Source of the DNA: Candidatus Koribacter versatilis Ellin345
Lineage (GTDB): Bacteria; Acidobacteriota; Terriglobia; Terriglobales; Acidobacteriaceae
Reading direction: 5' to 3'
Length of the DNA: 64,000 bases
NCBI RefSeq assembly: GCF_000014005.1
Contig: NC_008009.1
Coordinates: 3,720,001-3,784,000, forward strand
How positions within the stretch are numbered: position 1 is the first letter of the stretch; the number at the start of each line of letters is the position of its first letter. Below, in pieces: positions 1 through 64,000 of this stretch. The notes beneath the pieces are model-generated. The model was not told where the DNA came from and made no database searches. It saw nothing but the letters and a program-made list of their open reading frames with translations. Both the position numbers and the translations under genes were made by a program.

Positions 1-604
1 TGCTCGGCCGAAGCGATTTCTTGCGCAAATTCTGCACAATTCGCATGAACAGGATCGGGAAGAAGAGCGAAGAGATGAAATATGTTGAGCGCTCCACCTC
101 GAAGCCGGCATTAATCAGTTTGTTACGAAGTTCGTGAGCCGCATAGCGCCGGCGATGATGCAAGGCCTCGTCATGCTCACTCCACAAGAAACCGTACGCC
201 GGAACAGAAATTACGAACACGCCGTCTGGCTTCATCACCCGCCAGATCTCGGAGATCGCCTTGAGATCATCATTCACATGCTCAAGCACGTCGAGCGCGG
301 TAACGATTTCAAAAGTCTCGTCGGCGAACTGGAGGGCTTCAGCGTCGGAAAGTACAAGATTCTGGATATTGCGCTGCCGGCTGAACCGTAGGGCTTCTTC
401 CGAGGCGTCCGTGCCGAAAACTTCTCCGAATTCCGAGAGCATTTCGTGGTTGAGCCCAGTACCGCAGCCGACATCGAGGATGGTGGTATGCGCTGGGTCC
501 TTTGAATGCGTACTAACGACTTCACGAATCAGCTTTCGGCGGGCGATGAACCACCAATAGAACGATTCCACGTCATACATCTGCTGATATTCGTGTTCGT
601 ACAT
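1..604 (-). CDS. class I SAM-dependent methyltransferase (partial, C-terminus outside window)
   Basis: The reverse strand is open from an ATG at 604 to the window edge, about 201 codons. The N-terminus reads MYEHEYQQMYDVESFYWWF, followed by the glycine-rich SAM-binding motif ILDVGCGTGLN at about residue 42. An acidic motif (TDASEEAL) and the post-motif segment ALDVLEHVNDD come next, then VMKPDGVFVISVPAYGFLWSEHDEALHHRRRY, a pattern typical of Methyltransf_11/UbiE-like enzymes. It should transfer a methyl group from SAM to an unknown small molecule or glycan. A GTG two codons upstream is an alternative start. The 3' end is missing, so the substrate cannot be inferred. Confidence 0.85.
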   Translation of the reverse strand, partial: MYEHEYQQMYDVESFYWWFIARRKLIREVVSTHSKDPAHTTILDVGCGTGLNHEMLSEFGEVFGTDASEEALRFSRQRNIQNLVLSDAEALQFADETFEIVTALDVLEHVNDDLKAISEIWRVMKPDGVFVISVPAYGFLWSEHDEALHHRRRYAAHELRNKLINAGFEVERSTYFISSLFFPILFMRIVQNLRKKSLRPS

Positions 605-630
605 CGCCACCTCGGGCACCACTCCGCTAC

Positions 631-719
631 TGGTGCCGGGAGGGGGACTTGAACCCCCACGGTCGGTTAAGACCTGCGGATTTTAAGTCCGCTGCGTCTG
701 CCAGTTTCGCCATCCCGGC
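631..719 (-). tRNA. tRNA-Leu (anticodon UAA)
   Basis: An 89-nt class II tRNA on the reverse strand. The acceptor stem GCCGGGA pairs with TCCCGGC, and a CCA end is encoded at 633-631. The anticodon loop CTTAAAA sits in a GCGGA/TCCGC stem, giving anticodon UAA (Leu). The long variable arm and the T arm (GGGGGTTCAAGTCCCCC) are intact. Confidence 0.97.
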
Positions 720-878
720 GCGCGATTCAGCCGTCGGAGTGTGTCGTTACAGTCTCGCATACCGAACCACTGCTGCCAATCGCGACGGAGCATTCCGAAG
801 GTCATCTATTCGGTACTCCGTCGTACCTGTAAAATCCACTCACTCTTGCACACGCCAACGCCAATATTTCTTGAGGAA

Positions 879-2327
879 GTGGGCTCCGACGACCGCTTGT
901 CGCGCTATACCAAACTCTTCCTTGGTTTGGGATTCCTGCTCGCGCTCTTCGGCTTGTGCTCAGGCGCCATCGCCTCCGCCGACACCTGGTGGCACCTCGC
1001 CACCGGACGCTGGATTCTCGCCAATCACGCCGTACCGCGCACCGACCCGTTCTCTTTTTCCGCTGCGGGAAAACCGTGGGTAGCGCACGAGTATCTGACT
1101 GACATCCTGCTCTACGAGCTCTACCGTTTCGGCGGATTCATCGCCATGGGCGTGGCCAACTCTCTGGTTCTGACTGCCGCGTTCGCCATCATCGCGCACG
1201 CCGCGCGCTCTTCACGATGGCTCGCGTATGCCGCCGCCCTCTTCGCAGCCTTCGCGTCGCGGCCTGCGTTTGCCATACGTCCGCAGTCGTTTTCCCTGCT
1301 CTTTGGCGCAGCGTTTATTTGGATTATCCGCGAGGGCATCGCACGCAAGCGGCCGCGCTGGTTTCTCGGTCTTCCCTGCCTGATGTTGGTTTGGGTGCAG
1401 CTTCATGCCGGATACCTGCTCGGCATCGGCGTCATCGTCATCCTCTTGATCGCCGAACTGCTCGATTTCGCCGTCAAGCGAAGCGAAGGTCATCCGCGCC
1501 AATGGCTCTTACCGTTGCTTGGCGCCGGTGCCGCGTGCATTGCGGTGGTGCCGCTCAATCCCAACGGCTTCACCATGCTCACGTTCCCCTTCTTCGTGAT
1601 GCGTCTGAAGATCACCCAGGACCTCACCGAGTGGCAGCCCGCAAACCTCCACGACCCGCATCTCTATCCGTTCCTCGCGCTGGCGGCCATCACGCTGATC
1701 GCCTTGCTCACCAGCAAGTCCAAATACCGCCCCGGACAATTCTTCCTCTACTTCGGCCTGCTCGCCGCCGCATTGAAGACGGCCCGCAATATCCCGATCT
1801 TCTGTTTATTCGCAGCGCTGATGCTTGCCGATCATCTTTGGACGCCGTCGCAATGGACGCTCGCCCCGAAATATCGTGTTGCGATGGCTGGGATCGTGCT
1901 CGTCGCCGGCGGAGTGTACTGTGCCGAGGCTGCCTCGGCAGGACTCGCCTTCCAGGCATTGGCCGAGAAGAACCTCTATCCCCGCGACGCCGCCAATTTC
2001 ATCGCCAGCCACCACTTACCGGCTAACTTGCTAAATGACTACAGCTATGGCGGTTACCTCATCTGGCGTCTTTATCCTGAATACCCGGTTTATGTGGACG
2101 GCCGCGCCGATCTCTATGGCGACAAGTTCCTGGATGAGTATGTGGACCTCTATTACGGACGCGCGGAGCCCAGCCCATTTCTCGATCGCAACCACATCAA
2201 TACCGTTTTCCTGTCTCCAGGCTCCGCTCTAGCGACGCTTATGCGTCTGCTTTGTGTTCGTGGGCCGTGGCAAATCGTCTATGAAGATCCCCACGCCGTG
2301 ATCTTTGTCCGGGAGCAAATACACTGA
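879..2327 (+). CDS. polytopic membrane protein, probable glycosyltransferase-like (unknown function)
   Basis: This is a long integral membrane protein of about 480 residues. Roughly ten hydrophobic segments follow a first one at LFLGLGFLLALFGLCSG. An early periplasmic-loop motif, SADTWWHLATGRWI followed by PRTDPFSF and WVAHEYLTDILLYELYR, is shared by a family of uncharacterised acidobacterial membrane proteins. The C-terminal soluble part (NDYSYGGYLIWRLYPEYPVYVDGRADLYGD) resembles the soluble domain of some dolichyl-phosphate-mannose-type proteins. The start is uncertain: the frame is open back to a GTG at 741, but 741-840 overlaps the tRNA promoter side and looks non-coding. GTG 879 is a compromise because no clear ribosome binding site is present. 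The reaction is not known. Confidence 0.7.
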   Translation: MGSDDRLSRYTKLFLGLGFLLALFGLCSGAIASADTWWHLATGRWILANHAVPRTDPFSFSAAGKPWVAHEYLTDILLYELYRFGGFIAMGVANSLVLTAAFAIIAHAARSSRWLAYAAALFAAFASRPAFAIRPQSFSLLFGAAFIWIIREGIARKRPRWFLGLPCLMLVWVQLHAGYLLGIGVIVILLIAELLDFAVKRSEGHPRQWLLPLLGAGAACIAVVPLNPNGFTMLTFPFFVMRLKITQDLTEWQPANLHDPHLYPFLALAAITLIALLTSKSKYRPGQFFLYFGLLAAALKTARNIPIFCLFAALMLADHLWTPSQWTLAPKYRVAMAGIVLVAGGVYCAEAASAGLAFQALAEKNLYPRDAANFIASHHLPANLLNDYSYGGYLIWRLYPEYPVYVDGRADLYGDKFLDEYVDLYYGRAEPSPFLDRNHINTVFLSPGSALATLMRLLCVRGPWQIVYEDPHAVIFVREQIH

Positions 2328-2648
2328 TTCGGAGATTATGGCTAAAACGATTCAATTCGGGCGTTTACCGACATCCCACTTTCGCCCCCTGTGAAAAAAG
2401 TGGTGAAAAAGAGATACTTTTTAGGTGGAAGTGCTGTCTAAAGTAAGATAGAATGCACGTTCTGTAACCGGTTCAATACCCCGTCTGTGTGCGCGATCCG
2501 CAACGAAGAGTGAAGTTTCCAGTTTCCCCAAACGTGAATCTTTCTAAGTAGTTAGGGAATCCAACCGGTAGGGACATACTGCGGTCTTGAACCGCCAAAG
2601 ATACCAAAGAATAACGATTAGCTACCCCCGAGAGATAGGACTACATAC
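2328..2648. other. intergenic region, possible leader of the small downstream gene
   Basis: There is no open reading frame of interest in these 320 bases. Around 2425-2455 an AT-richer stretch ends in GATAGAAT and could be a -10 element for the small gene at 2649, but I see no convincing -35. The remainder shows no repeat or riboswitch fold that I recognise. Confidence 0.35.
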
Positions 2649-2876
2649 ATGGCCAAGCGACGCGGAAATCCAAACTGGGGTAAGCCCGAACCCATCGGGC
2701 CCGTCACTCCAACGATTACCGAATTTGAACAAGTGGTGCGTGAGTACAAGCTGCAGCCCGACCAGTACATCCGGTCGACCCGCCTGCGTGAGTGGGCTCG
2801 CCGCAACAAGAATTCCAAGTACATCCCCGAACCACTGCTCGAGGCTTGGGGCTTCGAAATCGAATCGACGCTCTAA
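2649..2876 (+). CDS. small conserved hypothetical protein, 75 aa
   Basis: A 75-residue soluble, strongly charged protein starting MAKRRGNPNWGKPEPIGP and ending EPLLEAWGFEIESTL. It has no transmembrane segment and no metal-binding cysteines. The Arg/Lys-rich N-terminus and the alternating charged helices (RSTRLREWARRNKNSKY) would fit a nucleic-acid or ribosome-associated protein, but this is only an impression. It stands alone, with a long leader before it and a strong terminator directly after it, so it is a single-gene transcript. A short protein with its own terminator and a well-behaved codon pattern is likely to be real. I do not recognise the family. Confidence 0.75.
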   Translation: MAKRRGNPNWGKPEPIGPVTPTITEFEQVVREYKLQPDQYIRSTRLREWARRNKNSKYIPEPLLEAWGFEIESTL

Positions 2877-2894
2877 TATCGACCTGGATCGCAG

Positions 2895-2925
2895 AGGGCC
2901 GCCGGTAGGCGGCCTTTCTCTTTTC
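2895..2925 (+). terminator. Rho-independent terminator after the 75-aa gene
   Basis: A seven-base GC stem, GGCCGCC (2897-2903) / GGCGGCC (2908-2914), encloses a GGTA loop and is followed by TTTCTCTTTTC. It lies 20 bases after the stop codon of the small gene. Confidence 0.9.
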
Positions 2926-3114
2926 TGCAAGTTGCTGTAAAGCAATGACAAAGACCGCCCGCGCAGCTCTTCCCATCCCTTACCCACCGCAGGCCTTACT
3001 CCCGCATCCAACGGTTGTCAAATTGACCCGCCGATTTCCCCGTGAGATATTGAGGAGTTTCATAGAAGTGTAACAATGCAACCGCGTGTTTCCGCGGTTT
3101 AAGGAACGCCCTTC

Positions 3115-3729
3115 ATGGTCCGGCTCCTCCCCAAAGAAGTGAAATTTTTCGAGATGTTCGAGCAGATGTCCTCGAACCTGGTTCTCGGCGCCAGTGAGAT
3201 CACCGAGTTGCTCCGCGAGTTCAAGGACACCGCTGATCACGTTAAGCGGATCAAGGAAATCGAACACGCTGGCGACGACATTACCCACGCCGTGTTCGTA
3301 AAACTGAACTCCACGTTCATTACCCCGTTTGACCGCGAAGACATCCACCTGCTCGCCTCCTCGCTCGACGACGTCCTCGACTTCATCAACGCGGCTGCCG
3401 ATCGCATCATGCTCTACAAGATCACCGCGGCACCGGCAGCGGCATATGAGATCGCCAAGATCATCGTGAAGCAAGCCGAGGCCCTCGGTCGCGCCGTGAA
3501 GAACCTCGAGAAGCTCAAGGACGTCCTGCCTCACTGCGTGGAAGTGAATCGGCTGGAGAACGAAGCGGATCGCGTCTGCCGCGAAGCTATCGGCAGGCTC
3601 TTCGACACTGAGAAGGATCCGATCGCGCTGATCAAGATCAAGGAATTGCTCGAAGTGCTTGAGACTGCTACCGACAAGGCCGAGGACGCCGCTAACGTGC
3701 TCGAAACCGTCGTCTTGAAGAGCGCCTAG
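3115..3729 (+). CDS. DUF47 / PhoU-like accessory protein of the phosphate transporter
   Basis: A 204-residue all-helical protein of normal DUF47 length. It shows the family pattern MVRLLPKEVKFFEMFEQMS at the N-terminus, then the acidic helix EHAGDDITH and the repeated ENEADRVCREAIGRLF motif of PhoU-type helices, whose Glu/Asp residues can bind metal. DUF47 proteins pair with PiT phosphate permeases and modulate them. The gene ends 26 bases before the PiT gene and the two surely form one operon. It starts with an ATG after a 240-base leader. No Pho box was recognised. Confidence 0.93.
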   Translation: MVRLLPKEVKFFEMFEQMSSNLVLGASEITELLREFKDTADHVKRIKEIEHAGDDITHAVFVKLNSTFITPFDREDIHLLASSLDDVLDFINAAADRIMLYKITAAPAAAYEIAKIIVKQAEALGRAVKNLEKLKDVLPHCVEVNRLENEADRVCREAIGRLFDTEKDPIALIKIKELLEVLETATDKAEDAANVLETVVLKSA

Positions 3730-3755
3730 CCCGTGACAACGAAAGGATCACTCGC

Positions 3756-4805
3756 GTGAACTCGGGGATGGTTCTGCTCGCTGTCACCGTTCTGTTTGCT
3801 CTTGCATTCGACTTCCTCAACGGTTTTCACGATTCCGCCAACAGCATCGCGACCGTAGTCTCCACCCGCGTGCTGTCTCCGCGCCTCGCCGTCATCTGGG
3901 CAGCATTTTTCAACTTCGTCGCTGCATTCCTCTTCGGTACCGCCGTCGCCAAGACCATCGGCCAGGGGCTCGTCCGTCTCGACATCATGACGCAATACGT
4001 CGTGCTCGCCGCTCTCGTCGGCGCGATTGTGTGGAACCTGCTGACCTGGTGGTGGGGACTGCCAAGCTCTTCGTCACATGCTCTTATGGGCGGACTCGGA
4101 GGCGCAGCCATTGCCCGCGCCGCAATCGTTCACGGCTGGCGAACTTCCTACAACGTCATCCTGCCTAGCGGTTGGAACAAGACACTTATCTTCATCGTCG
4201 TCGCTCCCCTCATGGGATTGGTACTCGGCCTCATCATGATGGTCGCGGTCTCATGGATCTTCAAAAATCAGTCTCCAACCAGCGTGGACCGCACCTTCCG
4301 CAAGTTGCAGCTTGTTTCCGCAGCCGCGTACAGCCTCGGACATGGTGGCAACGACGCGCAGAAGACCATGGGCATCGTCGCCGGAGCACTCTACACCGCC
4401 GGCCTGATCAACGCCGACCAGTTTCACCACACCTGGGGGCCGTACCACTGGCCGATCATTCTCGCGGCCAATGCCGCTATCGCACTCGGAACGTATTTCG
4501 GCGGCTGGCGCATTGTCCACACCATGGGCGCGAAGATTACCAAGCTGAAGCCCGTCGGCGGCTTCTGCGCTGAGACTGCAGGTGCGCTCACCCTCTGGGT
4601 CACCGCGCACGCCGGAATTCCCGTCAGCACCACGCACACCATTACCGGTGCGATCGTCGGCGTCGGCACCACGCAACGCCTCTCTGCCGTCCGCTGGGGC
4701 GTTGCGGGCCGCATCGTGTGGGCATGGATCCTCACCATCCCCGCATCCGCCGCCGTCGCCATGACGACGTTCTGGATCATCCGTATGATCAACCCGAACG
4801 CGTAG
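3756..4805 (+). CDS. PiT-family inorganic phosphate transporter
   Basis: A 349-residue inner-membrane permease that imports phosphate (as a metal-phosphate complex or with a cation). The two PiT signature repeats are clear: FLNGFHDSANSIATVVSTR near residue 20 and SLGHGGNDAQKTMGIVAG near residue 195, each followed by hydrophobic helices. The conserved GLPSSSSHALMGGLGGAAI and GIPVSTTHTITGAIVGVG segments are also present. Start GTG 3756 was chosen because AAAGGA lies eight bases upstream and the next methionine would cut into the first helix. It is the second gene of the DUF47-PiT operon. Confidence 0.95.
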   Translation: MNSGMVLLAVTVLFALAFDFLNGFHDSANSIATVVSTRVLSPRLAVIWAAFFNFVAAFLFGTAVAKTIGQGLVRLDIMTQYVVLAALVGAIVWNLLTWWWGLPSSSSHALMGGLGGAAIARAAIVHGWRTSYNVILPSGWNKTLIFIVVAPLMGLVLGLIMMVAVSWIFKNQSPTSVDRTFRKLQLVSAAAYSLGHGGNDAQKTMGIVAGALYTAGLINADQFHHTWGPYHWPIILAANAAIALGTYFGGWRIVHTMGAKITKLKPVGGFCAETAGALTLWVTAHAGIPVSTTHTITGAIVGVGTTQRLSAVRWGVAGRIVWAWILTIPASAAVAMTTFWIIRMINPNA

Positions 4806-4807
4806 CA

Positions 4808-4861
4808 CTTGTCATTCTGAGCGAAGCACGCGAAGCGTCCGCAGTCGAAGAACCCCTATCC
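4808..4861 (+). repeat. dispersed intergenic repeat, copy 1
   Basis: It begins CTTGTCATTCTGAGCGAAGC and ends AGTCGAAGAACCCCTATCC. A second copy lies inverted at 13231-13276 with the same start and end and a shorter middle. Both copies sit directly after a stop codon. Confidence 0.75.
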
Positions 4862-4880
4862 TCGCGAAGAACCTCGGAAC

Positions 4881-5148
4881 TTAAGCAGAATGGCGAGCTG
4901 CCGTCGCGGAGCTCTTCCGGATCCCGGTCAAGATTGCAATCCCGAGCGGAAATACAACGAGAACCGGGATTATCAGCACCTTGAAGGTGTTCCAGAACGA
5001 GGAGATGCTGAAGAGCAGGCGCATACGCGGTGTAAGCACGAGTCCTTGCGTGAAGTAATAGTCGGCTTTCAAACGCGTGGCGTGCTTCAAAGATGAAACA
5101 GCCGCCAATCATCAATGCGGCTATTAACGAAGCAACCACATAACGCAT
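4881..5148 (-). pseudogene. small two-helix membrane protein, reading frame apparently broken
   Basis: On the reverse strand an ATG at 5148 opens a frame beginning MRYVVASLIAALMIGGCFIF, a good membrane or signal segment, but that frame soon becomes low-quality. A second frame, entered near 5085-5100, then gives LKADYYFTQGLVLTPRMRL and the hydrophobic SFWNTFKVLIIPVLVVFPLG, ending at the TAA at 4881. Codon third positions are GC-rich in the first frame at the 5' end and in the second frame afterwards. The second frame has no ATG of its own, only a TTG at 5108 next to a stop. The simplest reading is one roughly 89-residue membrane protein split by a single frameshift, or a sequencing indel. Function unknown. 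Confidence 0.45.
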
Positions 5149-5263
5149 TCCGGCTCCTCTTCAACCCACGCAAGCGATTCTCTCTTACCTTCCCGCCGCG
5201 AACCAGTCCAAAGAAAATGAAGATGTCGCCGTAACCTTTCTCCCCTCGCCGCCGTTTCCCTCA

Positions 5264-5821
5264 GTGAAGCAGGCCCCGGAGAGCGCATTGAGAGCTTTGG
5301 TTACTGAATCCGACGAGCGGCTGTTGATCGAGGCGGCGCAACGCGACCCGCGCCACTTCGCACAACTCTACGAAGACAATCTCGATCGCGTGTACGCCTT
5401 CATCGCCTCGCGCGTTCACGACCGCGTGGAGGCGGAAGACCTCACCTCCGAGGTTTTTCACCAGGCACTCGCCAAGCTCGACCGCTTCGAGTGGCGCGGC
5501 GTGCCCTTCGCGGCGTGGCTGTTGCGCCTGGCAGCAAACGCCATCAGCGACCGGTACTCGAAACCATCCGTGCGCTTCGAAGTGGCTGGCGAAGAAATTG
5601 ATCCCAGCTTCGACGAAGGCACCGAGCGACGCGCTCTGCTCATGCAGTTGCTCGACCGTCTTCCGTCGGACCAGCAACTGGTGATCAGCCGCCGTTTTCT
5701 CGACGGCCGCAGCATCGCCGAGATCGCCGGCGAACTTGGCCGCAGCGAAGGCGCCATCAAGCAACTGCAATTTCGCGCTCTCCAAAGCCTGCGCCAACAA
5801 ATGAGGAGCCAACATGTCTAG
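5264..5821 (+). CDS. ECF-type RNA polymerase sigma factor
   Basis: A 185-residue sigma-70 family protein with region 2 (FAQLYEDNLDRVYAFIASRVHDRVEAEDLTSEVF, ending in the usual AEDLTQEVF-like motif) and region 4 (LPSDQQLVISRRFLDGRSIAEIAGELGRSEGAIKQLQFRALQSL, a complete helix-turn-helix). Region 3 is absent, as expected for the ECF group. The start is GTG 5264. Its last eight bases overlap the next gene, so the two are translationally coupled. The partner begins with a helical segment that looks like an anti-sigma region, which suggests that this factor is held inactive by the membrane protein. Confidence 0.93.
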   Translation: MKQAPESALRALVTESDERLLIEAAQRDPRHFAQLYEDNLDRVYAFIASRVHDRVEAEDLTSEVFHQALAKLDRFEWRGVPFAAWLLRLAANAISDRYSKPSVRFEVAGEEIDPSFDEGTERRALLMQLLDRLPSDQQLVISRRFLDGRSIAEIAGELGRSEGAIKQLQFRALQSLRQQMRSQHV

Positions 5822-6842
5822 CGCCGCCCTGTACGACCAACTCGACCAAGCCGTGGAGCGCATTCTCACCGGCGACCAACTCGCCGTCGAAGAATTCGAC
5901 CCGCTCGTTCGCGAACTGCTTCCCATCGCCGACGATTTGCACGTCGCGCCTCGCCCCGACTTCCGCGCGTCGTTGCGAGCCGAACTTGAACGCCCGCGCC
6001 GTAGCGAGGTGATCCCTATCGCGCCCGCCGTCCTGCCTTTCCTGTTCGCCGAGCACGCTTCGATGAGGCGCAGCCCGTTCGGCGCCTCGGCCGCACTGCA
6101 CGCCGCGGCGTTTCTGCTCATCGCAACTTCGAGCCTCTGGATGGCGCAACATCCCGTCGCGAAAAAACAAACCACCGCGCTGCTCACCGATGTCGGTACC
6201 TTCACGCTGCCGCCGTCGAAGACCATCGCTGGCGGAGGTGGTGGAGGCGGAGATCGCGACAAGTTCGACGCCTCTCGCGGCGACGCACCGCGCTTCGCCC
6301 GCGAGCAGATCACGCCACCTGCCATCGTCGTGCGCAATGAAGCCCCGAAACTTGCGGTTGATCCGACCGTAGTCGGTCCGCCGGACGTAAAGCTCTCGAA
6401 TCTCGGCGTAACCGGCGACCCGCTTTCGAAGATGCTGAGCGCCTCGAACGGCACCGGCGCGGGCGGCGGGATTGGCAGCGGCTACGGTGGCGGCGTCGGT
6501 TCTGGCTATGGTCCTGGCGTCGGGCCGGGCTGGGGCGGGGGGTACGGGGGAGGGGTGTATCGGGTAGGCAGCGGCGTCAGCGCACCGCGGGCGATCTACG
6601 CACCCGACCCGCAATACTCCGAAGAAGCCCGCAAAGCCAAGATGCAAGGCGTAGTGGTCCTCGCACTCGTAGTCGGCGCCGATGGCCGCACCCACGACGT
6701 CAAAATCGCCCGCACCCTGGGCATGGGCCTCGACGAGAAAGCCATCGAAGCAGTAAAGACCTGGAAGTTCGAGCCCGCCCTCAAAGACGGCCACCCCGTC
6801 TCTGTCCTGGTCAGCGTCGAAGTCAACTTCCACCTCTACTAA
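5814..6842 (+). CDS. TonB-like energy transducer with anti-sigma-like N-terminus
   Basis: 342 residues in four parts. Residues 1-75 form a soluble helical cytoplasmic segment (YDQLDQAVERILTGDQ...RPDFRASLRAEL), as is common in anti-sigma proteins but without zinc-binding His/Cys. Residues 90-110 form one membrane helix (SAALHAAAFLLIATSSLWM). Residues 130-265 form a long Gly/Pro linker with GGGGGGGD and several GYGGGVGSGYG runs. Residues 265-342 form a TonB C-terminal domain with the hallmark PDPQYSEEARKAKMQGVVVLALVVGADG, AIEAVKTWKFEPA and a final VEVNFHLY. It should contact outer-membrane receptors. The overlap with the sigma factor and the fused architecture suggest a signalling rather than purely transport role. 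Confidence 0.88.
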   Translation: MSSAALYDQLDQAVERILTGDQLAVEEFDPLVRELLPIADDLHVAPRPDFRASLRAELERPRRSEVIPIAPAVLPFLFAEHASMRRSPFGASAALHAAAFLLIATSSLWMAQHPVAKKQTTALLTDVGTFTLPPSKTIAGGGGGGGDRDKFDASRGDAPRFAREQITPPAIVVRNEAPKLAVDPTVVGPPDVKLSNLGVTGDPLSKMLSASNGTGAGGGIGSGYGGGVGSGYGPGVGPGWGGGYGGGVYRVGSGVSAPRAIYAPDPQYSEEARKAKMQGVVVLALVVGADGRTHDVKIARTLGMGLDEKAIEAVKTWKFEPALKDGHPVSVLVSVEVNFHLY

Positions 6843-7290
6843 CTGTGGGTGCCCCACCCTTTCCCGAAGGGAGGGTGGGATTCCAGAAATCTCGAACCTC
6901 AGAATCACCTCTTCTGGTGACCTATCGCACCCCGACCTGTGTCTCCCGTCACCGACTTTCTTGCGCCAATTCGTAAATCATGACCATGTGGGCCACTCCC
7001 AAGATCGACAACTTGTTCTTTGAAAACCAATTCCACGGACACGTGTCTCCGTCTTACAACACGGCAAGCCCGAAGGGCGGCTGGGGTCTTCAGCACGACG
7101 CGATAGCGTCGTGGAAGCGCTCGGAATAATCCCGAAGCCCGCTTTAGCGGGCGGCGCGGCCTCTGTTCGCGATGCGATAGCTTCGCGAAACAGAGCTAAC
7201 TCCTTATTTATGAATATTTTGCCAATAACTCTTTTGTTTCGAATATTTTGGCCGGATTTGATCGCTAAAATCTTGAAAACAAAGATCACG
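6843..7290. repeat. intergenic region with three hairpin-type repeats
   Basis: No gene is supported here. At 6853-6879 CCCACCCT pairs with AGGGTGGG, without a T tract. At about 7097-7120 and 7168-7190 two similar hairpins share the core GCGATAGC (CGACGCGATAGCGTCG and TCGCGATGCGATAGCTTCGCG). CCCGCTTTAGCGGG lies near 7139. These resemble REP-like elements of acidobacterial genomes. The last 90 bases are AT-rich. Confidence 0.5.
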
Positions 7291-7803
7291 CTATGGGGTA
7301 GGGGGTACTACTTTCGAAATACCCTTCCATGCCATCCCCAGCGGCACCGCGCACCCAATCCCGAAGCTGCAATCGATCAACCGCCACTCCCACGGGATCC
7401 CGCGCAGCGGCCCGGCCACCATCGCGAGCAACACCACCGCGGCACACGCGATCAGTCCGAACTGGATCACCCACCGATTCCGTAACGGATCTCGCCACGT
7501 TCCGACAAACAAAATTGCGAGCATCAGATGCGCGAACGCGAGCCAATCGGTGCCGTACGCGAGAAACGGATACGAATGGTTTGTCTCAGCGAGGCCTTCG
7601 TGCACGCGCCGCACCCACGGGAGCAAATGCGACTCCTCCGCAATCGTTCGCAGCAGGTACGAATCGAGCATCGACTGCAGCCACCCAACTTCGGTCTCGA
7701 GTGGAAACGCCGTTACGCCGCTGAGCACAAGACCAACGATTACGATCGCGAGGCACACGCGAATTTTTCGCAGCTCATGTTTCGCGAGGTCGACTTCGCT
7801 CAT
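7291..7803 (-). CDS. small integral membrane protein, end of uppS operon
   Basis: A 170-residue protein with about four hydrophobic segments (VCLAIVIVGLVLSGVTAF, LAFAHLMLAILFVGTW, FGLIACAAVVLLAMVAG, FGIGCAVPLGMAWKG). The ATG at 7803 overlaps the stop of the radical SAM gene as ATGA, so translation is coupled and the two products probably act together at the membrane. A longer open frame upstream is just the opposite side of the radical SAM gene and was discarded. The family is not recognised. A conserved WLQSMLDSYLLRT loop carries no obvious catalytic motif. Confidence 0.8.
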   Translation of the reverse strand: MSEVDLAKHELRKIRVCLAIVIVGLVLSGVTAFPLETEVGWLQSMLDSYLLRTIAEESHLLPWVRRVHEGLAETNHSYPFLAYGTDWLAFAHLMLAILFVGTWRDPLRNRWVIQFGLIACAAVVLLAMVAGPLRGIPWEWRLIDCSFGIGCAVPLGMAWKGISKVVPPTP

Positions 7804-9272
7804 GAAACTTGCTCTGTCGAAATCGTCACCAACTCTGCATTTTGCGGCGACGGAATCGGCGGGACGAAAGTATGGTCTTCCTTCTTGCCTGTCACCTTCG
7901 ACAGCACGCTCTCGAGAATCTTCGTGGTCCGATTCAATTGCCGGGTGCGAATGATGAAATCCCAAACCGCCTCGAATTTCTTCCACCCCGACGCATAGAA
8001 GAAATGCTTGGCCTGGTGCTTCAGCGTCCCGTGGTGCAGCGATGCCTTCGCAATGTTGCTCCAGGTGTAGAACTCTTCGTAGGCCCAGTCGTAACCGGTC
8101 TTCAGTTGTTCCGCCGTAAGCCTCGCCGGACGATAGACCACGTGCCGCGTGTCATAGAGGTTCCAGTCGCGCGTCGTCATGCGCCCTTCGCGCTCCATGC
8201 GCGCATGCAGCCCGGTTCCCGGATACGGTGTTTGAATGTGGAACGTCGCCGTCGTAACGCCGTGCTCGACGGCCCAATCCACGGTGCGCCGAAAGACGTC
8301 AGGCCCGTCGTCGTCCATGCCAAAGACAAAGCTGCCGTTGATCATGATGCCGAGCGAGTGCAGGCGATCGGTCACCGCCTTGTAGTCGCGGCCGAGGTTC
8401 TGCCGCTTGTTGCACTGCTTCAGGTTCGCGGGCGCGAGCGTCTCGAAGCCGACGAAGATACTGCGCAGCCCCGCTTCCGCCGCGCGTTCGATCAGGTTTC
8501 CGCGCAGGATGGAATCAACCGTCGCAGCGCCCTGGAACAAACGCCGCATTCCTTTCATGCCGTCGAAGAGCCCTTCGGCAAAACGGCGATCGCCGAGCAT
8601 GTGGTCGTCAAGGAAGTACACGTGACGTCCGGGAAGCCGCGAGATCTCGGCCAGCGCCTCGTCCACTCGCTGCGTGTAAAAGGTCTTGCCGCCCTGGTAG
8701 AACGCGTCCTTGTAGCAGAAGTCGCAGTGCTGCGGGCAGCCGCGCGTCACCACGATCGAGTTCGGCACCAGATAGCAATGGCGCTTGATCAGGTCGCGTC
8801 GCGGCGACGGAGCGCGCTCCAACGTGCGCCCGCTCGTCGAGGCATAAAGTCGCTGCGGATTTCCCGCGCGGAAGTCGGTCAGGAACTGCGGGAAGATCTG
8901 TTCGCCTGGTCCGAGGAAGATCGAGTCGGCGTGTTCTGCAGCTTCGTGCGGCATGGAAGTCACATGCAATCCGCCGAGACAGACGAACGCCCCGCGCTTC
9001 CGATAGTGGTCCGCAATGCGATACGCGCGGTAAGCATTGGTGATGTACACCTGGATTACGACAAGATCCGGATTGTCTTCCAGCGTGAGAGGTTCGACAT
9101 GTTCATCGGTGAGCACGACATAATCGTCAGGCGAGAGATACGCGGCAAGTTGCGCCAGCCCGAGCGGCGGAAAGAGCGAGTACTTGATCGGCCGCCAATA
9201 CGGATCGGTCGCTTCCTTCAGCGCCGGCAGGATGAACTTCACGTTCAGAGGACGCTTCCCTAGCGCAACCAT
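7800..9272 (-). CDS. B12-binding-domain radical SAM protein
   Basis: 490 residues. The N-terminal 180 residues form a Rossmann-like cobalamin-binding-type domain (YSLFPPLGLAQLAAYLSPDDYVVLTDEHVE ... GPGEQIFPQFLTDFRAG), lacking the full DxHxxG motif. A radical SAM barrel follows with the CxxxCxxC cluster motif in VTRGCPQHCDFCYKD. Downstream elements such as FLDDHMLGDRRFAEGLF and the GFETL motif fit the HpnJ/DUF4070-like group, which modify lipids or hopanoids. Start ATG 9272 was chosen because the frame above it is the shadow of uppS. It overlaps uppS by 13 bases. The context (isoprenyl diphosphate synthase and a membrane protein) suggests a lipid or isoprenoid substrate; this is inference. Confidence 0.88.
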   Translation of the reverse strand: MVALGKRPLNVKFILPALKEATDPYWRPIKYSLFPPLGLAQLAAYLSPDDYVVLTDEHVEPLTLEDNPDLVVIQVYITNAYRAYRIADHYRKRGAFVCLGGLHVTSMPHEAAEHADSIFLGPGEQIFPQFLTDFRAGNPQRLYASTSGRTLERAPSPRRDLIKRHCYLVPNSIVVTRGCPQHCDFCYKDAFYQGGKTFYTQRVDEALAEISRLPGRHVYFLDDHMLGDRRFAEGLFDGMKGMRRLFQGAATVDSILRGNLIERAAEAGLRSIFVGFETLAPANLKQCNKRQNLGRDYKAVTDRLHSLGIMINGSFVFGMDDDGPDVFRRTVDWAVEHGVTTATFHIQTPYPGTGLHARMEREGRMTTRDWNLYDTRHVVYRPARLTAEQLKTGYDWAYEEFYTWSNIAKASLHHGTLKHQAKHFFYASGWKKFEAVWDFIIRTRQLNRTTKILESVLSKVTGKKEDHTFVPPIPSPQNAELVTISTEQVS

Positions 9273-10015
9273 CGCGTGCCTCCAATTTGCAGCGCAGGAA
9301 CGGACGCAATCGCAGGCACCGAGCCAAAGCGCCGCTCGCGAGCGCGGAACGCGTTGATGGCAGCGTCGAGATCGGCGGGCTGAAAGTCGGGCCACATGCA
9401 CGGAGTGAAATGGAACTCCGCGTAAGCGGACTCCCACAGCAGGAAGTCGGAGAGCCGCTTTTCGCCGCCCGTGCGGATCAGGAGATCGACGTCCCCGTGC
9501 CCAGCCGAGAGCGAGGCATCGAGTGCAGCCCGCACATGCTTTGGCGATGCGCTCTCGGGAAGTCCGGCACAGGCCCGCGCAATCGCATCGCGCGACGAGT
9601 AATCCACGGCAACACGCAGTTCGAGCTTGCGGTTCGCAGCGGTGATCGACTCGACGCGTTCGATCTCGCTCAACAGGCCCTTTGGAATGCGGTCGCGCCG
9701 CCCAATGGCTTCGAGCCTCACACCGGCGCTGCGTAGGCGTTCGCACTCAATCCGCAGATACGCGCGGATGAGCCAGAAGATGCTCTGCACCTCCGCCGAC
9801 GGCCGCCGCCAGTTGTCAGCCGAGAACGCGTACACCGTCAGTCGACGGACGCCGAAGTCGGGCGCATGCTCCACGGTGCGCCGAACGGCCGCCACCCCCG
9901 CACGGTGGCCGGCGGCGCGTGGCAGTCCGCGTTGCGTCGCCCAGCGGCCGTTGCCGTCCATGATGATGGCGACATGAAGACCGGATTCACTTTGTACTGC
10001 AAAGTTATTTCTCAT
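9260..10015 (-). CDS. uppS: undecaprenyl diphosphate synthase family (cis-prenyltransferase)
   Basis: About 250 residues with all cis-prenyltransferase motifs: HVAIIMDGNGRWATQRGLPR (catalytic Asp and phosphate binding), AFSADNWRRP, and the C-terminal DLLIRTGGEKRLSDFLLWESAYAEFHF. It condenses isopentenyl diphosphate units into a long cis-polyprenyl diphosphate, usually the cell-wall lipid carrier. ATG 10015 is preferred; GTG 10030 is the alternative. The palindromic operator at 9989-10005 lies inside codons 4-9 and a second copy at 10022-10038 spans the alternative start, so a bound regulator would block transcription at or just past the start codon. It is co-transcribed with the radical SAM gene. 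Confidence 0.93.
   Translation of the reverse strand: MRNNFAVQSESGLHVAIIMDGNGRWATQRGLPRAAGHRAGVAAVRRTVEHAPDFGVRRLTVYAFSADNWRRPSAEVQSIFWLIRAYLRIECERLRSAGVRLEAIGRRDRIPKGLLSEIERVESITAANRKLELRVAVDYSSRDAIARACAGLPESASPKHVRAALDASLSAGHGDVDLLIRTGGEKRLSDFLLWESAYAEFHFTPCMWPDFQPADLDAAINAFRARERRFGSVPAIASVPALQIGGTRWLR
9989..10005. promoter_or_regulatory. operator copy 1, within the 5' end of uppS
   Basis: ACTTTGTACTGCAAAGT is a perfect ACTTTG-N5-CAAAGT inverted repeat, identical to the copy at 11050-11066. Confidence 0.8.
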
Positions 10016-10021
10016 GAATGC

Positions 10022-10038
10022 GCTTTGCACTGTAAAGT
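10022..10038. promoter_or_regulatory. operator copy 2, just upstream of uppS
   Basis: GCTTTGCACTGTAAAGT is a slightly degenerate version of the same 17-bp inverted repeat. Its centre lies 33 bp from that of copy 1, about three DNA turns, which would favour cooperative binding on one face. Confidence 0.7.
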
Positions 10039-10054
10039 AACCTCACAAAAAAAT

Positions 10055-10438
10055 TTATGCCTGGCTGGGTTTCAAGTTACGGAGAAGGTTCGAGGATTTT
10101 GCTTCGTCGGTTCCCTTCGCGGCGTCGCGCACCACCTGCTCTAGCGTGGCGAGATATTCGACGTAGCGTTTGCGGCCGGAAGCGGTGATGCGGCAGACGG
10201 TTTGCGGGCGATTGCGGTCGTGGCCCTTCACGATCTCGATGATCTTGTCTTCCTCGAGCACACGCAGGTGGCGGCTGAGATTGCCGTCGGTAAGCGAGCA
10301 GAGTTCCTTGAGTTCGAGGAAGGTGAGTGGCTTGGGATGCGTAATCAGAGAAGTAAGAATGCTAAGCCGCGCGCGTTCGTGGATCACACGATCGAGTCCT
10401 TCATAGGCGAAGCGGCCTTCGCCGGATTTAGGCTTCAT
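10055..10438 (-). CDS. winged-helix transcriptional regulator (HTH_34 / MarR-ArsR-like)
   Basis: A 127-residue single-domain DNA-binding protein. ERARLSILTSLITHPKPLTFLELKELCSLTDGNLSRHLRVLEEDKIIEIVKG is a winged helix-turn-helix of the PF13601 type, with the wing at DRNRPQTVCRITASGRKRY. No ligand domain is present. Start ATG 10438 was chosen because AGGAGG lies five bases upstream, inside the end of the preceding membrane protein gene. The two genes overlap by 11 bases. The 17-bp palindromes before the operon (11050) and before uppS (9989, 10022) are the natural candidates for its operators, giving an autoregulated unit. The effector is unknown. Confidence 0.88.
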   Translation of the reverse strand: MKPKSGEGRFAYEGLDRVIHERARLSILTSLITHPKPLTFLELKELCSLTDGNLSRHLRVLEEDKIIEIVKGHDRNRPQTVCRITASGRKRYVEYLATLEQVVRDAAKGTDEAKSSNLLRNLKPSQA

Positions 10439-11042
10439 CGCTGCCTCCTGCGTTCGCGACATAAAGGATTGCCGCCACGATCAACTGTCCAACGCCGAAC
10501 GGGACCGCCATCGCATATGGCGAGAACGCCCGCACGTCTGCGAGCGAGAGACAGACGAGGCCGCACAGCAGGTACCATGCAGCCGCGAAGATGATTTTGC
10601 GGGGCAGGAAGCGGCACGACGCAAAGATGCCGAGGCTGAACATCACCTGCCACAACCCGGGAAGCATCCAGACGGCGTTTGGCACGCAGGTGACGAGAAC
10701 GGTGGTGACCAGAGCTCCGGCGCCGACCGAAGGAATGAACTGTTCGACGGCCTGGTTGATCATCTCGTCGGAAAGACTGGAATGCATGCGGCGTGAGCGG
10801 GAATGCATCTGGATCCCACTGAGGGTCGCGCACACTATGGCGGTCACGATCCAGACTGCGAGGTAGCGCATGATCTGCGACGCTGGCGAGGGAACAAGGA
10901 ATGCCTGCGTCGTCCCGGCGACGACTGTGCAAAGGCCGGTGATTGCCATGGTCCAGGGGCCGTAGCCGCGGAACTCGGTGCTGCGGGCCATCTGGCGGCG
11001 GATGCTGCTGATGTCGCCGAGCGCTTTGTGGAGGTCATCCAT
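10428..11042 (-). CDS. integral membrane protein co-transcribed with the regulator
   Basis: 204 residues, starting MDDLHKALGDISSIRRQMARS, followed by about six hydrophobic segments (MAITGLCTVVAGTTQAFL, YLAVWIVTAIVCATLS, ALVTTVLVTCVPNAVWMLPG, AAWYLLCGLVCLSLA and others). Small HTH_34 regulators in Acidobacteria are often paired with a membrane protein of this kind, which may sense or report membrane state; that role is inference. Start ATG 11042 is preferred over a TTG at 11063 because the operator palindrome occupies 11050-11066. It is the first gene of the leftward operon. Confidence 0.82.
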   Translation of the reverse strand: MDDLHKALGDISSIRRQMARSTEFRGYGPWTMAITGLCTVVAGTTQAFLVPSPASQIMRYLAVWIVTAIVCATLSGIQMHSRSRRMHSSLSDEMINQAVEQFIPSVGAGALVTTVLVTCVPNAVWMLPGLWQVMFSLGIFASCRFLPRKIIFAAAWYLLCGLVCLSLADVRAFSPYAMAVPFGVGQLIVAAILYVANAGGSDEA

Positions 11043-11049
11043 GGCGTTT

Positions 11050-11066
11050 ACTTTGTACTGCAAAGT
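11050..11066. promoter_or_regulatory. operator copy 3, upstream of the regulator operon
   Basis: ACTTTGTACTGCAAAGT, identical to the copy in uppS, eight bases upstream of the membrane protein start codon. Confidence 0.8.
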
Positions 11067-11094
11067 ATCCGATGTGAGATGGGGATGTCAAGGG

Positions 11095-11215
11095 TTGTCG
11101 CGAAAAAATGCAGGGGCTAAAGCCGGAAAATACATCATGCGCTTTTCGGCATGGCTGAAGCCATGCCCTGATACAGAGCTATGCCCTGATACAAACTCTG
11201 ATACAAAACGCGTCC
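11095..11215. repeat. REP-like repeat cluster
   Basis: GGGGCTAAAGCC is followed by the inverted repeat GCATGGCTGAAGCCATGC and then by three tandem copies of a short unit ending CTGATACA (CCCTGATACAGAG, CCCTGATACAAAC, CTGATACAAAAC). This fills most of the 190-base gap between two genes and is non-coding. Confidence 0.6.
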
Positions 11216-11256
11216 CGAACCGATGCGCCGAGCCGGGATCTCAGGTCCAGCGTCGA

Positions 11257-11910
11257 TTAGTGCAGGCGCGTGACTTCGCCGGTATCGAGCGAGTAGTAGG
11301 CCTCGATGATGGAGAGCTTGCCTTCGTCCATGGCGTGCTTCAGGATTTCGCTCTTCTTCGCAAGGCTCTGTGCAACGGAGTGCACGTGATCGCGAACAGC
11401 GAGGTCCATGGTCTCGGGCTTTTTCGCATCCACCTTGGTGCACGAGGCGGCAATAGGCTTCACGACGGCTTCGAGATTCAGAGAACCAACCTTGCCGCCA
11501 CCGCACGCTGCGCTCACGGCGCCGCAGCTCTGGTGTCCCATAACCAGAATGACGGTCGAGTGAAGATGCTCAACCGAGTATTCGAGGCTACCGATCGCGA
11601 GCGGATCGGCGCTTTCGCCGGCGGTGCGCACGACGAAGAGATCACCGAGACCCTTATCGAACGCGAGTTCGGGCGCAACGCGGCTATCGGAACAACTAAG
11701 CACGGCGACACGCGGCGATTGTGTCTTGGCAAGAGCCTTGCGCTGCGCGACCAGGTCTTTCGAAGCGGGCTGCCCGCTCACGTAGCGCTGATTGCCGGCG
11801 GCGAGATCTTTCCAAACCTCGTCGGCAGAAGGGGCTTTTTGCTGCGCGAACGCAGCGAGACTGCAGGCGATTGCGGGGATGGCAAGGAAGAAGTTCAGCT
11901 TGCGGAACAT
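11257..11910 (-). CDS. periplasmic beta-class carbonic anhydrase
   Basis: 217 residues with a signal peptide (MFRKLNFFLAIPAIACSLAAFAQ, cleavage after Ala-Gln). The beta-carbonic anhydrase motifs are complete: CSDSRV carries the first zinc Cys and the catalytic Asp-Arg dyad, and GHQSCGAV supplies the His and second Cys. The enzyme interconverts CO2 and bicarbonate, here in the periplasm. Gene position and the preceding repeat cluster suggest it is transcribed alone. The catalytic fold appears full length. Confidence 0.94.
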   Translation of the reverse strand: MFRKLNFFLAIPAIACSLAAFAQQKAPSADEVWKDLAAGNQRYVSGQPASKDLVAQRKALAKTQSPRVAVLSCSDSRVAPELAFDKGLGDLFVVRTAGESADPLAIGSLEYSVEHLHSTVILVMGHQSCGAVSAACGGGKVGSLNLEAVVKPIAASCTKVDAKKPETMDLAVRDHVHSVAQSLAKKSEILKHAMDEGKLSIIEAYYSLDTGEVTRLH

Positions 11911-12053
11911 CGATATCTCCTCAACAGACGTTGCGAACAGTGAAAACCGGCGGTGGGCGCGCGAGAACTCGTAGTATTGACAGTTCGCGCGCGTCCAAGC
12001 GGCGGTCTCCTTCGTCTAATAGGGGGTTGGCTCTGGCTGGTAAGATTGAAGCA

Positions 12054-13217
12054 ATGACTCCACAATCGCCATTTTGTGATGTCGAGACCGCGCTGGCCGA
12101 AATCCGCGCTGGGCGCATGATCGTGGTCGTGGACGATGAAGACCGCGAGAATGAAGGCGATTTGACGATGGCCGCCGAGTACATCACCCCGGAGGCAATC
12201 AATTTCATGGCGAAGTATGGCCGTGGATTGATCTGCCTGGCGATGACCGAGGAGCGCTTGGATGCGCTGCGGTTACCGCTGATGTCGGCGGAGAACACTT
12301 CGAATTTCGGCACTGCGTTCACCGAGTCGATTGATGCGCGTGATGGCGTAAGCACCGGCATCTCGGCCTACGACCGTGCTCATACCATCAAAGTGGCGAT
12401 TGATCCGGGGACGCGTCCGAACGATTTGGCGCGGCCGGGACATACATTCCCGCTGCGAGCGCGCAAAGGCGGCGTGTTGGTGCGCGCTGGACAGACAGAA
12501 GCCTCCGTCGATCTCGCAAGGCTTGCCGGACTGGTTCCCGCAGGCGTGATCTGCGAAATCATGAACGACGACGGCACTATGGCGCGCGTGGCGGAGCTCA
12601 CCGAATTCTGCAAACAGCACGACATGAAGATGCTGACCGTCGCGGAACTGATTCGCTATCGCATGGCGAACGAGCGCTACATCCGGCGGCTCGCGGAGGC
12701 GACGGTGCCAACGCGTTACGGCGACTTCCGCATGATCGCTTACGAGTCCGACATCACGGGGGAGTCGCACGTGGCGCTGGTGAAGGGCGACGTGGAGCAT
12801 GCGCCAGAACCGGTGCTGGTGCGCATGCATGCGCATTGCCTCGTCGGCGATGTTTTCGGAGCGACCCAATGCGATTGCTCGAAGACGATCGAGCGCGCGT
12901 TAGAGATGATCGCTCGCGAAGGCCGCGGGGCGTTGATTTACCTCCATCAGACTTCCAAGGGATATTCGGTCGAGAAGCTCGGCGACAAGCTGACCATCCA
13001 GTTCCACCACGACCTGCGGCTGCCCACGTTGCCGGAGCATCAGCGGAAGACGCAGCGCGAAGTGGGCATCGGGGCGCAAATCCTTTCCGATCTCGGGTTG
13101 ACCCGAATCCGGTTGATTACGAATCGTCCGCGAAGAGTGGCGGGGTTGGAAGGGTTCGGGATCCACATTGTGGAGCAGGTGCCAACCGCGGAGCCGAGGC
13201 CGGCGGCAGCGAAGTAG
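12054..13217 (+). CDS. ribBA: RibBA-like protein: DHBP synthase with degenerate GTP cyclohydrolase II domain
   Basis: 387 residues. The N-terminal 200 residues are a complete 3,4-dihydroxy-2-butanone-4-phosphate synthase ([51 protein letters not shown]), which makes the four-carbon precursor of riboflavin from ribulose 5-phosphate. The second domain keeps the GTP cyclohydrolase II zinc cysteines ([15 protein letters not shown]). The usual QEGRG loop reads QTSKG, and the catalytic D-x-R segment reads [12 protein letters not shown], with the Asp lost and the Arg kept. The domain is therefore probably not a normal cyclohydrolase, as in the known RibBX variants. Start ATG 12054; a longer frame upstream is antisense to the carbonic anhydrase. 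Confidence 0.9.
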
Positions 13218-13230
13218 TAGAGATGACGCC

Positions 13231-13276
13231 GGGATAGGGGTCCTTCGACTACGCGGGCTTCGCTCAGGATGACAAG
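13231..13276 (-). repeat. dispersed intergenic repeat, copy 2 (inverted)
   Basis: The reverse complement starts CTTGTCATCCTGAGCGAAGC and ends CCCCTATCCC, matching copy 1 at 4808-4861 with about eight bases missing in the middle. Confidence 0.75.
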
Positions 13277-13316
13277 AACGCCGCTGGATACTCATCTCCA
13301 GCGGCGTTTCTTTGTG
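13277..13316. terminator. bidirectional terminator between ribBA and sedolisin gene
   Basis: A perfect 12-bp stem, AACGCCGCTGGA (13277-13288) / TCCAGCGGCGTT (13297-13308), is followed by TCTTTG. It serves two convergent genes. Confidence 0.9.
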
Positions 13317-13332
13317 CACAGCGTGACTCGAG

Positions 13333-15351
13333 CTATTTCTTGTTGGCGATGGCGGTCACGAAGTTGAGGCCGTTGGGAGTGCCCCAGCCGGTTACGTTGT
13401 CCCACCCTTGCTTGGTGAAGAGCGTGGAGTCGGTACCGAACGTCAGGTCGTACCAGCTGTGCGAACTCGCGCCCTGGTACAGCGCGCTGTAGAAGCCGCG
13501 GGTGTAGGCGAGCGGAGCTGCAAGAGTAGTTGAACTCTCTTCGTACGTTCCGTAAGCATCGGTCAGAACGCCGCGCACGTTGTTCGCGGTGTTAAAGGGC
13601 ACGACGTCTTTGATCGAGCCGGACGGCATGCTGTAGAGCTGCGATGCCGCATCGCCGAGACCGATCGTAGTATTTGCTTTCTGGTTGGCGATCGCCCAAA
13701 TACCAGAGAACATCGGCGCAGCGAGGCTGGTTCCGCCAATGACCTCGATGTACTGGCTACCGCTGATGGTCTGGATAATCTCGACACCGGTGTAAGGATC
13801 GGCGAGCCATGCGATATCAGGCAGCGCGCGACGAGGCTGGTTGGTTCCCACCTGCCAGCTCGGCTTGGTGTAGACGTTGCTGTTCCCGCCGCCGGCGCCG
13901 AAGATGAATCCTTCCATAAGCGGCGGATCGTCCGGCGCCCCAGTGGTGCCGTCCACCAGGCGGGTGATGTTGTTGCCCCATCCGGTTTGGAACTTCATCG
14001 TCTTGGTTTTGGTGTTGGTGAGCGCGAGGCTGGTGCCGCCTACGGCCGTCGCGAATGGTGAGCTGCCCGGGTACTGCACGTCGGCGTAGCCAAGCACGGA
14101 TACGTTATCGCCGTAGTCGCCGGTGGAGAAGTTAACGTCGATACCCACGGAGATCGCTTCCATCATGATGAAGTCGAACGCACCGCGGAGCGAGGAATCG
14201 GTGAAAGTTTCAAAGCCGCCCCAGCTATTGGAGATCACGATACCGCGGTGATTCGCAATGGCGTCCACTTCGGCGTAAAAGAGGTCCACGAAACTGTTGG
14301 TCGGCGCGACCTCAAGGACGATCTTCGCGTTGGGAGCGATTGCGTGCGCCCATTCCACGTCGAGCGTGGTCTCACCCGCCCAACTGGCGTTGCCGCCGGC
14401 ATTGGCGCCGACAACCTGGAAGTTGGTGGAGTTCAGGGCGGGAAGACCGTTGATCGCCGAGAAGGTATTGGCGTCGGCCTGGATCGTCGGTGAGCCGAAA
14501 GCGTCAATAATGACGATAGTTTCGCCGGTGCCATCGAGGCCAGCGTTGTACATCGGCCACAGGTTGTAGCCGGCATACACATCGGCAACGTCATAGCCGC
14601 AGGGAGGAAGATTCGGAGGTCCACTGGTGATGTCCGATCCATATCGGTTGCCGGCATACGTGGCCGTCGCACCACCACCGCTGGCGGTAATGGTCTGCGG
14701 ATTACGGAAGCAGCCGCTGGCGAAGAAGAGGCCGTGCGGAGAGATAGAGAGCGGAACCGGCTTCTGCGTTTTGCCGTTCGGGTCGAGCGGCATCACGGCA
14801 TGCGACTTGAAGTTGAAGTCGGCAATGTGAACGCCCGTCACCTTTCCAACCAGCGAAGTTGAGATCTGCGGGTTGGTCACGTTCACGCGCAGCGTCTCGC
14901 CGTTCTTCTTGTAGTTGTGGATCGGAACCGAGAACGCGTTTTCGACGGCGGCGACAGTTCCGCGCAACGACATCACGAGTTTGTTGGGCGCGGTGTGCGT
15001 AATGGTGAGACCATTCGCGGCTGCGAAGGTCTTGACGGCGGTAAGCGTCGCGTCGGCTGCGCCGTACTTGGTGGCGAACAGCGCAGGCGTTAGAAATTCG
15101 TGATAGGAACCAGTACCGGGAGTGCGGATGTCGCTGACGAACTGCTGGAGTCCGCTGGCGTTCTTGGACGCAAGCGTCATCGTCACCGTGATTTGCTGGG
15201 TGGGATCAGCCGGACCGAGATCGACGCTCGATGCGGTGAATTTCGGAACGTTGTTGGGGAGAACGGTCTTGGTGGCGGTTTGTGCCGGCAAGCTTGCGAC
15301 CGTTGCAGTCGCAAGCAGCAGGCATGGCAGGAAGCGAGGCGGGATCTTCAT
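13333..15351 (-). CDS. secreted sedolisin (S53 family) serine-carboxyl protease
   Basis: 672 residues. A signal peptide (MKIPPRFLPCLLLATATVASLPAQ) is followed by an activation prodomain (VDLGPADPTQQITVTMTLASKN ... GTGSYHEFLTPALFATKYG, pro-kumamolisin type). The catalytic domain follows, with the Glu and Asp of the triad in WAGETTLDVEWAHAIAP (E-x3-D), the SNSWGG loop and the nucleophile in IGGTSLAAPMFSGIWA. A late calcium-binding-like region ends VTGWGTPNGLNFV. Such enzymes are acid-active secreted peptidases, and the gene fits extracellular protein degradation in acidic soil. It is transcribed alone towards the shared terminator. Confidence 0.95.
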   Translation of the reverse strand: MKIPPRFLPCLLLATATVASLPAQTATKTVLPNNVPKFTASSVDLGPADPTQQITVTMTLASKNASGLQQFVSDIRTPGTGSYHEFLTPALFATKYGAADATLTAVKTFAAANGLTITHTAPNKLVMSLRGTVAAVENAFSVPIHNYKKNGETLRVNVTNPQISTSLVGKVTGVHIADFNFKSHAVMPLDPNGKTQKPVPLSISPHGLFFASGCFRNPQTITASGGGATATYAGNRYGSDITSGPPNLPPCGYDVADVYAGYNLWPMYNAGLDGTGETIVIIDAFGSPTIQADANTFSAINGLPALNSTNFQVVGANAGGNASWAGETTLDVEWAHAIAPNAKIVLEVAPTNSFVDLFYAEVDAIANHRGIVISNSWGGFETFTDSSLRGAFDFIMMEAISVGIDVNFSTGDYGDNVSVLGYADVQYPGSSPFATAVGGTSLALTNTKTKTMKFQTGWGNNITRLVDGTTGAPDDPPLMEGFIFGAGGGNSNVYTKPSWQVGTNQPRRALPDIAWLADPYTGVEIIQTISGSQYIEVIGGTSLAAPMFSGIWAIANQKANTTIGLGDAASQLYSMPSGSIKDVVPFNTANNVRGVLTDAYGTYEESSTTLAAPLAYTRGFYSALYQGASSHSWYDLTFGTDSTLFTKQGWDNVTGWGTPNGLNFVTAIANKK

Positions 15352-15739
15352 AGTTCCTTGCCTTTCGGGCCCTCAATTGTGAGCGTGGGATTATCCTCGG
15401 CAACTCAGGCGAGGCGTTCTGGCCGGAGTTGAAGAGCGTTGGCCATTCTGCCCCTGGGGAATTTGTATTGTCAACTTGAACAATACTTTATTTATAAAAT
15501 CACTGATCATTCAGAGTTGCTGCTTGAGTACACACGCAAGACGAATCAACGAGATGCAAGTCGGCATGAGAAAAGTCGCGCCATCTGCGGCCTGCACCGT
15601 TAGTTGTGCAATGCCGCGATAAATTCCCCTGATGGAGGCCATCACGCATTTTGATTGGTCGGCGTCGAGAGCAACGCGTACTCTACGTGGTACCGAAGAA
15701 CAAACCAGCCGGCTACTTGATTCCATTTTGAGGAGATTC
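15352..15739. promoter_or_regulatory. divergent intergenic region with a candidate promoter for glutamine synthetase
   Basis: 390 bases separate two divergent genes. An AT-rich block holds TTGTCA at 15468, 17 bases, then TTTATA (or TATAAA two bases later), a plausible sigma-70 promoter 240 bases before the glutamine synthetase start. GAGGAG at 15730 is the ribosome binding site. I saw no riboswitch-like structure. Confidence 0.4.
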
Positions 15740-17167
15740 ATGACAGAACTGCGTAATTTTCTTGCGCTCCCGTATGACGAACTCGAAGAACTCAATCTGA
15801 AGGCCAAAGAACAGCGCATGAAGCGAGTGGCCGCCGACAAGATCCAGGAAGAGCGACTGAAGTACCTCACCGACGAAAAGCGGATCAAGGCAGTGACCGT
15901 GCTCTTCAGCGATCTCGAAGGCCGGCTGCACATGCTGGATTACGACAAGAAGTTTCTTCTCAAGAGCTACGACAATCTCACGTTCGACGGTTCGTCGATT
16001 CGCGGATTCACGGCGCAGCGTGAGAGCGACCTTCGCCTCTACATTGACTGGAGCGCGTTCTACTGGGGACCAGCCGACATCTTTGGCCCCGGCAAAGTGC
16101 TGGTGTTCGGCGAAGTCATCAGTAAAGAAGGCAAGCATTATGAGGCTGATGTTCGCGGCGTTCTGAAGACGTTTTCGGAGACGCTCCATAAGAAAGAGGG
16201 CTACACCCTCAACGCGGCTAACGAGATCGAAGGCTTCCTGTTCAAGGGTGAGGATGCGGAGCGCCGTTTCCACGACACCCACGCATTCGAGTATGTAAAC
16301 ACGGGCGGCTACTATCACTCGCTGCCCGGCGATCCGCTGCGCACATTCATCGATACCACTGCGGAAGTGCAGCGCTCGATGGGCTTCCAGAACGAGAAGG
16401 ACCATCCGGAAGTCGCGCCGTCACAGTTTGAAATCAACTACAGCTATGGCGAAGTGGTTGCGGCCGCTGACCAGATCCAGCTCTACAAGCTGATCTGTCG
16501 CCAGGTGGCGACCAAGATGGGCCTGAGCGCGAGCTTCCTGCCTAAGCCGGTGGTCGGCGTGAACGGCAGCGGCATGCATACCAACGTCTCCATCAGCAAA
16601 GGCGGCAAGAACCTGTTCTGGGACCCCAAGGGCGAAGAGCAACTGAGCAGCTTCGGCTGGTCGTTTGTGGACCGCATTCTCACTCACGGCAACGACATTT
16701 GCCTGATGCTGAATGCGAGTGTGAACGCTTATCGCCGTCTCGATCCGCACTTCGAAGCGCCAAACCAGATCAAGGCATCGCCGACAGACCGCGGCTCGAT
16801 GGTGCGCATCCCGATCGGTAACGAGAAGAGCATGCGCGTGGAAGTGCGATCGGTGGGTCCGGACGCAAACCCCTACATGGTGATGTACTCGGTCTTCAAA
16901 ACCGGCCTGCACGGCGAGATCGCGAAGATCAAGAACCTGCGGCAGGCAGAGCGATATCTGCCGGACAACATCTATACCGCCCTCGAACACTTCCGTCTCG
17001 CGGACTGGACCACGAAACTGCTCGGCGCAGATGTAAAAGGACGTTACGCGGACTTAAAGCAGGCGTCGGCAGATCGCTGCGCGCGCTTGCTCGGCACCGT
17101 TGTGAAGGCGCCCGAGGTACAGTTCCACCACGATGTTTACAACCAGTACCTCTGGAACCAGTTCTAG
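15740..17167 (+). CDS. glnA: glutamine synthetase, type I-like, divergent
   Basis: 475 residues. It joins ammonia to glutamate at the expense of ATP and is the central nitrogen-assimilation enzyme. Family motifs are visible: FDGSSIRGF (residues 73-81), the metal ligand region NEIEGFLF, EVAPSQFEINY, the ATP-binding NGSGMHTNVS and the C-terminal SVGPDANPYMVM. Two features are unusual: the NRSA segment reads DRGSMVRIP, and the adenylylation site region (normally NLYDLPPEE) reads KNLRQAERYLPDNI, so control by adenylylation is unlikely. ATG 15740 follows GAGGAG by four bases; a longer open frame upstream lacks a ribosome site. Confidence 0.92.
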   Translation: MTELRNFLALPYDELEELNLKAKEQRMKRVAADKIQEERLKYLTDEKRIKAVTVLFSDLEGRLHMLDYDKKFLLKSYDNLTFDGSSIRGFTAQRESDLRLYIDWSAFYWGPADIFGPGKVLVFGEVISKEGKHYEADVRGVLKTFSETLHKKEGYTLNAANEIEGFLFKGEDAERRFHDTHAFEYVNTGGYYHSLPGDPLRTFIDTTAEVQRSMGFQNEKDHPEVAPSQFEINYSYGEVVAAADQIQLYKLICRQVATKMGLSASFLPKPVVGVNGSGMHTNVSISKGGKNLFWDPKGEEQLSSFGWSFVDRILTHGNDICLMLNASVNAYRRLDPHFEAPNQIKASPTDRGSMVRIPIGNEKSMRVEVRSVGPDANPYMVMYSVFKTGLHGEIAKIKNLRQAERYLPDNIYTALEHFRLADWTTKLLGADVKGRYADLKQASADRCARLLGTVVKAPEVQFHHDVYNQYLWNQF

Positions 17168-17186
17168 AGAATTGTAGTTTTGCGAG

Positions 17187-17217
17187 ACGCCGTGGCGAGA
17201 GTCACGGCGTTTTTATT
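17187..17217 (+). terminator. Rho-independent terminator after glutamine synthetase
   Basis: The stem ACGCCGTG (17187-17194) / CACGGCGT (17203-17210) with an eight-base loop is followed by TTTTTATT. Confidence 0.93.
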
Positions 17218-17566
17218 GCCGCGCGCGAAGCTTTGGGGAGCCGTTGCGGGTAATGAGCTTCACGAGCGAGGCAGATTGCTGGCGAGTGAGGTCGCAGAAC
17301 TCGAAGCCATAGTAGAAGCCGCGCGCGTGCCGCACTTTGGCACTCACGGAAACAGGCCCTTCATCCAGTCCGTTGACTTCGAGGGAAACATGATCGGCGA
17401 CGCGCAGTTGTCCGGAGATGAGTGCGCACATGCCGCCTTCGCTCAGATCGCAGGTGCGTCCATGGAAGACAGTCGTCTTCCCGTCCGTTGAGAGCGTGAT
17501 GCGGACGCGCTTGTCGAGATCAAACCGCGTAAGCTTGCGGTTGACACGGCCTGCAGAACCGGGCAT
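17213..17566 (-). CDS. single-domain PilZ protein
   Basis: 117 residues. Basic residues in the N-terminal KLTRFDLDKRVRI stretch and the TCDLSEGGMCALI motif (D/NxSxxG) form the usual cyclic-di-GMP binding site of PilZ domains, although the RxxxR spacing is loose. The remaining beta-barrel strands (VSLEVNGLDEGPVSVSAKVRHARGFYYGFEF) fit the fold. Such proteins adjust motility or polysaccharide export in response to c-di-GMP. It is convergent with glutamine synthetase, its end overlaps the terminator tail, and it is probably transcribed alone. Confidence 0.82.
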   Translation of the reverse strand: MPGSAGRVNRKLTRFDLDKRVRITLSTDGKTTVFHGRTCDLSEGGMCALISGQLRVADHVSLEVNGLDEGPVSVSAKVRHARGFYYGFEFCDLTRQQSASLVKLITRNGSPKLRARQ

Positions 17567-17669
17567 AGCCCTCCTTGTACTGAGACCTAGACGTTTGAGC
17601 CAGAGTACAAGAGTAATGAACCGGTTTAAACCACATCATAGTTAACGAGTTTGGCAACCACTTAAGTGA

Positions 17670-19442
17670 CTAGGTCCTCTCGAAGCGTGCTAAATCGATG
17701 CCGGAGAACTTCATCAGGCGGGCTTTTCCGCCGACAATGAACAGGAATTCCACGCGTTCCGGGATTCCGATGTCGGGAACGAATTCGTTCTCACCGATCT
17801 GGACGAGTTTGAATCCACCCTCCAGCCAGAGCTCACCTTTACGGATGAGGATCTCGGCATCGGCTGGAAATGCGCCGTCGGCGAGGTAGTAGCCGGTCAG
17901 CGCTTTATAACTTTCGGGAGTTTTGAAATCGATGGCGCCGGTGTATCTCTCATTGCGATACCAGTCAGGGCCATGCATCAGTTCGATGACAGGCTGCGGC
18001 TTGGGCTTCTCTTCGGGCTTGGCGTCGGCCTTCGATTCGGACTCTTTCTCGTTGCCCTTCTCTTTCTCAGGCGCCTTGGCGCGGCCGAAGGCGAAGGTAT
18101 AGCGTGCGAACTCGGGATCGTCTGTGAGGAACGTGTCGCCGTCGCTATGTTGCAGTGCGATCTTGCGGCCGTTGATGGTGGCGAAGAGTTGTTTGTCCCC
18201 GGCGACGTCAACCTTTTTGCCGTCGCTGGTGACGTAGCTCCCAACGTAGTCCGCCGAGTTATCAATCACGTTGGGATCGGTGATGGTTGGCGGCGTGGGT
18301 GGCGTCTTCGCGGATGGGCCGGCGTTCAACAGCTGTACCGCGAATTGAACGACAGCCGTCGGGCGATAACCTTGCATCGCGTTGATGGAAGCAAATGCGC
18401 CATTACCGGATTCGAGATCGAGCAAGATCGCGGACGCGAACGACGGCATCCCGCCGGTATGGCGCAGCACCGGATGCTTATCGAGAGTATCGACAGCGAT
18501 ACCGTAACCGTAGCTCGCGGTCGGGCCGAACTCGTCGGCCTTGATGTGCGCCTTCGACATCAGCGTGAAGCTCTCTTCGGAGACGATGCGGCCGCTGGTT
18601 ACCTGGCCCTGGTTGAGTAGCATCTGCGCATAGAGCGACATGTCTTTCGCGGTGGAGGCGATGCTGCCGGCGGCGTCGTCAAACTGGAAGGCCCCAGCAG
18701 GAGCAAGCTTGCCCTGACGTGGATAGGGACGGTCCTGGTAGAACGGAATCCAGCTCTTTGCGGTGTGCGGACGCTGGTCGCTCAGAATGTTGGGAAACGT
18801 CGAAGTCATGCCGACGCGGTCAATCACGCGGGCTTTCACGGCGCTGGGCCAGGATCGTCCGTCGAGGTGCTCTATGAGATGTCCGAGAATGTCGAAGCCA
18901 AGATTGGAGTAATAGAACTTCTTGCCCGGCTCGTACGCCTGGACGGACTTCGCGTTGCGGTCGCTGGGGAAGAGCGTGAGTGAATCCGGCAGGCCGCTGG
19001 TGTGGGTCAGCAGGTGATGGATCGTCACGGGACCGAAGGTCGTCTCGATCGGCAGCCAGGACAGGTACTCCAGAACCGGGCGCTCGAAGTCGAGTTTGCC
19101 TTCTTCGCGAAGTTGCAGCAGCGTCAGAGCGACAAACGATTTCGTAATCGAGCCGATGTGAAAGAGCTGTTCGGGCGTAACGTGCTGCTTGGTGTCCGGA
19201 TCGTCGAAGCCATAGGCAGTAACGCGGACGGTGCCGGATTTGTTGGCACTGCCGAAGGTCATACCGGGGGCGTTCATGGCGCGCATATAGCTGGCGACGA
19301 ACCCATCGAGGGTGGCGTCTGGTGTACTCTTCACTTTCTTCGGAGCAGCGTGCAGATCAACGACGGTGAATTTCGACGCGGCAAGAGCGGCGACACTGGC
19401 GGTACCGACAGATAGGAAATTCCGGCGCGTAAGAAGTGGCAT
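17670..19442 (-). CDS. Tat-exported serine hydrolase, class C beta-lactamase / esterase-like
   Basis: 590 residues. The N-terminus MPLLTRRNFLSVGTASVAALAASKF carries a twin-arginine signal. The penicillin-binding-protein/esterase core follows: SITKSF holds the nucleophile in an SxxK motif, YSNLGF is the YxN motif, and HTGG supplies the HxG. A helical, Glu/Lys-rich linker (KAPEKEKGNEKESESKADAK) separates it from a C-terminal beta domain of about 200 residues (DUF3471/lipocalin-like), as in many soil homologues. The substrate may be a peptide or ester; true lactam resistance is not implied. It appears to be a single gene. Confidence 0.9.
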   Translation of the reverse strand: MPLLTRRNFLSVGTASVAALAASKFTVVDLHAAPKKVKSTPDATLDGFVASYMRAMNAPGMTFGSANKSGTVRVTAYGFDDPDTKQHVTPEQLFHIGSITKSFVALTLLQLREEGKLDFERPVLEYLSWLPIETTFGPVTIHHLLTHTSGLPDSLTLFPSDRNAKSVQAYEPGKKFYYSNLGFDILGHLIEHLDGRSWPSAVKARVIDRVGMTSTFPNILSDQRPHTAKSWIPFYQDRPYPRQGKLAPAGAFQFDDAAGSIASTAKDMSLYAQMLLNQGQVTSGRIVSEESFTLMSKAHIKADEFGPTASYGYGIAVDTLDKHPVLRHTGGMPSFASAILLDLESGNGAFASINAMQGYRPTAVVQFAVQLLNAGPSAKTPPTPPTITDPNVIDNSADYVGSYVTSDGKKVDVAGDKQLFATINGRKIALQHSDGDTFLTDDPEFARYTFAFGRAKAPEKEKGNEKESESKADAKPEEKPKPQPVIELMHGPDWYRNERYTGAIDFKTPESYKALTGYYLADGAFPADAEILIRKGELWLEGGFKLVQIGENEFVPDIGIPERVEFLFIVGGKARLMKFSGIDLARFERT

Positions 19443-19596
19443 CAGGCCCCCAGACGAATTCGTATTGCGACGCGATGATCTTACGCCGGGGGCACGGGAC
19501 GCCGGAATGGAGAGTTACAGGGGTATCGAAGGGTGTAACTGGGCATGCACGTTCGTTTCACGAAGAACATTGACCAAGTGTGCAACCAAAGGTAGC

Positions 19597-19914
19597 ATGT
19601 CGCGAATGAACCGCGAGGACCTGATCGCTGCCATCGTATTCGCCTGCGGAGCGGGACTCCTGCTCGCCGCGGTGATCGTTCAGTACCTTCGCACCAGGAA
19701 AGTTCCGATCGGATATTTACTGTCGATGCTGGGACTATTCTGCGCCGCGTTGACGCGCTTCCCTACTATGCAGAACGACGGTTTCTTCTGGTGCACGATC
19801 GGATTGTTCGGCGTAAGTGCAGCCGTTTCTCTGGTGGAATTGGCGCTGGGACTGCGCAACCGGAACAAGCAGGAAACCGGTGGCGACGGGCAGACCCCGG
19901 CCGCAGCGACTTAG
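19597..19914 (+). CDS. small membrane protein, 105 aa
   Basis: Three hydrophobic helices (LIAAIVFACGAGLLLAAVIV, IGYLLSMLGLFCAAL, FWCTIGLFGVSAAVSLVEL) are followed by a charged tail, NRNKQETGGDGQTPAAAT. ATG 19597 or ATG 19606 (three codons later) can serve as start; an extended frame upstream overlaps the hydrolase gene antisense and was dropped. It lies between two reverse-strand genes and has no partner. Function unknown. Confidence 0.65.
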   Translation: MSRMNREDLIAAIVFACGAGLLLAAVIVQYLRTRKVPIGYLLSMLGLFCAALTRFPTMQNDGFFWCTIGLFGVSAAVSLVELALGLRNRNKQETGGDGQTPAAAT

Positions 19915-19936
19915 TCACAAATTTCCCTGGATTGAT

Positions 19937-20692
19937 CTAGCGGCGCAGGCGATTGGGATCGCGCGCCAGCTCCGCACAATAATCTTCGAGATTCTTGCGT
20001 TGGATGGCGGTCGGCCGCATGAATTCAAAGCCCATACCCATCCCCGGGTGCGAGACACGAATCACCGCGTCAGACTCGAAGTTCAGATCGTCTACCCCAA
20101 GCTTCAGATAGACAACTTGTCCGACCGGATAGGTCGAAGGACATTCGATATAGCAACCACCGGCACTGAGGTCGATGACCGTTCCCCAATGCGTCACGCT
20201 GCTGAGAATCACTTTCGCCCCGCCGTTGCAGCGCAGGCGCGAATGGCGCCGCGTATCGGCATAAGGCATTGCGGTACTGGATGCATTGAGGCGACCGGGC
20301 TTTGGTGTGGAGTCGGTAATGCCTGCGATCCGCGAGGGCGTTGCGGTGCTGGTCGGTGTGCCCGGGAACTGAGGCATGTTCACGCCCCAGAAGTGGCGGC
20401 TGATCTCAACGGCCTGCAATCCGATTTGCGATTCGGCGTGGGTTCCGTTCGGGCCGACCCAGATGATCCGGAAGCGCCCCTTCTCGGAACCGTGACGGAT
20501 ACCGATTATTTCACCGGTACGCCAGTGTTGCGGTCCGGCGAGACGCGCGCCGTGAGCGCTGATGTCCACGGTAGAGCATTCGCAGTTCACCGGCTTGCCG
20601 TCGGCATCGAGACCGAAGACGCGGACTTGCAGTGCGACAGTGCGGCGAGGCTCGCGTCGCGGGGTTGCGCCACTGGTAATGATTGCTGCCAT
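19937..20692 (-). CDS. tandem PilZ-domain protein
   Basis: 251 residues with two PilZ-type barrels. The first (RREPRRTVALQVRVFG ... CSTVDISAHGARLAG) has the arginine-rich start and the DxSxxG motif. The second (DTRRHSRLRCNGGAKVIL ... GTVIDLSAGGCYIECP) repeats them. A proline/threonine-rich linker joins the two near residue 120. Two c-di-GMP sites in one chain suggest cooperative sensing. ATG 20692 was preferred over a TTG at 20713 because it is preceded by GAGGAG. It is transcribed towards the small membrane protein gene. Confidence 0.85.
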   Translation of the reverse strand: MAAIITSGATPRREPRRTVALQVRVFGLDADGKPVNCECSTVDISAHGARLAGPQHWRTGEIIGIRHGSEKGRFRIIWVGPNGTHAESQIGLQAVEISRHFWGVNMPQFPGTPTSTATPSRIAGITDSTPKPGRLNASSTAMPYADTRRHSRLRCNGGAKVILSSVTHWGTVIDLSAGGCYIECPSTYPVGQVVYLKLGVDDLNFESDAVIRVSHPGMGMGFEFMRPTAIQRKNLEDYCAELARDPNRLRR

Positions 20693-20831
20693 GTACTCCT
20701 CGGATGGGCCCAAGCCGAATTCGGGACGGAATTCGGCTTATGAAGCTGCTAGCGTAATGCGGAAATACTTGCTAATCAAGAGACTCTAAGGGTTCCGGCC
20801 AATCCGAAGTACAGCGACCTGCGGGGAGGGA

Positions 20832-20876
20832 TGGTAGGCGCGGCTGGGATCGAACCAGCAACCCTCAGCTTAGAAG
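20832..20876 (-). pseudogene. 3' half of a tRNA-Arg(UCU)-like gene, possible attachment-site remnant
   Basis: Reverse-strand sequence from the anticodon loop CTTCTAA to an encoded CCA. The T arm GCTGG-TTCGATC-CCAGC and the acceptor strand CGCGCCTA are intact. The upstream sequence cannot pair with GCTGA (3' anticodon stem) or with the acceptor strand, so the 5' half is missing exactly at the anticodon loop, the classic crossover point of tyrosine integrases. The body differs from the intact tRNA-Arg at 63475. Confidence 0.75.
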
Positions 20877-21165
20877 TCCCATTCCCTAATCAGTGCGCTT
20901 TCAGGGTCCGGGTTAAGCTCTTGCTCTTTGGCCAGGGAGCGGCTGATGCACTCTCGCGTGGCCGGGTTGCCTTAAAACGGGTGCAATCTTCCTGCAGCTA
21001 CTCTGGCTGAGTCAAGGAAAAACTTTAACCCTGTGATTACGCATGTACCAAGATGGGCACGAGCGCGATTTCCACAGCCTGACTTTGACGAACGTTTGTT
21101 AGTCACCCAACTCGCTGCAGACGTCTGCACAATGCAGACCTAGAACCAGCCGAGGGTCCACCTAG
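20877..21165. other. intergenic stretch between tRNA fragment and ligase gene
   Basis: No complete gene. On the reverse strand a 33-codon open stretch with no start (…SRSLAKEQELNPDPESAL…) ends in a TAA inside the tRNA anticodon-loop sequence. This arrangement is seen when an integrase gene ends in its attachment site, but it is too short to identify. A perfect copy of the 14-bp palindrome is at 21116. Confidence 0.4.
21116..21129. repeat. 14-bp palindrome TGCAGACGTCTGCA, copy 1 (perfect, left end)
   Basis: Perfect palindrome in non-coding DNA, 37 bases beyond the stop of the ligase gene. It is the leftmost of ten copies. Confidence 0.85.
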
Positions 21166-22509
21166 CTAGGCAGTGGTTCGAGCGACCCGCTGGCGTGAAC
21201 CGCCGGGCGCTTCGAATGCGGACTGCAGCTGAGGACGGTTCCACGCCAACAGCGAACCCCACAGAAGCAGCACGGCAGGCAATGAGACGCCCCTCGGGAG
21301 CAAGACGAGCACGGGAATCGTTGCCACATAGAAAGCGCGCATGTTGGGATCGAACTGCCCGCCGATCTTATAGAGCAGGAACCCGAAGAGAACAATCCCG
21401 ATCAGCCCATAGTCGCCTAGGATTTCCGTACCAATGTAGGTAGGCGAGACGCTACCTCGTTCTAATTGGTCCTCTCGCACCCATCGCATCAGGTAGAAAT
21501 CAATCCCGCCCGCACCCACGCCAGTAATTAGAATTTCCGGGTCCTCGCGCGCGACATCCAGAATCGCCGAGTCCTTGTACTCGAAGGATGAAGGGTCCGC
21601 TAGTCGGAGCAGGACCCGATCGTTGACGATGAAATTCACCTGGTCGCTCACCACATAGCCCACTCCGATTACCAGCAGCAGCGTGCCGGCGACAAGAAAA
21701 GGAACCATCTTTTTCCGGTACAGCATCGTCAACGCGAACGCCACGAAAAAAGCAACCCATCCTGATGTTGACAGGGTAAGCACCAGGGCCACGCCGAGAA
21801 CCGAAATCTTCCATTTCTTGCCCTCGACTGGAAACCACATCAGAATCAAAATTGCGAAGACAAATGCGGCTGCAGCATGTTTCGGCTCTCCTGCCAATCC
21901 CGACAGTCGAAAAAGGTCGGTATGCTGCACCTGAAACTGGCCACCATTCTCACCCGAAAGCTTCGTCAAAATTTCCTCGGGAAGCCAGGGTAGGCCGAAG
22001 ACCGCGGCAAGCACCTGGTAAAACCCGAACAAAGCGTTGCAAACGTTTCCCCACACGAAGCCGTAGATCACGCAACTAGGCCGAATCGCGAGCAAGCACG
22101 CGGTTGGGAGCAGCATCCATGTAAAACCCTGACTCGCGATTTGCACCGGCAGGCGGAAGGTGGTCTGCGCTGTGCCCCAACCTGCATTCATCGCATGGTT
22201 GATCTGGAGGTCCAGGCCTCCGCCAACGAACATAATCAGCGTGAGGGTGAACATGTACCCGAGCAGCACAGCGAAGGCGTAAAACCAGGTTTGCCTCGCC
22301 GTCCGCGCCCGGTAAAACATGAGGGCAGTTACGACGAAGAGGACGGCGATAATTTTCTCGAAGTTCAGCAGAACGCCGATCTCGACGCCAATACCTTGAA
22401 ACGGGAGGAGGAACGCTGCGAGGAACGTAAACTTGTCCTGGTTATTGAACGCGAGCGTGCACAGCGACAGGGCAATCAATACGCAGGCGATATAGTAGAT
22501 GGCAATCAC
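21166..22509 (-). CDS. O-antigen ligase / polymerase-like membrane protein (left copy)
   Basis: 447 residues with about eleven membrane helices and one large periplasmic loop (DQVNFIVNDRVLLRLADPSSFEYKDSAIL ... TGVGAGGIDFYLMRWVREDQLERGSVSPTYIGTEILGDYGLIG). The Gly-containing helix after the loop is typical of Wzy/WaaL-type proteins, which join or transfer polysaccharide chains. The start overlaps the preceding beta-helix gene by four bases. A related but not closely similar ligase gene lies at the other side of the prophage. It may be host exopolysaccharide machinery or cargo that alters the surface of the lysogen. Confidence 0.82.
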   Translation of the reverse strand: MIAIYYIACVLIALSLCTLAFNNQDKFTFLAAFLLPFQGIGVEIGVLLNFEKIIAVLFVVTALMFYRARTARQTWFYAFAVLLGYMFTLTLIMFVGGGLDLQINHAMNAGWGTAQTTFRLPVQIASQGFTWMLLPTACLLAIRPSCVIYGFVWGNVCNALFGFYQVLAAVFGLPWLPEEILTKLSGENGGQFQVQHTDLFRLSGLAGEPKHAAAAFVFAILILMWFPVEGKKWKISVLGVALVLTLSTSGWVAFFVAFALTMLYRKKMVPFLVAGTLLLVIGVGYVVSDQVNFIVNDRVLLRLADPSSFEYKDSAILDVAREDPEILITGVGAGGIDFYLMRWVREDQLERGSVSPTYIGTEILGDYGLIGIVLFGFLLYKIGGQFDPNMRAFYVATIPVLVLLPRGVSLPAVLLLWGSLLAWNRPQLQSAFEAPGGSRQRVARTTA

Positions 22510-23399
22510 TTTGCCACCCTCGCAAAGTTCCCCGCCTCGTTCACCATCTGCACTCCTGAAACAATCGTGTCCTTGCCATCTCCTACCAGGCGGACCGCTG
22601 CCGCGGACCCGCCCCGGCTCTTGCCGCTGATCCGGCCTCCGATAATGCTGACCTGTGGCGACTGCACGCGGATGCCATCTACTCCCTCGCCGCCGCCTTC
22701 AACCCATGGGTTCAATATCGCCACAGAGGTCTTCGTCCCTGCGACTTCAATCTGCGCCCCTTGGTTGGACTCCGAATTTGCAGCGGTAAGCGTGAGCCCT
22801 CCGGAGAAAGAGTCCTTATCATCCTTGAAACCGCTTATTACGATTCCGCGTCCACCGTTGAACTGCGAAGAGATACCGTGCACATCGCACCCGTTGCATC
22901 CCGCCAGCACGATGCCATCGCGCCCGTTGCGCCAGCTAGAGAGTCCAGATATTTCGCACATCTGACAAGCTTCGATGACCGCCCCGTCGCCGAGTGCATT
23001 CGTAACCATCACGCCTTCTATGGCGCGCGTGTCGGGGTAAGTAGGCTTCAAAGCATGAAGAGCTACAGTGGCTTGATGATTCGCATTTAAAACGAGGTCC
23101 CTGAAGCTCACGATCCGCGAAGTCGAATCGACCAGCGCCGGCATTTTCGCATCCGCAATGATTTCTGTCATGCGTGCGCCTGCACCCTGCACCGCAATAT
23201 TCGGGTTCAGGAATCGGAGAGAGACGCGTGTGTGATATTTTCCGGGGCCGAGCGTGATGAGAGTGTTTGCCGCGGCGCTATTGACCTGCTTTTCCCAGCC
23301 ATCAACAGGCTTAGGAATATTGAGCTGGGTTTGCGCGGCAACCGGCAGCGCCAGAAGAACCAACAACAAAAAACGAAACCTGAGGGAACGAGAACCCAA
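22506..23399 (-). CDS. secreted right-handed beta-helix protein (left copy)
   Basis: 297 residues. A signal peptide (RFRFLLLVLLALPVAAQ) is followed by the pectate-lyase-3-like opening ANTLITLGPGKYHTRVSLRFLNPNIAVQGAG and then repeated short beta-strand coils (IVSFRDLVLNANHQ, AVIEACQMCEISGLSSWRNGRDGIVLAGCNGCDVHG, GRGIVISG). No catalytic residues can be assigned. Such folds bind or cleave polysaccharides. It is coupled to the ligase gene by a four-base overlap. Its coil pattern resembles the gene at 61059 and the phage fibre at 32312. Confidence 0.8.
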   Translation of the reverse strand: MGSRSLRFRFLLLVLLALPVAAQTQLNIPKPVDGWEKQVNSAAANTLITLGPGKYHTRVSLRFLNPNIAVQGAGARMTEIIADAKMPALVDSTSRIVSFRDLVLNANHQATVALHALKPTYPDTRAIEGVMVTNALGDGAVIEACQMCEISGLSSWRNGRDGIVLAGCNGCDVHGISSQFNGGRGIVISGFKDDKDSFSGGLTLTAANSESNQGAQIEVAGTKTSVAILNPWVEGGGEGVDGIRVQSPQVSIIGGRISGKSRGGSAAAVRLVGDGKDTIVSGVQMVNEAGNFARVAK

Positions 23400-23485
23400 C
23401 GTTTCAAGACTCCTTACACGGCGCGGCGCCGCAATTTCACATTTTAACCGACTCGCGGCCCCGCGACGCGAAGGGAGAACTTTAG

Positions 23486-24649
23486 CTAGAACTCATTCGC
23501 CTGGACCGCAAGCGCCTGAACGCGTACACCGCGCGGCCGCGGCCTCGGTGGCTCGATCTCGCTGGTCACGCCGGCATGGTTGCGGTTGAGGACGTCAGCC
23601 GCCACGCGCAACGCGGAATTGCGCAAATGGTCATACTTCCGCTTGGTGTTCGAGTTAAGCCGGTGTCCAGCCATGTGTTCTATGGTTGTAAAGCTCACCG
23701 CAGGGTCCTCGAGGAGATCGGTGACCGCGGTGTGCCGGTAGTCATAAAGGCGGAGATGCGCCAGGCGCGGGAACTTCTTCCCCGCTTCCTCGCACATGGC
23801 ATAATGCGCCTTCTTCCAGCTTCCCATCGGGCGCGTGGGGTCCGGTTGCGAGCCTTTCTCGTGCGCGCGATGCGGGAGCAGGAAGTGCTCCGGGCGCCAC
23901 GCGCCCAAGCGTTGCGTGGCGCGATCGAGAAGGAAGCGAACCGCCTTGAGCGCGTCATTGTTAAGCGGAACCGGGCGCTTTCGGAACTCATTCTTCACGC
24001 CCTCCTCTATGCGCAGGAAGTTGCCCGCGGGCGTATCCAACTCGATGTCGCCCAGCCGCAGGTGCCGGATCTCACCAGGCCCCGCAGTGGTGTTGCGTGA
24101 GATCAGCGCGCAGCAGTAAGCCACCATCCAGCGCGGCCGCGACTTTGCGACCTCGAAAAGATAGCGCTCCTCTTCCTCGGCGAGCGCCATGCCGGCGGAG
24201 TCTTTCGGAAGCGGGAGGGGCTCATAGAACTTTCTGAGCTCTTCCCACAGCCCGGCCATGCGCAGGACCTGGCCGAGGCAACTGAGTTCGTGATTGATGC
24301 GGCTGGCGCCGTCGGTGTTCAGCCGGCGATCGCCGTGACGGGTTGCGAGATGACGCTTGCTGGAGCGAATGGCCTCCTGGCGAGAGCGCTGGTAGGTATG
24401 AACGTGGCCGATGTGAACGTCCTTCAATCGCATCTGGCCGAAGAAGGTGCTGAGGTGGTCTATATGGTCTCGGTAGTCTTTCTTCGTACTCTCCGATATG
24501 GATTTCCGGTTGCGTAGCCACACTGCGGCCGCTTCCGGGAAGAACTGCTCCCCAAGGTATTGGCCCATCATGATCTGGTTCTTTGTCCCTTCACAGGCCG
24601 GGCACTCGATGTGCCCAAGCGTATGTTGAATATCGGTCGCGGGGTGCAT
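23486..24649 (-). CDS. int: tyrosine recombinase / phage integrase
   Basis: 387 residues. The N-terminus has CPAC, a SAM-like core-binding domain (AAVWLRNRKSISESTKKDYRDHIDHLSTFFG) and then the catalytic domain, with the first Arg in TTAGPGEIRHLRLGD, the box-II segment LRLYDYRHTAVTDLLE and the HMAGHRLNSNTKRKYDH segment with the final His and the Tyr nucleophile. The usual HxxR of box II reads YDYR, a His-to-Tyr change also known from other integrases. It catalyses integration and excision. It is the last gene of the prophage on this side, preceded by a short inverted repeat that may control it. Confidence 0.93.
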   Translation of the reverse strand: MHPATDIQHTLGHIECPACEGTKNQIMMGQYLGEQFFPEAAAVWLRNRKSISESTKKDYRDHIDHLSTFFGQMRLKDVHIGHVHTYQRSRQEAIRSSKRHLATRHGDRRLNTDGASRINHELSCLGQVLRMAGLWEELRKFYEPLPLPKDSAGMALAEEEERYLFEVAKSRPRWMVAYCCALISRNTTAGPGEIRHLRLGDIELDTPAGNFLRIEEGVKNEFRKRPVPLNNDALKAVRFLLDRATQRLGAWRPEHFLLPHRAHEKGSQPDPTRPMGSWKKAHYAMCEEAGKKFPRLAHLRLYDYRHTAVTDLLEDPAVSFTTIEHMAGHRLNSNTKRKYDHLRNSALRVAADVLNRNHAGVTSEIEPPRPRPRGVRVQALAVQANEF

Positions 24650-24663
24650 GGCTTTCAGCTCCC

Positions 24664-24685
24664 GTGACTAACTTTTGTCAGTCAC
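24664..24685. promoter_or_regulatory. inverted repeat upstream of integrase
   Basis: GTGACT and AGTCAC are separated by ten bases (AACTTTTGTC), 15 bases upstream of the integrase start. This could be an operator or an integrase arm site. GTGACTAAC also occurs near 21097 on the other strand. Confidence 0.4.
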
Positions 24686-24730
24686 TGTGATGGAAGTTCG
24701 GATTCGGTTCAAATTACCAAAGTGAGACCG

Positions 24731-24916
24731 TCAGTTCCGCTTCGAAAGGTGGCGTTCGTCTGCCTCGATCTCTTTCAGGGCAGCATGCATCATGTACCCG
24801 GAGATCGTGCGCCCTGTGGCGCTGCGGACGCGGTTGAGCCGCTTTCGGAATTCGTCACTGCAATAGATAAAAATGCCGGTTCTCTTCTTTTTCGGGGTCG
24901 ATTTCTTCTTCGGCAT
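24731..24916 (-). CDS. small ribbon-helix-helix-like DNA-binding protein
   Basis: 61 residues. A lysine-rich N-terminus (MPKKKSTPKKKRTG) is followed by a beta strand, GIFIYCSDEF, and two helices, RKRLNRVRSATG and TISGYMMHAALKEIEADE, the layout of an Arc/CopG-type ribbon-helix-helix protein. Such proteins bind palindromic operators as dimers. A perfect 16-bp inverted repeat lies 59 bases upstream of its start, so it may repress itself and the adjacent integrase. It is one of only two clear regulator candidates in the prophage. Confidence 0.65.
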   Translation of the reverse strand: MPKKKSTPKKKRTGIFIYCSDEFRKRLNRVRSATGRTISGYMMHAALKEIEADERHLSKRN

Positions 24917-24974
24917 CCCGTCTCAACGCGCGTCCGATTTAGGGGGAGCTGTCGCGTTCAAACAGTTTACCTTT

Positions 24975-24990
24975 ATTGCTCTATAGCAAT
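24975..24990. promoter_or_regulatory. palindromic operator upstream of the ribbon-helix-helix gene
   Basis: ATTGCTCTATAGCAAT is a perfect ATTGCT/AGCAAT inverted repeat around CTAT, in AT-richer DNA where a promoter for the small regulator would lie. Confidence 0.55.
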
Positions 24991-25260
24991 AGCCCAAGGC
25001 CCGAGCAGATTTTTAGATGGGGATAACTCAGTGAACGCCACGCGGGGGATGCGGGGTTCGATGTTGCAGGTGCCGAGGATAGTACACAGATGCGCGGCGA
25101 TGCGCAAGTAGGCCACCAGCGCCAGTGCGCGACAATCATGCAAAGTCGGAGCCCTTCGCAGAGCTCCGCTCTAGACGATTTCCTGTGGCATGTGGCCGTT
25201 CTATAGTCTGCTCATGGCACACCTCCGATGCAGTCGGGGATGGATTCCCCCAAAAACGAT
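24991..25260. other. intergenic region at the end of the lysis operon
   Basis: No confident gene. A reverse-strand frame of about 50 codons (…ALALVAYLRIAAHLCTILG…) starts only at a TTG and ends at 24982 inside the palindrome, so it is weak. GGAGGTGTGCCATG near 25225 is followed by only four codons. Confidence 0.35.
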
Positions 25261-25521
25261 TTACGCCGGCGGCGGAGGAGGATCTCCTGCAGACGTCTGC
25301 GCTTTCTTCAGGTCGAGGTATTTTCCCGCTCCATAGAACGCCGTCATGAAGAGCACCTGGCCGGCCATGGTGGCGACGTCGGGGAGCTGGTGGGTGTGGC
25401 GCACATAAGACGTGTTCCAGCCCACCACGAAGAACACCACCACCGTGGTGATGCCGCGCGAGAACGATTCCGGCCGGTCGGATTGGTAAAACCCGGCGAG
25501 GAACGCCGCGAACTTCAACAT
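25261..25521 (-). CDS. holin-like small membrane protein
   Basis: 86 residues. MLKFAAFLAGFYQSDRPESF precedes two hydrophobic segments (ITTVVVFFVVGWNTSY and VATMAGQVLFMTAFYGAG), followed by a charged stretch and a proline-rich end. Size, topology and position at the end of the late operon fit a holin or holin-associated protein. AGGAGG lies five bases upstream of ATG 25521. The 14-bp palindrome lies inside its last codons (Q-T-S-A), nine codons before the stop. No motif proves pore formation. Confidence 0.6.
   Translation of the reverse strand: MLKFAAFLAGFYQSDRPESFSRGITTVVVFFVVGWNTSYVRHTHQLPDVATMAGQVLFMTAFYGAGKYLDLKKAQTSAGDPPPPPA
25288..25301. repeat. 14-bp palindrome, copy 2 (one mismatch)
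   Basis: TGCAGACGTCTGCG, inside the last codons of the holin-like gene. Confidence 0.8.
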
Positions 25522-25531
25522 ATCGCCTCCT

Positions 25532-26125
25532 TTAATGGTGTGCGGCGCCGTAGCCGATCGCCGCACCGATGCCAACCGCCAGTGCTACCTTGCCCACGCG
25601 CTTGAGCACGCTGCCGCCCTTCGCGGCCTGCTTCCATTGCGCAGCTTCATCGCTCTTTGCCTTGAGCTGGTCGGCCATCAGGTCCGTCTTTTGGCTGCAG
25701 ATCCCGAGCTGCGCCGTGCACTGCTGGCCTTCCAGCAGCTTCTCCGCCACCGGCCGCACATCTTCCTGAGGCACGATTACGTCGCCGACCTTCGCTTCCC
25801 CGTTCTTCACCGCCGCCGAGTTCACGTCGAGCACCTTCACCGGCGCCGAGGCCTGCGGCACCACATCGGGGAGTTTGACGGTGATCTGCGGCACTGTCAT
25901 CTTCGCCAGGGCGGCCGTCTGCGCTTGCTGCTGGCGATCGAGCGCCTGCTTCTGATCGTCAAGCTGCTTGAGCGCCGAGGCGATCTTCTTCTCGGCGTCC
26001 TGGTCGGCCTGCGCTTTCGTCTCTGCGACGGCGATCTGCATGGCCTTGCGATGTTCTTCCCATCCGACCAAAAGCAACAGCACCAGCAGCACAACGCTGC
26101 CGGCGATCTCAAGTTTGGTTCGCAT
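25532..26125 (-). CDS. spanin/Rz-like membrane-anchored coiled-coil protein
   Basis: 197 residues. An N-terminal membrane anchor (LEIAGSVVLLVLLLLVGWEEHR) is followed by a long coiled coil rich in Lys, Gln and Ala (KAQADQDAEKKIASALKQLDDQKQALDRQQQAQ), a Val/Pro-rich middle with two cysteines (EGQQCTAQLGICSQ), a second short coil and a Gly/Ala-rich C-terminal hydrophobic end (VALAVGIGAAIGYGAAHH). The anchor plus periplasmic coil recalls an inner-membrane spanin, which fuses the two membranes during lysis. The start is preceded by AGAGGTG and overlaps the upstream gene by 17 bases. Confidence 0.6.
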   Translation of the reverse strand: MRTKLEIAGSVVLLVLLLLVGWEEHRKAMQIAVAETKAQADQDAEKKIASALKQLDDQKQALDRQQQAQTAALAKMTVPQITVKLPDVVPQASAPVKVLDVNSAAVKNGEAKVGDVIVPQEDVRPVAEKLLEGQQCTAQLGICSQKTDLMADQLKAKSDEAAQWKQAAKGGSVLKRVGKVALAVGIGAAIGYGAAHH

Positions 26126-26534
26126 CTTTCACCTCTGGATGATCTGGCGGATGCACTCCGATCGGCATGACCGACAGATCGATATAAGGGCCCTCATAGC
26201 CTTCAGGCACGAGATAGAAGGAATAAGCAAGACGCCCGCACGCCTTCTTTGTGGGCTTCTCTTCTCCCACGCGGATCCGCGCAATACCAACGATGGCCTC
26301 TGCGGCTTTGCGAATCTGCTCTTTCAAGTGGTCGGCGGACGCCGCAGACTCGCGCCACGGGAACGCGATCAGATCGATGTCCGTCTTCAGGCTTCCATGC
26401 ATTGCCAGTGCGTAACCGCACCGGTAGGCGACGTGTCGCAACGCCGGCATCAAGACACCGAAGTACTCGCGCGTGCGGGTCTGATAGCTACACGGACGAT
26501 CTTCTTTCCCTTCACATTGTTCGCAACGCGCCAT
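26109..26534 (-). CDS. conserved phage protein with minimal nucleotidyltransferase-like motif
   Basis: 141 residues. It opens MARCEQCEGKEDRPC (zinc-type cysteines). RCGYALAMHGSLKTDIDLIAFPW then has the GSL…DxDL pattern of minimal nucleotidyltransferases, followed by a helical region, a KACGRLAYSFYL strand and a Pro-rich end. Proteins with this HGS-x-DxDLIA segment are common in tailed phages and their role is not established. It lies between two lysis-type genes, but nothing in it suggests lysis. Confidence 0.6.
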   Translation of the reverse strand: MARCEQCEGKEDRPCSYQTRTREYFGVLMPALRHVAYRCGYALAMHGSLKTDIDLIAFPWRESAASADHLKEQIRKAAEAIVGIARIRVGEEKPTKKACGRLAYSFYLVPEGYEGPYIDLSVMPIGVHPPDHPEVKDANQT

Positions 26535-26538
26535 CGCT

Positions 26539-26976
26539 TCACTCTCCCGGCAACGGCACTCGCACCGTGAGCCAGATCTCTTCATTGCGCGCGATCGCTT
26601 CCTGCAGCTTCGGAAACAATCGCAAGTACGCTTTGCGGCTGTCTCCCACCCAGTCCGTTTGCCGGATATCGCCGACCAGGAGGCAGCCATCGGTATCGGC
26701 AGCCTTGTTGCCCCAGTGGATCCGTATGCCCTCGAAACCCGGCACATCGAGCACATGCGGCATGTCGCAACCGAAGTGCGACGAGTGATCGATCACAACG
26801 CGATAGCGACCCTCGGGGATCGCGGTCTGGTCCTGGATCTTCCAAGTCTCCACCGCCGCGCCTTTGACTTCGCGCACCACGTCCTCGAGGATGAAGCACT
26901 CCATCTCGCCATCGAGATAGAGCACACCGACCGTCGCGTATTGTGACGGCCATAAACGTCGAGCAAGTAATTCCAT
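26539..26976 (-). CDS. DUF5675-family phage protein
   Basis: 145 residues. The sequence VGVLYLDGEMECFILEDVVREVKG ... TAIPEGRYRVVIDHSSHFGCDMPHVLDVPGFEGIRIHWGN ... TDGCLLVGDI matches the DUF5675 pattern. The conserved His, Asp and Cys residues cluster as in L,D-transpeptidase-like folds, but catalytic identity is unproven. Its place among lysis-type genes, and the absence of any recognised endolysin, make it a candidate cell-wall-acting protein. ATG 26976 follows AAGGGAA; a longer frame upstream overlaps the neighbour and was dropped. Confidence 0.75.
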   Translation of the reverse strand: MELLARRLWPSQYATVGVLYLDGEMECFILEDVVREVKGAAVETWKIQDQTAIPEGRYRVVIDHSSHFGCDMPHVLDVPGFEGIRIHWGNKAADTDGCLLVGDIRQTDWVGDSRKAYLRLFPKLQEAIARNEEIWLTVRVPLPGE

Positions 26977-26986
26977 GAGTTCCCTT

Positions 26987-27364
26987 TCAATGCGCTCCTG
27001 AGCCGCCGGCACTGGCGCCGCGAGCTTGAGCACGCGGAATGCCCTCGAGCCGCGCCGTACGCTCCCTCAACTCAGTGATATGGCTTTCCGCATCCCTGAT
27101 CCTCGTAAACTGCTCGCTGTCGATCTTCTCCTGGCGATCTCGCCATTCCTTGTGATCGGAACGCATCTGCGCCAGCGAAGTGTTCACGCTGGAGAAGCCC
27201 TCGCTGACCTTGGTCTCCAGCGAGCCTTCATGGCGCCCAGACTTCCGCGAAGTAGCGATCCAGCCGCCCACAAGTCCAGAGAGGCCGAAGAGCAACATCA
27301 CAGCAAAGGTCAGCCATCCATTCGGGCCGGCTGCCTGCAGCAGGAAAGCGGCGGGGTTGGTCAT
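26987..27364 (-). CDS. membrane-anchored coiled-coil phage protein
   Basis: 125 residues. One hydrophobic helix (GWLTFAVMLLFGLSGLVGGWIA) is followed by a basic turn (TSRKSGRHEG) and a long amphipathic coil (EKIDSEQFTRIRDAESHITELRERTARLEG). This is a common layout for phage lysis accessory proteins and for DUF1515/DUF2746-like proteins. ATG 27364 was chosen because the frame above it lacks a ribosome site. It may support holin or spanin function. Confidence 0.55.
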   Translation of the reverse strand: MTNPAAFLLQAAGPNGWLTFAVMLLFGLSGLVGGWIATSRKSGRHEGSLETKVSEGFSSVNTSLAQMRSDHKEWRDRQEKIDSEQFTRIRDAESHITELRERTARLEGIPRAQARGASAGGSGAH

Positions 27365-27397
27365 GTGGCCAGCTCCAACGTCAAAGTGGTACAGCAC

Positions 27398-27778
27398 TTA
27401 CTTTCCGACCGGGATCCGGTCGAAAGCTTCTTTCACGATCAGGTAGTTCCGGGCGCGCTCGAGCGCAGCCACCGTGAACTCCACGATCTTCGAATTCAGG
27501 TCCACCGTGCCCTCGGCGATCGCCGCCTCGATCAGCGTCTCGATACGGTGCGGCAGTTCCACGGGCTTGCCCTTGGCGTCGAGAATCGGCGAGCCATCGA
27601 CGTTCACCGGGAACGCGCGCACACGCAACGCCTGGTGCGGCATGGGGATGAGGTTGTCGGGATTCGCATCCGCCTGCTTGCGGGTGATCTCGACGATGAT
27701 GGTGTGGCCGCCCTCGATTTCGAAGGCCTGCCGCCCCGCGGCAGCATCACTCAATTTCGGAACATGCTTCTGGATCAT
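27398..27778 (-). CDS. hypothetical phage protein downstream of tail tip
   Basis: 126 residues, soluble. It is coupled to the tail tip gene by an ATGA overlap (27775-27778). Strands and helices alternate (FEIEGGHTIIVEITRKQ, ALRVRAFPVNVDGSPILDAKGKPVELP), and the C-terminal half has amphipathic helices (HRIETLIEAAIAEG, ALERARNYLIVKEAFDRI). Position directly after the tail tip suggests a virion-associated or tail-fibre-assembly role, but no family is recognised. Confidence 0.65.
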   Translation of the reverse strand: MIQKHVPKLSDAAAGRQAFEIEGGHTIIVEITRKQADANPDNLIPMPHQALRVRAFPVNVDGSPILDAKGKPVELPHRIETLIEAAIAEGTVDLNSKIVEFTVAALERARNYLIVKEAFDRIPVGK

Positions 27779-30579
27779 TTCGGATTGCCCCCGATCATGC
27801 TGTTGTGCGAAATAGCGCGCTTGTGCGGATCCTTGCCGGCGGCGAATTCGCGATGGCCGAAGTACAACATGCGGACCTCGCAGAGCCCGAGGAAGAGCAC
27901 ACGCACATACGACCATTCCAGGCGTCGCCGCACCGGCCACTCTTCATCGAGCACTGTCAGGCCCCAGCAGCCATCCATGCCCTCCGCGGTGGTTTCCATG
28001 CCTTCTTTGGAATGGAAGGGTGTGTCGGCCGAGCCTTCCCAAACTGTGCCGTTGTCGTACTCGAGGCGGACGCACCGCACCCGCTTCGAGCTGAAGCCCA
28101 TCTCCAACGATTGGCGCTCGAGCTCGCGGCCGTTGAAGCAATCGGCGAACTCACCATTGCGGATATCGCCAACGGTCCGGCCTTCCTCGAGGAACATGCC
28201 CACACAACAGCAGCCGCCGCCATTACCACCACCGCCCGTGCCGCCGCCACCCATCGCCGGTGTGTTGATCCAGCCGACGTAATAACGATGTCGGCCGGCG
28301 AGTACGTCGGTAAAGTCGGTCGAGGCCTGGTAGGTTTGCGGGCCACCAGCGGGTGGCACGCTGCTGTCGTCAAAGAAGACGTAGTAGCCGGTGCTATATG
28401 CGAGGCCAGTGATCGAGCCGGAATTGAAGCTCACCTGGCCGAAACCGAATTGCAACGCGAAGGCCGCGATCGCGATCGTCGCTGAACTGCCGGCATCGGT
28501 GGCGCTGAGCGGGTTGGTACCACCAACGATCGTGGAATTCTTGTTGCCGATCGTAGTGGGCGAGAGCGACTCCTGGACGATCGAGCTGATCGTCGTCGAG
28601 GCCTGCAGGTTGTCGGCCTCAGCATATGCGCCATACACTCCATACACGTTCCGCGGCCGCACCCGGACGTCGTAATAGGTTCCACCCTCAACGGCGTCGA
28701 TCCAGGCATCTTGCACATCGCCGGCATACTCGGGCTGCACGATCCACGTAGAGTCGGCGTGCTTCTTGAACTCGACGAAGATCTTCCCGCCCTCGATCAC
28801 GAACTGGTCGGCCGGAGAATTCCAGAAGGCATGGATCCGCGCGCGAGTCACACCATCGGGAGCAGTCACGGCATCGGCCGGCCCGCTCTCAATCGTCAGG
28901 TCGGTCACGGACTGCACCGTGTCGGGATCATTGAGTACTGGCGTGGGCGCATCGAGCATGGGCTGCTCATCGGCCGTACTCCAGGCATAGACGTCTTCGT
29001 CGGTCTCGCGCATCGAGAAGTTCACACCGAGCGCCATGTCGCTTTCCACGGTCAGCATCGCCGAAGCCAGCTCGAAGGTTTTATCGGTCCATCCGAAGTT
29101 GGCATGCGTGACCGGCACGACATCGGGCGGCGAGCTGAGATAGGGCCCGAGCTTGCACGCCGCGGCCAGAGTGATCGGTCTGCGTCCGGCCTCGAGCTCC
29201 ATCTTCGCCAGGCGCTGCGACGTCGCCGGCGAAGTGGTAAACGGATACTCCACGTCCTTCCAGGAGATCTCGCCGGCGTCCTGCCAGTAATCCTCCCAAT
29301 GCGCTCCAAGCCCAGGTTCCTTGTCGGCATCGGCAGTGTGGGGCGCCGTGCAGACGTATGCATAACCCATATGCATGGCGGCATCGAGTGCGCCGTACAC
29401 CGTCGTCAACGCCCAGTTGCCTTTGTCGGTGGTGCCGGTGATGCCGTTGTCGTCGGCCACGTAGCTGGCACGCACCACAGGCGGGAAATCCGACGAGCTC
29501 CAGGCATTGCCGGGATAGAGGAACACGCCCTTTACCCCATTGAACGAATCGCGGCGGCCGATACGCCCGGTCAGCGTGAGCGGGCCGCGGAAGTCGTCAT
29601 CGGTAAGCGTGGGCGCAGTCGGAGTGCGCCACGCGCCGAGGAAGATCTTCCACTGCCCGCCCACCCACGGCATTTTGCCGAAGCCCGAGGAGAGCAGCCC
29701 ACTGAGCACATCGCCCACGGTCTTGCTGGTGTCGTAGAAGCCGTTGCAGGTATAGCGCGCCTCGCTGCCACCGGCCGCGAGCTCAACCGCTTCGTCGCAA
29801 AGATTGGCGGCGGCGATGAAGCTGGCGTCATCCAGCTCCCAGCTCTGCGCTCGCAGTCCATACTTGCGATCGGTCATGTGATCGCGGATGTGCAGCGCAA
29901 GGTTCTGCGACCAGGCTGTCGAACTATCGCGCGGGTCGAAGACTTTCTTGCCGCGGATGGTGGCGCGGATCGCCGAAGGTGCACCGTTCGGAAACTTGTT
30001 AGCGTCCCACTTCAAACGAAAGTGCGTCGAGCAGCAGCCTTCCTGCTTGTGCGCGGAGGTCCACGCCGTGGGCGCATCGGCAATCAATCCGGCGAAGGCT
30101 GACTCGCCCGGAGCGCCGAGCTTCGTCTCGACCTTGACGACGCCGGCATACTTGCCGGTTTCATTGCCCGACCCATCGAGAGTGAGCTTGTAGTTGTCGA
30201 ACCAATACTCCTCGATCGCATCGCACTCATGCCCAGCCCACGTCACCACCAGGTGCAGGTATTCGGCGTTGGAACCGCTCGAGCAGATGAACGTGACAAT
30301 ACCGCCAAGCTGAGAACGACCGCGGATGATGACCCTCGGCGCTGCAGGTTGACGGATCGAGACGGCATGGTTCGCGGCATCGTTCACCAGGCTCGAAACC
30401 GAAGGCGGCCGGTTCAACATGCCCACGACGCCGCCCACGATCAGCGTGGCACCGGTCAGAATCAATGTCAGCGCGCTGATGCCGAGCAACGTAGCCGCGA
30501 TGGTGCCAGCGGCGATCGCCGCGCCGGCGCCGGCGCCTACAATCGCCAGCCCGATGATGAGTCCGATGACGGGAGGCAT
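27775..30579 (-). CDS. gpJ-like tail tip protein with C-terminal Hint (intein-like) domain
   Basis: 934 residues. The first 75 residues hold hydrophobic segments (LIIGLAIVGAGAGAAIAAG, LTLILTGATLIVGGVVG), common in tail-tip attachment proteins. The body resembles lambda J (SSGFGKMPWVGGQWKIFLGAW; DDDFRGPLTLTGRIGRRDSFNGVKGVF). A CBM5/12-like insertion (AYVCTAPHTADADKEPGLGAHW) lies near residue 400 and a fibronectin-type region near 600. A Gly run then leads to a domain of about 137 residues that begins CCCVGMFLEEGRTVGDI, contains GSADTPFHSKEG and ends YFGHREFAAGKD…ISHN followed by Ser. This is the Hint pattern, with an N-terminal Cys and a C-terminal His-Asn. Only eight residues follow. Confidence 0.85.
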   Translation of the reverse strand: MPPVIGLIIGLAIVGAGAGAAIAAGTIAATLLGISALTLILTGATLIVGGVVGMLNRPPSVSSLVNDAANHAVSIRQPAAPRVIIRGRSQLGGIVTFICSSGSNAEYLHLVVTWAGHECDAIEEYWFDNYKLTLDGSGNETGKYAGVVKVETKLGAPGESAFAGLIADAPTAWTSAHKQEGCCSTHFRLKWDANKFPNGAPSAIRATIRGKKVFDPRDSSTAWSQNLALHIRDHMTDRKYGLRAQSWELDDASFIAAANLCDEAVELAAGGSEARYTCNGFYDTSKTVGDVLSGLLSSGFGKMPWVGGQWKIFLGAWRTPTAPTLTDDDFRGPLTLTGRIGRRDSFNGVKGVFLYPGNAWSSSDFPPVVRASYVADDNGITGTTDKGNWALTTVYGALDAAMHMGYAYVCTAPHTADADKEPGLGAHWEDYWQDAGEISWKDVEYPFTTSPATSQRLAKMELEAGRRPITLAAACKLGPYLSSPPDVVPVTHANFGWTDKTFELASAMLTVESDMALGVNFSMRETDEDVYAWSTADEQPMLDAPTPVLNDPDTVQSVTDLTIESGPADAVTAPDGVTRARIHAFWNSPADQFVIEGGKIFVEFKKHADSTWIVQPEYAGDVQDAWIDAVEGGTYYDVRVRPRNVYGVYGAYAEADNLQASTTISSIVQESLSPTTIGNKNSTIVGGTNPLSATDAGSSATIAIAAFALQFGFGQVSFNSGSITGLAYSTGYYVFFDDSSVPPAGGPQTYQASTDFTDVLAGRHRYYVGWINTPAMGGGGTGGGGNGGGCCCVGMFLEEGRTVGDIRNGEFADCFNGRELERQSLEMGFSSKRVRCVRLEYDNGTVWEGSADTPFHSKEGMETTAEGMDGCWGLTVLDEEWPVRRRLEWSYVRVLFLGLCEVRMLYFGHREFAAGKDPHKRAISHNSMIGGNPK
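29349..29362. repeat. 14-bp palindrome, copy 3 (one mismatch)
   Basis: TGCAGACGTATGCA in the middle of the tail tip gene. This is the only coding copy read in a different frame (YVCT). Confidence 0.6.
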
Positions 30580-31011
30580 CTAGCTGATCCTCCAGGCGCG
30601 ACGACAGCAGCGTAGCGGCAACACAACATCGCCATCCGGACCAACCGAGTGCACCATGTGGCCATGCAGCCCGACAATGCCGAGCGTCGGGCCGCCGATC
30701 GCGGTATCGAAGAGCACTACGTCGCCGCGTTGCGCGTTGAGCTTCGTCACTTCCATCAGCGCCTGCTGCGCCGCAATCTTGTCGGCGAGCTGGTCGAGTC
30801 CACCGCCAGCGAACCTACGAATTGCTTTCGTTGCGCCGGCCTTCGTGTTGTAGCGGCCGCGGAAGTCGGCGGCCATGTCCACGCCGGTGATCGCCATGAC
30901 CGCATCGCAGGCAAAGAGTGCGCAGTCGTTCTTCCCCCATGCGAATGGAACGGCCGCGCGCTCGCGGAGAAACCGCGCGAGCTCCTCGGGCCAACCCTGC
31001 AGGCGCTTCAT
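30580..31011 (-). CDS. NlpC/P60-like tail peptidase (DUF6950-like)
   Basis: 143 residues. VPFAWGKNDCALFACDAV places the likely catalytic Cys after an NDC motif, and GIVGLHGHMVHSV supplies the His, as in the NlpC/P60-like tail proteins (gpK / GTA gp14 type) that open peptidoglycan during DNA injection. The order distal tail – hub – peptidase – tip is the usual one. Its start overlaps the upstream hub gene by ATGA and its stop is directly followed by the tip gene start. Confidence 0.82.
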   Translation of the reverse strand: MKRLQGWPEELARFLRERAAVPFAWGKNDCALFACDAVMAITGVDMAADFRGRYNTKAGATKAIRRFAGGGLDQLADKIAAQQALMEVTKLNAQRGDVVLFDTAIGGPTLGIVGLHGHMVHSVGPDGDVVLPLRCCRRAWRIS

Positions 31012-31634
31012 CGTTTGGCCACCCTCTGCCCCGGAGGCACTGGCGGAAACACCGGGGCACCCTTGCCCCAGGTGATACTCAGACTCTGCAGCGCACCCAC
31101 ATACTCAAACCCGATATCGCCGGGCACGAAGAGCTGCTGGTCTTCATTGGTGTAGCGCCACTCGCGCGCGCGCTGCAGGTCCACCAGCCGGCTCTCCACG
31201 CTGATGGTCACGGTGCAGGTATCGCCGCTATCGCTGATCGTCGGGACGTCCGTATATCCCGACCAGGCGCAATACGGATCCGCGAGCACCGCGCCGGTCA
31301 CCTGGTCGGCCGCACCGAGAAAGATGTTGGCGATATTGTTCGGCCGGCACTCGTTGAGTACCTGCTGAACCGCGGTGCTCGGGATCCCGGAGAGCGAGAG
31401 CGCGGCGGCCTGCGCGGATCCGTCCGTGGTCTCCTGCAGTTGCGAGATGCTTCCCAGCACTGTGCCATTCGGTAAAGCGACGCCCAGCCAGGTCTGACCA
31501 TTCCACACGATCGCGCCGATGCCGCTCCACAGCCGCACCCATCCGCTCACGAACTGCACTTCCACAAAGAGCAGCGGCACGAGGTTCTTCTTCGCGAATT
31601 CAGCTTCGATCGTCGGGGTCAGTCCGCGCGACAT
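31008..31634 (-). CDS. tail hub / minor tail protein (DUF2163-like)
   Basis: 208 residues, mostly beta. MSRGLTPTIEAEFAKKNLVPLLFVEVQFVSGWVRLWSG and the later SGIPSTAVQQVLNEC ... VSIESRLVDLQRAREWRYT-type segment resemble phage minor tail proteins that precede the NlpC/P60 peptidase (GTA gp13-like). It probably forms the hub ring between the distal tail ring and the tip. A TAATG junction couples it to the gene before it. Family assignment is by pattern only. Confidence 0.7.
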   Translation of the reverse strand: MSRGLTPTIEAEFAKKNLVPLLFVEVQFVSGWVRLWSGIGAIVWNGQTWLGVALPNGTVLGSISQLQETTDGSAQAAALSLSGIPSTAVQQVLNECRPNNIANIFLGAADQVTGAVLADPYCAWSGYTDVPTISDSGDTCTVTISVESRLVDLQRAREWRYTNEDQQLFVPGDIGFEYVGALQSLSITWGKGAPVFPPVPPGQRVAKR

Positions 31635-32302
31635 TAGAGATATTCCTCCGCGTCGAACTTGATCCCGTGGATGAGCGCGTTATCTACGTCCACCTGGCGA
31701 TCGTTGGAACTGAGACGAAAGACGCCTTGCGGCACATTGGTCACGATCGCAGTGCCATCAGTGAGCGCTTCGCGCAATCTGGGATAAATATTCAGAGTCG
31801 CTTCGCCGGATCCGTCGGCGTCCACGTCCATCAGGTTCAAGTACAACCGCTGCGTCAAACCACTTCCCACCTGCAGCCAGTCACCGGACCTCAGCGTCTT
31901 CGCAGTGCCGGCCGTCAGGTTCTTGATCGCCAGCACTTTGCTCCCGGCCGCATTCGAACCATTTACCTCAGGCGATGCGCCCGCGAGATCTCCCTGCGGG
32001 AATTTCATGGAGCTATCGCCGCACAGAAAACTTCCGGAGCGGCCGCGCAGGGCGGCAAGGAACGCGATCCACGCCCGCGCGGTCTCTTTGTAACAAGGGA
32101 TCAAGCTGCAGGAGAACTGGAGAAATTCACCCGGCCACTCGAAGCTCTGCGTCGAGCTGGTGAAGGGCGAGCGCGTGACCCCGACCACATCGTGCATCTT
32201 GATCGAGATCGAGGCACGCCCCGGCAGCGCAGGCATTGCGAGCGGGTAGGCGACCGAGGTCAACCCCTGTATGACGACTCCAGTTGGCCCGAATACAGGC
32301 AT
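31634..32302 (-). CDS. distal tail protein-like
   Basis: 222 residues, mostly beta. The N-terminus VFGPTGVVIQGLTSVAYPLAMPALPGRASISIKMHD and the central WIAFLAALRGRSGSFLCGDSS match proteins located between the tape measure or fibre and the hub gene in siphoviruses with GTA-like tails, which form the hexameric distal ring. The middle has the Gly-rich loop SLTAGTAK-like turn AIKNLTAGTAKTLRSGDWLQVG, and the end a strand-rich EATLNIYP region. Function is inferred from order. Confidence 0.65.
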   Translation of the reverse strand: MPVFGPTGVVIQGLTSVAYPLAMPALPGRASISIKMHDVVGVTRSPFTSSTQSFEWPGEFLQFSCSLIPCYKETARAWIAFLAALRGRSGSFLCGDSSMKFPQGDLAGASPEVNGSNAAGSKVLAIKNLTAGTAKTLRSGDWLQVGSGLTQRLYLNLMDVDADGSGEATLNIYPRLREALTDGTAIVTNVPQGVFRLSSNDRQVDVDNALIHGIKFDAEEYL

Positions 32303-32311
32303 CGCACGCTC

Positions 32312-35011
32312 CTACTGAATTAACCGCACCAGAATTGCCTTCGGAATAATCTTTTCCGTGCTGGCGGCGTTGAACACGAAGAGCAGGTTTTTGGAAGTAC
32401 TCAAGTCTTCCGCCGCCGTGCTCGTGATCGGCGTGCCGATCGCCGTGCCGCCGACGAACACTTGATCTCCCATCACCCACTGCGCATTCTGCACGCCGCT
32501 GTTATTGCAAAAACGAAGAGCAAAACGGGTTTGCGTGTTGGCGGTGGAGTTCGTGGACGTCGTGGTAAAGGTGGTGCTTCCGAGCGTCCACTTGTAGCTC
32601 ACCGACCCGGACGAAGACACTGAGTGATAGAGATAAACTTCCGCTTGCACGCACTTCCCTGCCGGGATCACACCCAACGCGGCGGTGTAGACCGTCTGAT
32701 CGCCGGCGTTGCCGATGATCTCAGCGAGCGCGCCAGCCTGATAAAGCACATTCGTCTGCCCACTTGGAAGCGAGGTCCACGCGCCCGTTCCACCATCCAC
32801 GTAGTAACCGGAGGTCGGACTGCCGGTACCAATCTGCGACGTGGTAGCCGTCCCGCTAATATCACTGAAGGCTGGTTGAGCCTGGCTCAAAACGCCCGTA
32901 GATGAAAGCGCCGTGACATACTGATGCGTTGTTGCGGTCTTCGGCACCACGGCCGTGGAATCCACATCTGGCATGTAGAAGTTGCGATTTGCTGTCAGGC
33001 TCGCGAGGTTGAAGTTCACATAGTAGGAACCTGACACGAGATGGAAGGCGCCGGCACCGGTCAGAATGCCGTTTACCGTAACCCCGCATTCATACGTGTA
33101 AACGACGTTTGTATTGTCATAGCTGGCAAAACAAACATTGGTCGCTAGACTCGGCCTTACCCATCCCGACGACGGCTCATCCGGAAACCACATGCGCGCT
33201 GCCGAAGTTGAGCGAAAGATGCCACGGCTTGCAGTCGCCGAGTGACTAACGTTGCGCTGCACACTGGGGCCGATGAAACCTCCGCCAACGGCGCCAATCC
33301 ATTCGTCGAAATTACCCGAGGTGGTGTTGAAGAACCTGACGCCATCAATGGTGAGGTTTTGTATAAGCGAAGAACCATCAAAGGAAGCCTGAGCCCAGGC
33401 GGTATTCACCGATCCTGCGGCGCTCGCACTCCCCGGCGAGCAACCAACACTCATAGTGAAATGCGTGTTGTCCGCCACGGTTGCGACCGTTCCCACCTGG
33501 TTATAGTCCGAAGGTGAACCGGATGAGCCCGATAGATAGATAGAGTCTCCCACGGCCATGGTGTGGGTAGAAGACGTTACCCCGGTGAGCACGTTCGTCG
33601 CACAGGACAGAGAACTCAGAGTCCAGGTGACGGGTGACTGCGCGCTGTTGTTTCCCTCAAAACGCAGGCCTTTAAGCGCCAGGCGGGAAACGCTGCTGCT
33701 GGAATCGGCGACGGCCTTTACACCTTCCTTCGTGTTGTACTCAATATCGCCACCCCAGAAGTTCGTGTCCTGCGCTTGCGTCATATAGACGCCGATCTGG
33801 TTCAGGTTCGCTCGCAGCGAATAAAAATCGTTGTTCGTATTGATTTGGCTCGTTCCAACGCCATCGAGCCACACGCCGTACTTATTACCCTTCGACCATA
33901 CCGACCGGAACTGAACAATCTCGCAAGCGACGCAGTGCACTCCCGCGCCGGTCGAAAAGCCCGTGATGAGCACGTTGTCGAAAACGCCGCTTGCCGACTT
34001 CACCGATCCACTGCTGTTGCCTATCAGGACGCCGTCCGCACCGGAGATCGCTCCTCCCGTGGTGGTAATTGTCCCGCTGCAGCTCGAGGCCGCGCCTGAC
34101 GCTGGCAGGCTAAGCGTCCACGAGGTGGGCGCCGCTGTGTAGCTCGCGCCCAAGGCCACGATCACGAGGTTGCCGCTGACGGTGCCACTCGATACGGCGA
34201 CCGTAGCCTTTCCGCCGCTCCCGCCGCCGTTCGAGGACGTCGCCAGGCAGTTGCCAGTACCAGTAGCGCTGCCGCCGCTAGCATAGGCAAACGTGCCGGA
34301 GATCCCGTTGCTCGAACCGGTACCGTCGATCGCGACGTCGCGGATCACGAACTTGTTGGTGGTGGCCGACACGCTTGCCGGGTTAATCGAGATCGGCGCA
34401 CTGCCGCCGCTGGTGTAATGGAGGACCGCGCCCGTGCCGGCGACGCCATCGCCGCCCGGCGCGATGCCCTCGATTGTGAAACTGCTGCCGAGATTGCAAC
34501 CCGTGAGCAGGTAGTGACCGGGGCCGAAGACGTAGCGCTTATTCACCGTCGCGCTGCACTGCGCGTCGGCGCCCGTCCAAGGGAACATCGAGTTTCCTAC
34601 CCCTCCGGTAGAAGCAAGCCACATTTGCGCGCTCACGCTCGGGCCGGCCGGGCAAACGTCGGCCTGCTCGTACGTCTGGCCGGTCGAGGGATCGGTGATC
34701 TGCAGCTTGACGCAGCTCTTGGCGTAGAAGTGGTAGTTGCCTTGGCCATCGGCCGAGAATTGCCCTGCGCCATTCACGCTGATCGCCGAGGCATACGCGG
34801 AGTCGCTGTAGACGGTCACCGTGGGCGAGCACGGCGTGCCAGTGGCCGACGTGGAGCAAGGGCGCACAAGCGCGCCGGGGATCGGAGTGAGGAAACCGTT
34901 CGAGCTCCTCATCGCGATATCGTCCTTGCGGCCTGCCTGGCCGAAGCCCAGCGCGGCCAGCGCCACCACCACTGCAAACGTCTGCACGAATCTTCCGCCG
35001 ATCGGTCTCAT
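32312..35011 (-). CDS. beta-helix tail fibre / tailspike-like protein with signal-like N-terminus
   Basis: 899 residues. The first 26 residues (MRPIGGRFVQTFAVVVALAALGFGQA) look like a signal peptide, unusual for a virion protein. A small beta domain follows (ITDPSTGQTYEQADVCPAG), then from about residue 140 a long right-handed beta-helix rich in Gly/Ser/Thr/Asn (VFGPGHYLLTGCNLG, KFVIRDVAIDGTGSSNG, GVFDNVLITGFSTGAGVHCVACEIVQFRSVWSKGNKYGVWL). The C-terminal quarter is a beta-rich head-like domain. It may bind or degrade host polysaccharide. The helix region resembles the secreted proteins at 22506 and 61059. An ATGA overlap couples it to the tape measure gene. Confidence 0.8.
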   Translation of the reverse strand: MRPIGGRFVQTFAVVVALAALGFGQAGRKDDIAMRSSNGFLTPIPGALVRPCSTSATGTPCSPTVTVYSDSAYASAISVNGAGQFSADGQGNYHFYAKSCVKLQITDPSTGQTYEQADVCPAGPSVSAQMWLASTGGVGNSMFPWTGADAQCSATVNKRYVFGPGHYLLTGCNLGSSFTIEGIAPGGDGVAGTGAVLHYTSGGSAPISINPASVSATTNKFVIRDVAIDGTGSSNGISGTFAYASGGSATGTGNCLATSSNGGGSGGKATVAVSSGTVSGNLVIVALGASYTAAPTSWTLSLPASGAASSCSGTITTTGGAISGADGVLIGNSSGSVKSASGVFDNVLITGFSTGAGVHCVACEIVQFRSVWSKGNKYGVWLDGVGTSQINTNNDFYSLRANLNQIGVYMTQAQDTNFWGGDIEYNTKEGVKAVADSSSSVSRLALKGLRFEGNNSAQSPVTWTLSSLSCATNVLTGVTSSTHTMAVGDSIYLSGSSGSPSDYNQVGTVATVADNTHFTMSVGCSPGSASAAGSVNTAWAQASFDGSSLIQNLTIDGVRFFNTTSGNFDEWIGAVGGGFIGPSVQRNVSHSATASRGIFRSTSAARMWFPDEPSSGWVRPSLATNVCFASYDNTNVVYTYECGVTVNGILTGAGAFHLVSGSYYVNFNLASLTANRNFYMPDVDSTAVVPKTATTHQYVTALSSTGVLSQAQPAFSDISGTATTSQIGTGSPTSGYYVDGGTGAWTSLPSGQTNVLYQAGALAEIIGNAGDQTVYTAALGVIPAGKCVQAEVYLYHSVSSSGSVSYKWTLGSTTFTTTSTNSTANTQTRFALRFCNNSGVQNAQWVMGDQVFVGGTAIGTPITSTAAEDLSTSKNLLFVFNAASTEKIIPKAILVRLIQ
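34973..34986. repeat. 14-bp palindrome, copy 4 (one mismatch)
   Basis: TGCAAACGTCTGCA within codons 8-13 of the fibre gene, in its signal-like segment (VQTFA). Confidence 0.8.
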
Positions 35012-37494
35012 GCTCTGCGTCTCCTCCGCTCCTCGGTCTCAAATACCGCCCGCTTTACTGCTTTCTCTTCCGTGGCGCGGAGCTGGATGGCAAGCTGCTC
35101 CGCAAAACCGACCTGCGCGCCGCGTGCGTCTACAGCAATGTGGTTGTGCACCGTGAGCGCGGAACTGTCACTCATGCCGGACATCGGCACGACATGGCCG
35201 CCGACGTCGGGCACCCACAGCTCCGGGCCCTGGTCGCCGACTACACCCATGTCGCCGGCATCCATGTGGCCACCCGAGGCGAAGAACGGCGTAATGCCCA
35301 CGTCCCCCAGCGAGCCAACATCGCCACCGCCGGTGGGACTGCCGCCCGGCGTGGAAGCAACTCCACCCACGGCGCCGCCGATCCAGCCGAGCACCTTCTG
35401 CATCACGTACACGGCCAGCATCTTGGCCAGGATCTGGTTCATCACGTCGAGGAAAGCCTTGCCGAAGTCCTCGAGGGCGTTGATCCACTTGCCGTTCTCG
35501 ACGTCGCTGAGGAAGCTCTCGAAGCCGCGCTCGAAGGCCTGTCGCGCCAGGTCGCCCATCAGCGAGGCGTGCTTACCGAGATCGTCGAGCTTCTTCTGGA
35601 ACTTATCGGCGTTCGTAATCAGCGCGGGATTGCCGGATGCTTCAGCGAGCGCCTGGTATTGCTGGATCAGTCCGGTGAGCTGACCGGCGGCGCGCCCGTT
35701 GAGCTCCTGGACCTTCGTCTGCCCGTCGATCTGGTTGATTGTGCCGTTTGAAATCGCCTCGTTTACAGCCGCGACTTTCTCTTCGAGGTCGGCATACACG
35801 GTGTCAATCTGCTTGGCGAGGTTCTCGGCCTTCGCCGCGGCGATCGCCATCTGCTTAGCCTGGTCGAGCTCGGTAGTGTCTTTGCCGGCCGCCTGCAGGA
35901 TGCGCCGTTTTTCGTCGTACTCTTTGTTGATCGCCGCGATCGCAACTTCCGCGGAGTGGTCCTTCGCCTCGTCAATCTGCGCCTGGATGGCCAGCACCTG
36001 GTAACCGAAGTCGCGTTCGGCCTTGATCTGCGACGTCGCCTGCGAGCTGACCAGCGCGCCGCGCTCGTTCATCTTGGCGATGACCTGGTTCTGGATCTGC
36101 ACCAGCTGCGCTTCGGCCTGGACCTGCTCGGGCGAGCCCTTCTTCGCGGCGTCCACAACCTTCTGCTGCGCGGCCAGTTCCTGCGAGAGCGCATAGATCT
36201 CGTTATCGACGGCGCCGATCGTGATGTCGTAACGCTGCTTGTAGTAATCGCCGAGCGTGACGAGCCCCTGCTCGCGTTCGAGCTCGAGCGCCGCGAGTTG
36301 GTCCTTGGCTTCGCCCTGCGCGATCGCAACATCCTGCGCGGCATACGCCTTGCGCAATTCCTGCTGGGCTTTGAGCAGCTTTTCGGTGTTATCCGGCGCA
36401 GTAACCGTAAGACTTGGCTTTTTTGTGGGGAAAGCCTTATCCAGGTTTGCTATTGCGGCATCGACATCCGAACCGAGGCCTCCAAGAAAGCCCGATAGCA
36501 AACCCTTCGGCGCCGCATCGAGGAGTTTGAAAAAATCGGACGTTTCTGTTTTGAGCGCCGCGAGGCCTTGATCGAATTGTTGTGCGGCCGCTTCGGCTCC
36601 AAAAAACTCGGCCGTAATCTTCGAAATTTCAAGGCTTGCTTCGGCGATGGCGAGACCGTATCCGGCCACATCGCGGATCGTATCTTTGAAAAACGCTCCA
36701 CCCTCATGCCCAAGGAACTTACCGAACGACGCAGAGAAGGAATCCGTGTTGCCAGTGGCATATTTGAAAGCGTCAGCGAGAGGCCCGAGCTCCTGAGTGA
36801 GCGCAGCGACGAATTGAACTTTGAAACCCTCGGCCTCCATTTGCAGCTTTACGGTCTCATCGTGAAACCGAATCACAGCATCTAGAGCGTCACCGCCAAG
36901 AACGTCCCCGAACTTCGTCGCTTCGGCCGCGGCCTCCGAAATCGCCTGTTTGCCCTTATCCAAAAAGGAGATCATCGCATCGCCGCCGCGACCAAATGCC
37001 TGCACAGCAAGAGCCGATTTCCCCGCACCGTCCGCATAATCCTTGAAACGCTCAGAGATATCGAGAAGGACGTCGGTCACCGGGCGGAGCTTCCCACTGG
37101 CATCGGTCGCACTGACGCCAAGGTCCTTAAAGAGCTGTAATGCCTTTGCGTTCCCTGCACCGGCTTCCGCCATGTTCGTTGATAACTTCTTCAGCGAGAT
37201 TGCAAGCGTCTCGGTGGGAATATCGCTCTGCTCGGCCGCGCCTTTCAGTGCCATAAATTCCGAAGCCGCGGTACCACTCTGCTGCGAGAGGCGACCTAGC
37301 GCGGCTACCGAATCGGCGGTCTCGGCAACAAAATCACCAAATTCTTTCGCCCATTCCGCGATCTGCATCGCGCCAAAAGCTTCTCCAACTCCCAAGGTCG
37401 CGTCCTCAATCGACGCCAGCCCTTCCTTTACATCCGCGATCGCAGCGCCAGCCTGGTTTACGCCCTGGATGATTACCTTGACGTTGTTATCCAT
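35008..37494 (-). CDS. tape measure protein
   Basis: 828 residues. The N-terminal 250 residues match phage tail tape-measure proteins (VIIQGVNQAGAAIADVKEGL ... LGRLSQQSGTAASEFMALKGAAEQSDIPTETLAISLKKLSTNMAEAG). A long coiled coil from about 370 to 640 is rich in Lys, Glu, Gln and Ala (DNEIYALSQELAAQQKVVDAAKKG). A hydrophobic patch (AVYVMQKVLGWIGGAVGG) near residue 725 precedes a Gly-rich end, AVDARGAQVGFAEQLAIQLRATEEK. Its length sets tail length. It lies between the chaperone genes and the fibre gene. Confidence 0.9.
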   Translation of the reverse strand: MDNNVKVIIQGVNQAGAAIADVKEGLASIEDATLGVGEAFGAMQIAEWAKEFGDFVAETADSVAALGRLSQQSGTAASEFMALKGAAEQSDIPTETLAISLKKLSTNMAEAGAGNAKALQLFKDLGVSATDASGKLRPVTDVLLDISERFKDYADGAGKSALAVQAFGRGGDAMISFLDKGKQAISEAAAEATKFGDVLGGDALDAVIRFHDETVKLQMEAEGFKVQFVAALTQELGPLADAFKYATGNTDSFSASFGKFLGHEGGAFFKDTIRDVAGYGLAIAEASLEISKITAEFFGAEAAAQQFDQGLAALKTETSDFFKLLDAAPKGLLSGFLGGLGSDVDAAIANLDKAFPTKKPSLTVTAPDNTEKLLKAQQELRKAYAAQDVAIAQGEAKDQLAALELEREQGLVTLGDYYKQRYDITIGAVDNEIYALSQELAAQQKVVDAAKKGSPEQVQAEAQLVQIQNQVIAKMNERGALVSSQATSQIKAERDFGYQVLAIQAQIDEAKDHSAEVAIAAINKEYDEKRRILQAAGKDTTELDQAKQMAIAAAKAENLAKQIDTVYADLEEKVAAVNEAISNGTINQIDGQTKVQELNGRAAGQLTGLIQQYQALAEASGNPALITNADKFQKKLDDLGKHASLMGDLARQAFERGFESFLSDVENGKWINALEDFGKAFLDVMNQILAKMLAVYVMQKVLGWIGGAVGGVASTPGGSPTGGGDVGSLGDVGITPFFASGGHMDAGDMGVVGDQGPELWVPDVGGHVVPMSGMSDSSALTVHNHIAVDARGAQVGFAEQLAIQLRATEEKAVKRAVFETEERRRRRA

Positions 37495-37546
37495 TGCACA
37501 GCTCCGGAAGGGGGTGTAAGCTCGTTGACCTCAAAAGGAGCACGAC

Positions 37547-37969
37547 ATGCCGACGTTCATCTGCGAGCGATGCGGGCACGAGGGCCCCCGCGTAACGCGA
37601 AGCCGAGCCAATTTGATTGTTGTCGCGACCCTGCTGTCGCTCCCCATGAGCTCCGCGATCGCAGCGGCATTTCTCTATCGCGGAGTCGCTACGATGTTGC
37701 AAAACGGCGCCGCGCTTGGCTCCCAAGCCATTAACGAAGCCACGCAAAATGCCTTCTTCACGCTCGCCGTCACGCCGATTGCCGCCATTCCACTTCTCGC
37801 TTATGGCTTGTTCGTTTTGTTTACACTCAGGAGCGGTTGCAGCTCCTGCGGAAGTCGCGCTCTCATTCCCCTTGGCAGCCCAGTCGGCCGAAGAATGACT
37901 GCGGCTTCGCGTCAGGCCGACGAGCTCGGAGCTGCGCGCGCCGAGGTCCGCAGTTTGATGGGCCGCTGA
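37547..37969 (+). CDS. plus-strand zinc-ribbon membrane protein (moron-like)
   Basis: 140 residues on the forward strand, opposite to all neighbours. CERCGHEG at the start and CSSCGSRALIPLGSP near residue 97 form one zinc site, separated by two membrane helices (LIVVATLLSLPMSSAIAAAFLY and FFTLAVTPIAAIPLLAYGLFVLFTL). AAAGGAG lies seven bases before the ATG. Position between the chaperone and tape measure genes, opposite orientation and its own ribosome site are the marks of a moron, a gene expressed from the lysogen. Possible roles are superinfection exclusion or a change in host physiology, but nothing in the sequence decides this. Confidence 0.8.
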   Translation: MPTFICERCGHEGPRVTRSRANLIVVATLLSLPMSSAIAAAFLYRGVATMLQNGAALGSQAINEATQNAFFTLAVTPIAAIPLLAYGLFVLFTLRSGCSSCGSRALIPLGSPVGRRMTAASRQADELGAARAEVRSLMGR

Positions 37970-37971
37970 CG

Positions 37972-38274
37972 TCATCGCTTCCCTCGCTTCTTCTTCGAAC
38001 TGCGTTCCCGCAATCGATTTATCAGCGCCTCCGCGTCCGCCTCACTCATCTGCGAAGCCTTGCGCCAAGCCGCGGACGGTTTTTTAAATCCGATGAGCTC
38101 ATCCCCGGTAATCGGAGTTTCACGTACTCTCCCGAAGTGATTCAATATTTGAGCGACCAAGGCCCCATGGAAACGCCGAGTCTCGATCGCGCCTTCGGTC
38201 ATCAGCGAGACCTGGTAAGGAGTGAGGGTCATGATCGACCTCACGTCCATCGCCAGTAGACCGGACGCCCTCAT
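37972..38274 (-). CDS. tail assembly chaperone, T part of GT (reached by -1 frameshift)
   Basis: 100 residues from ATG 38274. LTPYQVSLMTEGAIETRRFHGALVAQILNHFG and the helical AWRKASQMSEADAEALINRLRE fit the T portion of siphovirus G/GT tail chaperones. The frame stays open upstream through the A-run at 38314-38322 of the G gene, giving …KKAWPQTPKEWARIIM… without a stop. The main product is therefore probably a G-T fusion made by -1 frameshifting. Independent starting at ATG 38274, three bases past the G stop, remains possible. Confidence 0.75.
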   Translation of the reverse strand: MRASGLLAMDVRSIMTLTPYQVSLMTEGAIETRRFHGALVAQILNHFGRVRETPITGDELIGFKKPSAAWRKASQMSEADAEALINRLRERSSKKKRGKR

Positions 38275-38276
38275 AA

Positions 38277-38684
38277 TTATTCGCGCCCATTCTTTGGGGG
38301 TTTGAGGCCACGCTTTTTTTTTGACTTTTTTCCGGACGTGTCTTTCTCCGGGCCAGCCGACGCCGAAGCTTTTAAGCGCGCGACCTTCCCAAGGAGTTCC
38401 GCTATATCCATGCCGTCAAGCAAATCGCCGACACGCAGGATCGTCCAGTTCGGATCCTTCAACCGCCTGTTGACGTCGGACGCCATCCCGGCCCACAGTT
38501 GCAGACGAAGCGAGCCCAAGGGGTTCTCCATTGCGGCGCCGAATTTTTCCTTGCCGCTTTGAAGATAGACATCTCCGATCAACACCTGAGCGTTGAAGTC
38601 GAACTTGCAACGGCGAACAACGCCGTCATTCAGCGTTATCAACTCTTCGGCTAATATCCGGTTTGAACCTTCCACGACGGTCAC
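38277..38684 (-). CDS. tail assembly chaperone G
   Basis: 135 residues. The middle (CKFDFNAQVLIGDVYLQSGKEKFGAAMENPLGSLRLQLWAGM) and the LDGMDIAELLGKV helix fit lambda-G-type chaperones, which keep the tape measure soluble and guide tail tube assembly. The end is Lys-rich (GKKSKKKRGLKPPKNGRE) because it is encoded by the poly-A slippery region. GTG 38684 overlaps the upstream stop as GTGA. The location between tail tube and tape measure is canonical. Confidence 0.78.
   Translation of the reverse strand: MTVVEGSNRILAEELITLNDGVVRRCKFDFNAQVLIGDVYLQSGKEKFGAAMENPLGSLRLQLWAGMASDVNRRLKDPNWTILRVGDLLDGMDIAELLGKVARLKASASAGPEKDTSGKKSKKKRGLKPPKNGRE
38313..38319 (-). other. programmed -1 ribosomal frameshift site A AAA AAG
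   Basis: A nine-A run followed by G on the reverse strand gives the heptamer AAAAAAG in the correct phase (codons AAA AAG). Slipping back one base continues as GCG TGG CCT into the downstream T frame, which is open from here to 37972. The normal frame stops 12 codons later at 38277. Confidence 0.8.
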
Positions 38685-38956
38685 CGTCCTCGCCCTTTCT
38701 GGAACTGCGCGATGGAACGAGCAGGTTTCCCCGGCCCTTGGAATTGACGCATTTCACGAACGCGGTTCAATGCCTCACCAAGCGCAGCGGCGGCGGCGGG
38801 CTTGGCTGGGTAACGACATAACGCCACCGCGCATTGAATTTCCAGGAGGTTCCGGATATCGCTGACGACATCCGTTACCGTCTCCGTATTGGTAAGGTCC
38901 ACTCGAACTCCGCCGATCTCCACAATTCTGTGGCCTACGACCTTAGGTTTCGCCAT
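38681..38956 (-). CDS. hypothetical protein in the tail operon
   Basis: 91 residues, helical. MAKPKVVGHRIVEIGGVRVDLTNTET is followed by VSDIRNLLEIQCAVALCRYPAKPAAAAALGEALNRVREMRQF. It lies between the tail tube and the chaperone G gene and is coupled to both neighbours by overlaps. Phages of this type often carry one or two small proteins here that help tail tube completion. The family is not recognised, and the two cysteines are not in a metal motif. Confidence 0.6.
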   Translation of the reverse strand: MAKPKVVGHRIVEIGGVRVDLTNTETVTDVVSDIRNLLEIQCAVALCRYPAKPAAAAALGEALNRVREMRQFQGPGKPARSIAQFQKGRGR

Positions 38957-39068
38957 TTCCCAAGCCTTTCTCTAGCGCCGCGGACAGCTTTTCAAGGGAC
39001 TCAGCGAAGGACTTCAGGGCGTCGTCCAACCGCTGAATTTCCTTTTTCAGCTCATTCAGTTCATCCAT
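38943..39068 (-). CDS. 41-aa coiled-coil microprotein
   Basis: MDELNELKKEIQRLDDALKS… is a nearly pure amphipathic coil of 41 residues. ATG 39068 to TAA 38943 overlaps the next gene's start by 14 bases. GC-rich third positions and the overlap support it as real. A small coil in the tail operon might be an assembly helper; no family recognised. Confidence 0.6.
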   Translation of the reverse strand: MDELNELKKEIQRLDDALKSFAESLEKLSAALEKGLGNGET

Positions 39069-39140
39069 TTGTTTACTCACTCGCGTTTCTTCCAAAAATC
39101 GGGCAGGACGATTGCTCATCCTGCCCAGCGTCGTCGTCCC

Positions 39141-39566
39141 TTACTGCGTCGAGAAGACCAATGCGCCCTTGCCTGCGATCTTGATCTTGGTGGTACGAAG
39201 AGCGGTGTTGGGCTGGGCTTCCTGCCAGCTCGTGATGATGCCGTCGCCCGCACGCCGCGGTTTGCCGCTCGATGTTCCGGCAGGATCGAAATGGAACTTA
39301 AGCGTGCTTTTGCCGGTGACCGCCGCGATCAATGCGGCCTGGCCGGCATCGGCGTCCACGGAAAGCACGGTGGCGTCGGCGGTCCACTTCTGACTGCCGG
39401 CGACAGGGTCATAGGCTCCAGCAGAATCATGGCTGCGCCCGTCGAGTTCGTCGGTATCCACCGAAAGCGTCACATCCGTGAGTTCGAGGAGCTTAGGGTA
39501 GGTACTTCCCCCATCGCTGCTGGCATAAGCGAGCCCGTTATATCCAGGCGTTGATTGGGTTGACAT
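39141..39566 (-). CDS. major tail tube protein
   Basis: 141 residues. GYNGLAYASSDGGSTYPKLLELTDVTLSVDTDELDGRSHDSAGAYDPVAGSQKWTADATV shows the alternating strands and the conserved central DGRSHDS turn of gpV/TP901-type tail tube proteins. The end (ALRTTKIKIAGKGALVFS) completes the barrel. GGAGGT precedes ATG 39566; the longer frame above is shadow. Stacked hexamers of this protein form the tail. Position between the head-tail joining genes and the chaperone genes agrees. Confidence 0.82.
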   Translation of the reverse strand: MSTQSTPGYNGLAYASSDGGSTYPKLLELTDVTLSVDTDELDGRSHDSAGAYDPVAGSQKWTADATVLSVDADAGQAALIAAVTGKSTLKFHFDPAGTSSGKPRRAGDGIITSWQEAQPNTALRTTKIKIAGKGALVFSTQ

Positions 39567-39631
39567 TTTCAGGACCTCCGTCCGAATTTGAAGTGGTACT
39601 GCTGCTGCGAGGACCTTGCGGCCCTGAAAAC

Positions 39632-39985
39632 TTAGGAACCCCGCTTGACCGCCCCGACCGTGATGCTGCTCGAGATCGAGAAGTTCAAATACACCTGGCC
39701 GATATCGGCGCCGGACTGCTGATTGAAGAGCGCCGGCGAGAGCTTGGGGAAACTGGCGATCGCACCGTTGGCGATGACCAGCGCGATGTCGCCGGTGCGG
39801 CCATGCTCGCAAGGGACACTCACCGCGGTGACGGTGACGGAGCTGCCGTTGGCGTTCTTGACGATGATCTCGGTGCGGCCATCGTTGGGAAAGATCATGT
39901 TGTTGGAAGAATCGGAGGCGCTCAGCGTCACTGCGGCCGCCGTGTTGTCCGGAATGGTTTGCACTGCGATTGCGGTTCGTGACAT
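39632..39985 (-). CDS. small virion-type protein, unknown
   Basis: 117 residues, all-beta, low in charge, rich in Ser, Ala and Val. MSRTAIAVQTIPDNTAAAVTLSASDSSNNMIFPNDGRTEIIVKN and the later VNFSISSSITVGAV fit a small beta-sandwich. Such proteins near the tail tube or capsid act as decoration or collar proteins. GGAGAG lies six bases upstream of ATG 39985. The 120-base gap upstream carries palindrome copy 5. No specific family is recognised. Confidence 0.6.
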   Translation of the reverse strand: MSRTAIAVQTIPDNTAAAVTLSASDSSNNMIFPNDGRTEIIVKNANGSSVTVTAVSVPCEHGRTGDIALVIANGAIASFPKLSPALFNQQSGADIGQVYLNFSISSSITVGAVKRGS

Positions 39986-40081
39986 CTGGCTCTCCTTCGT
40001 ACTTTCAAAATCTCCGGGGCGTTTCCGGGATCCGCCCGCTACCGCCCCTGAGCACTGCTCTCTTTAGGGGTTATCCCTGCC

Positions 40082-40095
40082 TGCAAACGTCTGCA
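40082..40095. repeat. 14-bp palindrome, copy 5 (one mismatch)
   Basis: TGCAAACGTCTGCA in a 119-base intergenic gap inside the structural operon. Confidence 0.85.
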
Positions 40096-40104
40096 GGACG
40101 AAAC

Positions 40105-40416
40105 TTATCCGCCGTGACCGCCGCCACCGCTGGTGGGCTGCGGATTGCCCTCGGTCTCGGGGTTCACCGACGGCGCCGGCGGCTCACCGGGCGTGGGCTC
40201 TTCCGCCGCCTTCTGGCGATCGGCTTCCGCCTTCGCTTCGAACGCGGCTTTCTCGGCCTCGAGCACGGCTTCCGTCTTGGCGATGCCCTTGGCAATCAGT
40301 TCCTCGGCCAGCGCCTTCTCGACGTGGTAGAAGTGCTGGGCACGGAAGGCCAGCTCGCCGACCTCGGCACTGGCATGGGTGTAGGACTGCAGGAAGAACA
40401 GGCGCAGATAGTTCAT
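40105..40416 (-). CDS. hypothetical protein with Ala/Glu coil and Gly/Pro tail
   Basis: 103 residues. MNYLRLFFLQSYTHASAEVGELAFRAQHFYHVEKALAEELIAKG is followed by a coiled coil (ETEAVLEAEKAAFEAKAEADRQKAAEE-like) and a Pro/Gly-rich disordered end closing GGGGHGG. It is coupled to the preceding gene by ATGA. It lies just before a short non-coding gap and may be a minor head-tail or scaffold-like protein. Not recognised. Confidence 0.6.
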   Translation of the reverse strand: MNYLRLFFLQSYTHASAEVGELAFRAQHFYHVEKALAEELIAKGIAKTEAVLEAEKAAFEAKAEADRQKAAEEPTPGEPPAPSVNPETEGNPQPTSGGGGHGG

Positions 40417-40871
40417 GCTTGGCTGCCTTTCGCGCTCGGATCATCGAGCTCGGTAATGAAATGCACATCGAAATCAACCGCGGCAACGCAGCGGTCCTCA
40501 TATGAAGCCTCGGTCTCCCAAAGGATCGAGGTGTCGTAGATCTGCTTGAGCAACACACCAAGCGCGTTATCGTCCGAACTCGCTGCAGCTCGCAAGGTAG
40601 TCACCACGAACTGATAGAGCGGATCAATGAGCGAGTCCGCCGGCGAAACACCTTCGGCAATCAGGAGCACGCGCACCGTGCGAATACGACGGCCGGTGGC
40701 ATTGCTTTCGAGCGTCTGCGCCTCTTTTTGCGAGTAGAGGAAGATGCCCGGCAACTGTCCGATCGCAACCGGATCGACCTGGCCGCGGATGGCAGTGCAG
40801 GGCTTGTCGCCAGGCGCATTGAGCGCCGCGACCATCTGCACCACGATCTGTTCGCCAATCGACACGGACAT
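40413..40871 (-). CDS. tail terminator-like protein (gpU position)
   Basis: 152 residues. IGEQIVVQMVAALNAPGDKPCTAIRGQVDPVAIGQLPGIFLYSQKEAQ ... RTVRVLLIAEGVSPADSLIDPLYQFVVTTLRAAAS ... LWETEASYEDRCVAAVDFDVHFIT has the alpha-beta rhythm of tail terminator or tail completion proteins, which cap the tail tube and join it to the head. It directly follows the head-tail joining gene with no gap (TAA then ATG). Confidence 0.7.
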   Translation of the reverse strand: MSVSIGEQIVVQMVAALNAPGDKPCTAIRGQVDPVAIGQLPGIFLYSQKEAQTLESNATGRRIRTVRVLLIAEGVSPADSLIDPLYQFVVTTLRAAASSDDNALGVLLKQIYDTSILWETEASYEDRCVAAVDFDVHFITELDDPSAKGSQA

Positions 40872-41207
40872 TTAAGTCACCTTCGCTAAGCGCGCGACGC
40901 TCACCAGGCCGTCGCTTTCTTTGTCCACCGAACGGACGCGATACGTTCCGCCGGCGATCTTGAGAACTTCGTTGGGCGCGAGGTCCGGAACCGCGTTGCT
41001 CGCAAAGCGGATCTGTGGCTTTCCCATAACCTGCTGAACTTCCCCGCCAACCGAGAACGGCTCGATCACTTCCGGCATATCGAAGTGGGCCTTGAACTTC
41101 GTGAGGTTCGCGCGCTGCACCGTGGATCCGTCCTGGAAAAACACATCGAGATCCTGCGAGCCGAAAGGCCCCGAATCCGTCGCGCTTCCGCCAGGAAGAG
41201 TGGGCAT
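40872..41207 (-). CDS. head-tail joining protein (gpFII-like)
   Basis: 111 residues, beta-rich. A flexible start (MPTLPGGSATDSGPFGSQ) is followed by DLDVFFQDGSTVQRANLTKFKAHFD, the conserved segment VQQVMGKPQIRFASNAVPDLAPNEVLKIAGGTYRVRSVDKE and a final strand. This matches the FII-type stopper that sits between connector and tail. A TAATG junction couples it to the upstream gene. Confidence 0.72.
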   Translation of the reverse strand: MPTLPGGSATDSGPFGSQDLDVFFQDGSTVQRANLTKFKAHFDMPEVIEPFSVGGEVQQVMGKPQIRFASNAVPDLAPNEVLKIAGGTYRVRSVDKESDGLVSVARLAKVT

Positions 41208-41578
41208 TACGCGCTCACCTTCCCGGTCGCCATGGCCACCGCAGCGATCAACTCATCCTTGGGCATGCGCTCTTTCAGTTCGAGCCCGAACTGCTCTTTG
41301 GCGAACGCGCAGATCTCCGGCTTGGTCATGGCCTCGAGCTTCACGAAGGGATCTTCGGCCAACTGCTCGGCCTGGACTTCAGGAACTTCCGGCGCGATAT
41401 CGGCGACGGCCAGCTCAGCCTTGCCGGCCGCGCGCAAAAGCCAATACTCGTCCGCAGTAACCGTGACCACTTGGCCGCGTTCAACCCGTCCATGGGGCTG
41501 GCACACGGTATCCGCGAGGATCTTCGCGCGCACCGCCTGGCCTCCAACGGGATGTGTCGGGTGACTCGTCAATGCCAT
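41207..41578 (-). CDS. gpFI-like packaging / head completion protein
   Basis: 123 residues. The N-terminal half is a small beta domain (VRAKILADTVCQPHGRVERGQVVTVTADEYWLLRAAGKAEL). The C-terminal half ends KPEICAFAKEQFGLELKERMPKDELIAAVAMATGKVSA, a SAP-like helix-extended-helix as in lambda FI and many phage head proteins. It probably assists packaging or head completion. CGGAG is upstream of ATG 41578; the longer frame above is shadow. Confidence 0.65.
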   Translation of the reverse strand: MALTSHPTHPVGGQAVRAKILADTVCQPHGRVERGQVVTVTADEYWLLRAAGKAELAVADIAPEVPEVQAEQLAEDPFVKLEAMTKPEICAFAKEQFGLELKERMPKDELIAAVAMATGKVSA

Positions 41579-41631
41579 GACTGCGAACTCCGAGTGAAAT
41601 TCCCGGCGGCACAGGCCGCCGGGTTTCTTGC

Positions 41632-42078
41632 CTAGTTGCCGAACGCGAGAACGGCTGCGTTCTCGAGGGTATCGACCGAGCCGGCGCTGAGGTCCGGCGT
41701 GAACTTCACGCGGAGATAGCGCTTGGCAGGGCCGAGATTGAGCGGGATCGCGAGCACACCGCGTTGCGTGGTGCCACCACCGCCGCCCGTGTCCTGAAGG
41801 GTGGACGTGGCCGAAGCCAACGTGGCCGCTCCGGACATGTCGGAGGCGTCGCTGTGCTCGATGGTGTAGGCATACGACAATGTCGCTGCCGCCGCGAGCA
41901 CAGCCTTGTACTCGATCACCGCGGTAGCCGATTGCGGATACCCATAGGTAGCGCGATCGATGATCTGGCCGGTGACCTGCGTGGCGTCGCCGGTACCACC
42001 GGCGGTCGCAGTTGCGTGGTCGCTCGCGCGTGCAAAGCTGACCACATCGGAAATTGGACTTCTTGCTGCTAACGTCAT
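41632..42078 (-). CDS. capsid decoration-like protein
   Basis: 148 residues, all-beta, rich in Ala, Thr and Ser (AVIEYKAVLAAAATLSYAYTIEHSDASDMSGAATLASATST, then NLGPAKRYLRVKFTPDLSAGS). This pattern is common in proteins encoded directly after the capsid gene in tailed phages. AGGAGA lies six bases upstream of ATG 42078. A Gly run at residue 98 may be a flexible loop. A decoration or head-stabilising role is inferred from position. Confidence 0.6.
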   Translation of the reverse strand: MTLAARSPISDVVSFARASDHATATAGGTGDATQVTGQIIDRATYGYPQSATAVIEYKAVLAAAATLSYAYTIEHSDASDMSGAATLASATSTLQDTGGGGGTTQRGVLAIPLNLGPAKRYLRVKFTPDLSAGSVDTLENAAVLAFGN

Positions 42079-42155
42079 CTTCGTCTCCTGAAGGCTTTAA
42101 GGTTTCAGTTGCCGGGGCCTTGCGGCCCCGGGTCCACACCAGCGCCGGCCAACAA

Positions 42156-44501
42156 TTACGAGGTCGGGTTGATGTCGTTGATGACGACGAAGGCCTGCGC
42201 ATAGCGCACCGCGATATCGACCAGCATGGAACCGGTCAACACGACGTTGCCCTTGCCCGCCTGGGTGTACGGATCAGCGATGATCTCGAGTGCGCCCCAC
42301 TCGCCGAGGATGAGCTGGGCCCAGTCGCCGACGATCATGGTGTGGAGGTTCGTACCGCTGCCCTTGGATGTGTTCGAGGGCAACTGGTTCGAAGACATCG
42401 CCGGGTAACCCGCGACCGTGTCGTCGCTGTGCCAGATGGGCAGCGAGATGGTGTTGGAGAGCTCGGCGGTGTTGCGCAACTTCTTCTTGACACCTGGCGT
42501 GGTGGCGATGCCCGGGGCGATTAACGGGATGCTGCTCTCCTCGAGATCTTCCTGCGCCTTGGTGATGATGGAGTACGTGATAGCGCCGCCATCGGTGGCG
42601 ATCGCCTCGGTGCCGACGCCGCTCTGGTTCACGATGCCCTTCGGCTGGTTCGAGGTGCCGCTGCCGACGAGCGCCGCGAGATCCACGCCCAACGCGAAGA
42701 TGTTGGCCAGGTCCTCACGCACGAACTGCTCGGCGTCGATCGAGGACTGGATGATGAACTGACGGCTGTAAGCCGTCTGCGCCATCGCCTGCTTCGGCGA
42801 GAGCGTGACGCTGCCGGTGGTCTGATCGGTGGCGGTCACCGCGCTGCCCGGGTTCTCACCGGTCCAGTAGAGAGTCGCCGCAGCCGTTTGCTTGGGGAGC
42901 TGCAGGTTGCCCTGGAGATCGCCGAGCTTGCGGGCGCCCATCTTCATCACCACCAGGCGATTGCGCAGCAGGTCAATGAATTCGTCAGGCCGGATCGTGG
43001 TCTGCACGAAGTTGGTGCCCGGCGAAGATCCGCTATTGAGCACAGCCTTGGGATCGAGGCCCGGCACCGTCGCCCGCAGGTTCGTGGGGATATAGATGCC
43101 GCTCGTTTCGCGGTTCAGCTTCTTGGCGATGGTGTCGCTGACTTCGCGCTCGAAACTGGCATCCGTGTCGCTGCCGAGCTTCTCGTCGCGCTTCTGCGCC
43201 AGCACCATGCTGCGGACCGCACGCAGGATGGAATACTGCCTCTGCTCGCGATCGTTGAGATCCACCTGGGCACCCGGCGCGGGGATGTTGACCGGCTTCG
43301 CGCCCTTCTTCTGAAGGTCAACGATCTCTTCCGAAACCGCATCGATCGTCTTGCCCTCGCGGAGCCAGCCGCTGAGCTTGTCAGTCATGCTTGCGTGGCG
43401 GGCGAGTGCAGTGATGCCCTTGACGCGCTGCTCTTCCGACGCAATTGCGACGTCGCGGAGAACGTTGATTTCAGCGGCGCCTGCCGCCGGAGTTGGTGCA
43501 GTGGCCATGGTGGCCTCCTCTGTGATTTCGGCTGACGCCGGTTTTTCGGCCACCGAAGCAGCCGGAACTGATACAGGAACTTGTGCGCTGGCGCTCTTCG
43601 CAGGACGGCCGCCAAGCAGCGCAGCGATGGTCTGGTCGAGGGTGGCAATGCGGTCCACCATGCCGAGCTGGAGCGCATCCTGCGCGCTGACGACGCGACC
43701 TTCACCAAAGCTATTGCGGACCGTCGCGGCAGTGACGGCGCGGCCGCGGGCAACGCCCTGCACGAATGCGCCGTAATACTGATCGACCATGTTCTGCATG
43801 GCCGCCCGAGCCTCGTCGCTGAGTGGCTGGGAACTCGCGCCTTCGACCTTGTACTTGCCGGCGCTGATGAGAGTTTCCTTGACGCCCTGCATATCGAGCG
43901 CTTTCGAGAGATCTTCATGCGCGACAAACACGCCGATGGACCCCGCCTGACCACTGGGTGTGACAACGACTTCGCCGGCAGAAGCGGCAAGCCAGTAAGC
44001 AGCGCTGGCAGCGCGCGGCGCGACCTGCGCGACAATCTTCTTTTTCCCGCGGCCGGCATAGATCTCGTCCGCGAGCTCGGCAATGCCGAAGACGCTGCCG
44101 CCAGGGGAATCCACGTCGAAGACGATGGCCGAAATATCAGGATTGGAAAGCGCAGAGCGGAAGGTTTGCGTCAACGCATCGATGCCAGTGCCGCCACCGC
44201 TCGAGGCGCGCTCAAACTGCGAAGCCTTGGGGCCGATGACGCCATAGATCGGGATGACCATGACCGCGCCCGAGGTAACCGGCGAAGCCTTGGGCGAACG
44301 CCCTTCGGCCGTGACGGCATACGGTTCACGATCGGTGCGCAGCTCGCCAACCCGCGAGAGAATCTCTTCTTCGCCCAACTCATGACCGGCGGCGCGGAAG
44401 GCCAGCACCGAGGTGATGGACTTGAGCGTCTCGGGAAGGATGGCCCAAGGAGAACTCAGGACCTCGGCAAGCACATGCTGGTATTTAAGCTCGTATTTCA
44501 C
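42156..44501 (-). CDS. S49 protease - HK97-type major capsid protein fusion
   Basis: 781 residues in one chain. Residues 1-300 are an SppA/S49-type serine protease (IPIYGVIGPKASQF ... IVFDVDSPGGSVFGIAELAD ... APRAASAAYWLAASAGEVVVTPSGQAGSIGVF, with the nucleophile in the AAS motif). Residues 300-430 are a helical Lys/Glu-rich scaffold-like delta domain. Residues 430-781 are an HK97-fold capsid (TSGIYIPTNLRATVPGL ... ENPGSAVTATDQTTGSVTLSPKQ ... DLAALVGSGTSNQPKGIVN). In many phages these are separate genes. The frame is continuous with no stop, so the mature capsid must be released by proteolysis of the fusion. Coupled to the portal gene by ATGA. Confidence 0.9.
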   Translation of the reverse strand: MKYELKYQHVLAEVLSSPWAILPETLKSITSVLAFRAAGHELGEEEILSRVGELRTDREPYAVTAEGRSPKASPVTSGAVMVIPIYGVIGPKASQFERASSGGGTGIDALTQTFRSALSNPDISAIVFDVDSPGGSVFGIAELADEIYAGRGKKKIVAQVAPRAASAAYWLAASAGEVVVTPSGQAGSIGVFVAHEDLSKALDMQGVKETLISAGKYKVEGASSQPLSDEARAAMQNMVDQYYGAFVQGVARGRAVTAATVRNSFGEGRVVSAQDALQLGMVDRIATLDQTIAALLGGRPAKSASAQVPVSVPAASVAEKPASAEITEEATMATAPTPAAGAAEINVLRDVAIASEEQRVKGITALARHASMTDKLSGWLREGKTIDAVSEEIVDLQKKGAKPVNIPAPGAQVDLNDREQRQYSILRAVRSMVLAQKRDEKLGSDTDASFEREVSDTIAKKLNRETSGIYIPTNLRATVPGLDPKAVLNSGSSPGTNFVQTTIRPDEFIDLLRNRLVVMKMGARKLGDLQGNLQLPKQTAAATLYWTGENPGSAVTATDQTTGSVTLSPKQAMAQTAYSRQFIIQSSIDAEQFVREDLANIFALGVDLAALVGSGTSNQPKGIVNQSGVGTEAIATDGGAITYSIITKAQEDLEESSIPLIAPGIATTPGVKKKLRNTAELSNTISLPIWHSDDTVAGYPAMSSNQLPSNTSKGSGTNLHTMIVGDWAQLILGEWGALEIIADPYTQAGKGNVVLTGSMLVDIAVRYAQAFVVINDINPTS

Positions 44502-46108
44502 TGGTTCTCGCCCTCCTCATCTCCATCCTTGACCGGCACAGGCGGTGCACTTGGATCGGGTGTAACGGCGGGCAAACCATCCGCGCTCTTGGTGACCGCA
44601 AAATTCAGGATCACGCCCTTCTTCTCCGCATAGTCGTCCTCGATCGCGATCTGGTCGATGACGTCGCGCCAATCCTCACCCTGCGCGGCACAGAGCTTGG
44701 CGAGCGTGGTTTGGCCGCTGCCGCGCGCTTCCTTGCCGGCCTGCACGTCCTTCAGTGGATCCACCCAGGTCCAGCCGCGACCGACCCAGCGCAGATTCTC
44801 GGGATCCACGTACTCATCTATGCCGGCGGCGGGCAGCGCGAGTTGCTTGCGCGGGATCGCCGCTGGCACCCAGGCCTCGTATACGGGCTGATTGAGGTGG
44901 TCCTTTGCAAACGTCTGCAGGGTGCGATACATCTCGCGCTCTTCGAGGACCGCCTGGCGGATGGAAGAGAAATTGACTTCGCGCAGATCGCCCGCGAGCG
45001 ACGGATAGCTGATATCGAGGCCCACCGCCATACCGCGCACCATAGCCTTGACGAACTCAGGGAAAGCAGCGTTGGGATGCTGCGGAGTGAAGGGCTTGAA
45101 ATCAACGCCTTCCGGCAACTGTTCGAAAAGACCCGGCTCCATGGACACTTCGACGGAACCATCGTCCTTATTTTTCCGGCCGGTATATTCCTCACCGGTT
45201 TTCGAGACGAAGAAACCGCCCTGGCAGGCACCGACGCGCGCTGACGTGAGCTCAGCCTCTTCATATCCGCCCAGCATGTTCATGCGGCTCATGGCGGTCA
45301 CGAGCCAGGGCACACCGCGCGTCTGGTTGCCGCGGCGGAACATGTGGATATGGATCATGTCGGAAGCGGGAATCGCAGTGCGCTTGACGTGCCCTTCCGC
45401 CGGGTGGCCATCGAGCACCCAGTAGGCGATCGGGCGCAGCCATTCGTTTACCTCGATGCCCATGCGGACTTCGTTCTGCACGGTGCCGCGCGCGGAATCG
45501 ACCTTGCGAGGACGATTGAACTGCACGTCCACCTGGTCAGGGTCGATGAACTGAAGCGTGAAACCAAAATCGTTGTCGGGGAAGCCGACGATCTTGCGCA
45601 AGAAGACTTCGCCATCGACGATCAACGACTCCCACACCAGGTTCTGCACATCGACCCAGGAGAGCTTGCCGTCGGCCGTGGGATTGCCTTTGCGACACCA
45701 TTTGCGCCAGCCGCGCTCGAGCTCGTCATTCACCTGCTCGGCGAGTTCATCCTGGTCGGCCTGCAATTGCGCCTCGAGCTGGATCCCATTGGGGCCGACC
45801 GCGTTGCGCTTGACGAGGTTCACGAAGCGCATTGCGTAGTCGTTGTTGTTGTGGAGCTGGCGGCAACGGGCACGCAAGCGCTTGAGGGAGTTGCGGACTT
45901 CCTGGTCGCTGGAAAGTAGCGTGCCGATCCAGTCGGCATTGAGGCGCGAGAGTCCGGCGCCGGCATAGGACGGATACCCGGTGGTGCTCGCCTTCAACGG
46001 CTCCGACTTCGCAGGAGCAGGAGGCGCAGGCACGCGGTTATCGAACAGCGTTTGCAGGGCCGAGGCCCGCGGTGCTTCCGGCGTCGTGAAAAGCGTCTCG
46101 ATTCGCAT
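44498..46108 (-). CDS. lambda-family portal protein
   Basis: 536 residues. SRLNADWIGTLLSSDQEVRNSLKRLRARCRQLHNNNDYAMRFVNLVKRNAVGPNGIQLEAQ is the conserved gpB-type start. GNPTADGKLSWVDVQNLVWESLIVDGEVFLRKI and HIHMFRRGNQTRGVPWLVTAMSRM follow, then the typical LPAAGIDEYVDPENLRWVGRGWTWVDPLKDVQAG segment. It forms the dodecameric ring for DNA entry. It joins the gpW-like gene at a TAATG and the protease-capsid gene at an ATGA. Palindrome copy 6 lies within it. Confidence 0.93.
   Translation of the reverse strand: MRIETLFTTPEAPRASALQTLFDNRVPAPPAPAKSEPLKASTTGYPSYAGAGLSRLNADWIGTLLSSDQEVRNSLKRLRARCRQLHNNNDYAMRFVNLVKRNAVGPNGIQLEAQLQADQDELAEQVNDELERGWRKWCRKGNPTADGKLSWVDVQNLVWESLIVDGEVFLRKIVGFPDNDFGFTLQFIDPDQVDVQFNRPRKVDSARGTVQNEVRMGIEVNEWLRPIAYWVLDGHPAEGHVKRTAIPASDMIHIHMFRRGNQTRGVPWLVTAMSRMNMLGGYEEAELTSARVGACQGGFFVSKTGEEYTGRKNKDDGSVEVSMEPGLFEQLPEGVDFKPFTPQHPNAAFPEFVKAMVRGMAVGLDISYPSLAGDLREVNFSSIRQAVLEEREMYRTLQTFAKDHLNQPVYEAWVPAAIPRKQLALPAAGIDEYVDPENLRWVGRGWTWVDPLKDVQAGKEARGSGQTTLAKLCAAQGEDWRDVIDQIAIEDDYAEKKGVILNFAVTKSADGLPAVTPDPSAPPVPVKDGDEEGENQ
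44906..44919. repeat. 14-bp palindrome, copy 6 (one mismatch)
   Basis: TGCAAACGTCTGCA within the portal gene, read as LQTFA. It is the only copy placed well inside a conserved structural domain in the standard frame. Confidence 0.75.
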
Positions 46109-46713
46109 TACGCGCTATTCCCCGGGAAGTTCTTCCACATCCGCACAAGGACGGGGTTGCTGGCATCACCGAAGGAAACCTTCACCTGGTTGCTGGCAGG
46201 CGGCAGTTCGCCAGACTCGATCTGTTCACGGCGGTACCGCGAGGAGAGATAGCCTTCGAGGTTAACGAGCTCCTGCGGAGAGAGGAGCTGCAGCTCGCGG
46301 CCGTTAATCATGTACTGCTTTTCGACGCGGCCCGCGCGGCCTTGCAGCACCGCGCGAACGTTGTCGAGGGAGATCTTGACCCAGCCGCGGTTCTCGAGGC
46401 CGGCAGTTTCTCCGGCGATATCGAGAAGCACTTCGACCTGGCCGCGATCGAGTTCGGTGCGATTGTTGCTCGCATCGAAAACACACATGGACCACGCATA
46501 GATCCCGGGAGGAAGCGCCGAGGTATCCGTGCCGGCCGCAGTGACCTTGAAGGAATTCCCGCTGGCCGTGGCAACTAGATCGAGTGTTCCGGGGCCGCGG
46601 AAGAAATACTTGAGCGTATAGGTGACCGGATCGTAATCAGAAAGATCGAGAGTCCAGCTCCAGGAATCCCCGGCGATCAGTTGCGGTCCGAATGGCTGGT
46701 CGATCTGCATCAT
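46108..46713 (-). CDS. head-tail connector with gpW-like C-terminus
   Basis: 201 residues. The first 120 residues form a beta domain (SWSWTLDLSDYDPVTYTLKYFFRGPG ... GIYAWSMCVFDASNNRTELDRGQVEVLLDI). The C-terminal part, MINGRELQLLSPQELVNLEGYLSSRYRREQIES, has the helical pattern of gpW, the small connector that closes the filled head. Its place between terminase and portal is that of lambda W. The extra N-terminal beta domain makes it much longer than gpW (68 residues). Confidence 0.65.
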   Translation of the reverse strand: MMQIDQPFGPQLIAGDSWSWTLDLSDYDPVTYTLKYFFRGPGTLDLVATASGNSFKVTAAGTDTSALPPGIYAWSMCVFDASNNRTELDRGQVEVLLDIAGETAGLENRGWVKISLDNVRAVLQGRAGRVEKQYMINGRELQLLSPQELVNLEGYLSSRYRREQIESGELPPASNQVKVSFGDASNPVLVRMWKNFPGNSA

Positions 46714-46975
46714 TTCGAGCGCGTTTTAGCAGTTGGGAGGTTATGAAAGCAAAAAAACATTTTTGCGGTGGAATGTTTTTGCCACTTTCAGCCGCACCGG
46801 ACGCGGGTTTTAGAAATTTCACAGTCACGGGAACTTTTCGGACTACTTTGCGGAAACTCACCCTAAAATTCTTCGCTGCGTGGATTGCGCGGAGAAATGG
46901 CCATTAATCACATGGCGGCGCGGGAAGGTGGCAGCGTTACAAATGCGCGAAGCTTTTTTGGTGGGGAAAAGCGTC
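46714..46975. other. intergenic gap between terminase and head genes
   Basis: The longest non-coding stretch inside the structural operon. It contains the AT-rich hairpin at 46753-46780 and no gene. A promoter for the head and tail genes could lie between this hairpin and 46714, but no consensus is clear. Confidence 0.5.
46753..46780 (-). terminator. possible terminator or attenuator hairpin
   Basis: In the leftward direction AAAAACATT pairs with AATGTTTTT across a ten-base loop and is followed by further T residues. The stem is AT-rich and weak, so partial read-through is likely; it may set the ratio of terminase to head genes. Confidence 0.45.
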
Positions 46976-49057
46976 CTAGAGCCAACTAGAGCGCTTGACC
47001 TTGACCCTTGGCGTGAACGATTCAGAAGGAGGCGCTACAACAGGCGGAGGCGCGAGGGCGGCCGTGAGCGTCTCGGCGAGCTTTTCGGCTGTCGCTGCAG
47101 TCGCTTCCGCGCGATCGACGGGCTCGGGAGGCGTGGAAGGCGGGAGCTCGGTGGAGATGAGCGGCAACTGGTTCTCTTTCGCGCCCGCATCTTCCAGTTT
47201 CTTCGCGTCGAGCAGCAACTGCTCGCGCAGGCGATCGAGGAGCTTATCGGGCTGCTCGCTCAGCGACAGGAACGCGGCGTAGTTGTACACCCGAAGATCG
47301 AGAGCCTCGTTGCGAGCGCCGGGCTGCTTCTTCCAGCGCTTCCGTGGAAAACCGTGCTCGTAGTAGCTCTCAAGAGTTTCGGCGGTGAGCTGATCGAAGT
47401 ACTCGGGCGTGTTGTGCGCGGTGGTGAAGTGCATGTACGCCGGCCCAGGCGCGGTGACCATGAGGTTGGCATAGATCGTCTTTTTGATTTGACCGACGCC
47501 GACCTGGTAGAGCCACACGTTGCTGCGATCGATGTGCTTCTTCTTCGCCAGCGGGACGTGATTGAACTCCGACGAGCCCTTCGAGGCAAACACCCAGCGA
47601 TAGGCGCGCGGCTTGGTGAAGTTGTAGACCTCGGGGGCGTCGAAGCCGGAATCGACGAAGGTGGCCGCGATCGGCAGCATGGACCCGCGATGGTGCTGCA
47701 GCTCCATCTGGAGAATTTGATCGAGGCGCAGCCATACGGCTTCGTTCTTGGGATCTCCGGGAACGTTGCCAACATAGATCGACCAACTTTCGCGCTTGTG
47801 ACCCCATCCGACGATTTCGAACTCAAGGCGATCGACCTGCACGTCCACGGAGCAGGTAAGGACGGTGACACTATCCGGCAGGAGCGAGACCTGGACAAGC
47901 TTCGATTGGCTGGCGGGCGCGCCTTCTTCGCGCTGCTCGCGGAGTATTTCGTAGGTCTCACGGCGATCGACCAAGCGATTACGATCGGGCTTTTCGTCCT
48001 TTACCTCCCAGGTCTCAGCGAGATCGAGATTGACGAAAGGCTTGAGCGCCTCGCGGTCTTCCGTGGTACGCGCGTTCAGACGCTTGAACTTGGCTGCGAG
48101 TTCCCACCAGGCCACGAAGGGCGAATACATCTTGTTGATCCAATAGCCGCGGATTTTGCGCTCGGGATGCTCGTGGATCCAGCGGCCGGCGGCGAGCATG
48201 GCAGGTTTATCGGCCTCGGTGAGCACAACGCCGCAGTGTTCGCACGGAAGATACGTATTCTCGATGGTGGGCTCTTCTCCCTTCGGCCACTTGAGGCCCC
48301 GGAAGGAAAGGAGCATGAGTTCACCGCAGCTCGTGCATGGCACCCAGTACTTCCCTTTCGAGCTGATCTCATAGCGGCCTTCGATCCGCGACTCACCCTT
48401 ATTGGTGCAGGTAGAAGCCAGGACGCGCTTGCGGTTCCAGAAAGTTTCAGCACGGGAGATGACAATCTCGATGGGATCGCCTTCGTCGCCGGCGCTGGGC
48501 GGGTTGCCGTCGATTTCGTCGCAGATGAGCAGACGGGCTCGACGGCGCCGCAGGCCTGACGCCGAGTTGGCACCGATCGCGGAGAGATACCCGCCGGGAA
48601 ACTTTTTAAAGAGCCCGCGGTTCGATGATTTGCGCGAGCCTTCAGTGAAACGGCGCGACAACTCGGGCGAGTCGCGAAGTAGTGGATCGAGTGTATCGAC
48701 CGACCAATCACGCGCGACTTCTTTGGTCGGCCACATCCAGATGATTGGGCATGGATCTTCGCAGATGAAATAGGCCGCGATGTTCTCCTGCGAAGTGGAC
48801 TTGCCCATCTGCGCGGCGGTCCAGAAGACAACCTCTTCGACGTCGGGATCCTTAATGGCATCCTGCATCTCGCGCGCATAGGGCGTGACCTCGCAACGAT
48901 AGAGGCCGGCACTGACCGAACTCTCGGTACTGAGAATGCGATGACGCTCTGCCCACTCGGTGATGGTGAGCGCCGGTGCAGGCCGGAAGACCTGTGCGGC
49001 CTCCTGGAAGACGGCGAGGACGGGATCCTGTGTGGCGATGATTGGAGCAGAGGTCAT
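46976..49057 (-). CDS. terL: terminase large subunit (gpA family)
   Basis: 693 residues. The ATPase domain has the adenine/Walker A region VVFWTAAQMGKSTSQENIAAYFI, the Walker B-type LLICDEIDGNP and the coupling motif ASTCTNKGESRIEGRYEIS. Two CxxC pairs (PCTSCGELMLLSFRGLKWP and YLPCEHCGVVL) form the zinc knuckle of gpA-type enzymes. The nuclease domain begins near VLTCSVDVQVDRLEFEIVGWG. It cuts and packages phage DNA. ATG 49057 overlaps the stop of the small reverse-strand frame before it; the upstream extension of the frame is shadow. Confidence 0.95.
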   Translation of the reverse strand: MTSAPIIATQDPVLAVFQEAAQVFRPAPALTITEWAERHRILSTESSVSAGLYRCEVTPYAREMQDAIKDPDVEEVVFWTAAQMGKSTSQENIAAYFICEDPCPIIWMWPTKEVARDWSVDTLDPLLRDSPELSRRFTEGSRKSSNRGLFKKFPGGYLSAIGANSASGLRRRRARLLICDEIDGNPPSAGDEGDPIEIVISRAETFWNRKRVLASTCTNKGESRIEGRYEISSKGKYWVPCTSCGELMLLSFRGLKWPKGEEPTIENTYLPCEHCGVVLTEADKPAMLAAGRWIHEHPERKIRGYWINKMYSPFVAWWELAAKFKRLNARTTEDREALKPFVNLDLAETWEVKDEKPDRNRLVDRRETYEILREQREEGAPASQSKLVQVSLLPDSVTVLTCSVDVQVDRLEFEIVGWGHKRESWSIYVGNVPGDPKNEAVWLRLDQILQMELQHHRGSMLPIAATFVDSGFDAPEVYNFTKPRAYRWVFASKGSSEFNHVPLAKKKHIDRSNVWLYQVGVGQIKKTIYANLMVTAPGPAYMHFTTAHNTPEYFDQLTAETLESYYEHGFPRKRWKKQPGARNEALDLRVYNYAAFLSLSEQPDKLLDRLREQLLLDAKKLEDAGAKENQLPLISTELPPSTPPEPVDRAEATAATAEKLAETLTAALAPPPVVAPPSESFTPRVKVKRSSWL

Positions 49058-49260
49058 AGAATATTCCGCATGCCTCGCCGCTCCTGTGTGCAGAAACCCA
49101 CGCCGACCTGGACTTGCCCGCACTGCCAATGCAACATCACCGCAGCCGAACTTCGGCGACTGGATAACGACACGCTGCAATGCCCGCACTGCAAGCTACC
49201 GTTCCCGGCGCCGAAGCCGAACCGCCCGCAGACGACTTCCTGAACGTATTCCGGCATCAT
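49054..49260 (-). CDS. possible small coupled protein, antisense to the plus-strand zinc ribbon
   Basis: 68 residues. It is joined to the ASCH gene and to the terminase gene by perfect ATGA overlaps, which is how most neighbours in this operon are arranged. The protein (MMPEYVQEVVCGRFGFGAG … LQCGHC …) has one CxxC but otherwise looks weakly folded. It competes with the convincing plus-strand zinc ribbon at 49070-49243. One of the two may be an antisense shadow, or both may be used. Confidence 0.45.
   Translation of the reverse strand: MMPEYVQEVVCGRFGFGAGNGSLQCGHCSVSLSSRRSSAAVMLHWQCGQVQVGVGFCTQERRGMRNIL
49070..49243 (+). CDS. plus-strand zinc-ribbon microprotein
   Basis: 57 residues on the forward strand. 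TWTCPHCQCNITAAELRRL and NDTLQCPHCKLPFPAPK give two CPHC knuckles 22 residues apart, a textbook zinc ribbon, with a Pro-rich tail. Codon third positions are GC-rich. It starts 13 bases from the terminase start in the opposite direction, so the two 5' ends face each other. It has no good ribosome site. It may be DNA-binding; compare the Com-type zinc fingers of phages. Confidence 0.55.
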   Translation: MPRRSCVQKPTPTWTCPHCQCNITAAELRRLDNDTLQCPHCKLPFPAPKPNRPQTTS

Positions 49261-49697
49261 CCGAACAGGCTTTCTTGTGCAGACGTTTGCACCGGCGCGC
49301 CGCCGTCGCTATGGGGAATGTCGAAGAGACCGAGCGCGCCCTTGAACGGAAACGGAGTGATGGGGTGGACGTCGCGGAGCACGATGCCGCACTCGCCGAC
49401 GAACCAGGGGCTGTCGCTCTTGCGCACGCAATCGGCGATCTCCGCCTGGCCGATGACGTGACCGCCGTAGCGCTTCATATCGGCGAGGGTCACGTCGGCC
49501 AGCAACATCCTTCCGGACCGCCGCATCATTGCCATTGCGCCCTGCAGGTCGGCCCATGCCTCATGCGGTTCATGCCACTTGCTGGCGTGAATGAGCACGG
49601 GGCCGCGATAGGAGCAGTACCAGTCACGGTTCTCGATGTCTTTGCCACCGTGTAGAATGAACCACCACCAGGGGCACCGGATGCTGAGCGCCTTCAT
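49257..49697 (-). CDS. ASCH-domain protein
   Basis: 146 residues. MKALSIRCPWWWFILHGGKDIENRDWYCSYRGPVLIHASKWHE is the classic ASCH (PUA-like) opening, with the conserved Lys-Asp-x-Glu-Asn-Arg and the HASK motif, followed by VIGQAEIADCVR and a C-terminal strand region. ASCH domains bind RNA or modified nucleosides, and phage copies may act on modified bases or RNA. The last codons carry palindrome copy 7 (V-Q-T-S-A). Coupled to both neighbours by ATGA. Confidence 0.88.
   Translation of the reverse strand: MKALSIRCPWWWFILHGGKDIENRDWYCSYRGPVLIHASKWHEPHEAWADLQGAMAMMRRSGRMLLADVTLADMKRYGGHVIGQAEIADCVRKSDSPWFVGECGIVLRDVHPITPFPFKGALGLFDIPHSDGGAPVQTSAQESLFG
49278..49291. repeat. 14-bp palindrome, copy 7 (one mismatch)
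   Basis: TGCAGACGTTTGCA inside the last codons of the ASCH gene, about seven codons before its stop. Confidence 0.85.
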
Positions 49698-49918
49698 GAT
49701 CTGCCTCGCTTCGGATTTAACTCCACCATGCCACCAGGCAATCCCTTACCCGGTTTCGAACCATGTGAATGGCGGTGTGTAAGCACTTCATCCGGCTGCC
49801 ATGCCGCCAGGCGGAAGTGTGTGCAGCTTTCGTGAACAGTGCAGCGCTTATCGCAACGCTTCTGGTCATGCCTCGACCGCGGGCATCCGCACACACAGAG
49901 ATCGTCGCGGTCAGCCAC
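49694..49918 (-). CDS. Cys/His-rich small protein
   Basis: 74 residues from GTG 49918. CVCGCPRSRHDQKRCDKRC and CTVHESCTHF give six Cys and several His in 40 residues, enough for one or two zinc sites. The remainder is basic with a Gly/Lys-rich end. It overlaps the upstream gene by eight bases and the ASCH gene by four. It probably binds nucleic acid. A much longer frame upstream in the same phase is a shadow. Confidence 0.6.
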   Translation of the reverse strand: MADRDDLCVCGCPRSRHDQKRCDKRCTVHESCTHFRLAAWQPDEVLTHRHSHGSKPGKGLPGGMVELNPKRGRS

Positions 49919-50150
49919 GTTTGGCCGCCTCTTCTTCGGCCTTGTAAATCGCCAGCACAGCGTTGTAACCACCGCGATACCACTCTTCGAGCTGATGGAG
50001 GCGGCGCACAAACGCCGAGGCCTCCACTGCCTCAGCCCGAGAGCCACGAATCCTTCGGCATCGAACATCGAACCACCCGGAGTGGATCCGTGCGAGGATG
50101 CAGCGGAGAGCGCGGAGCGTCTTCTTCCGCTCATAACGTTCATTGGCCAT
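49911..50150 (-). CDS. small helical phage protein, 79 aa
   Basis: A highly basic helical protein (MANERYERKKTLRALRCILARIHSGW ... RRIRGSRAEAVEASAFVRRLHQLEEWYRGGYNAVLAIYKAEEEAAKRG). It overlaps both neighbours (11 bases upstream, 8 bases downstream). It has no metal motif and no membrane segment. The family is not recognised. Situated in the pre-terminase cluster of small genes. Confidence 0.55.
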   Translation of the reverse strand: MANERYERKKTLRALRCILARIHSGWFDVRCRRIRGSRAEAVEASAFVRRLHQLEEWYRGGYNAVLAIYKAEEEAAKRG

Positions 50151-50514
50151 CGGTCGCCTTCTTCTCGCGCTGCGCTGTGATGACGCCGATCGTCATCTGA
50201 ATCGCAGCCTTGCGCGCATCTTCCAGCCATTGGAAACTTTCCTCGCCCCAAAGAAGCCGGTCCTTCGACACAACGCAGATCCGGTACCGCGTGGCGGCCG
50301 TGGACTTTTGGCCAACCTGCGAGCTGTCTTCGACGCCAGCAGTCCAGCCCTCGCCCACGTACATGAGCCAGCGCCACTCGCCGGCGGGGCCGCGATTGGT
50401 TTGCCACTCCAGGCGGGGCCTCACGGCCGAGAACCGCTCATAGCGCGACAGCCGAAACCACAAGAACGCCAGCGCGTAGCGGTGCCAGTTGCGAGCATCG
50501 GGATCTCCCTTCAT
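50140..50514 (-). CDS. hypothetical phage protein, 124 aa
   Basis: MKGDPDARNWHRYALAFLWFRLSRYERFSAVRPRLEWQTNRG is followed by GEWRWLMYVGEGWTAGVEDSSQVGQKSTAATRYRICVVSKDRLLWGEESFQWLEDARKAAIQ. The Trp-rich beta portion and the final helix suggest a compact alpha/beta fold. ATG 50514 overlaps the preceding stop as ATGA; the in-frame ATG at 50532 lies in the previous gene and lacks a ribosome site. Unknown function. Confidence 0.6.
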   Translation of the reverse strand: MKGDPDARNWHRYALAFLWFRLSRYERFSAVRPRLEWQTNRGPAGEWRWLMYVGEGWTAGVEDSSQVGQKSTAATRYRICVVSKDRLLWGEESFQWLEDARKAAIQMTIGVITAQREKKATDGQ

Positions 50515-50744
50515 CGCGCACCCTTTTTCCACTTGTCCTGGCGATCGAGCTCGTCGCAGAAATCGAGGCGAAGGTTACGACGCTCCTGCATCAGCGCGAA
50601 CTTCGCTTCTTCGAGCACCTCTTTGTCGCCGCCGTTATCGAGCAACCAATCAATCGCGGACGTGACCTTAACCAATCCGTCTTTGTTCGTCTCGAGGCGG
50701 TTGACCACGCGCCTCAGTTCCTTGGTCCAAGTCTGGCGGCTCAC
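50511..50744 (-). CDS. hypothetical phage protein, 77 aa
   Basis: A small helical, charged protein, MSRQTWTKELRRVVNRLETNKDGLVKVTSAIDWLLDNGGDKEVLEEAKFALMQERRNLRLDFCDELDRQDKWKKGAR. It lies directly downstream of the small terminase gene with a four-base overlap. The amphipathic helices could mediate oligomerisation. Not recognised. Confidence 0.6.
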   Translation of the reverse strand: MSRQTWTKELRRVVNRLETNKDGLVKVTSAIDWLLDNGGDKEVLEEAKFALMQERRNLRLDFCDELDRQDKWKKGAR

Positions 50745-51388
50745 AGTGCGGCCTCCATCCCTTGAACTTGGGGCGCCGGCGGGGGCACGAGGTGGGGATC
50801 GTGGAACTCCGCCGGCTGGGGCGCGGCCGAAATGGCTTCCGCCATTCCAAGGGGATCAGCCGCGAGCTGGGCAAAGACAAGATCGATTTCATCGCGAAGG
50901 ACCTGCTCGACTTCCGCCGGCACAGTGAGGCGGGCGAGACGTTGCGCCAGGGCGCGCGGGAGCTGGCGGAACTTTTCCTTGATGTTCGCGTTCTTCTTTT
51001 GCTCGGCATCGCGGACTCCTGCGACCGGAAGCCACATGCCAGCGTTCTTTTCGTACTCGAGCTGTTGGTTCTTGGCCTTGAACTCCAACTCCTTCGCTTT
51101 CCAGTGGGCCTGCGTTCCAGTGGCACTCTGTGCCTTCGGCGGCTTCGCTTCCTTCGGCTTCGCGGCCTTCGTCGCTGCATTCTTGGCAGGCTTCTTTGCC
51201 GCGGCTTTCTTTGCCTGCGCCTTCGCGGAGATCTCAACGCGGCCCGCGGCCTTCATGGCGCGAACCGCCTGACGCTCGTCTACCTGGCGACCGTGCTTCT
51301 CGATGTGCCCCTGCGTGACGAGCTTGTTCACGTACTGCGGAGTCACTCCGAAGCGCCGCGCGATCGACTTTTGCGTGACGAGGGCCAT
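50741..51388 (-). CDS. terS: terminase small subunit-like protein
   Basis: 215 residues. The N-terminus VTQKSIARRFGVTPQYVNKLVTQGHIEKHGRQVDERQAVRAM is a helix-turn-helix of the gpNu1/DUF1441 type that recognises the packaging site. An Ala/Lys/Pro-rich linker resembling histone H1 (KAAAKKPAKNAATKAAKPKEAKPPKAQ) follows, and a helical C-terminal half (KELEFKAKNQQLEYEKNAGMWLPVAGV ... LVFAQLAADPLGMAEAI) matches phage small terminases. Only small genes and the ASCH gene separate it from the large subunit. Basic linkers of this kind are uncommon in small terminases. Confidence 0.78.
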   Translation of the reverse strand: MALVTQKSIARRFGVTPQYVNKLVTQGHIEKHGRQVDERQAVRAMKAAGRVEISAKAQAKKAAAKKPAKNAATKAAKPKEAKPPKAQSATGTQAHWKAKELEFKAKNQQLEYEKNAGMWLPVAGVRDAEQKKNANIKEKFRQLPRALAQRLARLTVPAEVEQVLRDEIDLVFAQLAADPLGMAEAISAAPQPAEFHDPHLVPPPAPQVQGMEAAL

Positions 51389-51574
51389 CTACGTGTTCCG
51401 GTTCTTCCGTTTCTCGAGCTCGAGGCCCTGGTACTTCGGAACGCGCAGCACATATTCCACGCGCTCGACAACGCCTTCGCAGTGGGTGCAGGCAATCTGC
51501 AGGATGCGGGTCGCGTCGGTGCGCACAACCTCGACTTCCTGCAGAACGGGGTATTCACAGAAACGGCAGATCAA
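51389..51574 (-). CDS. zinc-ribbon microprotein, 61 aa
   Basis: It starts at TTG 51574 (AAGGAG six bases upstream; TTGA overlap with the preceding stop). ICRFCEYP and ACTHCEGVVERVEYV form a CxxC-x27-CxxC zinc ribbon. The end is basic (ELEKRKNRNT). Its stop is directly followed by the small terminase start. A longer frame upstream is shadow. Probably DNA-binding. Confidence 0.65.
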   Translation of the reverse strand: MICRFCEYPVLQEVEVVRTDATRILQIACTHCEGVVERVEYVLRVPKYQGLELEKRKNRNT

Positions 51575-52146
51575 CGGGGTCTCCTTCGTGCAGACGTCTG
51601 CGCGGCCTTCGCTGCCTTGCGCCGCTCTTGCTTCGCCTCGCGCTGGCGCTGGAAGTACTCGGGGTCGGTGCAAGTGGTGGCGTGCGGCTGATAGCCTTCG
51701 GCGTTCACCGCGACGCGGCCGGATTTATCGGGCTTGGTGTAGAGGTGAATGGGCTGCCCACAGCCTGGGACGCCGCATCGAAAGAAACTGTGCCAGCGAT
51801 AGCCTGCCGCGCGCAGCTCGCTCTCGGTCTGGTAGGACCATCCGCCGCGCACCGGAGCAAACTTACGCACTCGCGTGGCGTTGAGCTCGAGATGGCGAAG
51901 CGTGGAACGGAAGGCTTGCTGAAATTGAGGGTCGTCGATACCGCCAGCAAGCGAGCGACGCTGCCAGATCGTGAGTGCCGAGGTGTCCGTCGCACAGAAC
52001 GCCGAGCGCGATCGCTTCGCGCCCTGGCACGCCGGACAAACCGTGCCCTCGAACACTCTGCGCAGTTCGTCGATCGTGAGCACGCTGCCGCGCCGAGCGA
52101 GATCCTTCGCATCGTCGTGGCGTCCGAATTGGCTGTCGCTGCTCAT
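51571..52146 (-). CDS. hypothetical phage protein with Cys motifs, 191 aa
   Basis: MSSDSQFGRHDDAKDLARRG precedes TIDELRRVFEGTVCPACQGAKRSRSAFCATDTSAL (one CxxC plus a further Cys), a helical block (RSLAGGIDDPQFQQAFRSTLRHLELN) and a second Cys block, FFRCGVPGCGQPIHLYTKPDKSGRVAVNAEGYQPHATTC. It could be a double zinc-finger protein. The last codons (AAQTSARRRPR) carry palindrome copy 8. ATG 52146 lies 40 bases past the upstream stop, near an 11-bp tandem repeat (GAAATCAACCT). Confidence 0.6.
   Translation of the reverse strand: MSSDSQFGRHDDAKDLARRGSVLTIDELRRVFEGTVCPACQGAKRSRSAFCATDTSALTIWQRRSLAGGIDDPQFQQAFRSTLRHLELNATRVRKFAPVRGGWSYQTESELRAAGYRWHSFFRCGVPGCGQPIHLYTKPDKSGRVAVNAEGYQPHATTCTDPEYFQRQREAKQERRKAAKAAQTSARRRPR
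51589..51602. repeat. 14-bp palindrome, copy 8 (one mismatch)
   Basis: TGCAGACGTCTGCG inside the last codons of the gene ending at 51571, six codons before its stop. Confidence 0.85.
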
Positions 52147-52186
52147 AGAAATCAACCTGAAATCAACCGACTTTTTACTGCTGTCG

Positions 52187-52747
52187 CTACACCTTCCCGG
52201 CCACTCGCGCGTTACCCGCAGCCGGCACCCGTCGGGGAGTACCTTGACCCCCACGACGATGGTCCACCGCTGCAGTTCCAGCCGCGAGACGAACTCGGAA
52301 CGCCCGTGCCGCATCCGGGTCAGCGGCCTTGAGTGCAGCCATGACGTCGAGCCATTCGCCACCGCTGAGCTCGCGGCCCTTGCACGACTCGCACAGCGCA
52401 CAGCACACGACGATGTTGGCCATGCGATAGCCTCGCTTGTCGCGCTCAGGCGGCACGTCGAACGTGATGGCGAACGCATCCAGCCCGAACAGATCGACGC
52501 AGTAGCAACACGGCTTCTGCATGGCATGCAGCGTGGCCAGTCGCAGATCGACGGCGCCAAAGTCCACGGCATACCCCTGCCGCTTCGCTTCCGATCGAAT
52601 GCAATCGAATGCCTTGGTCACGTCGGCGATGAACACCCGCCGCGCCTTGGCTTCGCGACGTCCGCCGAGCGTGAATCGCTGCTCCGCGTACAGCGTCCAG
52701 GTAAGGCGCTCGATACCGGTCAATGCCAATTGCTCGGTTGGAGTCAT
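52187..52747 (-). CDS. degenerate HNH-type endonuclease-like protein
   Basis: 186 residues. A long N-terminal half (LTGIERLTWTLYAEQRFTLGGRREAKARRVFIADVTKAFDCIRSEAKRQG) is followed by PCCYCVDLFGLDAFAITFDVPPERDKRGYRMANIVVCCALCESCKG, which has the zinc Cys pairs and the Asn of an HNH fold. The catalytic DH pair is replaced by FD, so nuclease activity is doubtful. It may be a DNA-binding relic of an HNH enzyme. Coupled by ATGA to the replication gene. Confidence 0.6.
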   Translation of the reverse strand: MTPTEQLALTGIERLTWTLYAEQRFTLGGRREAKARRVFIADVTKAFDCIRSEAKRQGYAVDFGAVDLRLATLHAMQKPCCYCVDLFGLDAFAITFDVPPERDKRGYRMANIVVCCALCESCKGRELSGGEWLDVMAALKAADPDAARAFRVRLAAGTAAVDHRRGGQGTPRRVPAAGNARVAGKV

Positions 52748-53709
52748 GGCCTCACGTCTTTCGCCGCGTTCATCCACTGCGCATAGATCTCCGGATACTC
52801 GCGCTGCATCCGCTGCATGTCCTGATCGTCGGGATACCAGCTCAGCAGTACGGCATAGCCGTGGGCCTGCGCCACATGCTGGATCGTGAACATTCGCTCG
52901 CGGATCCGGGCGGCCAGCTTCGTCGATCGCGGCATGGTGACCATCAGGCTCTTGCCATCGGTCATGACGTGCAGCAGGAAGAGCGGGCGAATCAGGTCCT
53001 GCCACAAGTCCTCGCCGAGCTGGACGCGCAACGCGCTCTTGATTTCCATCCAGCCCGCCAGCGCTTTCGCCATCCGACTCGACGCCGCGCCGTTGCCGTT
53101 GGGGTTGGTTTGGCTGTTGCCGTTGCTCGAAACGCTTCCGCCATCGGCGTGATGTTCCAGTTCCTCTTTTCCCTTTGCTTTTGTTCCAGTTCCAGTTCCC
53201 GAGCGACTTTCTTTGTTTTCAATCTCGTAGCCGGAAACCTTGCTACCCTTCTGCAACCCTTCTGCTACCCTTTCGGGTGGTTTTTGCGACCCTTCTGCTA
53301 CCCTTTCCGGGCTGTTTTGCGACCCTTCTGCCACCCTTTCTGCGGGCGAAAAAAGGGTGGCACCATGCGACCCTTTTCCTGAAGCAAGCTCTGTCAGCTT
53401 CTTCGCCAGTAGGTCGCGCCGATCGAGCCCGAGCAACAGGTACTTGGTGAGCATCTTCCGGCCCTGTCGTTCTGGCTTCACTCGAAGCACGGTGCAATGA
53501 CGCTCGAGGTAATCGAGCGAGCGACGGATCGTGTCCTCGCTGCACAGGCACTGCTCGGCCAGCCGCGGCAGCGACGGCCAGGAATCTTGGCTGCGTGGAT
53601 TGTGGTGGTTCGCCAGGATCAACAGCAGCAGCTTGTGCGCCTGTGATAGCTCCGCGCCGTCTTCACATCGCTGCAGGTTGAGCGCGTAGGCTGAGGCTTC
53701 GAGTGACAC
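52744..53709 (-). CDS. phage replication initiator-like protein with internal repeats
   Basis: 321 residues. The N-terminal winged helix (KLLLLILANHHNPRSQDSWPSLPRLAEQCLCSEDTIRRSLDYLERHCTVLRV) resembles the DNA-binding domain of phage replication initiators. Residues 118-150 hold three 11-residue repeats of the form (S/P)PERVAEGSQx. The C-terminal 100 residues (LGEDLWQDLIRPLFLLHVMTDGKSLMVTMPRSTKLAARIRERM) recall the DnaA N-terminal domain, which loads helicase; this is inference. GTG 53709 overlaps the previous stop as TAGTG. Confidence 0.72.
   Translation of the reverse strand: MSLEASAYALNLQRCEDGAELSQAHKLLLLILANHHNPRSQDSWPSLPRLAEQCLCSEDTIRRSLDYLERHCTVLRVKPERQGRKMLTKYLLLGLDRRDLLAKKLTELASGKGSHGATLFSPAERVAEGSQNSPERVAEGSQKPPERVAEGLQKGSKVSGYEIENKESRSGTGTGTKAKGKEELEHHADGGSVSSNGNSQTNPNGNGAASSRMAKALAGWMEIKSALRVQLGEDLWQDLIRPLFLLHVMTDGKSLMVTMPRSTKLAARIRERMFTIQHVAQAHGYAVLLSWYPDDQDMQRMQREYPEIYAQWMNAAKDVRP
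53255..53353 (+). repeat. three tandem 33-bp iterons inside the replication gene
   Basis: Units start at 53255, 53288 and 53321, each beginning (A/G)ACCCTTCTGC, with ACCCTTTC in the middle. They encode the 11-residue protein repeats. A partial fourth unit (CTACCCTTCTGCA) precedes them. Lambda has its origin as iterons within gene O, and this layout is similar, so this is the best candidate for the phage replication origin. Confidence 0.65.
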
Positions 53710-53885
53710 TAGGCCCGCTCCTTCCAAACCGCGGCAATGGCGTGCGTCAATCTCACGAACTCGACGTTCTTCTTTTCGAGTTCCGGGCCTTTCAGTTCGA
53801 GCATCTCCTGGAAGACGAAGCTGCGCTGCTGCACCAGTTCGCGCTCCTGGTCGGCGCGACGGATAATTTCGAGAGGCGCGCTCAT
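53709..53885 (-). CDS. 58-aa coiled-coil microprotein
   Basis: ATG 53885 to TAG 53709. MSAPLEIIRRADQERELVQQ starts a helical, Glu-rich protein (FQEMLELKGPELEKKNVEFVRL). It overlaps the previous stop (ATGA) and the next start (TAGTG), so it is translationally coupled on both sides. Small size and lack of motifs prevent assignment. Confidence 0.6.
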   Translation of the reverse strand: MSAPLEIIRRADQERELVQQRSFVFQEMLELKGPELEKKNVEFVRLTHAIAAVWKERA

Positions 53886-54385
53886 CGCACATCCCCATTC
53901 GAATGGAGTTCGAGCTTGCGTGGCTGGGCGGGCTTTGTGCGCGAGAACTCAACAAACAGCGCGGTGCAGTAGTGGTCACCCACAAACTTCGCGATGTTCG
54001 GCGTCTCACGCAACGCGCGCTTGAGCTGGAAATAAAGGTAGGTGACGCCCTTCGTTCGCTCGCAGCCGATCTCCTCGACGATGGAATCGGTCATGGTGTA
54101 GATCGCGGGCTTCGAGTCTTTAGTGTCGAAGAACTTGGCATCCACCTGGGCGATGCCGCTCTTCAGCCGCACGCTCGCCACTTCCTTTTCGAGCGTCTCG
54201 CATTGCTCGAAGGCGTTGCGGATCTTCACATCGCACAGCAGCGCGATGTCCGCGTTCATCTGGACGGAAAACACCAGCGTCACCACGCGATGGCTTTCTT
54301 CGAGCTTGTACCGCGGTATCGCCAGGAAGAGCTCGACGCGGCGTACACCGCCAGCCTCAGGCTCCATAAATCGAAGTCGTTCCAC
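53882..54385 (-). CDS. hypothetical phage protein, 167 aa
   Basis: From GTG 54385 (GGGAGG seven bases upstream). A beta-rich start (VRRVELFLAIPRYKLEESHRVVTLVFSVQMNADIALLCDVKIRNAFEQCETLEKEV) is followed by SVRLKSGIAQVDAKFFDTKDSKPAIYTMTDSIVEEIGCERTKG and a final strand set (YLYFQLKRALRETPNIAKFVGDHYCTALFVEF). It may be a nucleic-acid-binding protein such as a recombination or single-strand binding type, but no family is recognised. Confidence 0.55.
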   Translation of the reverse strand: MERLRFMEPEAGGVRRVELFLAIPRYKLEESHRVVTLVFSVQMNADIALLCDVKIRNAFEQCETLEKEVASVRLKSGIAQVDAKFFDTKDSKPAIYTMTDSIVEEIGCERTKGVTYLYFQLKRALRETPNIAKFVGDHYCTALFVEFSRTKPAQPRKLELHSNGDVR

Positions 54386-54437
54386 CTTCTAGCCTCCCAT
54401 CGCTCGCCGCGCCTCTCCCAAAGCGCTGCCAGCGCAC

Positions 54438-54881
54438 CTACTCCACGTCGTACTCGTACAACACAGCGGCCTTGCGACGCCCGAGCGACTCAGCGCACAA
54501 CTGCATCTCTGAGTTGTCCACATGCGTCGCGCCGCTTATCAGCAACCGACCATCCCGCTTGGCGATCTCGACGAGAGCAGCCCACAGTCGCCGATACACG
54601 CCCTGCTGCCGACACTTCCAATCCACAAACCCAAACCACACCCAAAGGCCAGCCTTCGCCTTGCGCTCGGTATCGCCAAAGAGCAACACGCCCACAAGAC
54701 GGCCCTCATAACGCGCACAGATGGCGGAGCAACCCATCAGCTCTTCAGCACTAAGCCCTTCGCTCATACCTCGCCGCGTCATCTCGGCGATCGCATCGTG
54801 CACAAAGTTGAAACAGCCCGCCTCACGCGCGTCTAAGTGCTCCGAGACAGTCACAGGCAAAGGATCCATGCTCTCCCTCAC
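54438..54881 (-). CDS. GNAT-family N-acetyltransferase-like protein
   Basis: 147 residues. CARYEGRLVGVLLFGD, WVWFGFVDWKCRQQGVYRRLWAALVEIAK (the acetyl-CoA binding motif A, Q/RxxGxY type) and the SGATHVDNSEMQLCAESLGR end follow the GNAT fold. GTG 54881 overlaps the stop of the upstream gene. Phage GNATs may modify host proteins or DNA-associated factors; the target is unknown. Confidence 0.78.
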   Translation of the reverse strand: MRESMDPLPVTVSEHLDAREAGCFNFVHDAIAEMTRRGMSEGLSAEELMGCSAICARYEGRLVGVLLFGDTERKAKAGLWVWFGFVDWKCRQQGVYRRLWAALVEIAKRDGRLLISGATHVDNSEMQLCAESLGRRKAAVLYEYDVE

Positions 54882-55555
54882 TTGCTGGCCGTTCGCACGG
54901 CCTGCTTAAACGCTTCATCCCAACGCCCGCGCCACACGCGGCTCACCACGTCGAGCACGTTGTGCACGAACTGGTAGCGGGCCTTCACCGTGGCGCGCGG
55001 CACCAGGACGTACATCGGCGTAATCTGCGCATATTGCGGACCGGCCTTCACCTGCCGCTCGCCCGTTGCTTTGTCTTTCCGGCTCGAGCGCCGCGCCTGC
55101 TTGACCTTCCGAATGAACATCACGCCAACCCGGCCACCGTTCGTCCACTCGATCCATGCGCCGTTCGCCATCAGCGCCGAAGGCATATCACTCGTGGCAA
55201 TTAGGGCCCGTTGCGATCGCCGCGCCCCGCCGACGATCGGGATCGCCAGGTACTTGCCGAAAGGCAGCTTCGTGCCGCCTTCCTCCTGGAGCTGCATGAA
55301 CTTGTCAATGTCTTCCACCACCGAAAACAAGTTCTGCTTCGTCGCCGCGGTCACCCGCACGCCCTTCTTCAGGAACGAAGGCTGGCGCAAGGTGAACTTC
55401 GCCGGCAGCACGTCGCTCTGCACGACTTTCTGCGCATCCTGCGCCACGCGGGTCAACGTGAGCGCAGTGGCAAACGGGATCTGGTTTTCAGCCACATCCC
55501 GCAGCTCGCCCTGCACCTGCTCCAGCCCTTCGAGTTTGACCGCGACGATTGCCAT
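54878..55555 (-). CDS. putative minor tail protein, gpZ / gp10-like
   Basis: 225 residues. MAIVAVKLEGLEQVQGELRDVAENQIPFATALTLTRVAQDAQKVVQSDVLPAKFTLRQPSFLKKGVRV resembles lambda Z-type and HK97 gp10-type proteins, with basic C-terminal helices. It lies outside the main tail block, between early-type genes, which is odd for a tail protein. The central segment RRSQRALIATSDMPSALMANGAWIEWTNGGRVGVMFIRKV has no motif. Assignment is tentative. Confidence 0.5.
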   Translation of the reverse strand: MAIVAVKLEGLEQVQGELRDVAENQIPFATALTLTRVAQDAQKVVQSDVLPAKFTLRQPSFLKKGVRVTAATKQNLFSVVEDIDKFMQLQEEGGTKLPFGKYLAIPIVGGARRSQRALIATSDMPSALMANGAWIEWTNGGRVGVMFIRKVKQARRSSRKDKATGERQVKAGPQYAQITPMYVLVPRATVKARYQFVHNVLDVVSRVWRGRWDEAFKQAVRTASK

Positions 55556-55840
55556 CTACTTCCTCGGTGCAGGCTTGTCAGGGCCTGCGTCGACAACAGC
55601 CAAGTTCACCGGGGTCTCATCGAGCGCTTGGAGTCTGTCCTCGTCAAACCACCGGCTTTCGACAAAATCGCCAACTCCTTCCTCCACACCTCGCGGAGGC
55701 GGATCGTTGGGGTTGAAACCCTTGCAAGGAGGCTGCACAAGCGCTTGCTTGCAGCCCGTTATGTACTCTGCGCGTCCAGTGACTGCGCCACTGAACCCGG
55801 TGATCTGATCTCGGACAAAAGTGCCCAACTTTGCTTCCAT
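55556..55840 (-). CDS. conserved small phage protein, 94 aa
   Basis: MEAKLGTFVRDQITGFSGAVTGRAEYITGCKQALVQPPCKGFN is a recurrent opening in small proteins of tailed phages and plasmids (GFxGxVTGRxxYITGCxQ). Acidic/Pro-rich ends follow (PPPRGVEEGVGDFVESRWFDEDRL). Function is unknown. Its stop is directly followed by the next gene's ATG; ATG 55840 was chosen because the longer frame is shadow. Confidence 0.7.
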   Translation of the reverse strand: MEAKLGTFVRDQITGFSGAVTGRAEYITGCKQALVQPPCKGFNPNDPPPRGVEEGVGDFVESRWFDEDRLQALDETPVNLAVVDAGPDKPAPRK

Positions 55841-55853
55841 GACCGACTCCTCT

Positions 55854-56497
55854 TTAGCTCTGCAGAACGTGCGCGATCGCGGCCAGCTTCTGGCCCACAG
55901 TGAAGCGCCCGAACGCCTTATCCAGCCATTCCGGCGCAACCGACAACGTGAGCGTGAGATTCGGCGATCCCAACTCTGCCCCCCCATCCGGCGCTGCAAT
56001 CGATTTCGGCTTCGGTGTCCAACCGGGTTTACGACCCGGCTTCTTGCGCTCGACGACAGCGGACGCGGCAGTCGTTTCTTCACCGACCGCATTCTTGTGG
56101 CACTTAGCGCACAGTTCGAACTTGTAGCCGGGCGAATCCGCCCGCAGGCCCTTCCCGCACTTCACGCAGCTTGCTTTTGGTTTTGGCATCGTTTTCTCCT
56201 CTCGACTTTTCACAGCTTGGGCCGAAGGACTGGCGTTCCGGACCGTAATCACCTCAACATCGCTGCCGATCGCGGCGCCATCCACCGGGGCAAATTCCAC
56301 CGTGCGAACTGGGTGCTCGATCAATCCCGCACCATTGCCTTTCGCGCGCCATGTCAGCTCGAGCACGTTGTCGCCGATCTCTATGGCCACCGAGATCCCG
56401 CACGGCTTGCACAAGGGCTGCTCATCGATCGAACCGAGTGCCTTCACCGCCCCCGTCCTTCGACCCAGCAGCGCTCGCAGTTGTTCTGCTGGCTCAT
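55854..56497 (-). pseudogene. double zinc-ribbon protein, apparent -1 frameshift near its start
   Basis: ATG 56497 overlaps the upstream stop as ATGA and reads MSQQNNCERCWVEGRGR then stop. The frame one base back continues VKALGSIDEQPLCKPCG…, which supplies the second half of a CxxC-CxxC zinc ribbon, and remains open to 55854. The break lies in a GGGGG run near 56450. A later MPKPKASCVKCGKGLRADSPG … CAKCHK (with GAGGAG before its ATG at 56189) is a second zinc ribbon and could start independently. A slippage error, a programmed -1 shift or GTGA reinitiation are all possible. Confidence 0.6.
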
Positions 56498-57213
56498 GCT
56501 GTCGCCTCGCTTCCTGCAAACGTCTGCACGCTGCGCACCGGCTTCAACGCCAGGGTTTCGGTCTCCGGGGCAAACACCAGCGCCTTGAATAGCACTTCAT
56601 CCACGCGCTTGAGCGAGTACAGGTCGGTGCGCAGGCGAATCACAGCCATCACCGAGATCTCCGCGATCCGCCCGGTCTCGAAGTCGCGATGCAGAACGCC
56701 CGTGCGGATCCAGCGCGCCACCGTGTCCTGCGAAACTCCGAACAGGCGCCCGACGTCGTGCGCGGTGTAGCCATCGGTGATCCGCCGCGAGAGGTGCAGG
56801 CGGTCCGCCATGGCCTCCACGGCCGAACGGGCGCGTTTCAGCTTCCGCGCGATCCGCGTCAGGCTCCATTGCCCCAGGTACTCACGAAGGAGCTCGAAGT
56901 CCTGCTGCGCCCACGGATGCCGGGTGTCATTGGTCAGGCCAAGCTGCTGCGCCCGGTACTTCACCGTGCCGCGCGGGAATCCGATCCGCGCGACCGCATC
57001 CTTCAGCGCCCGCTTGAGCTGGCGCCGGTTGCCGCTGCCAGTGGCATAGGCATTACGCAGGATGTCTTCTTTGTCCGGCGTCCACACATACAGCCGACGC
57101 GCCTTGCCGGCGACGGCGTTCCGGCAGCGCATACAAAGGCCGCACTTCGGGTATCCCTTGGGGCTCGGGCACGCCGTGCACGGCACGTAGTTCTTTGGAA
57201 TTCCGCGCGGCAT
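56494..57213 (-). CDS. zinc-finger / helix-turn-helix DNA-binding protein
   Basis: 239 residues from ATG 57213. An N-terminal zinc site (CTACPSPKGYPKCGLCMRCRNAV) is followed by a Myb/SANT-like trihelical block (TPDKEDILRNAYATGSGNRRQLKRALKDAVARIG), a second one (WAQQDFELLREYLGQWSLTRIARKLKRARSAVEAMADRL) and a MerR-type helix-turn-helix (YTAHDVGRLFGVSQDTVARWIRTGVLHRDFETGRIAEI). It probably controls phage transcription. Palindrome copy 9 sits in its last codons (V-Q-T-F-A). Confidence 0.72.
   Translation of the reverse strand: MPRGIPKNYVPCTACPSPKGYPKCGLCMRCRNAVAGKARRLYVWTPDKEDILRNAYATGSGNRRQLKRALKDAVARIGFPRGTVKYRAQQLGLTNDTRHPWAQQDFELLREYLGQWSLTRIARKLKRARSAVEAMADRLHLSRRITDGYTAHDVGRLFGVSQDTVARWIRTGVLHRDFETGRIAEISVMAVIRLRTDLYSLKRVDEVLFKALVFAPETETLALKPVRSVQTFAGSEATA
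56515..56528. repeat. 14-bp palindrome, copy 9 (one mismatch)
   Basis: TGCAAACGTCTGCA in the last codons of the zinc-finger/HTH gene, seven codons before its stop. Confidence 0.85.
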
Positions 57214-57326
57214 CAGTGCGGCCCGTCCATTTCGGCAAAAGCCATCACCAGGCCGAGAACAAACAGGAAGACGCCGAACAGCATCACCCATGCGTAACCG
57301 CGCCACAGCTCGCGCCACGTCCGCAT
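57213..57326 (-). CDS. 37-aa single-helix membrane microprotein
   Basis: ATG 57326 to TGA 57213. MRTWRELWRGYAWVMLFGVF leads into LFVLGLVMAF, giving one membrane helix with an acidic end (AEMDGPH). The start overlaps the previous stop by one base (TGATG), and its stop overlaps the next ATG. Coupling on both sides supports reality despite the size. Confidence 0.6.
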   Translation of the reverse strand: MRTWRELWRGYAWVMLFGVFLFVLGLVMAFAEMDGPH

Positions 57327-57559
57327 CAGTAGGCCTCCATGGTCAGCCAGTTGGAGCGGCGGCGCCGGCCGCTGCCGGGGTTCGGACGGAACTCCACCGA
57401 AGCGTGCTCCGTGCCGCCATTCGCCGCCGAGCTTGGCAGCTCAAAGCTGTGTATGTGCACCGGACAGTACCGGCGGTTAGTCCCGGCCAGCGCCTGGCGC
57501 TCGCCGGGAATCATGCATGCATTCGAGAAAGCACAGTCGCCCTGCTGCATTTGTGCCAT
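57326..57559 (-). CDS. 77-aa Cys-containing phage protein
   Basis: ATG 57559 (overlapping the previous stop as TGATG). MAQMQQGDCAFSNACMIPGE then NRRYCPVHIHSFELP, with Cys and His residues that could coordinate a metal, followed by a basic tail (NPGSGRRRRSNWLTMEAY). Not recognised; one of five tightly coupled small genes. Confidence 0.6.
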   Translation of the reverse strand: MAQMQQGDCAFSNACMIPGERQALAGTNRRYCPVHIHSFELPSSAANGGTEHASVEFRPNPGSGRRRRSNWLTMEAY

Positions 57560-57729
57560 CAGACTTCGCCCTCCTCGTTGCGATCGAACGAAAGCAGTTC
57601 TTTGGGTGGCGCACACACCTTGAAATCAAGCGCGATCCCCAGTGCCAACGCCACCAGCGAAAACAACTCGAACACGAGCACCAGAACTACCCGCCATAGT
57701 GGAACGGCATGCAGAGAAGCGGCTATCAT
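57559..57729 (-). CDS. 56-aa membrane microprotein
   Basis: ATG 57729 to TGA 57559. MIAASLHAVPLWRVVLVLVF continues ELFSLVALALGIALDF, giving one long membrane helix, then a cytoplasmic tail (KVCAPPKELLSFDRNEEGEV). ATGA overlap with the gene before and TGATG with the gene after. Confidence 0.6.
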   Translation of the reverse strand: MIAASLHAVPLWRVVLVLVFELFSLVALALGIALDFKVCAPPKELLSFDRNEEGEV

Positions 57730-57860
57730 TCATCGCCCTCCACCACCCGCGTCGCTGCATCGATGTCGCGAAGAACGCCCGCGACGAACAGCGCAATCGC
57801 CACGGAAGCACACACCAGCGCCGGCACCAAGAAGAGCCACCGCGCGAAACCGGGCGTCAT
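57726..57860 (-). CDS. 44-aa membrane microprotein
   Basis: ATG 57860 to TGA 57726. MTPGFARWLFLVPALVCASV then AIALFVAGVL form one membrane helix, ending DIDAATRVVEGDE. ATGA overlaps join it to the Fis-type gene and to the 56-aa gene. Confidence 0.6.
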   Translation of the reverse strand: MTPGFARWLFLVPALVCASVAIALFVAGVLRDIDAATRVVEGDE

Positions 57861-58198
57861 TCCGCACCGCCCGCCACGCGCACGGCATACGGCGTGACCT
57901 TTTCGGATTGAACGTGTTTACGCCGGAGCACGCGGAAAACCCGAGCGTCAATGCCGAGCAGCTTCATCTTCCGGCTGAGCGTGTTGCGATGCAGGCCTAG
58001 CTGCACCGCCGCCTTGCAAAGGTTGCCGCTGGTATCGGTGAGCGCGCTTTCAATCCACAAGCGCTCGAACTGGATCCTGCCCTCCAGCATCGAGACACCG
58101 CACACGCGAAGCCGACGCACCAGGCCGAGCAGATCCGCGCGCAGGTTCACATCGGCCAGCATCGGTTCCCCGGGAGGGAAAAATGAGCGGACGGTCAT
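57857..58198 (-). CDS. Fis-type (HTH_8) DNA-binding protein
   Basis: 113 residues. RIQFERLWIESALTDTSGNLCKAAVQLGLHRNTLSRKMKLLGID is a Fis/NtrC-type HTH_8 helix-turn-helix (KAAVQLGLHRNTLSRKM). The N-terminal half is helical without a recognised partner domain. Such small proteins act as nucleoid-associated or activator-type regulators, and this is a candidate early regulator of the phage. Coupled by ATGA to the upstream gene. Confidence 0.8.
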   Translation of the reverse strand: MTVRSFFPPGEPMLADVNLRADLLGLVRRLRVCGVSMLEGRIQFERLWIESALTDTSGNLCKAAVQLGLHRNTLSRKMKLLGIDARVFRVLRRKHVQSEKVTPYAVRVAGGAE

Positions 58199-58668
58199 AA
58201 AGCACCGCCCGCTCCGGAGGGTGCTACTCCCGAGCTTGAAGTTTCAGGGCCGAGCACGCGATCGACGGCCGCGACGACATCAGCGATCGCATCGTCAATG
58301 CGATTGCGCCGTTCGAAGCCAGTCGGCGAGCCGTGGTCCGCCGCGCGCCGATCCGGCTCAGCAAATCGCAACTCTGAACCGGACAGGCACGCAGTCTGAT
58401 CGTTGGCAACGTGCACCCACGCTGCTTCCTGCGGCTCAAATGAGTATGAAGTGAGTCTGATGCCCAACCCACAGTGGCGGCACGCGTTAGAGTTGCACAC
58501 AGAACCCGCGTGCAATTCGAGTAGAGCTGCGCGGCCTGCGTGAATGCTATTGGCCGCTAGTTCGCGAATCTCCGCAGCATCCTCGCAGGTGTTGCTAGAT
58601 CGCAGGACAAGGCGATCGATCTCGAGCAACATCCGCAGCACGTAGGTGATCGTTCCGGCGGTGGTCAT
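58195..58668 (-). CDS. hypothetical phage protein with Cys cluster, 157 aa
   Basis: A helical N-terminal half (MTTAGTITYVLRMLLEIDRLVLRSSNTCEDAAEIRELAANSIHAGRAALLELHAG) is followed by SVCNSNACRHCGLGIR and TACLSG, which could bind one zinc, and an acidic/helical end (IDDAIADVVAAVDRVLG). ATGA overlaps on both sides. Not recognised. Confidence 0.6.
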   Translation of the reverse strand: MTTAGTITYVLRMLLEIDRLVLRSSNTCEDAAEIRELAANSIHAGRAALLELHAGSVCNSNACRHCGLGIRLTSYSFEPQEAAWVHVANDQTACLSGSELRFAEPDRRAADHGSPTGFERRNRIDDAIADVVAAVDRVLGPETSSSGVAPSGAGGAL

Positions 58669-58916
58669 TGAGCACCACCTTCCGGCTGCTGATCTGCGGG
58701 TTCGAATCGCTCCACCCCCTGAGCCTCGGCCTTCACCTGCACGAGCGCTTTCTTCACCAGCCGATCAAGGGTCTTACGAAGACCCTGCGCCGTGCGTCCG
58801 TACGCCGTGTTGGCGTTCTGCTTGAGTCCCGCCTGGATGTTGTGCTTCTTCGCGCGCCGTTCGGCCTTCGCGTGGTGCGCGCGCGCCGCCCGCTTGCCTT
58901 TGATGAATTTCGACAC
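58665..58916 (-). CDS. basic helical protein, 83 aa
   Basis: A strongly basic first half (MSKFIKGKRAARAHHAKAERRAKKHNIQAG) and helices after it (GRTAQGLRKTLDRLVKKALVQVK). GTG 58916 shares one base with the ParB-like gene's TAG. The basic part may bind DNA or RNA next to the ParB-like protein. Not recognised. Confidence 0.6.
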   Translation of the reverse strand: MSKFIKGKRAARAHHAKAERRAKKHNIQAGLKQNANTAYGRTAQGLRKTLDRLVKKALVQVKAEAQGVERFEPADQQPEGGAQ

Positions 58917-60709
58917 TAGCGGCCTCCCTTCTTCGCCGACAGGTTCTTCGGCTTCGAAGCGGAGGCCGCCTTCTTAGGGGTAGCTTTCTTCGCGGCTTTC
59001 TTAGGGGAAGTTTTGGCGGGAGACTTCTTCGCGGCAGCTTTGGAGGTTCCGGTCTCCGAGGCACCCTGAGGGGCCACCTTGCCAGCCGCGCCGTTCGCTC
59101 CCGCCTTGGGGGAGCTCAGTGCTTGCTTCTGCTTCGCATCCGCGAGCGCCTTAGCACGGATGGACTTCACATCGAGGTTGTATTTCTTGGCAACATCATC
59201 AAGTTCCGAACCGCCTCCGGCGCCGATCCCGTCGGCGATAATGGCGGCAATGATGAACTTCACGCCCTTTCGGAAATTGAAGCCGGTTGCGTGCTTCTCA
59301 TGCAGCTTCCGGAGACGGTCGAAAGCCATCCCCTGACCTTTGGGCCAAGCGAAATAATCGAGGAGCGCATCCTCTCCTTCTTTCGTTGCGCCGTACGCGC
59401 CGAGGAGCCAGTCAGTTATTACGCCCAATTCCACGCTAGAAGGCTCAGCAACCTTATCGAGTACCGCTCGAAACACGGCGATGTCAGGCGCGACCTCGAG
59501 CTCCCTATCGAGGAGCCTTTTCTTATCGAGATCTTTCTGCTTCGCCACTGATTTCTTCGAGCGCGACGTCGATCCACCCGACGAGTTTTTCTTCTGATTG
59601 GGAAAATGGACTAAACAGCCCATGTTCGCGCAAACGAGCTTTGCGCCCACAGGCCGGGCAAACTCATCAACGACGGTGGCGGCCTGTATATGCGCGCAGC
59701 TTCCTATTTGCGCTTCTGCCCAGGCTCCCTTCGTCTTTGCTTTCTGATCACCGTTACACCACCACGCAGCCGTCACAACGATCGGAACCTGAACCTTCAC
59801 ATCTTTCGCAAGAGCTTTAACTTCGATCTGGACGAAACCCTTTACCTTGCGCTGGAAACAGGAGACGTCCGTGCACTTCGCCTTTTTCAAATCCGGATAG
59901 AGAAGAGGCGCGTTGGCAGTGTTCTTGGGGCATCCAGAGCAGGCAGGCTTTACGCGGTCGTCATCGAGCTTGAACGGCGCGGTCGAGAGGTCAAGCTGGT
60001 AGTTATTCTCGATGACAGTCCTAAGCTGCCGGACGCTAAGAACGACCTTCTGGCGCTTTTCGCCAACCCATTCCTCCCGCTCGAGGTGCTTCTTCAGCAG
60101 ATCGACCTGGTCGTCTGGCGTGAGGCGAACAATTTCATCCGCGTGACTCGAACCGATCTTCCCAATCGCGAGCAGCGAGGCCGCATCCTTGGTCAACTCT
60201 GTGAGCTTCATGCGCGAATACACATGGCGCACGCTCTTATTCACGCGGCTGGCAATCTCTTTGACAAGCTCTTCCTGCCGCCCATCCTTCCGCTCCGCAT
60301 TCAGCGACTGGAGCAGGTTTCGAAAACCCTCGGCCTCTTCGAGCGCGGTCACGTCCTTGCGCTGCAGGTTCTCTATCAGTTGCAGCTCGTGGGCTTCGCG
60401 ATCACTGAGCAGCCGAGTGACGGCGGGGATATCTTCGCGCCCAGCGGCCTTGGCAGCACTGTAGCGGCGTTCGCCGGCGACGATTTCGTACTTGCCTTCC
60501 TCGCCCACCGGACGCACAAGGATGGGCTGCAGAATGCCGTGCTGTCGGATGGAGGCGACGAGCTCGTCGAACTCGGGGCCCTCGCAGCGGCCTTTCGGAT
60601 TTGTTTTGGAGAGGACTACCTGCGCGAGCGGCAGGAGCTGGTAGGCATTCGAATCGTTGAGTAGCGCTGCGGGCGGCGCCGCGGGCTGGATGGTGGTAGC
60701 GACTGACAT
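58916..60709 (-). CDS. ParB/RepB-like protein with lysine-rich histone-H1-like tail
   Basis: 597 residues from ATG 60709 (AGGAGA five bases upstream). The ParB N-domain is clear: QLLPLAQVVLSKTNPKGR, FDELVASIRQHGILQPILVRPVG, VAGERRYSAAKAAG and LIENLQRKDVTALEEAEGF. A KorB-like helix-turn-helix follows (IASRVNKSVRHVYSRMKLTEL). The middle has a Cys site (CSGCPKNTANAPLLYPDLKKAKCTDVSCF). The last 60 residues are Lys/Ala/Pro-rich (SKAAAKKSPAKTSPKKAAKKAT). No ParA partner is present. It is the first gene of the leftward operon and a candidate binder of the 14-bp palindromes. Confidence 0.88.
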   Translation of the reverse strand: MSVATTIQPAAPPAALLNDSNAYQLLPLAQVVLSKTNPKGRCEGPEFDELVASIRQHGILQPILVRPVGEEGKYEIVAGERRYSAAKAAGREDIPAVTRLLSDREAHELQLIENLQRKDVTALEEAEGFRNLLQSLNAERKDGRQEELVKEIASRVNKSVRHVYSRMKLTELTKDAASLLAIGKIGSSHADEIVRLTPDDQVDLLKKHLEREEWVGEKRQKVVLSVRQLRTVIENNYQLDLSTAPFKLDDDRVKPACSGCPKNTANAPLLYPDLKKAKCTDVSCFQRKVKGFVQIEVKALAKDVKVQVPIVVTAAWWCNGDQKAKTKGAWAEAQIGSCAHIQAATVVDEFARPVGAKLVCANMGCLVHFPNQKKNSSGGSTSRSKKSVAKQKDLDKKRLLDRELEVAPDIAVFRAVLDKVAEPSSVELGVITDWLLGAYGATKEGEDALLDYFAWPKGQGMAFDRLRKLHEKHATGFNFRKGVKFIIAAIIADGIGAGGGSELDDVAKKYNLDVKSIRAKALADAKQKQALSSPKAGANGAAGKVAPQGASETGTSKAAAKKSPAKTSPKKAAKKATPKKAASASKPKNLSAKKGGR

Positions 60710-61058
60710 GTGGATCTCCTGTTCAGAGGTCCACACGAGCTATGCATCGTGGTTCAAATTCAGCGGATTCCCTTTAACCAGGAACTCTGCTTTGTCGCTT
60801 TCCGATGTCCAAAGAGAAGGGGCTTAGAAGGCTGTTTCCTTTTTCCTACCACTTTCCGGGAGACTCGTAAGCCGATGCTCACCCCGCAACTCGAACATAC
60901 TCAAGGACCACTACGCCGATAGACTCTACGACGGAGAGCTGATCGAGATCGGAGGAAAAGATCTACGCCGTTTGCTTCGAATGTATGAACGTGGTGAAGA
61001 TCAACAAACCAATCCTTCGCAGCGCACATTTCTGGATGGAACCGGAACTCCCTACCCT
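60710..61058. other. right flank of the prophage, probable leftward promoter region
   Basis: The promoter of the leftward phage operon should lie here, but I cannot pick out a consensus. On the forward strand 60835-61068 is open and protein-like (…DHYADRLYDGELIEIGGKDLRRLLRMYERG…) without a start before TTG 60972; it may be a truncated host or phage gene. No clear attachment repeat. Confidence 0.35.
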
Positions 61059-61979
61059 CTAGTGGTCCGGGCTCTGCAAGTGCAGATTCTGTACTCTCTT
61101 GTCCATCGTCGAGCGTCCGAGCGAAAAGTGTTGATTGCCCGAGCCCGCGATGGCGAAGGTCGTGTCCTCCAGTACCAATCCTTCGACCGCTTCGCCATCC
61201 ACGCTAAACTGGGACGCTTTCGAGTTCGGCCTGGCTTTGTTATTTTGTTCAAGCCAACAGCCGTTGAAATGAACTTGTCGCACTGACCTTCCCTGGCTCA
61301 CAATCTTCACTCCCTCAAACCGGTTGCTCTCCGAAGTCAGGCCGTTGAAGTTCAGTCCATGGCCCATATCGATTTCCACGCCGATGCCATTCTGGAATGC
61401 GCGGCAGCCGTATGAGTTTACGGTTGTGTTGGCGCCTGCACTCCCGGCAAACAGGAACCCGGTGCCATTGGAATACGCCTCCACGCGCATCATTGTGACA
61501 ATCTGCGCGGCCTGCAGCCATATTCCCGCCTTCTTGAAACCATGAACGCCGATGTTTTCCAACAGCCCGTTGGCCGAATAAACCGGGCCGCTCCCATTGC
61601 CAACTGTAATCCCGACATCCCCCTGGTCTCCGCCATCGATTCGAATGTCACGAATCACAAATTCGCTCGTCTGCGACCCTGGAACACCGTTAATCGCGAA
61701 CGCCGCGCCAGCCGAGACCTTGTGAATAATCGCCATTTTGCCATCGATATCGACTGGCCCATGCAGGTTTACGGTGCGCGTGGCGAAATAGTGACCCGGG
61801 CGGAATTGCACGACGGCGCCGTCCGCCTCTAGCGCGGACTCCCAGCCTTTGTAAGGGTTCGCAGCCGAACCGTCTCCACTTTTTGCCACCTGGTCGGGAT
61901 GAATAATGCCGTCGGCAGGCTTCGCGTCAGACGCCAACAGGAACGGAAGTAACAAAATCAGGATCAGGAGTTTTCGCAT
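61059..61979 (-). CDS. secreted beta-helix protein (right copy)
   Basis: 306 residues. A signal peptide (MRKLLILILLLPFLLASDAK) is followed by AVVQFRPGHYFATRTVNLHGPVDIDGKMAII and repeated coils (EFVIRDIRIDGGDQGDVGITVGNGSGP, GLLENIGVHGFKKAGIWLQAAQIVTMMRVEAYSNGTGFLF). The coils FVIRDxxIDG and the later GVHGF…GIWL closely parallel those of the phage fibre at 32312. GGAGG lies seven bases upstream of ATG 61979. It overlaps the ligase gene by 53 bases. Polysaccharide binding or cleavage is inferred from fold. Confidence 0.8.
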   Translation of the reverse strand: MRKLLILILLLPFLLASDAKPADGIIHPDQVAKSGDGSAANPYKGWESALEADGAVVQFRPGHYFATRTVNLHGPVDIDGKMAIIHKVSAGAAFAINGVPGSQTSEFVIRDIRIDGGDQGDVGITVGNGSGPVYSANGLLENIGVHGFKKAGIWLQAAQIVTMMRVEAYSNGTGFLFAGSAGANTTVNSYGCRAFQNGIGVEIDMGHGLNFNGLTSESNRFEGVKIVSQGRSVRQVHFNGCWLEQNNKARPNSKASQFSVDGEAVEGLVLEDTTFAIAGSGNQHFSLGRSTMDKRVQNLHLQSPDH

Positions 61980-63246
61980 AGGAAGGCCTCCATGGACAAA
62001 ACTCGATAATCGGCATCCAGAAAATTGGCATGTAAATGGGCACAATGCCGCCCAGCGATGGAAGGGTCGATTCAGAAAGCGATGTCATCGCCACCGCCAT
62101 CCATACCGCAAAACCCAACTGATAATGACTACGGCTGAGAGGAGGAGCGCTCTTTCCACTTTTCAGCAGGAGTTGTGCGAGTAACAGAAGAGGTGTCGCA
62201 AAAAAAAACAGCCCAAGCATCCCGTGCGAAAGCAACATCGACAAGTATGCGTTATCCGTCTGATTGCGCTTAAACCGCGCCTCTTTACCGGCCTCATCTA
62301 CGACGAGTGTGTTCTGCGATTGCAGAAACGTACTCGACCCGAGGAGCCATTCATCAACCGGACGATCCAGGAGATGCGTATTCAATTCGTATTCGTAAAG
62401 GGCAAGCCGTCCGCTGGAGAGATCGTTCACTTTATCCCAGCCGAGGATATCGAAGGTGACGCCGGTGCCACCCGCAACCAGGATGACGAGCGCAAGACCC
62501 CACCCGAGTGCGAGGTCGCTCTTCAGCACCCAATAAGTCAAGACCATCACGAGCGCAAAGACGAGCGAGCTTCGTGAGACCGCGAGGGCCATCAACACCA
62601 TGCAGATTATGATTTCGACCGCATAGAAAGTCTTCGCACGCTCGCTTCGGTTATTAATTGCCAGTCCCAATGCGGTTGCGCAGACAACGCAAAGCGCATA
62701 ACCGTATTGCACGATGAAAAAGACGAATGCAAGGCGATGCGAACCGGGCATGAAATATTCGCCATGATAAATTCCGAAAAGAGCCCCCGCGGCCAGAACG
62801 GCTATCGTAGTTCGGTTGGTCACGCGCAGGAATACCTTCCAGACATGGTGGTTACGGAACATGCACTGGGCGAGGACATACGCATACAGTCCCCACAGGA
62901 AATACATCACAATCAAGAGATAGTTCGCGTCCGAACTTACGAAGAGCATCGGCAGCAGGGCCACGATGACATAGCATGCATAGGAGACTAGGATCGGTCT
63001 CCTGAACTTGCCGTAGACCTCGCCGTGGAACATTCTCCACAGGAAGATCACAGCGTTGATCGCAAGAAACATTGCCGCCAAAAGGTTTTTGGGCCTGAGG
63101 GTGAGAGCACGGAGATCGTCGGAGATCCAGTCTCCGGAAAGGACGAGCTGCGCCGTTCCCCACGCGACCGTGCCAAGGATCGCAAACCAGTCCGCGAAAG
63201 TCAGTTTAGGATCCGGCGCCGCAGCGCCAATAGTTCTTTGGGTCAT
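61927..63246 (-). CDS. O-antigen ligase / polymerase-like membrane protein (right copy)
   Basis: 439 residues with about eleven membrane helices. A periplasmic loop (LALYEYELNTHLLDRPVDEWLLGSSTFLQSQNTLVVDEAGKEARFKRNQTDNAYLSMLLSHGMLG) has the layout of Wzy/WaaL-type proteins. It probably polymerises or attaches exopolysaccharide. It shares gene pairing with the left copy but little sequence. Together the four flanking genes may be a host polysaccharide cluster split by the phage or cargo of a larger element. Confidence 0.82.
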   Translation of the reverse strand: MTQRTIGAAAPDPKLTFADWFAILGTVAWGTAQLVLSGDWISDDLRALTLRPKNLLAAMFLAINAVIFLWRMFHGEVYGKFRRPILVSYACYVIVALLPMLFVSSDANYLLIVMYFLWGLYAYVLAQCMFRNHHVWKVFLRVTNRTTIAVLAAGALFGIYHGEYFMPGSHRLAFVFFIVQYGYALCVVCATALGLAINNRSERAKTFYAVEIIICMVLMALAVSRSSLVFALVMVLTYWVLKSDLALGWGLALVILVAGGTGVTFDILGWDKVNDLSSGRLALYEYELNTHLLDRPVDEWLLGSSTFLQSQNTLVVDEAGKEARFKRNQTDNAYLSMLLSHGMLGLFFFATPLLLLAQLLLKSGKSAPPLSRSHYQLGFAVWMAVAMTSLSESTLPSLGGIVPIYMPIFWMPIIEFCPWRPSYAKTPDPDFVTSVPVGV

Positions 63247-63474
63247 GAGGTCAGGGGCCTGCTATGCCTTTATTCTACCTCGCTCGTTTGCAATGGCGAG
63301 ACCCCGCTTCCTTATTGGTGGATTGCAGACGTCTGCATGCGAGCGGCCTCTCGGTCGCACAACACACCTGGAGGTGATCGACGTGCCCCAATACAGCCTC
63401 CTGTGGCTCTGGTGGGTACTGCTCGAGCACAATCGCCCCTCGCAGTGCCTGCACACGGTAGAATTGTTCTGCGC
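63247..63474. other. intergenic region between right ligase gene and tRNA-Arg
   Basis: It contains palindrome copy 10 at 63324 and a TAGAAT -10-like element at 63459 for the tRNA. No gene is supported; weak frames on both strands have no ribosome site. Confidence 0.5.
63324..63337. repeat. 14-bp palindrome, copy 10 (perfect, right end)
   Basis: TGCAGACGTCTGCA in non-coding DNA, 78 bases upstream of the ligase start. It is the rightmost copy and one of only two perfect ones. Confidence 0.85.
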
Positions 63475-63551
63475 GGGGCTGTAGCTCAGGTGGATAGAGC
63501 ATTTGCCTTCTAAGCAAAGGGTCGCAGGTTCGAGTCCTGCCAGCCCCGCCA
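63475..63551 (+). tRNA. tRNA-Arg (anticodon UCU)
   Basis: 77 nt. GGGGCTG pairs with CAGCCCC, the anticodon stem TTTGC/GCAAA encloses CTTCTAA (UCU), the T arm is GCAGG-TTCGAGT-CCTGC, and CCA is encoded. The cloverleaf is complete. Confidence 0.97.
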
Positions 63552-63654
63552 TAAATCCCTCAAAATTCTTCAGCCCATGCAGCCCTTCGTGGCCAGCATC
63601 CTTCTGGCAGATGCGGTCTGGATATGCCTCCCTGCTCTGATATTCTCGAAGTAC

Positions 63655-64000
63655 ATGAATCCAGTGCTTCTGAGCATTGTGCTGGGCTTGACTGCAGCGG
63701 GCGCCAATGCGTTCGGCGGCGCCGTCATCGTCCAGAAAAACTGGGAGCGGCGGTATTTGCGGTATTTCATCGCCCTGGGCGCGGGATTCATGCTGGCTAC
63801 CGCGATCGTCGAGATGGTGCCGGAGAGCGTGCACGAACGTGGATCGAGCGCCGGGTTCATCATCTTGCTCGGCTACCTGATTATCCACTTCTTCGAGCAC
63901 ACCCTATCCCCGCACTTTCACTACGGTGAAGAGACGCACGAGGAAGAATTCGTCCACTCGCATAAGCGCGTGTCGGTGCTTTTTGGACTGATCATTCACT
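63655..64000 (+). CDS. ZIP-family metal transporter (partial, C-terminus outside window)
   Basis: MNPVLLSIVLGLTAAGANAFGGAVIV is a typical ZIP opening, followed by helices (YFIALGAGFMLATAIVEMVPES with the metal-site Glu, and GFIILLGYLIIHFFEHTLSPHFHYG with His-rich metal ligands) and the variable His-rich loop EETHEEEFVHSHK. It should import zinc or iron into the cytoplasm. The frame is open back to ATG 63577, but ZIP proteins usually start at the MNP position. Confidence 0.9.
   Translation, partial: MNPVLLSIVLGLTAAGANAFGGAVIVQKNWERRYLRYFIALGAGFMLATAIVEMVPESVHERGSSAGFIILLGYLIIHFFEHTLSPHFHYGEETHEEEFVHSHKRVSVLFGLIIH

Follow-up and report, generated by a model that had tools for sequence, protein, structure and literature searches.

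We found that a prophage of Candidatus Koribacter versatilis Ellin345 has probably broken the host gene for tRNA-Arg(UCU) and carries a complete substitute for it, an instance of tRNA-dependent lysogeny to which we assign a probability of roughly 84%. The window, that is, the whole stretch of 64,000 nucleotides analysed, covers positions 3720001–3784000 of the single-contig genome of 5,650,368 bases. In the proposed mechanism, the phage tyrosine integrase would recombine at CTTCTAAG, a short core that lies within the anticodon loop of the host tRNA-Arg(UCU) gene. With an attP that contains neither tRNA half, integration would split the gene and leave its 3′ half at 20832–20876. The lysogen would survive through the phage's own tRNA-Arg(UCU), now at 63475 in inverse orientation, which would take over AGA; on the far side of the prophage, the core and the now idle 5′ half with its promoter would have been lost later. 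The UCU tRNA is presumably essential, and the phage tRNA is likely to be expressed and charged. The features of this type of lysogeny that are present include a phage tyrosine integrase (PF00589, phrog_1) and an attB that overlaps a host tRNA gene, seen here as the 3′ half and intact in G001, which among the 31 genomes searched is the one further member of the genus. Judged from the sequence, the case fits tRNA-dependent lysogeny in each clearly testable feature, the failure to rebuild the tRNA at either junction being half testable here. The features are listed in Table 1.

The original prediction described the fragment as the 3′ half of a tRNA-Arg cut exactly at the anticodon loop, and the alignment bore this out. 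Starting from the first base of the loop, the fragment agreed at 44 of 45 bases with the intact G016 gene for tRNA-Arg(UCU) in its 3′ half (BLAST E = 7.3e-17), and this match is therefore not due to chance. Read on the minus strand from 20876 to 20832, it comprises the anticodon loop (CTTCTAA), the 3′ anticodon strand, the variable loop, the T arm, the 3′ strand of the acceptor and CCA. Neither ARAGORN nor Rfam at gathering thresholds called a tRNA at this place, and a permissive cmscan of 20780–20940 returned no RF00005, just two weak matches that were unrelated or partial; the identification as a tRNA half comes from the alignment and not from tRNA finders. At tRNA spacing upstream of the fragment, 4 of 7 acceptor positions and 3 of 5 anticodon-stem positions could pair, compared with 7 of 7 and 5 of 5 in the intact tRNA-Arg(UCU) genes of G016 and G008. 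No 5′ half therefore adjoins the fragment, in agreement with the prediction that the anticodon loop, T arm and CCA were kept and that nothing upstream pairs.

Table 1. Positions in the window of the prophage, its junctions and the adjoining host genes
Feature	Position	Strand	Remarks
Host PilZ gene beside the 3′ half	19937–20713	minus	PF07238, E = 3.3e-20
3′ half of resident tRNA-Arg(UCU), anticodon loop to CCA	20832–20876	minus	host side of the integrase-proximal junction
att core CTTCTAAG in the anticodon loop; junction with prophage	20869–20876	minus	same core in L219 attP
Probable P arm of attP	20903–20958	minus	aligns with L219 11264–11320
Tyrosine integrase, 387 aa	23486–24649	minus	PF00589, E = 1.9e-10; phrog_1, E = 1.7e-27
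Tail fibre gene (central tail fibre J-like)	27775–30579	minus	phrog_5616; homologue in L219
Tape-measure-like gene	35008–37494	minus	
Head maturation protease / major head protein	42156–44501	minus	phrog_53, phrog_617
Portal protein	44498–46108	minus	phrog_21, E = 4.5e-105
Terminase large subunit	46976–49189	minus	phrog_15, E = 7.9e-198
ParB-like gene, P′ side	58916–60736	minus	phrog_4715
−10-like TAGAAT upstream of phage tRNA	63459–63464	plus	seen by eye
Complete phage-borne tRNA-Arg(UCU)	63475–63551	plus	inverted relative to the 3′ half; ARAGORN and Rfam
Eroded second junction	63552–63628		core, resident 5′ half and its promoter region not recognised
Possible P′ arm remnant (weak)	63567–63587	minus	aligns with L219 29–53 nt after core
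Host ZIP-family transporter gene	63577–64000	plus	PF02535, E = 2.1e-30; longest ORF from 63577
Palindrome GCARACGTYTGC, nine copies	21117, 25289, 34974, 40083, 44907, 49279, 51590, 56516, 63325		

The fragment had also been predicted to be the remnant of an attachment site, and the locus of G001 supported this. There, an intact tRNA-Arg(UCU) lies between the two host genes that flank the prophage here, in the order ZIP gene, tRNA, a small response-regulator-like ORF (with a Pfam match below the curated cut-off) and PilZ gene; the PilZ orthologue adjoining it is 68% identical to that of the window. In the window, ZIP and PilZ are about 43 kb apart with the prophage between them, the fragment still adjoins PilZ in the orientation of the ancestral locus, and the tyrosine integrase sits 2.6 kb from the cut. 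In G016, tRNA-Arg(UCU) likewise precedes a PilZ gene. The best-matching locus in each of seven other genomes held an intact tRNA-Arg(UCU) (7 of 7), the gene neighbours being compared in G001 and G016 only. The comparison of synteny in relatives that had been proposed thus found the intact gene, and not a lone fragment, in G001 with both neighbours and in G016 on the PilZ side. The ZIP gene start aligns closely with G001, whose start corresponds to a position near 63655. The longest ZIP ORF of the window starts at 63577, inside the eroded junction, and its N-terminal extension (63577–63655) may have been created by the junction.

We found no full tRNA-Arg with the same 3′ half elsewhere in the genome, contrary to what had been suggested as a check. 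The stretch at 20832–20876 is single copy in the whole genome, and the signature running from the UCU anticodon loop to the T loop occurs at two sites, the fragment and 63475. The genome thus yielded a single intact UCU tRNA, that at 63475, and the disrupted host tRNA was non-redundant. A D-arm pattern allowing up to three mismatches matched six places in the whole genome, namely 63475 and five tRNAs with other anticodons, with no lone 5′ half among them. A census of 44 tRNA matches contained the TCT anticodon once; this census is incomplete, as it lacks tRNA-Ile(GAU) and tRNA-Ala(UGC), which must exist, and the signature scan is the stronger test. AGA accounted for 3 of 86 arginine codons in four presumed host ORFs and for 8 of 357 in eleven phage ORFs.

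The tRNA at 63475 had been described as intact, with a different body and the opposite orientation, and all of this held: its own stems pair perfectly, it lies on the plus strand, and its acceptor and anticodon stems differ from those of the fragment. It had been set aside on these grounds, correctly in so far as an inverted tRNA with a different body is not the direct att partner of the fragment, a role for which we also rejected it; its role as a substitute carried by the phage had been missed. It was 90% identical to the tRNA-Arg(UCU) of the viral contig L219, compared with 84% for the best of 14 other tRNA-Arg(UCU), among which the 83% of G014 is slightly low as that sequence was trimmed two bases wrongly. 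The DNA flanks of the two tRNAs appeared unlike each other by eye. Three viral contigs share 29 bases of the tRNA at 63475, and in two of them the tRNA lies within a tRNA cluster. A promoter scan reported no plus-strand promoter in the region of the −10-like motif.

The closest other viral locus, L219, is unintegrated and provided a view of what the attP may have looked like before integration. It was one of 63 loci obtained when an alignment of ten integrases was used to search viral contigs; the window's own record (IMGVR_UViG_637000001_000001, integrase 100% identical) was another. The L219 integrase is 64% identical to that of the window, and the contig is colinear with the window prophage once the latter is circularised, sharing tail genes, the integrase, the ParB-like gene and homologues of 56494–57318 and 54878–55555. 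Its attP is flanked by phage genes, with the integrase to one side and the ParB-like homologue (11656–12819, 38% identity) directly after the core. The core is part of a 27-nt stretch that runs from the D loop to the anticodon loop of a tRNA-Arg, with 26 of 27 bases matching. We found no acceptor strand ahead of this core and no 3′ half behind it; integration at such a site would produce a functional tRNA at neither end. A complete tRNA-Arg(UCU) lies 4.1 kb from the core and is inverted relative to it, as the tRNA at 63475 is relative to the fragment. The attP of the window is known from one side, and 27 nt of the 5′ side belong to the L219 core, a longer portion than is seen in the window; by analogy with L219, the attP of the window probably also had no tRNA 3′ half. 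In the P-arm alignment, the segments of the window and L219 end 26 and 27 nt before the core, and 3 of 300 shuffles reached its score. This similarity and that of the P′ arm (4 of 300 shuffles) are both weak.

The second junction, on the ZIP side, is eroded, with homology to the G001 flank stopping at 63629. A scan of 20001–22000 and 62001–64000 for the core found it at 20869 and, inverted, at 63507 inside the phage tRNA, and nowhere else. That a 5′ half survives on the ZIP side was considered and rejected, as the best local scores of the G016, G001 and G008 halves were matched by 273, 33 and 433 of 500 shuffles. With the promoter region included, 181 (G016) and 436 (G008) of 500 shuffles were as good, as expected by chance; for G001 none of 500 was, but that alignment fell in the ZIP-proximal flank and not in the tRNA. 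A 9-nt match to GCATCTGCC on this side, spotted by eye, was left uncounted. The tRNA is not rebuilt at the integrase-proximal junction, and none is rebuilt at the far junction at present. Cores that face in opposite directions cannot support excision; the prophage is therefore expected to be locked in place, and erosion of the second junction would make the tRNA replacement irreversible, with excision lost.

We considered whether the integration could instead have been of the classical kind, with a 3′ half in attP and an intact hybrid tRNA at the far junction that was later deleted as the phage happened to carry a tRNA-Arg(UCU). Most integrase relatives with a recognised Arg or Lys site do have a classical 3′ half (assigned by hand to tRNA-Arg at 13 and tRNA-Lys at 4 of the 63 viral loci), the arrangement in G125 looks classical across a contig break, and the far junction of the window is lost. 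We nonetheless judge this history improbable: the nearest relative, L219, combines a core-only attP with a complete tRNA, as do L224 and L227, and the genome holds no phage-derived 3′ half, its UCU signatures being those of the fragment and 63475. We think it very improbable that the tRNA at 63475 belongs to the host, either as a second resident tRNA-Arg(UCU) or as an independent gain, with the prophage merely landing beside it. Such an origin would suit its position at the very edge of the prophage, beyond the last annotated prophage ORF (61927–63246) and adjoining the ZIP gene, as well as the resemblance of its body to tRNA-Arg of other members of the order (up to 84%). Yet G001 lacks such a tRNA, the single tRNA at its locus being the resident one in another orientation than that at 63475; the closest match is a phage tRNA with the same orientation relative to the core; and a copy of a palindrome found throughout the prophage (63325–63336) lies 139 bp upstream.

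The fragment might also be an old tRNA remnant of another element, unrelated to this prophage, which we rate a shade lower again. tRNA-Arg(UCU) is a recurrent integration target in this order, and classical 3′ half direct repeats occur in L104, L105 and L106 (G020, G030 and G029), where an intact copy of the gene lies 1.3, 6.1 and 3.7 kb away. Against such an origin, the sequence adjoining the fragment can be aligned to the P side of the L219 attP with the same spacing from the core (26 and 27 nt), and the prophage is opened where L219 has its attP. That one junction is an assembly artefact is hardly credible: one assembly of the species was read, but it is a single 5.65-Mb contig with 100% completeness in its record, and the same layout of genes and tRNA recurs in the independent metagenomic contig L219.

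Within the integrase family, a core-only site together with a complete tRNA-Arg(UCU) was found at 3 of the 63 viral loci (L219, L224 and L227); cores and tRNA halves were scanned at all 63 loci and ARAGORN was run on 60, leaving out L277–L279. In both L224 and L227, the complete tRNA overlaps the end of the integrase ORF by ten bases and the core-only site lies about 200 bp further on; recombination and replication genes follow the core in L224, and the L227 contig ends about 1 kb beyond it. Among 69 integrases placed in a tree, the window and L219 formed one pair (100/100) and L224 and L227 another (100/99), well apart from it, and the complete-tRNA strategy is thus used by two well separated integrase pairs. 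The label 'complete tRNA' required three changes on this tree, in which labels were set by hand and 42 of 69 rows, including the weak matches L235, L236, L238, L254, L266 and L272, carry none; these changes may represent one gain and two losses. We also observed that, around the core, 4 of 11 resident-type tRNA-Arg(UCU) that were compared have ATTTCTAAT instead of CCTTCTAAG (G001, G005, G004 and G010; loci L036, L034, L035 and L038), and that the phage tRNA of L227 (11035–11111) carries TTTTCTAAAC. These anticodon arms could reflect escape from the integrase, or drift.

Other genomes contained less certain cases. In G055, which sits on a long branch of the integrase tree, an intact tRNA-Arg(UCU) lies about 70 bp past the integrase ORF, and a 5′ half with the anticodon arm lies on another contig. 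A pattern search of that genome did not find the 3′ half; two further matches look like chance, a reversed-pattern control having given seven, and the candidate on C14 was rejected by eye, since it lies in an entire tRNA whose anticodon differs. Its 3′ half still missing, G055 may represent another chromosomal case. A 28-base pattern taken from the fragment gave no match in the genome contigs searched. We also noted 5′ halves of tRNA-Arg(UCU) at integrase-family junctions, on contigs C145 and C221 of G131 (L145 and L181) and at the viral loci L260, L263 and L270. The 5′ half of G131 is near the integrase, and an intact tRNA, the only UCU signature of that genome, follows phage-like genes on another contig; none of the ORFs in the DNA beyond it recurs in four relatives from the same genus. 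From this arrangement, what the G131 phage contributes may be a 5′ half together with a promoter instead of the usual 3′ half.

The mechanism itself is neither new nor confined to Actinobacteria. tRNA-dependent lysogeny was established by experiment in 2024 in actinobacteriophages and mycobacteriophages, including Fionnbharth, LeBron and Gaia (PMC10865867), and the discussion of that paper raises its prevalence outside actinobacteriophages as a question. The systems described there resemble the present one in having a tyrosine integrase, a short core in a tRNA gene that is not rebuilt and a complete phage tRNA of the same isotype, which in Fionnbharth is also on the opposite strand; related phages vary in whether they rebuild the tRNA, as in the integrase family of the window. 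Table 2 of that paper gives Lys, Ile2 and Leu tRNAs for non-rebuilding phages, with cores of 8–17 bp and no Arg. Those cases are thus Lys, Ile2 and Leu in Actinobacteria, demonstrated by experiment, whereas ours is tRNA-Arg(UCU) in Acidobacteriota, deduced from sequence only. In contrast to the actinobacteriophages, the resident 5′ half and the second junction are lost here, and excision therefore could not restore the gene. A Lactobacillus johnsonii prophage, Lj965, is cited in the same paper as not rebuilding its tRNA and carrying the cognate one. In Sinorhizobium meliloti, according to the text available of PMC11476347, phage-related sequences replace an inactivated tRNA gene, the element-borne tRNA being more like those of unrelated species; this replacement resembles our case and occurs in another phylum. 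In the available text of PMC12429752, the prophages under study are without tRNA replacement, which the group had described for other prophages. Prophages and islands that target tRNA genes in the classical way, such as those in the Islander database, share the tyrosine integrase, the split at the anticodon loop and the displaced 3′ fragment at one end, present here at 20832–20876; unlike in the classical islands, no restored intact tRNA with the same 3′ half is found in direct orientation at the other end.

Within the open-access literature searched, we found no report of tRNA-dependent lysogeny in Acidobacteriota, and none of the 18 papers there that use the term mentions this phylum. The portion of PMC5900883 that counts three prophages in Ellin345 does not mention a tRNA, and the accessible portion of PMC11924767, on acidobacterial viruses, does not describe this type of lysogeny. 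What looks new here is the phylum, the integrase family and the eroded second junction with its apparently permanent replacement. The window would add a case from Acidobacteriota whose anatomy is clear, involving a different tRNA and an integrase family unmatched by tblastn of the window integrase in 50,697 phage records. A possible end point is a host that depends on its prophage for an indispensable translation gene, in which case the prophage would be incurable; such dependence would also explain a route by which a foreign tRNA gene displaces a resident one.

These elements can be joined into a broader reading, which we hold tentatively and consider less likely than not. The prophage tRNA would have permanently displaced an essential resident tRNA gene whose second junction and 5′ half are gone; AGA decoding could then be restored neither by excision nor by loss of the prophage, and the host would be incurable. 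The mode of sparing the host would switch repeatedly within one integrase family of Acidobacteriota phages, between an attP with a 3′ half, perhaps a promoter-bearing 5′ half, and a complete substitute tRNA, and the ATTTCTAAT arms of G001, G004, G005 and G010 and the TTTTCTAAAC arm of L227 may escape the integrase.

By its gene content, the interval between ZIP and PilZ is a temperate tailed, siphovirus-like prophage. A terminase query gave no match except the window's own viral record, and the ParB-like protein used as a probe matched in 361 of 397 genomes. Two ORFs of 447 and 297 aa lie at 21166–23399, between the integrase and the att remnant; they had no match in Pfam or PHROGs at E = 0.001, and the gap between integrase and core in L219 is too short for counterparts of them. 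In the stretch that separates the ParB-like gene from the phage tRNA, ORFs at 61059–63246 are beta-helix and O-antigen-ligase-like (the latter with a Wzy_C match below the curated cut-off) and are possible surface-conversion cargo. The nine copies of GCARACGTYTGC, compared with 0.02 expected in the window, all lie within the prophage, with one copy in the 18.4 kb of L219 that were covered and none in L224; they are possibly candidate operator or stoperator-like repressor sites. In the alignment of ten integrases, K219, R305, H306, H329 and Y339 are invariant, and a TTAxxxE[LI] box occupies the position of the first catalytic arginine of other tyrosine recombinases.
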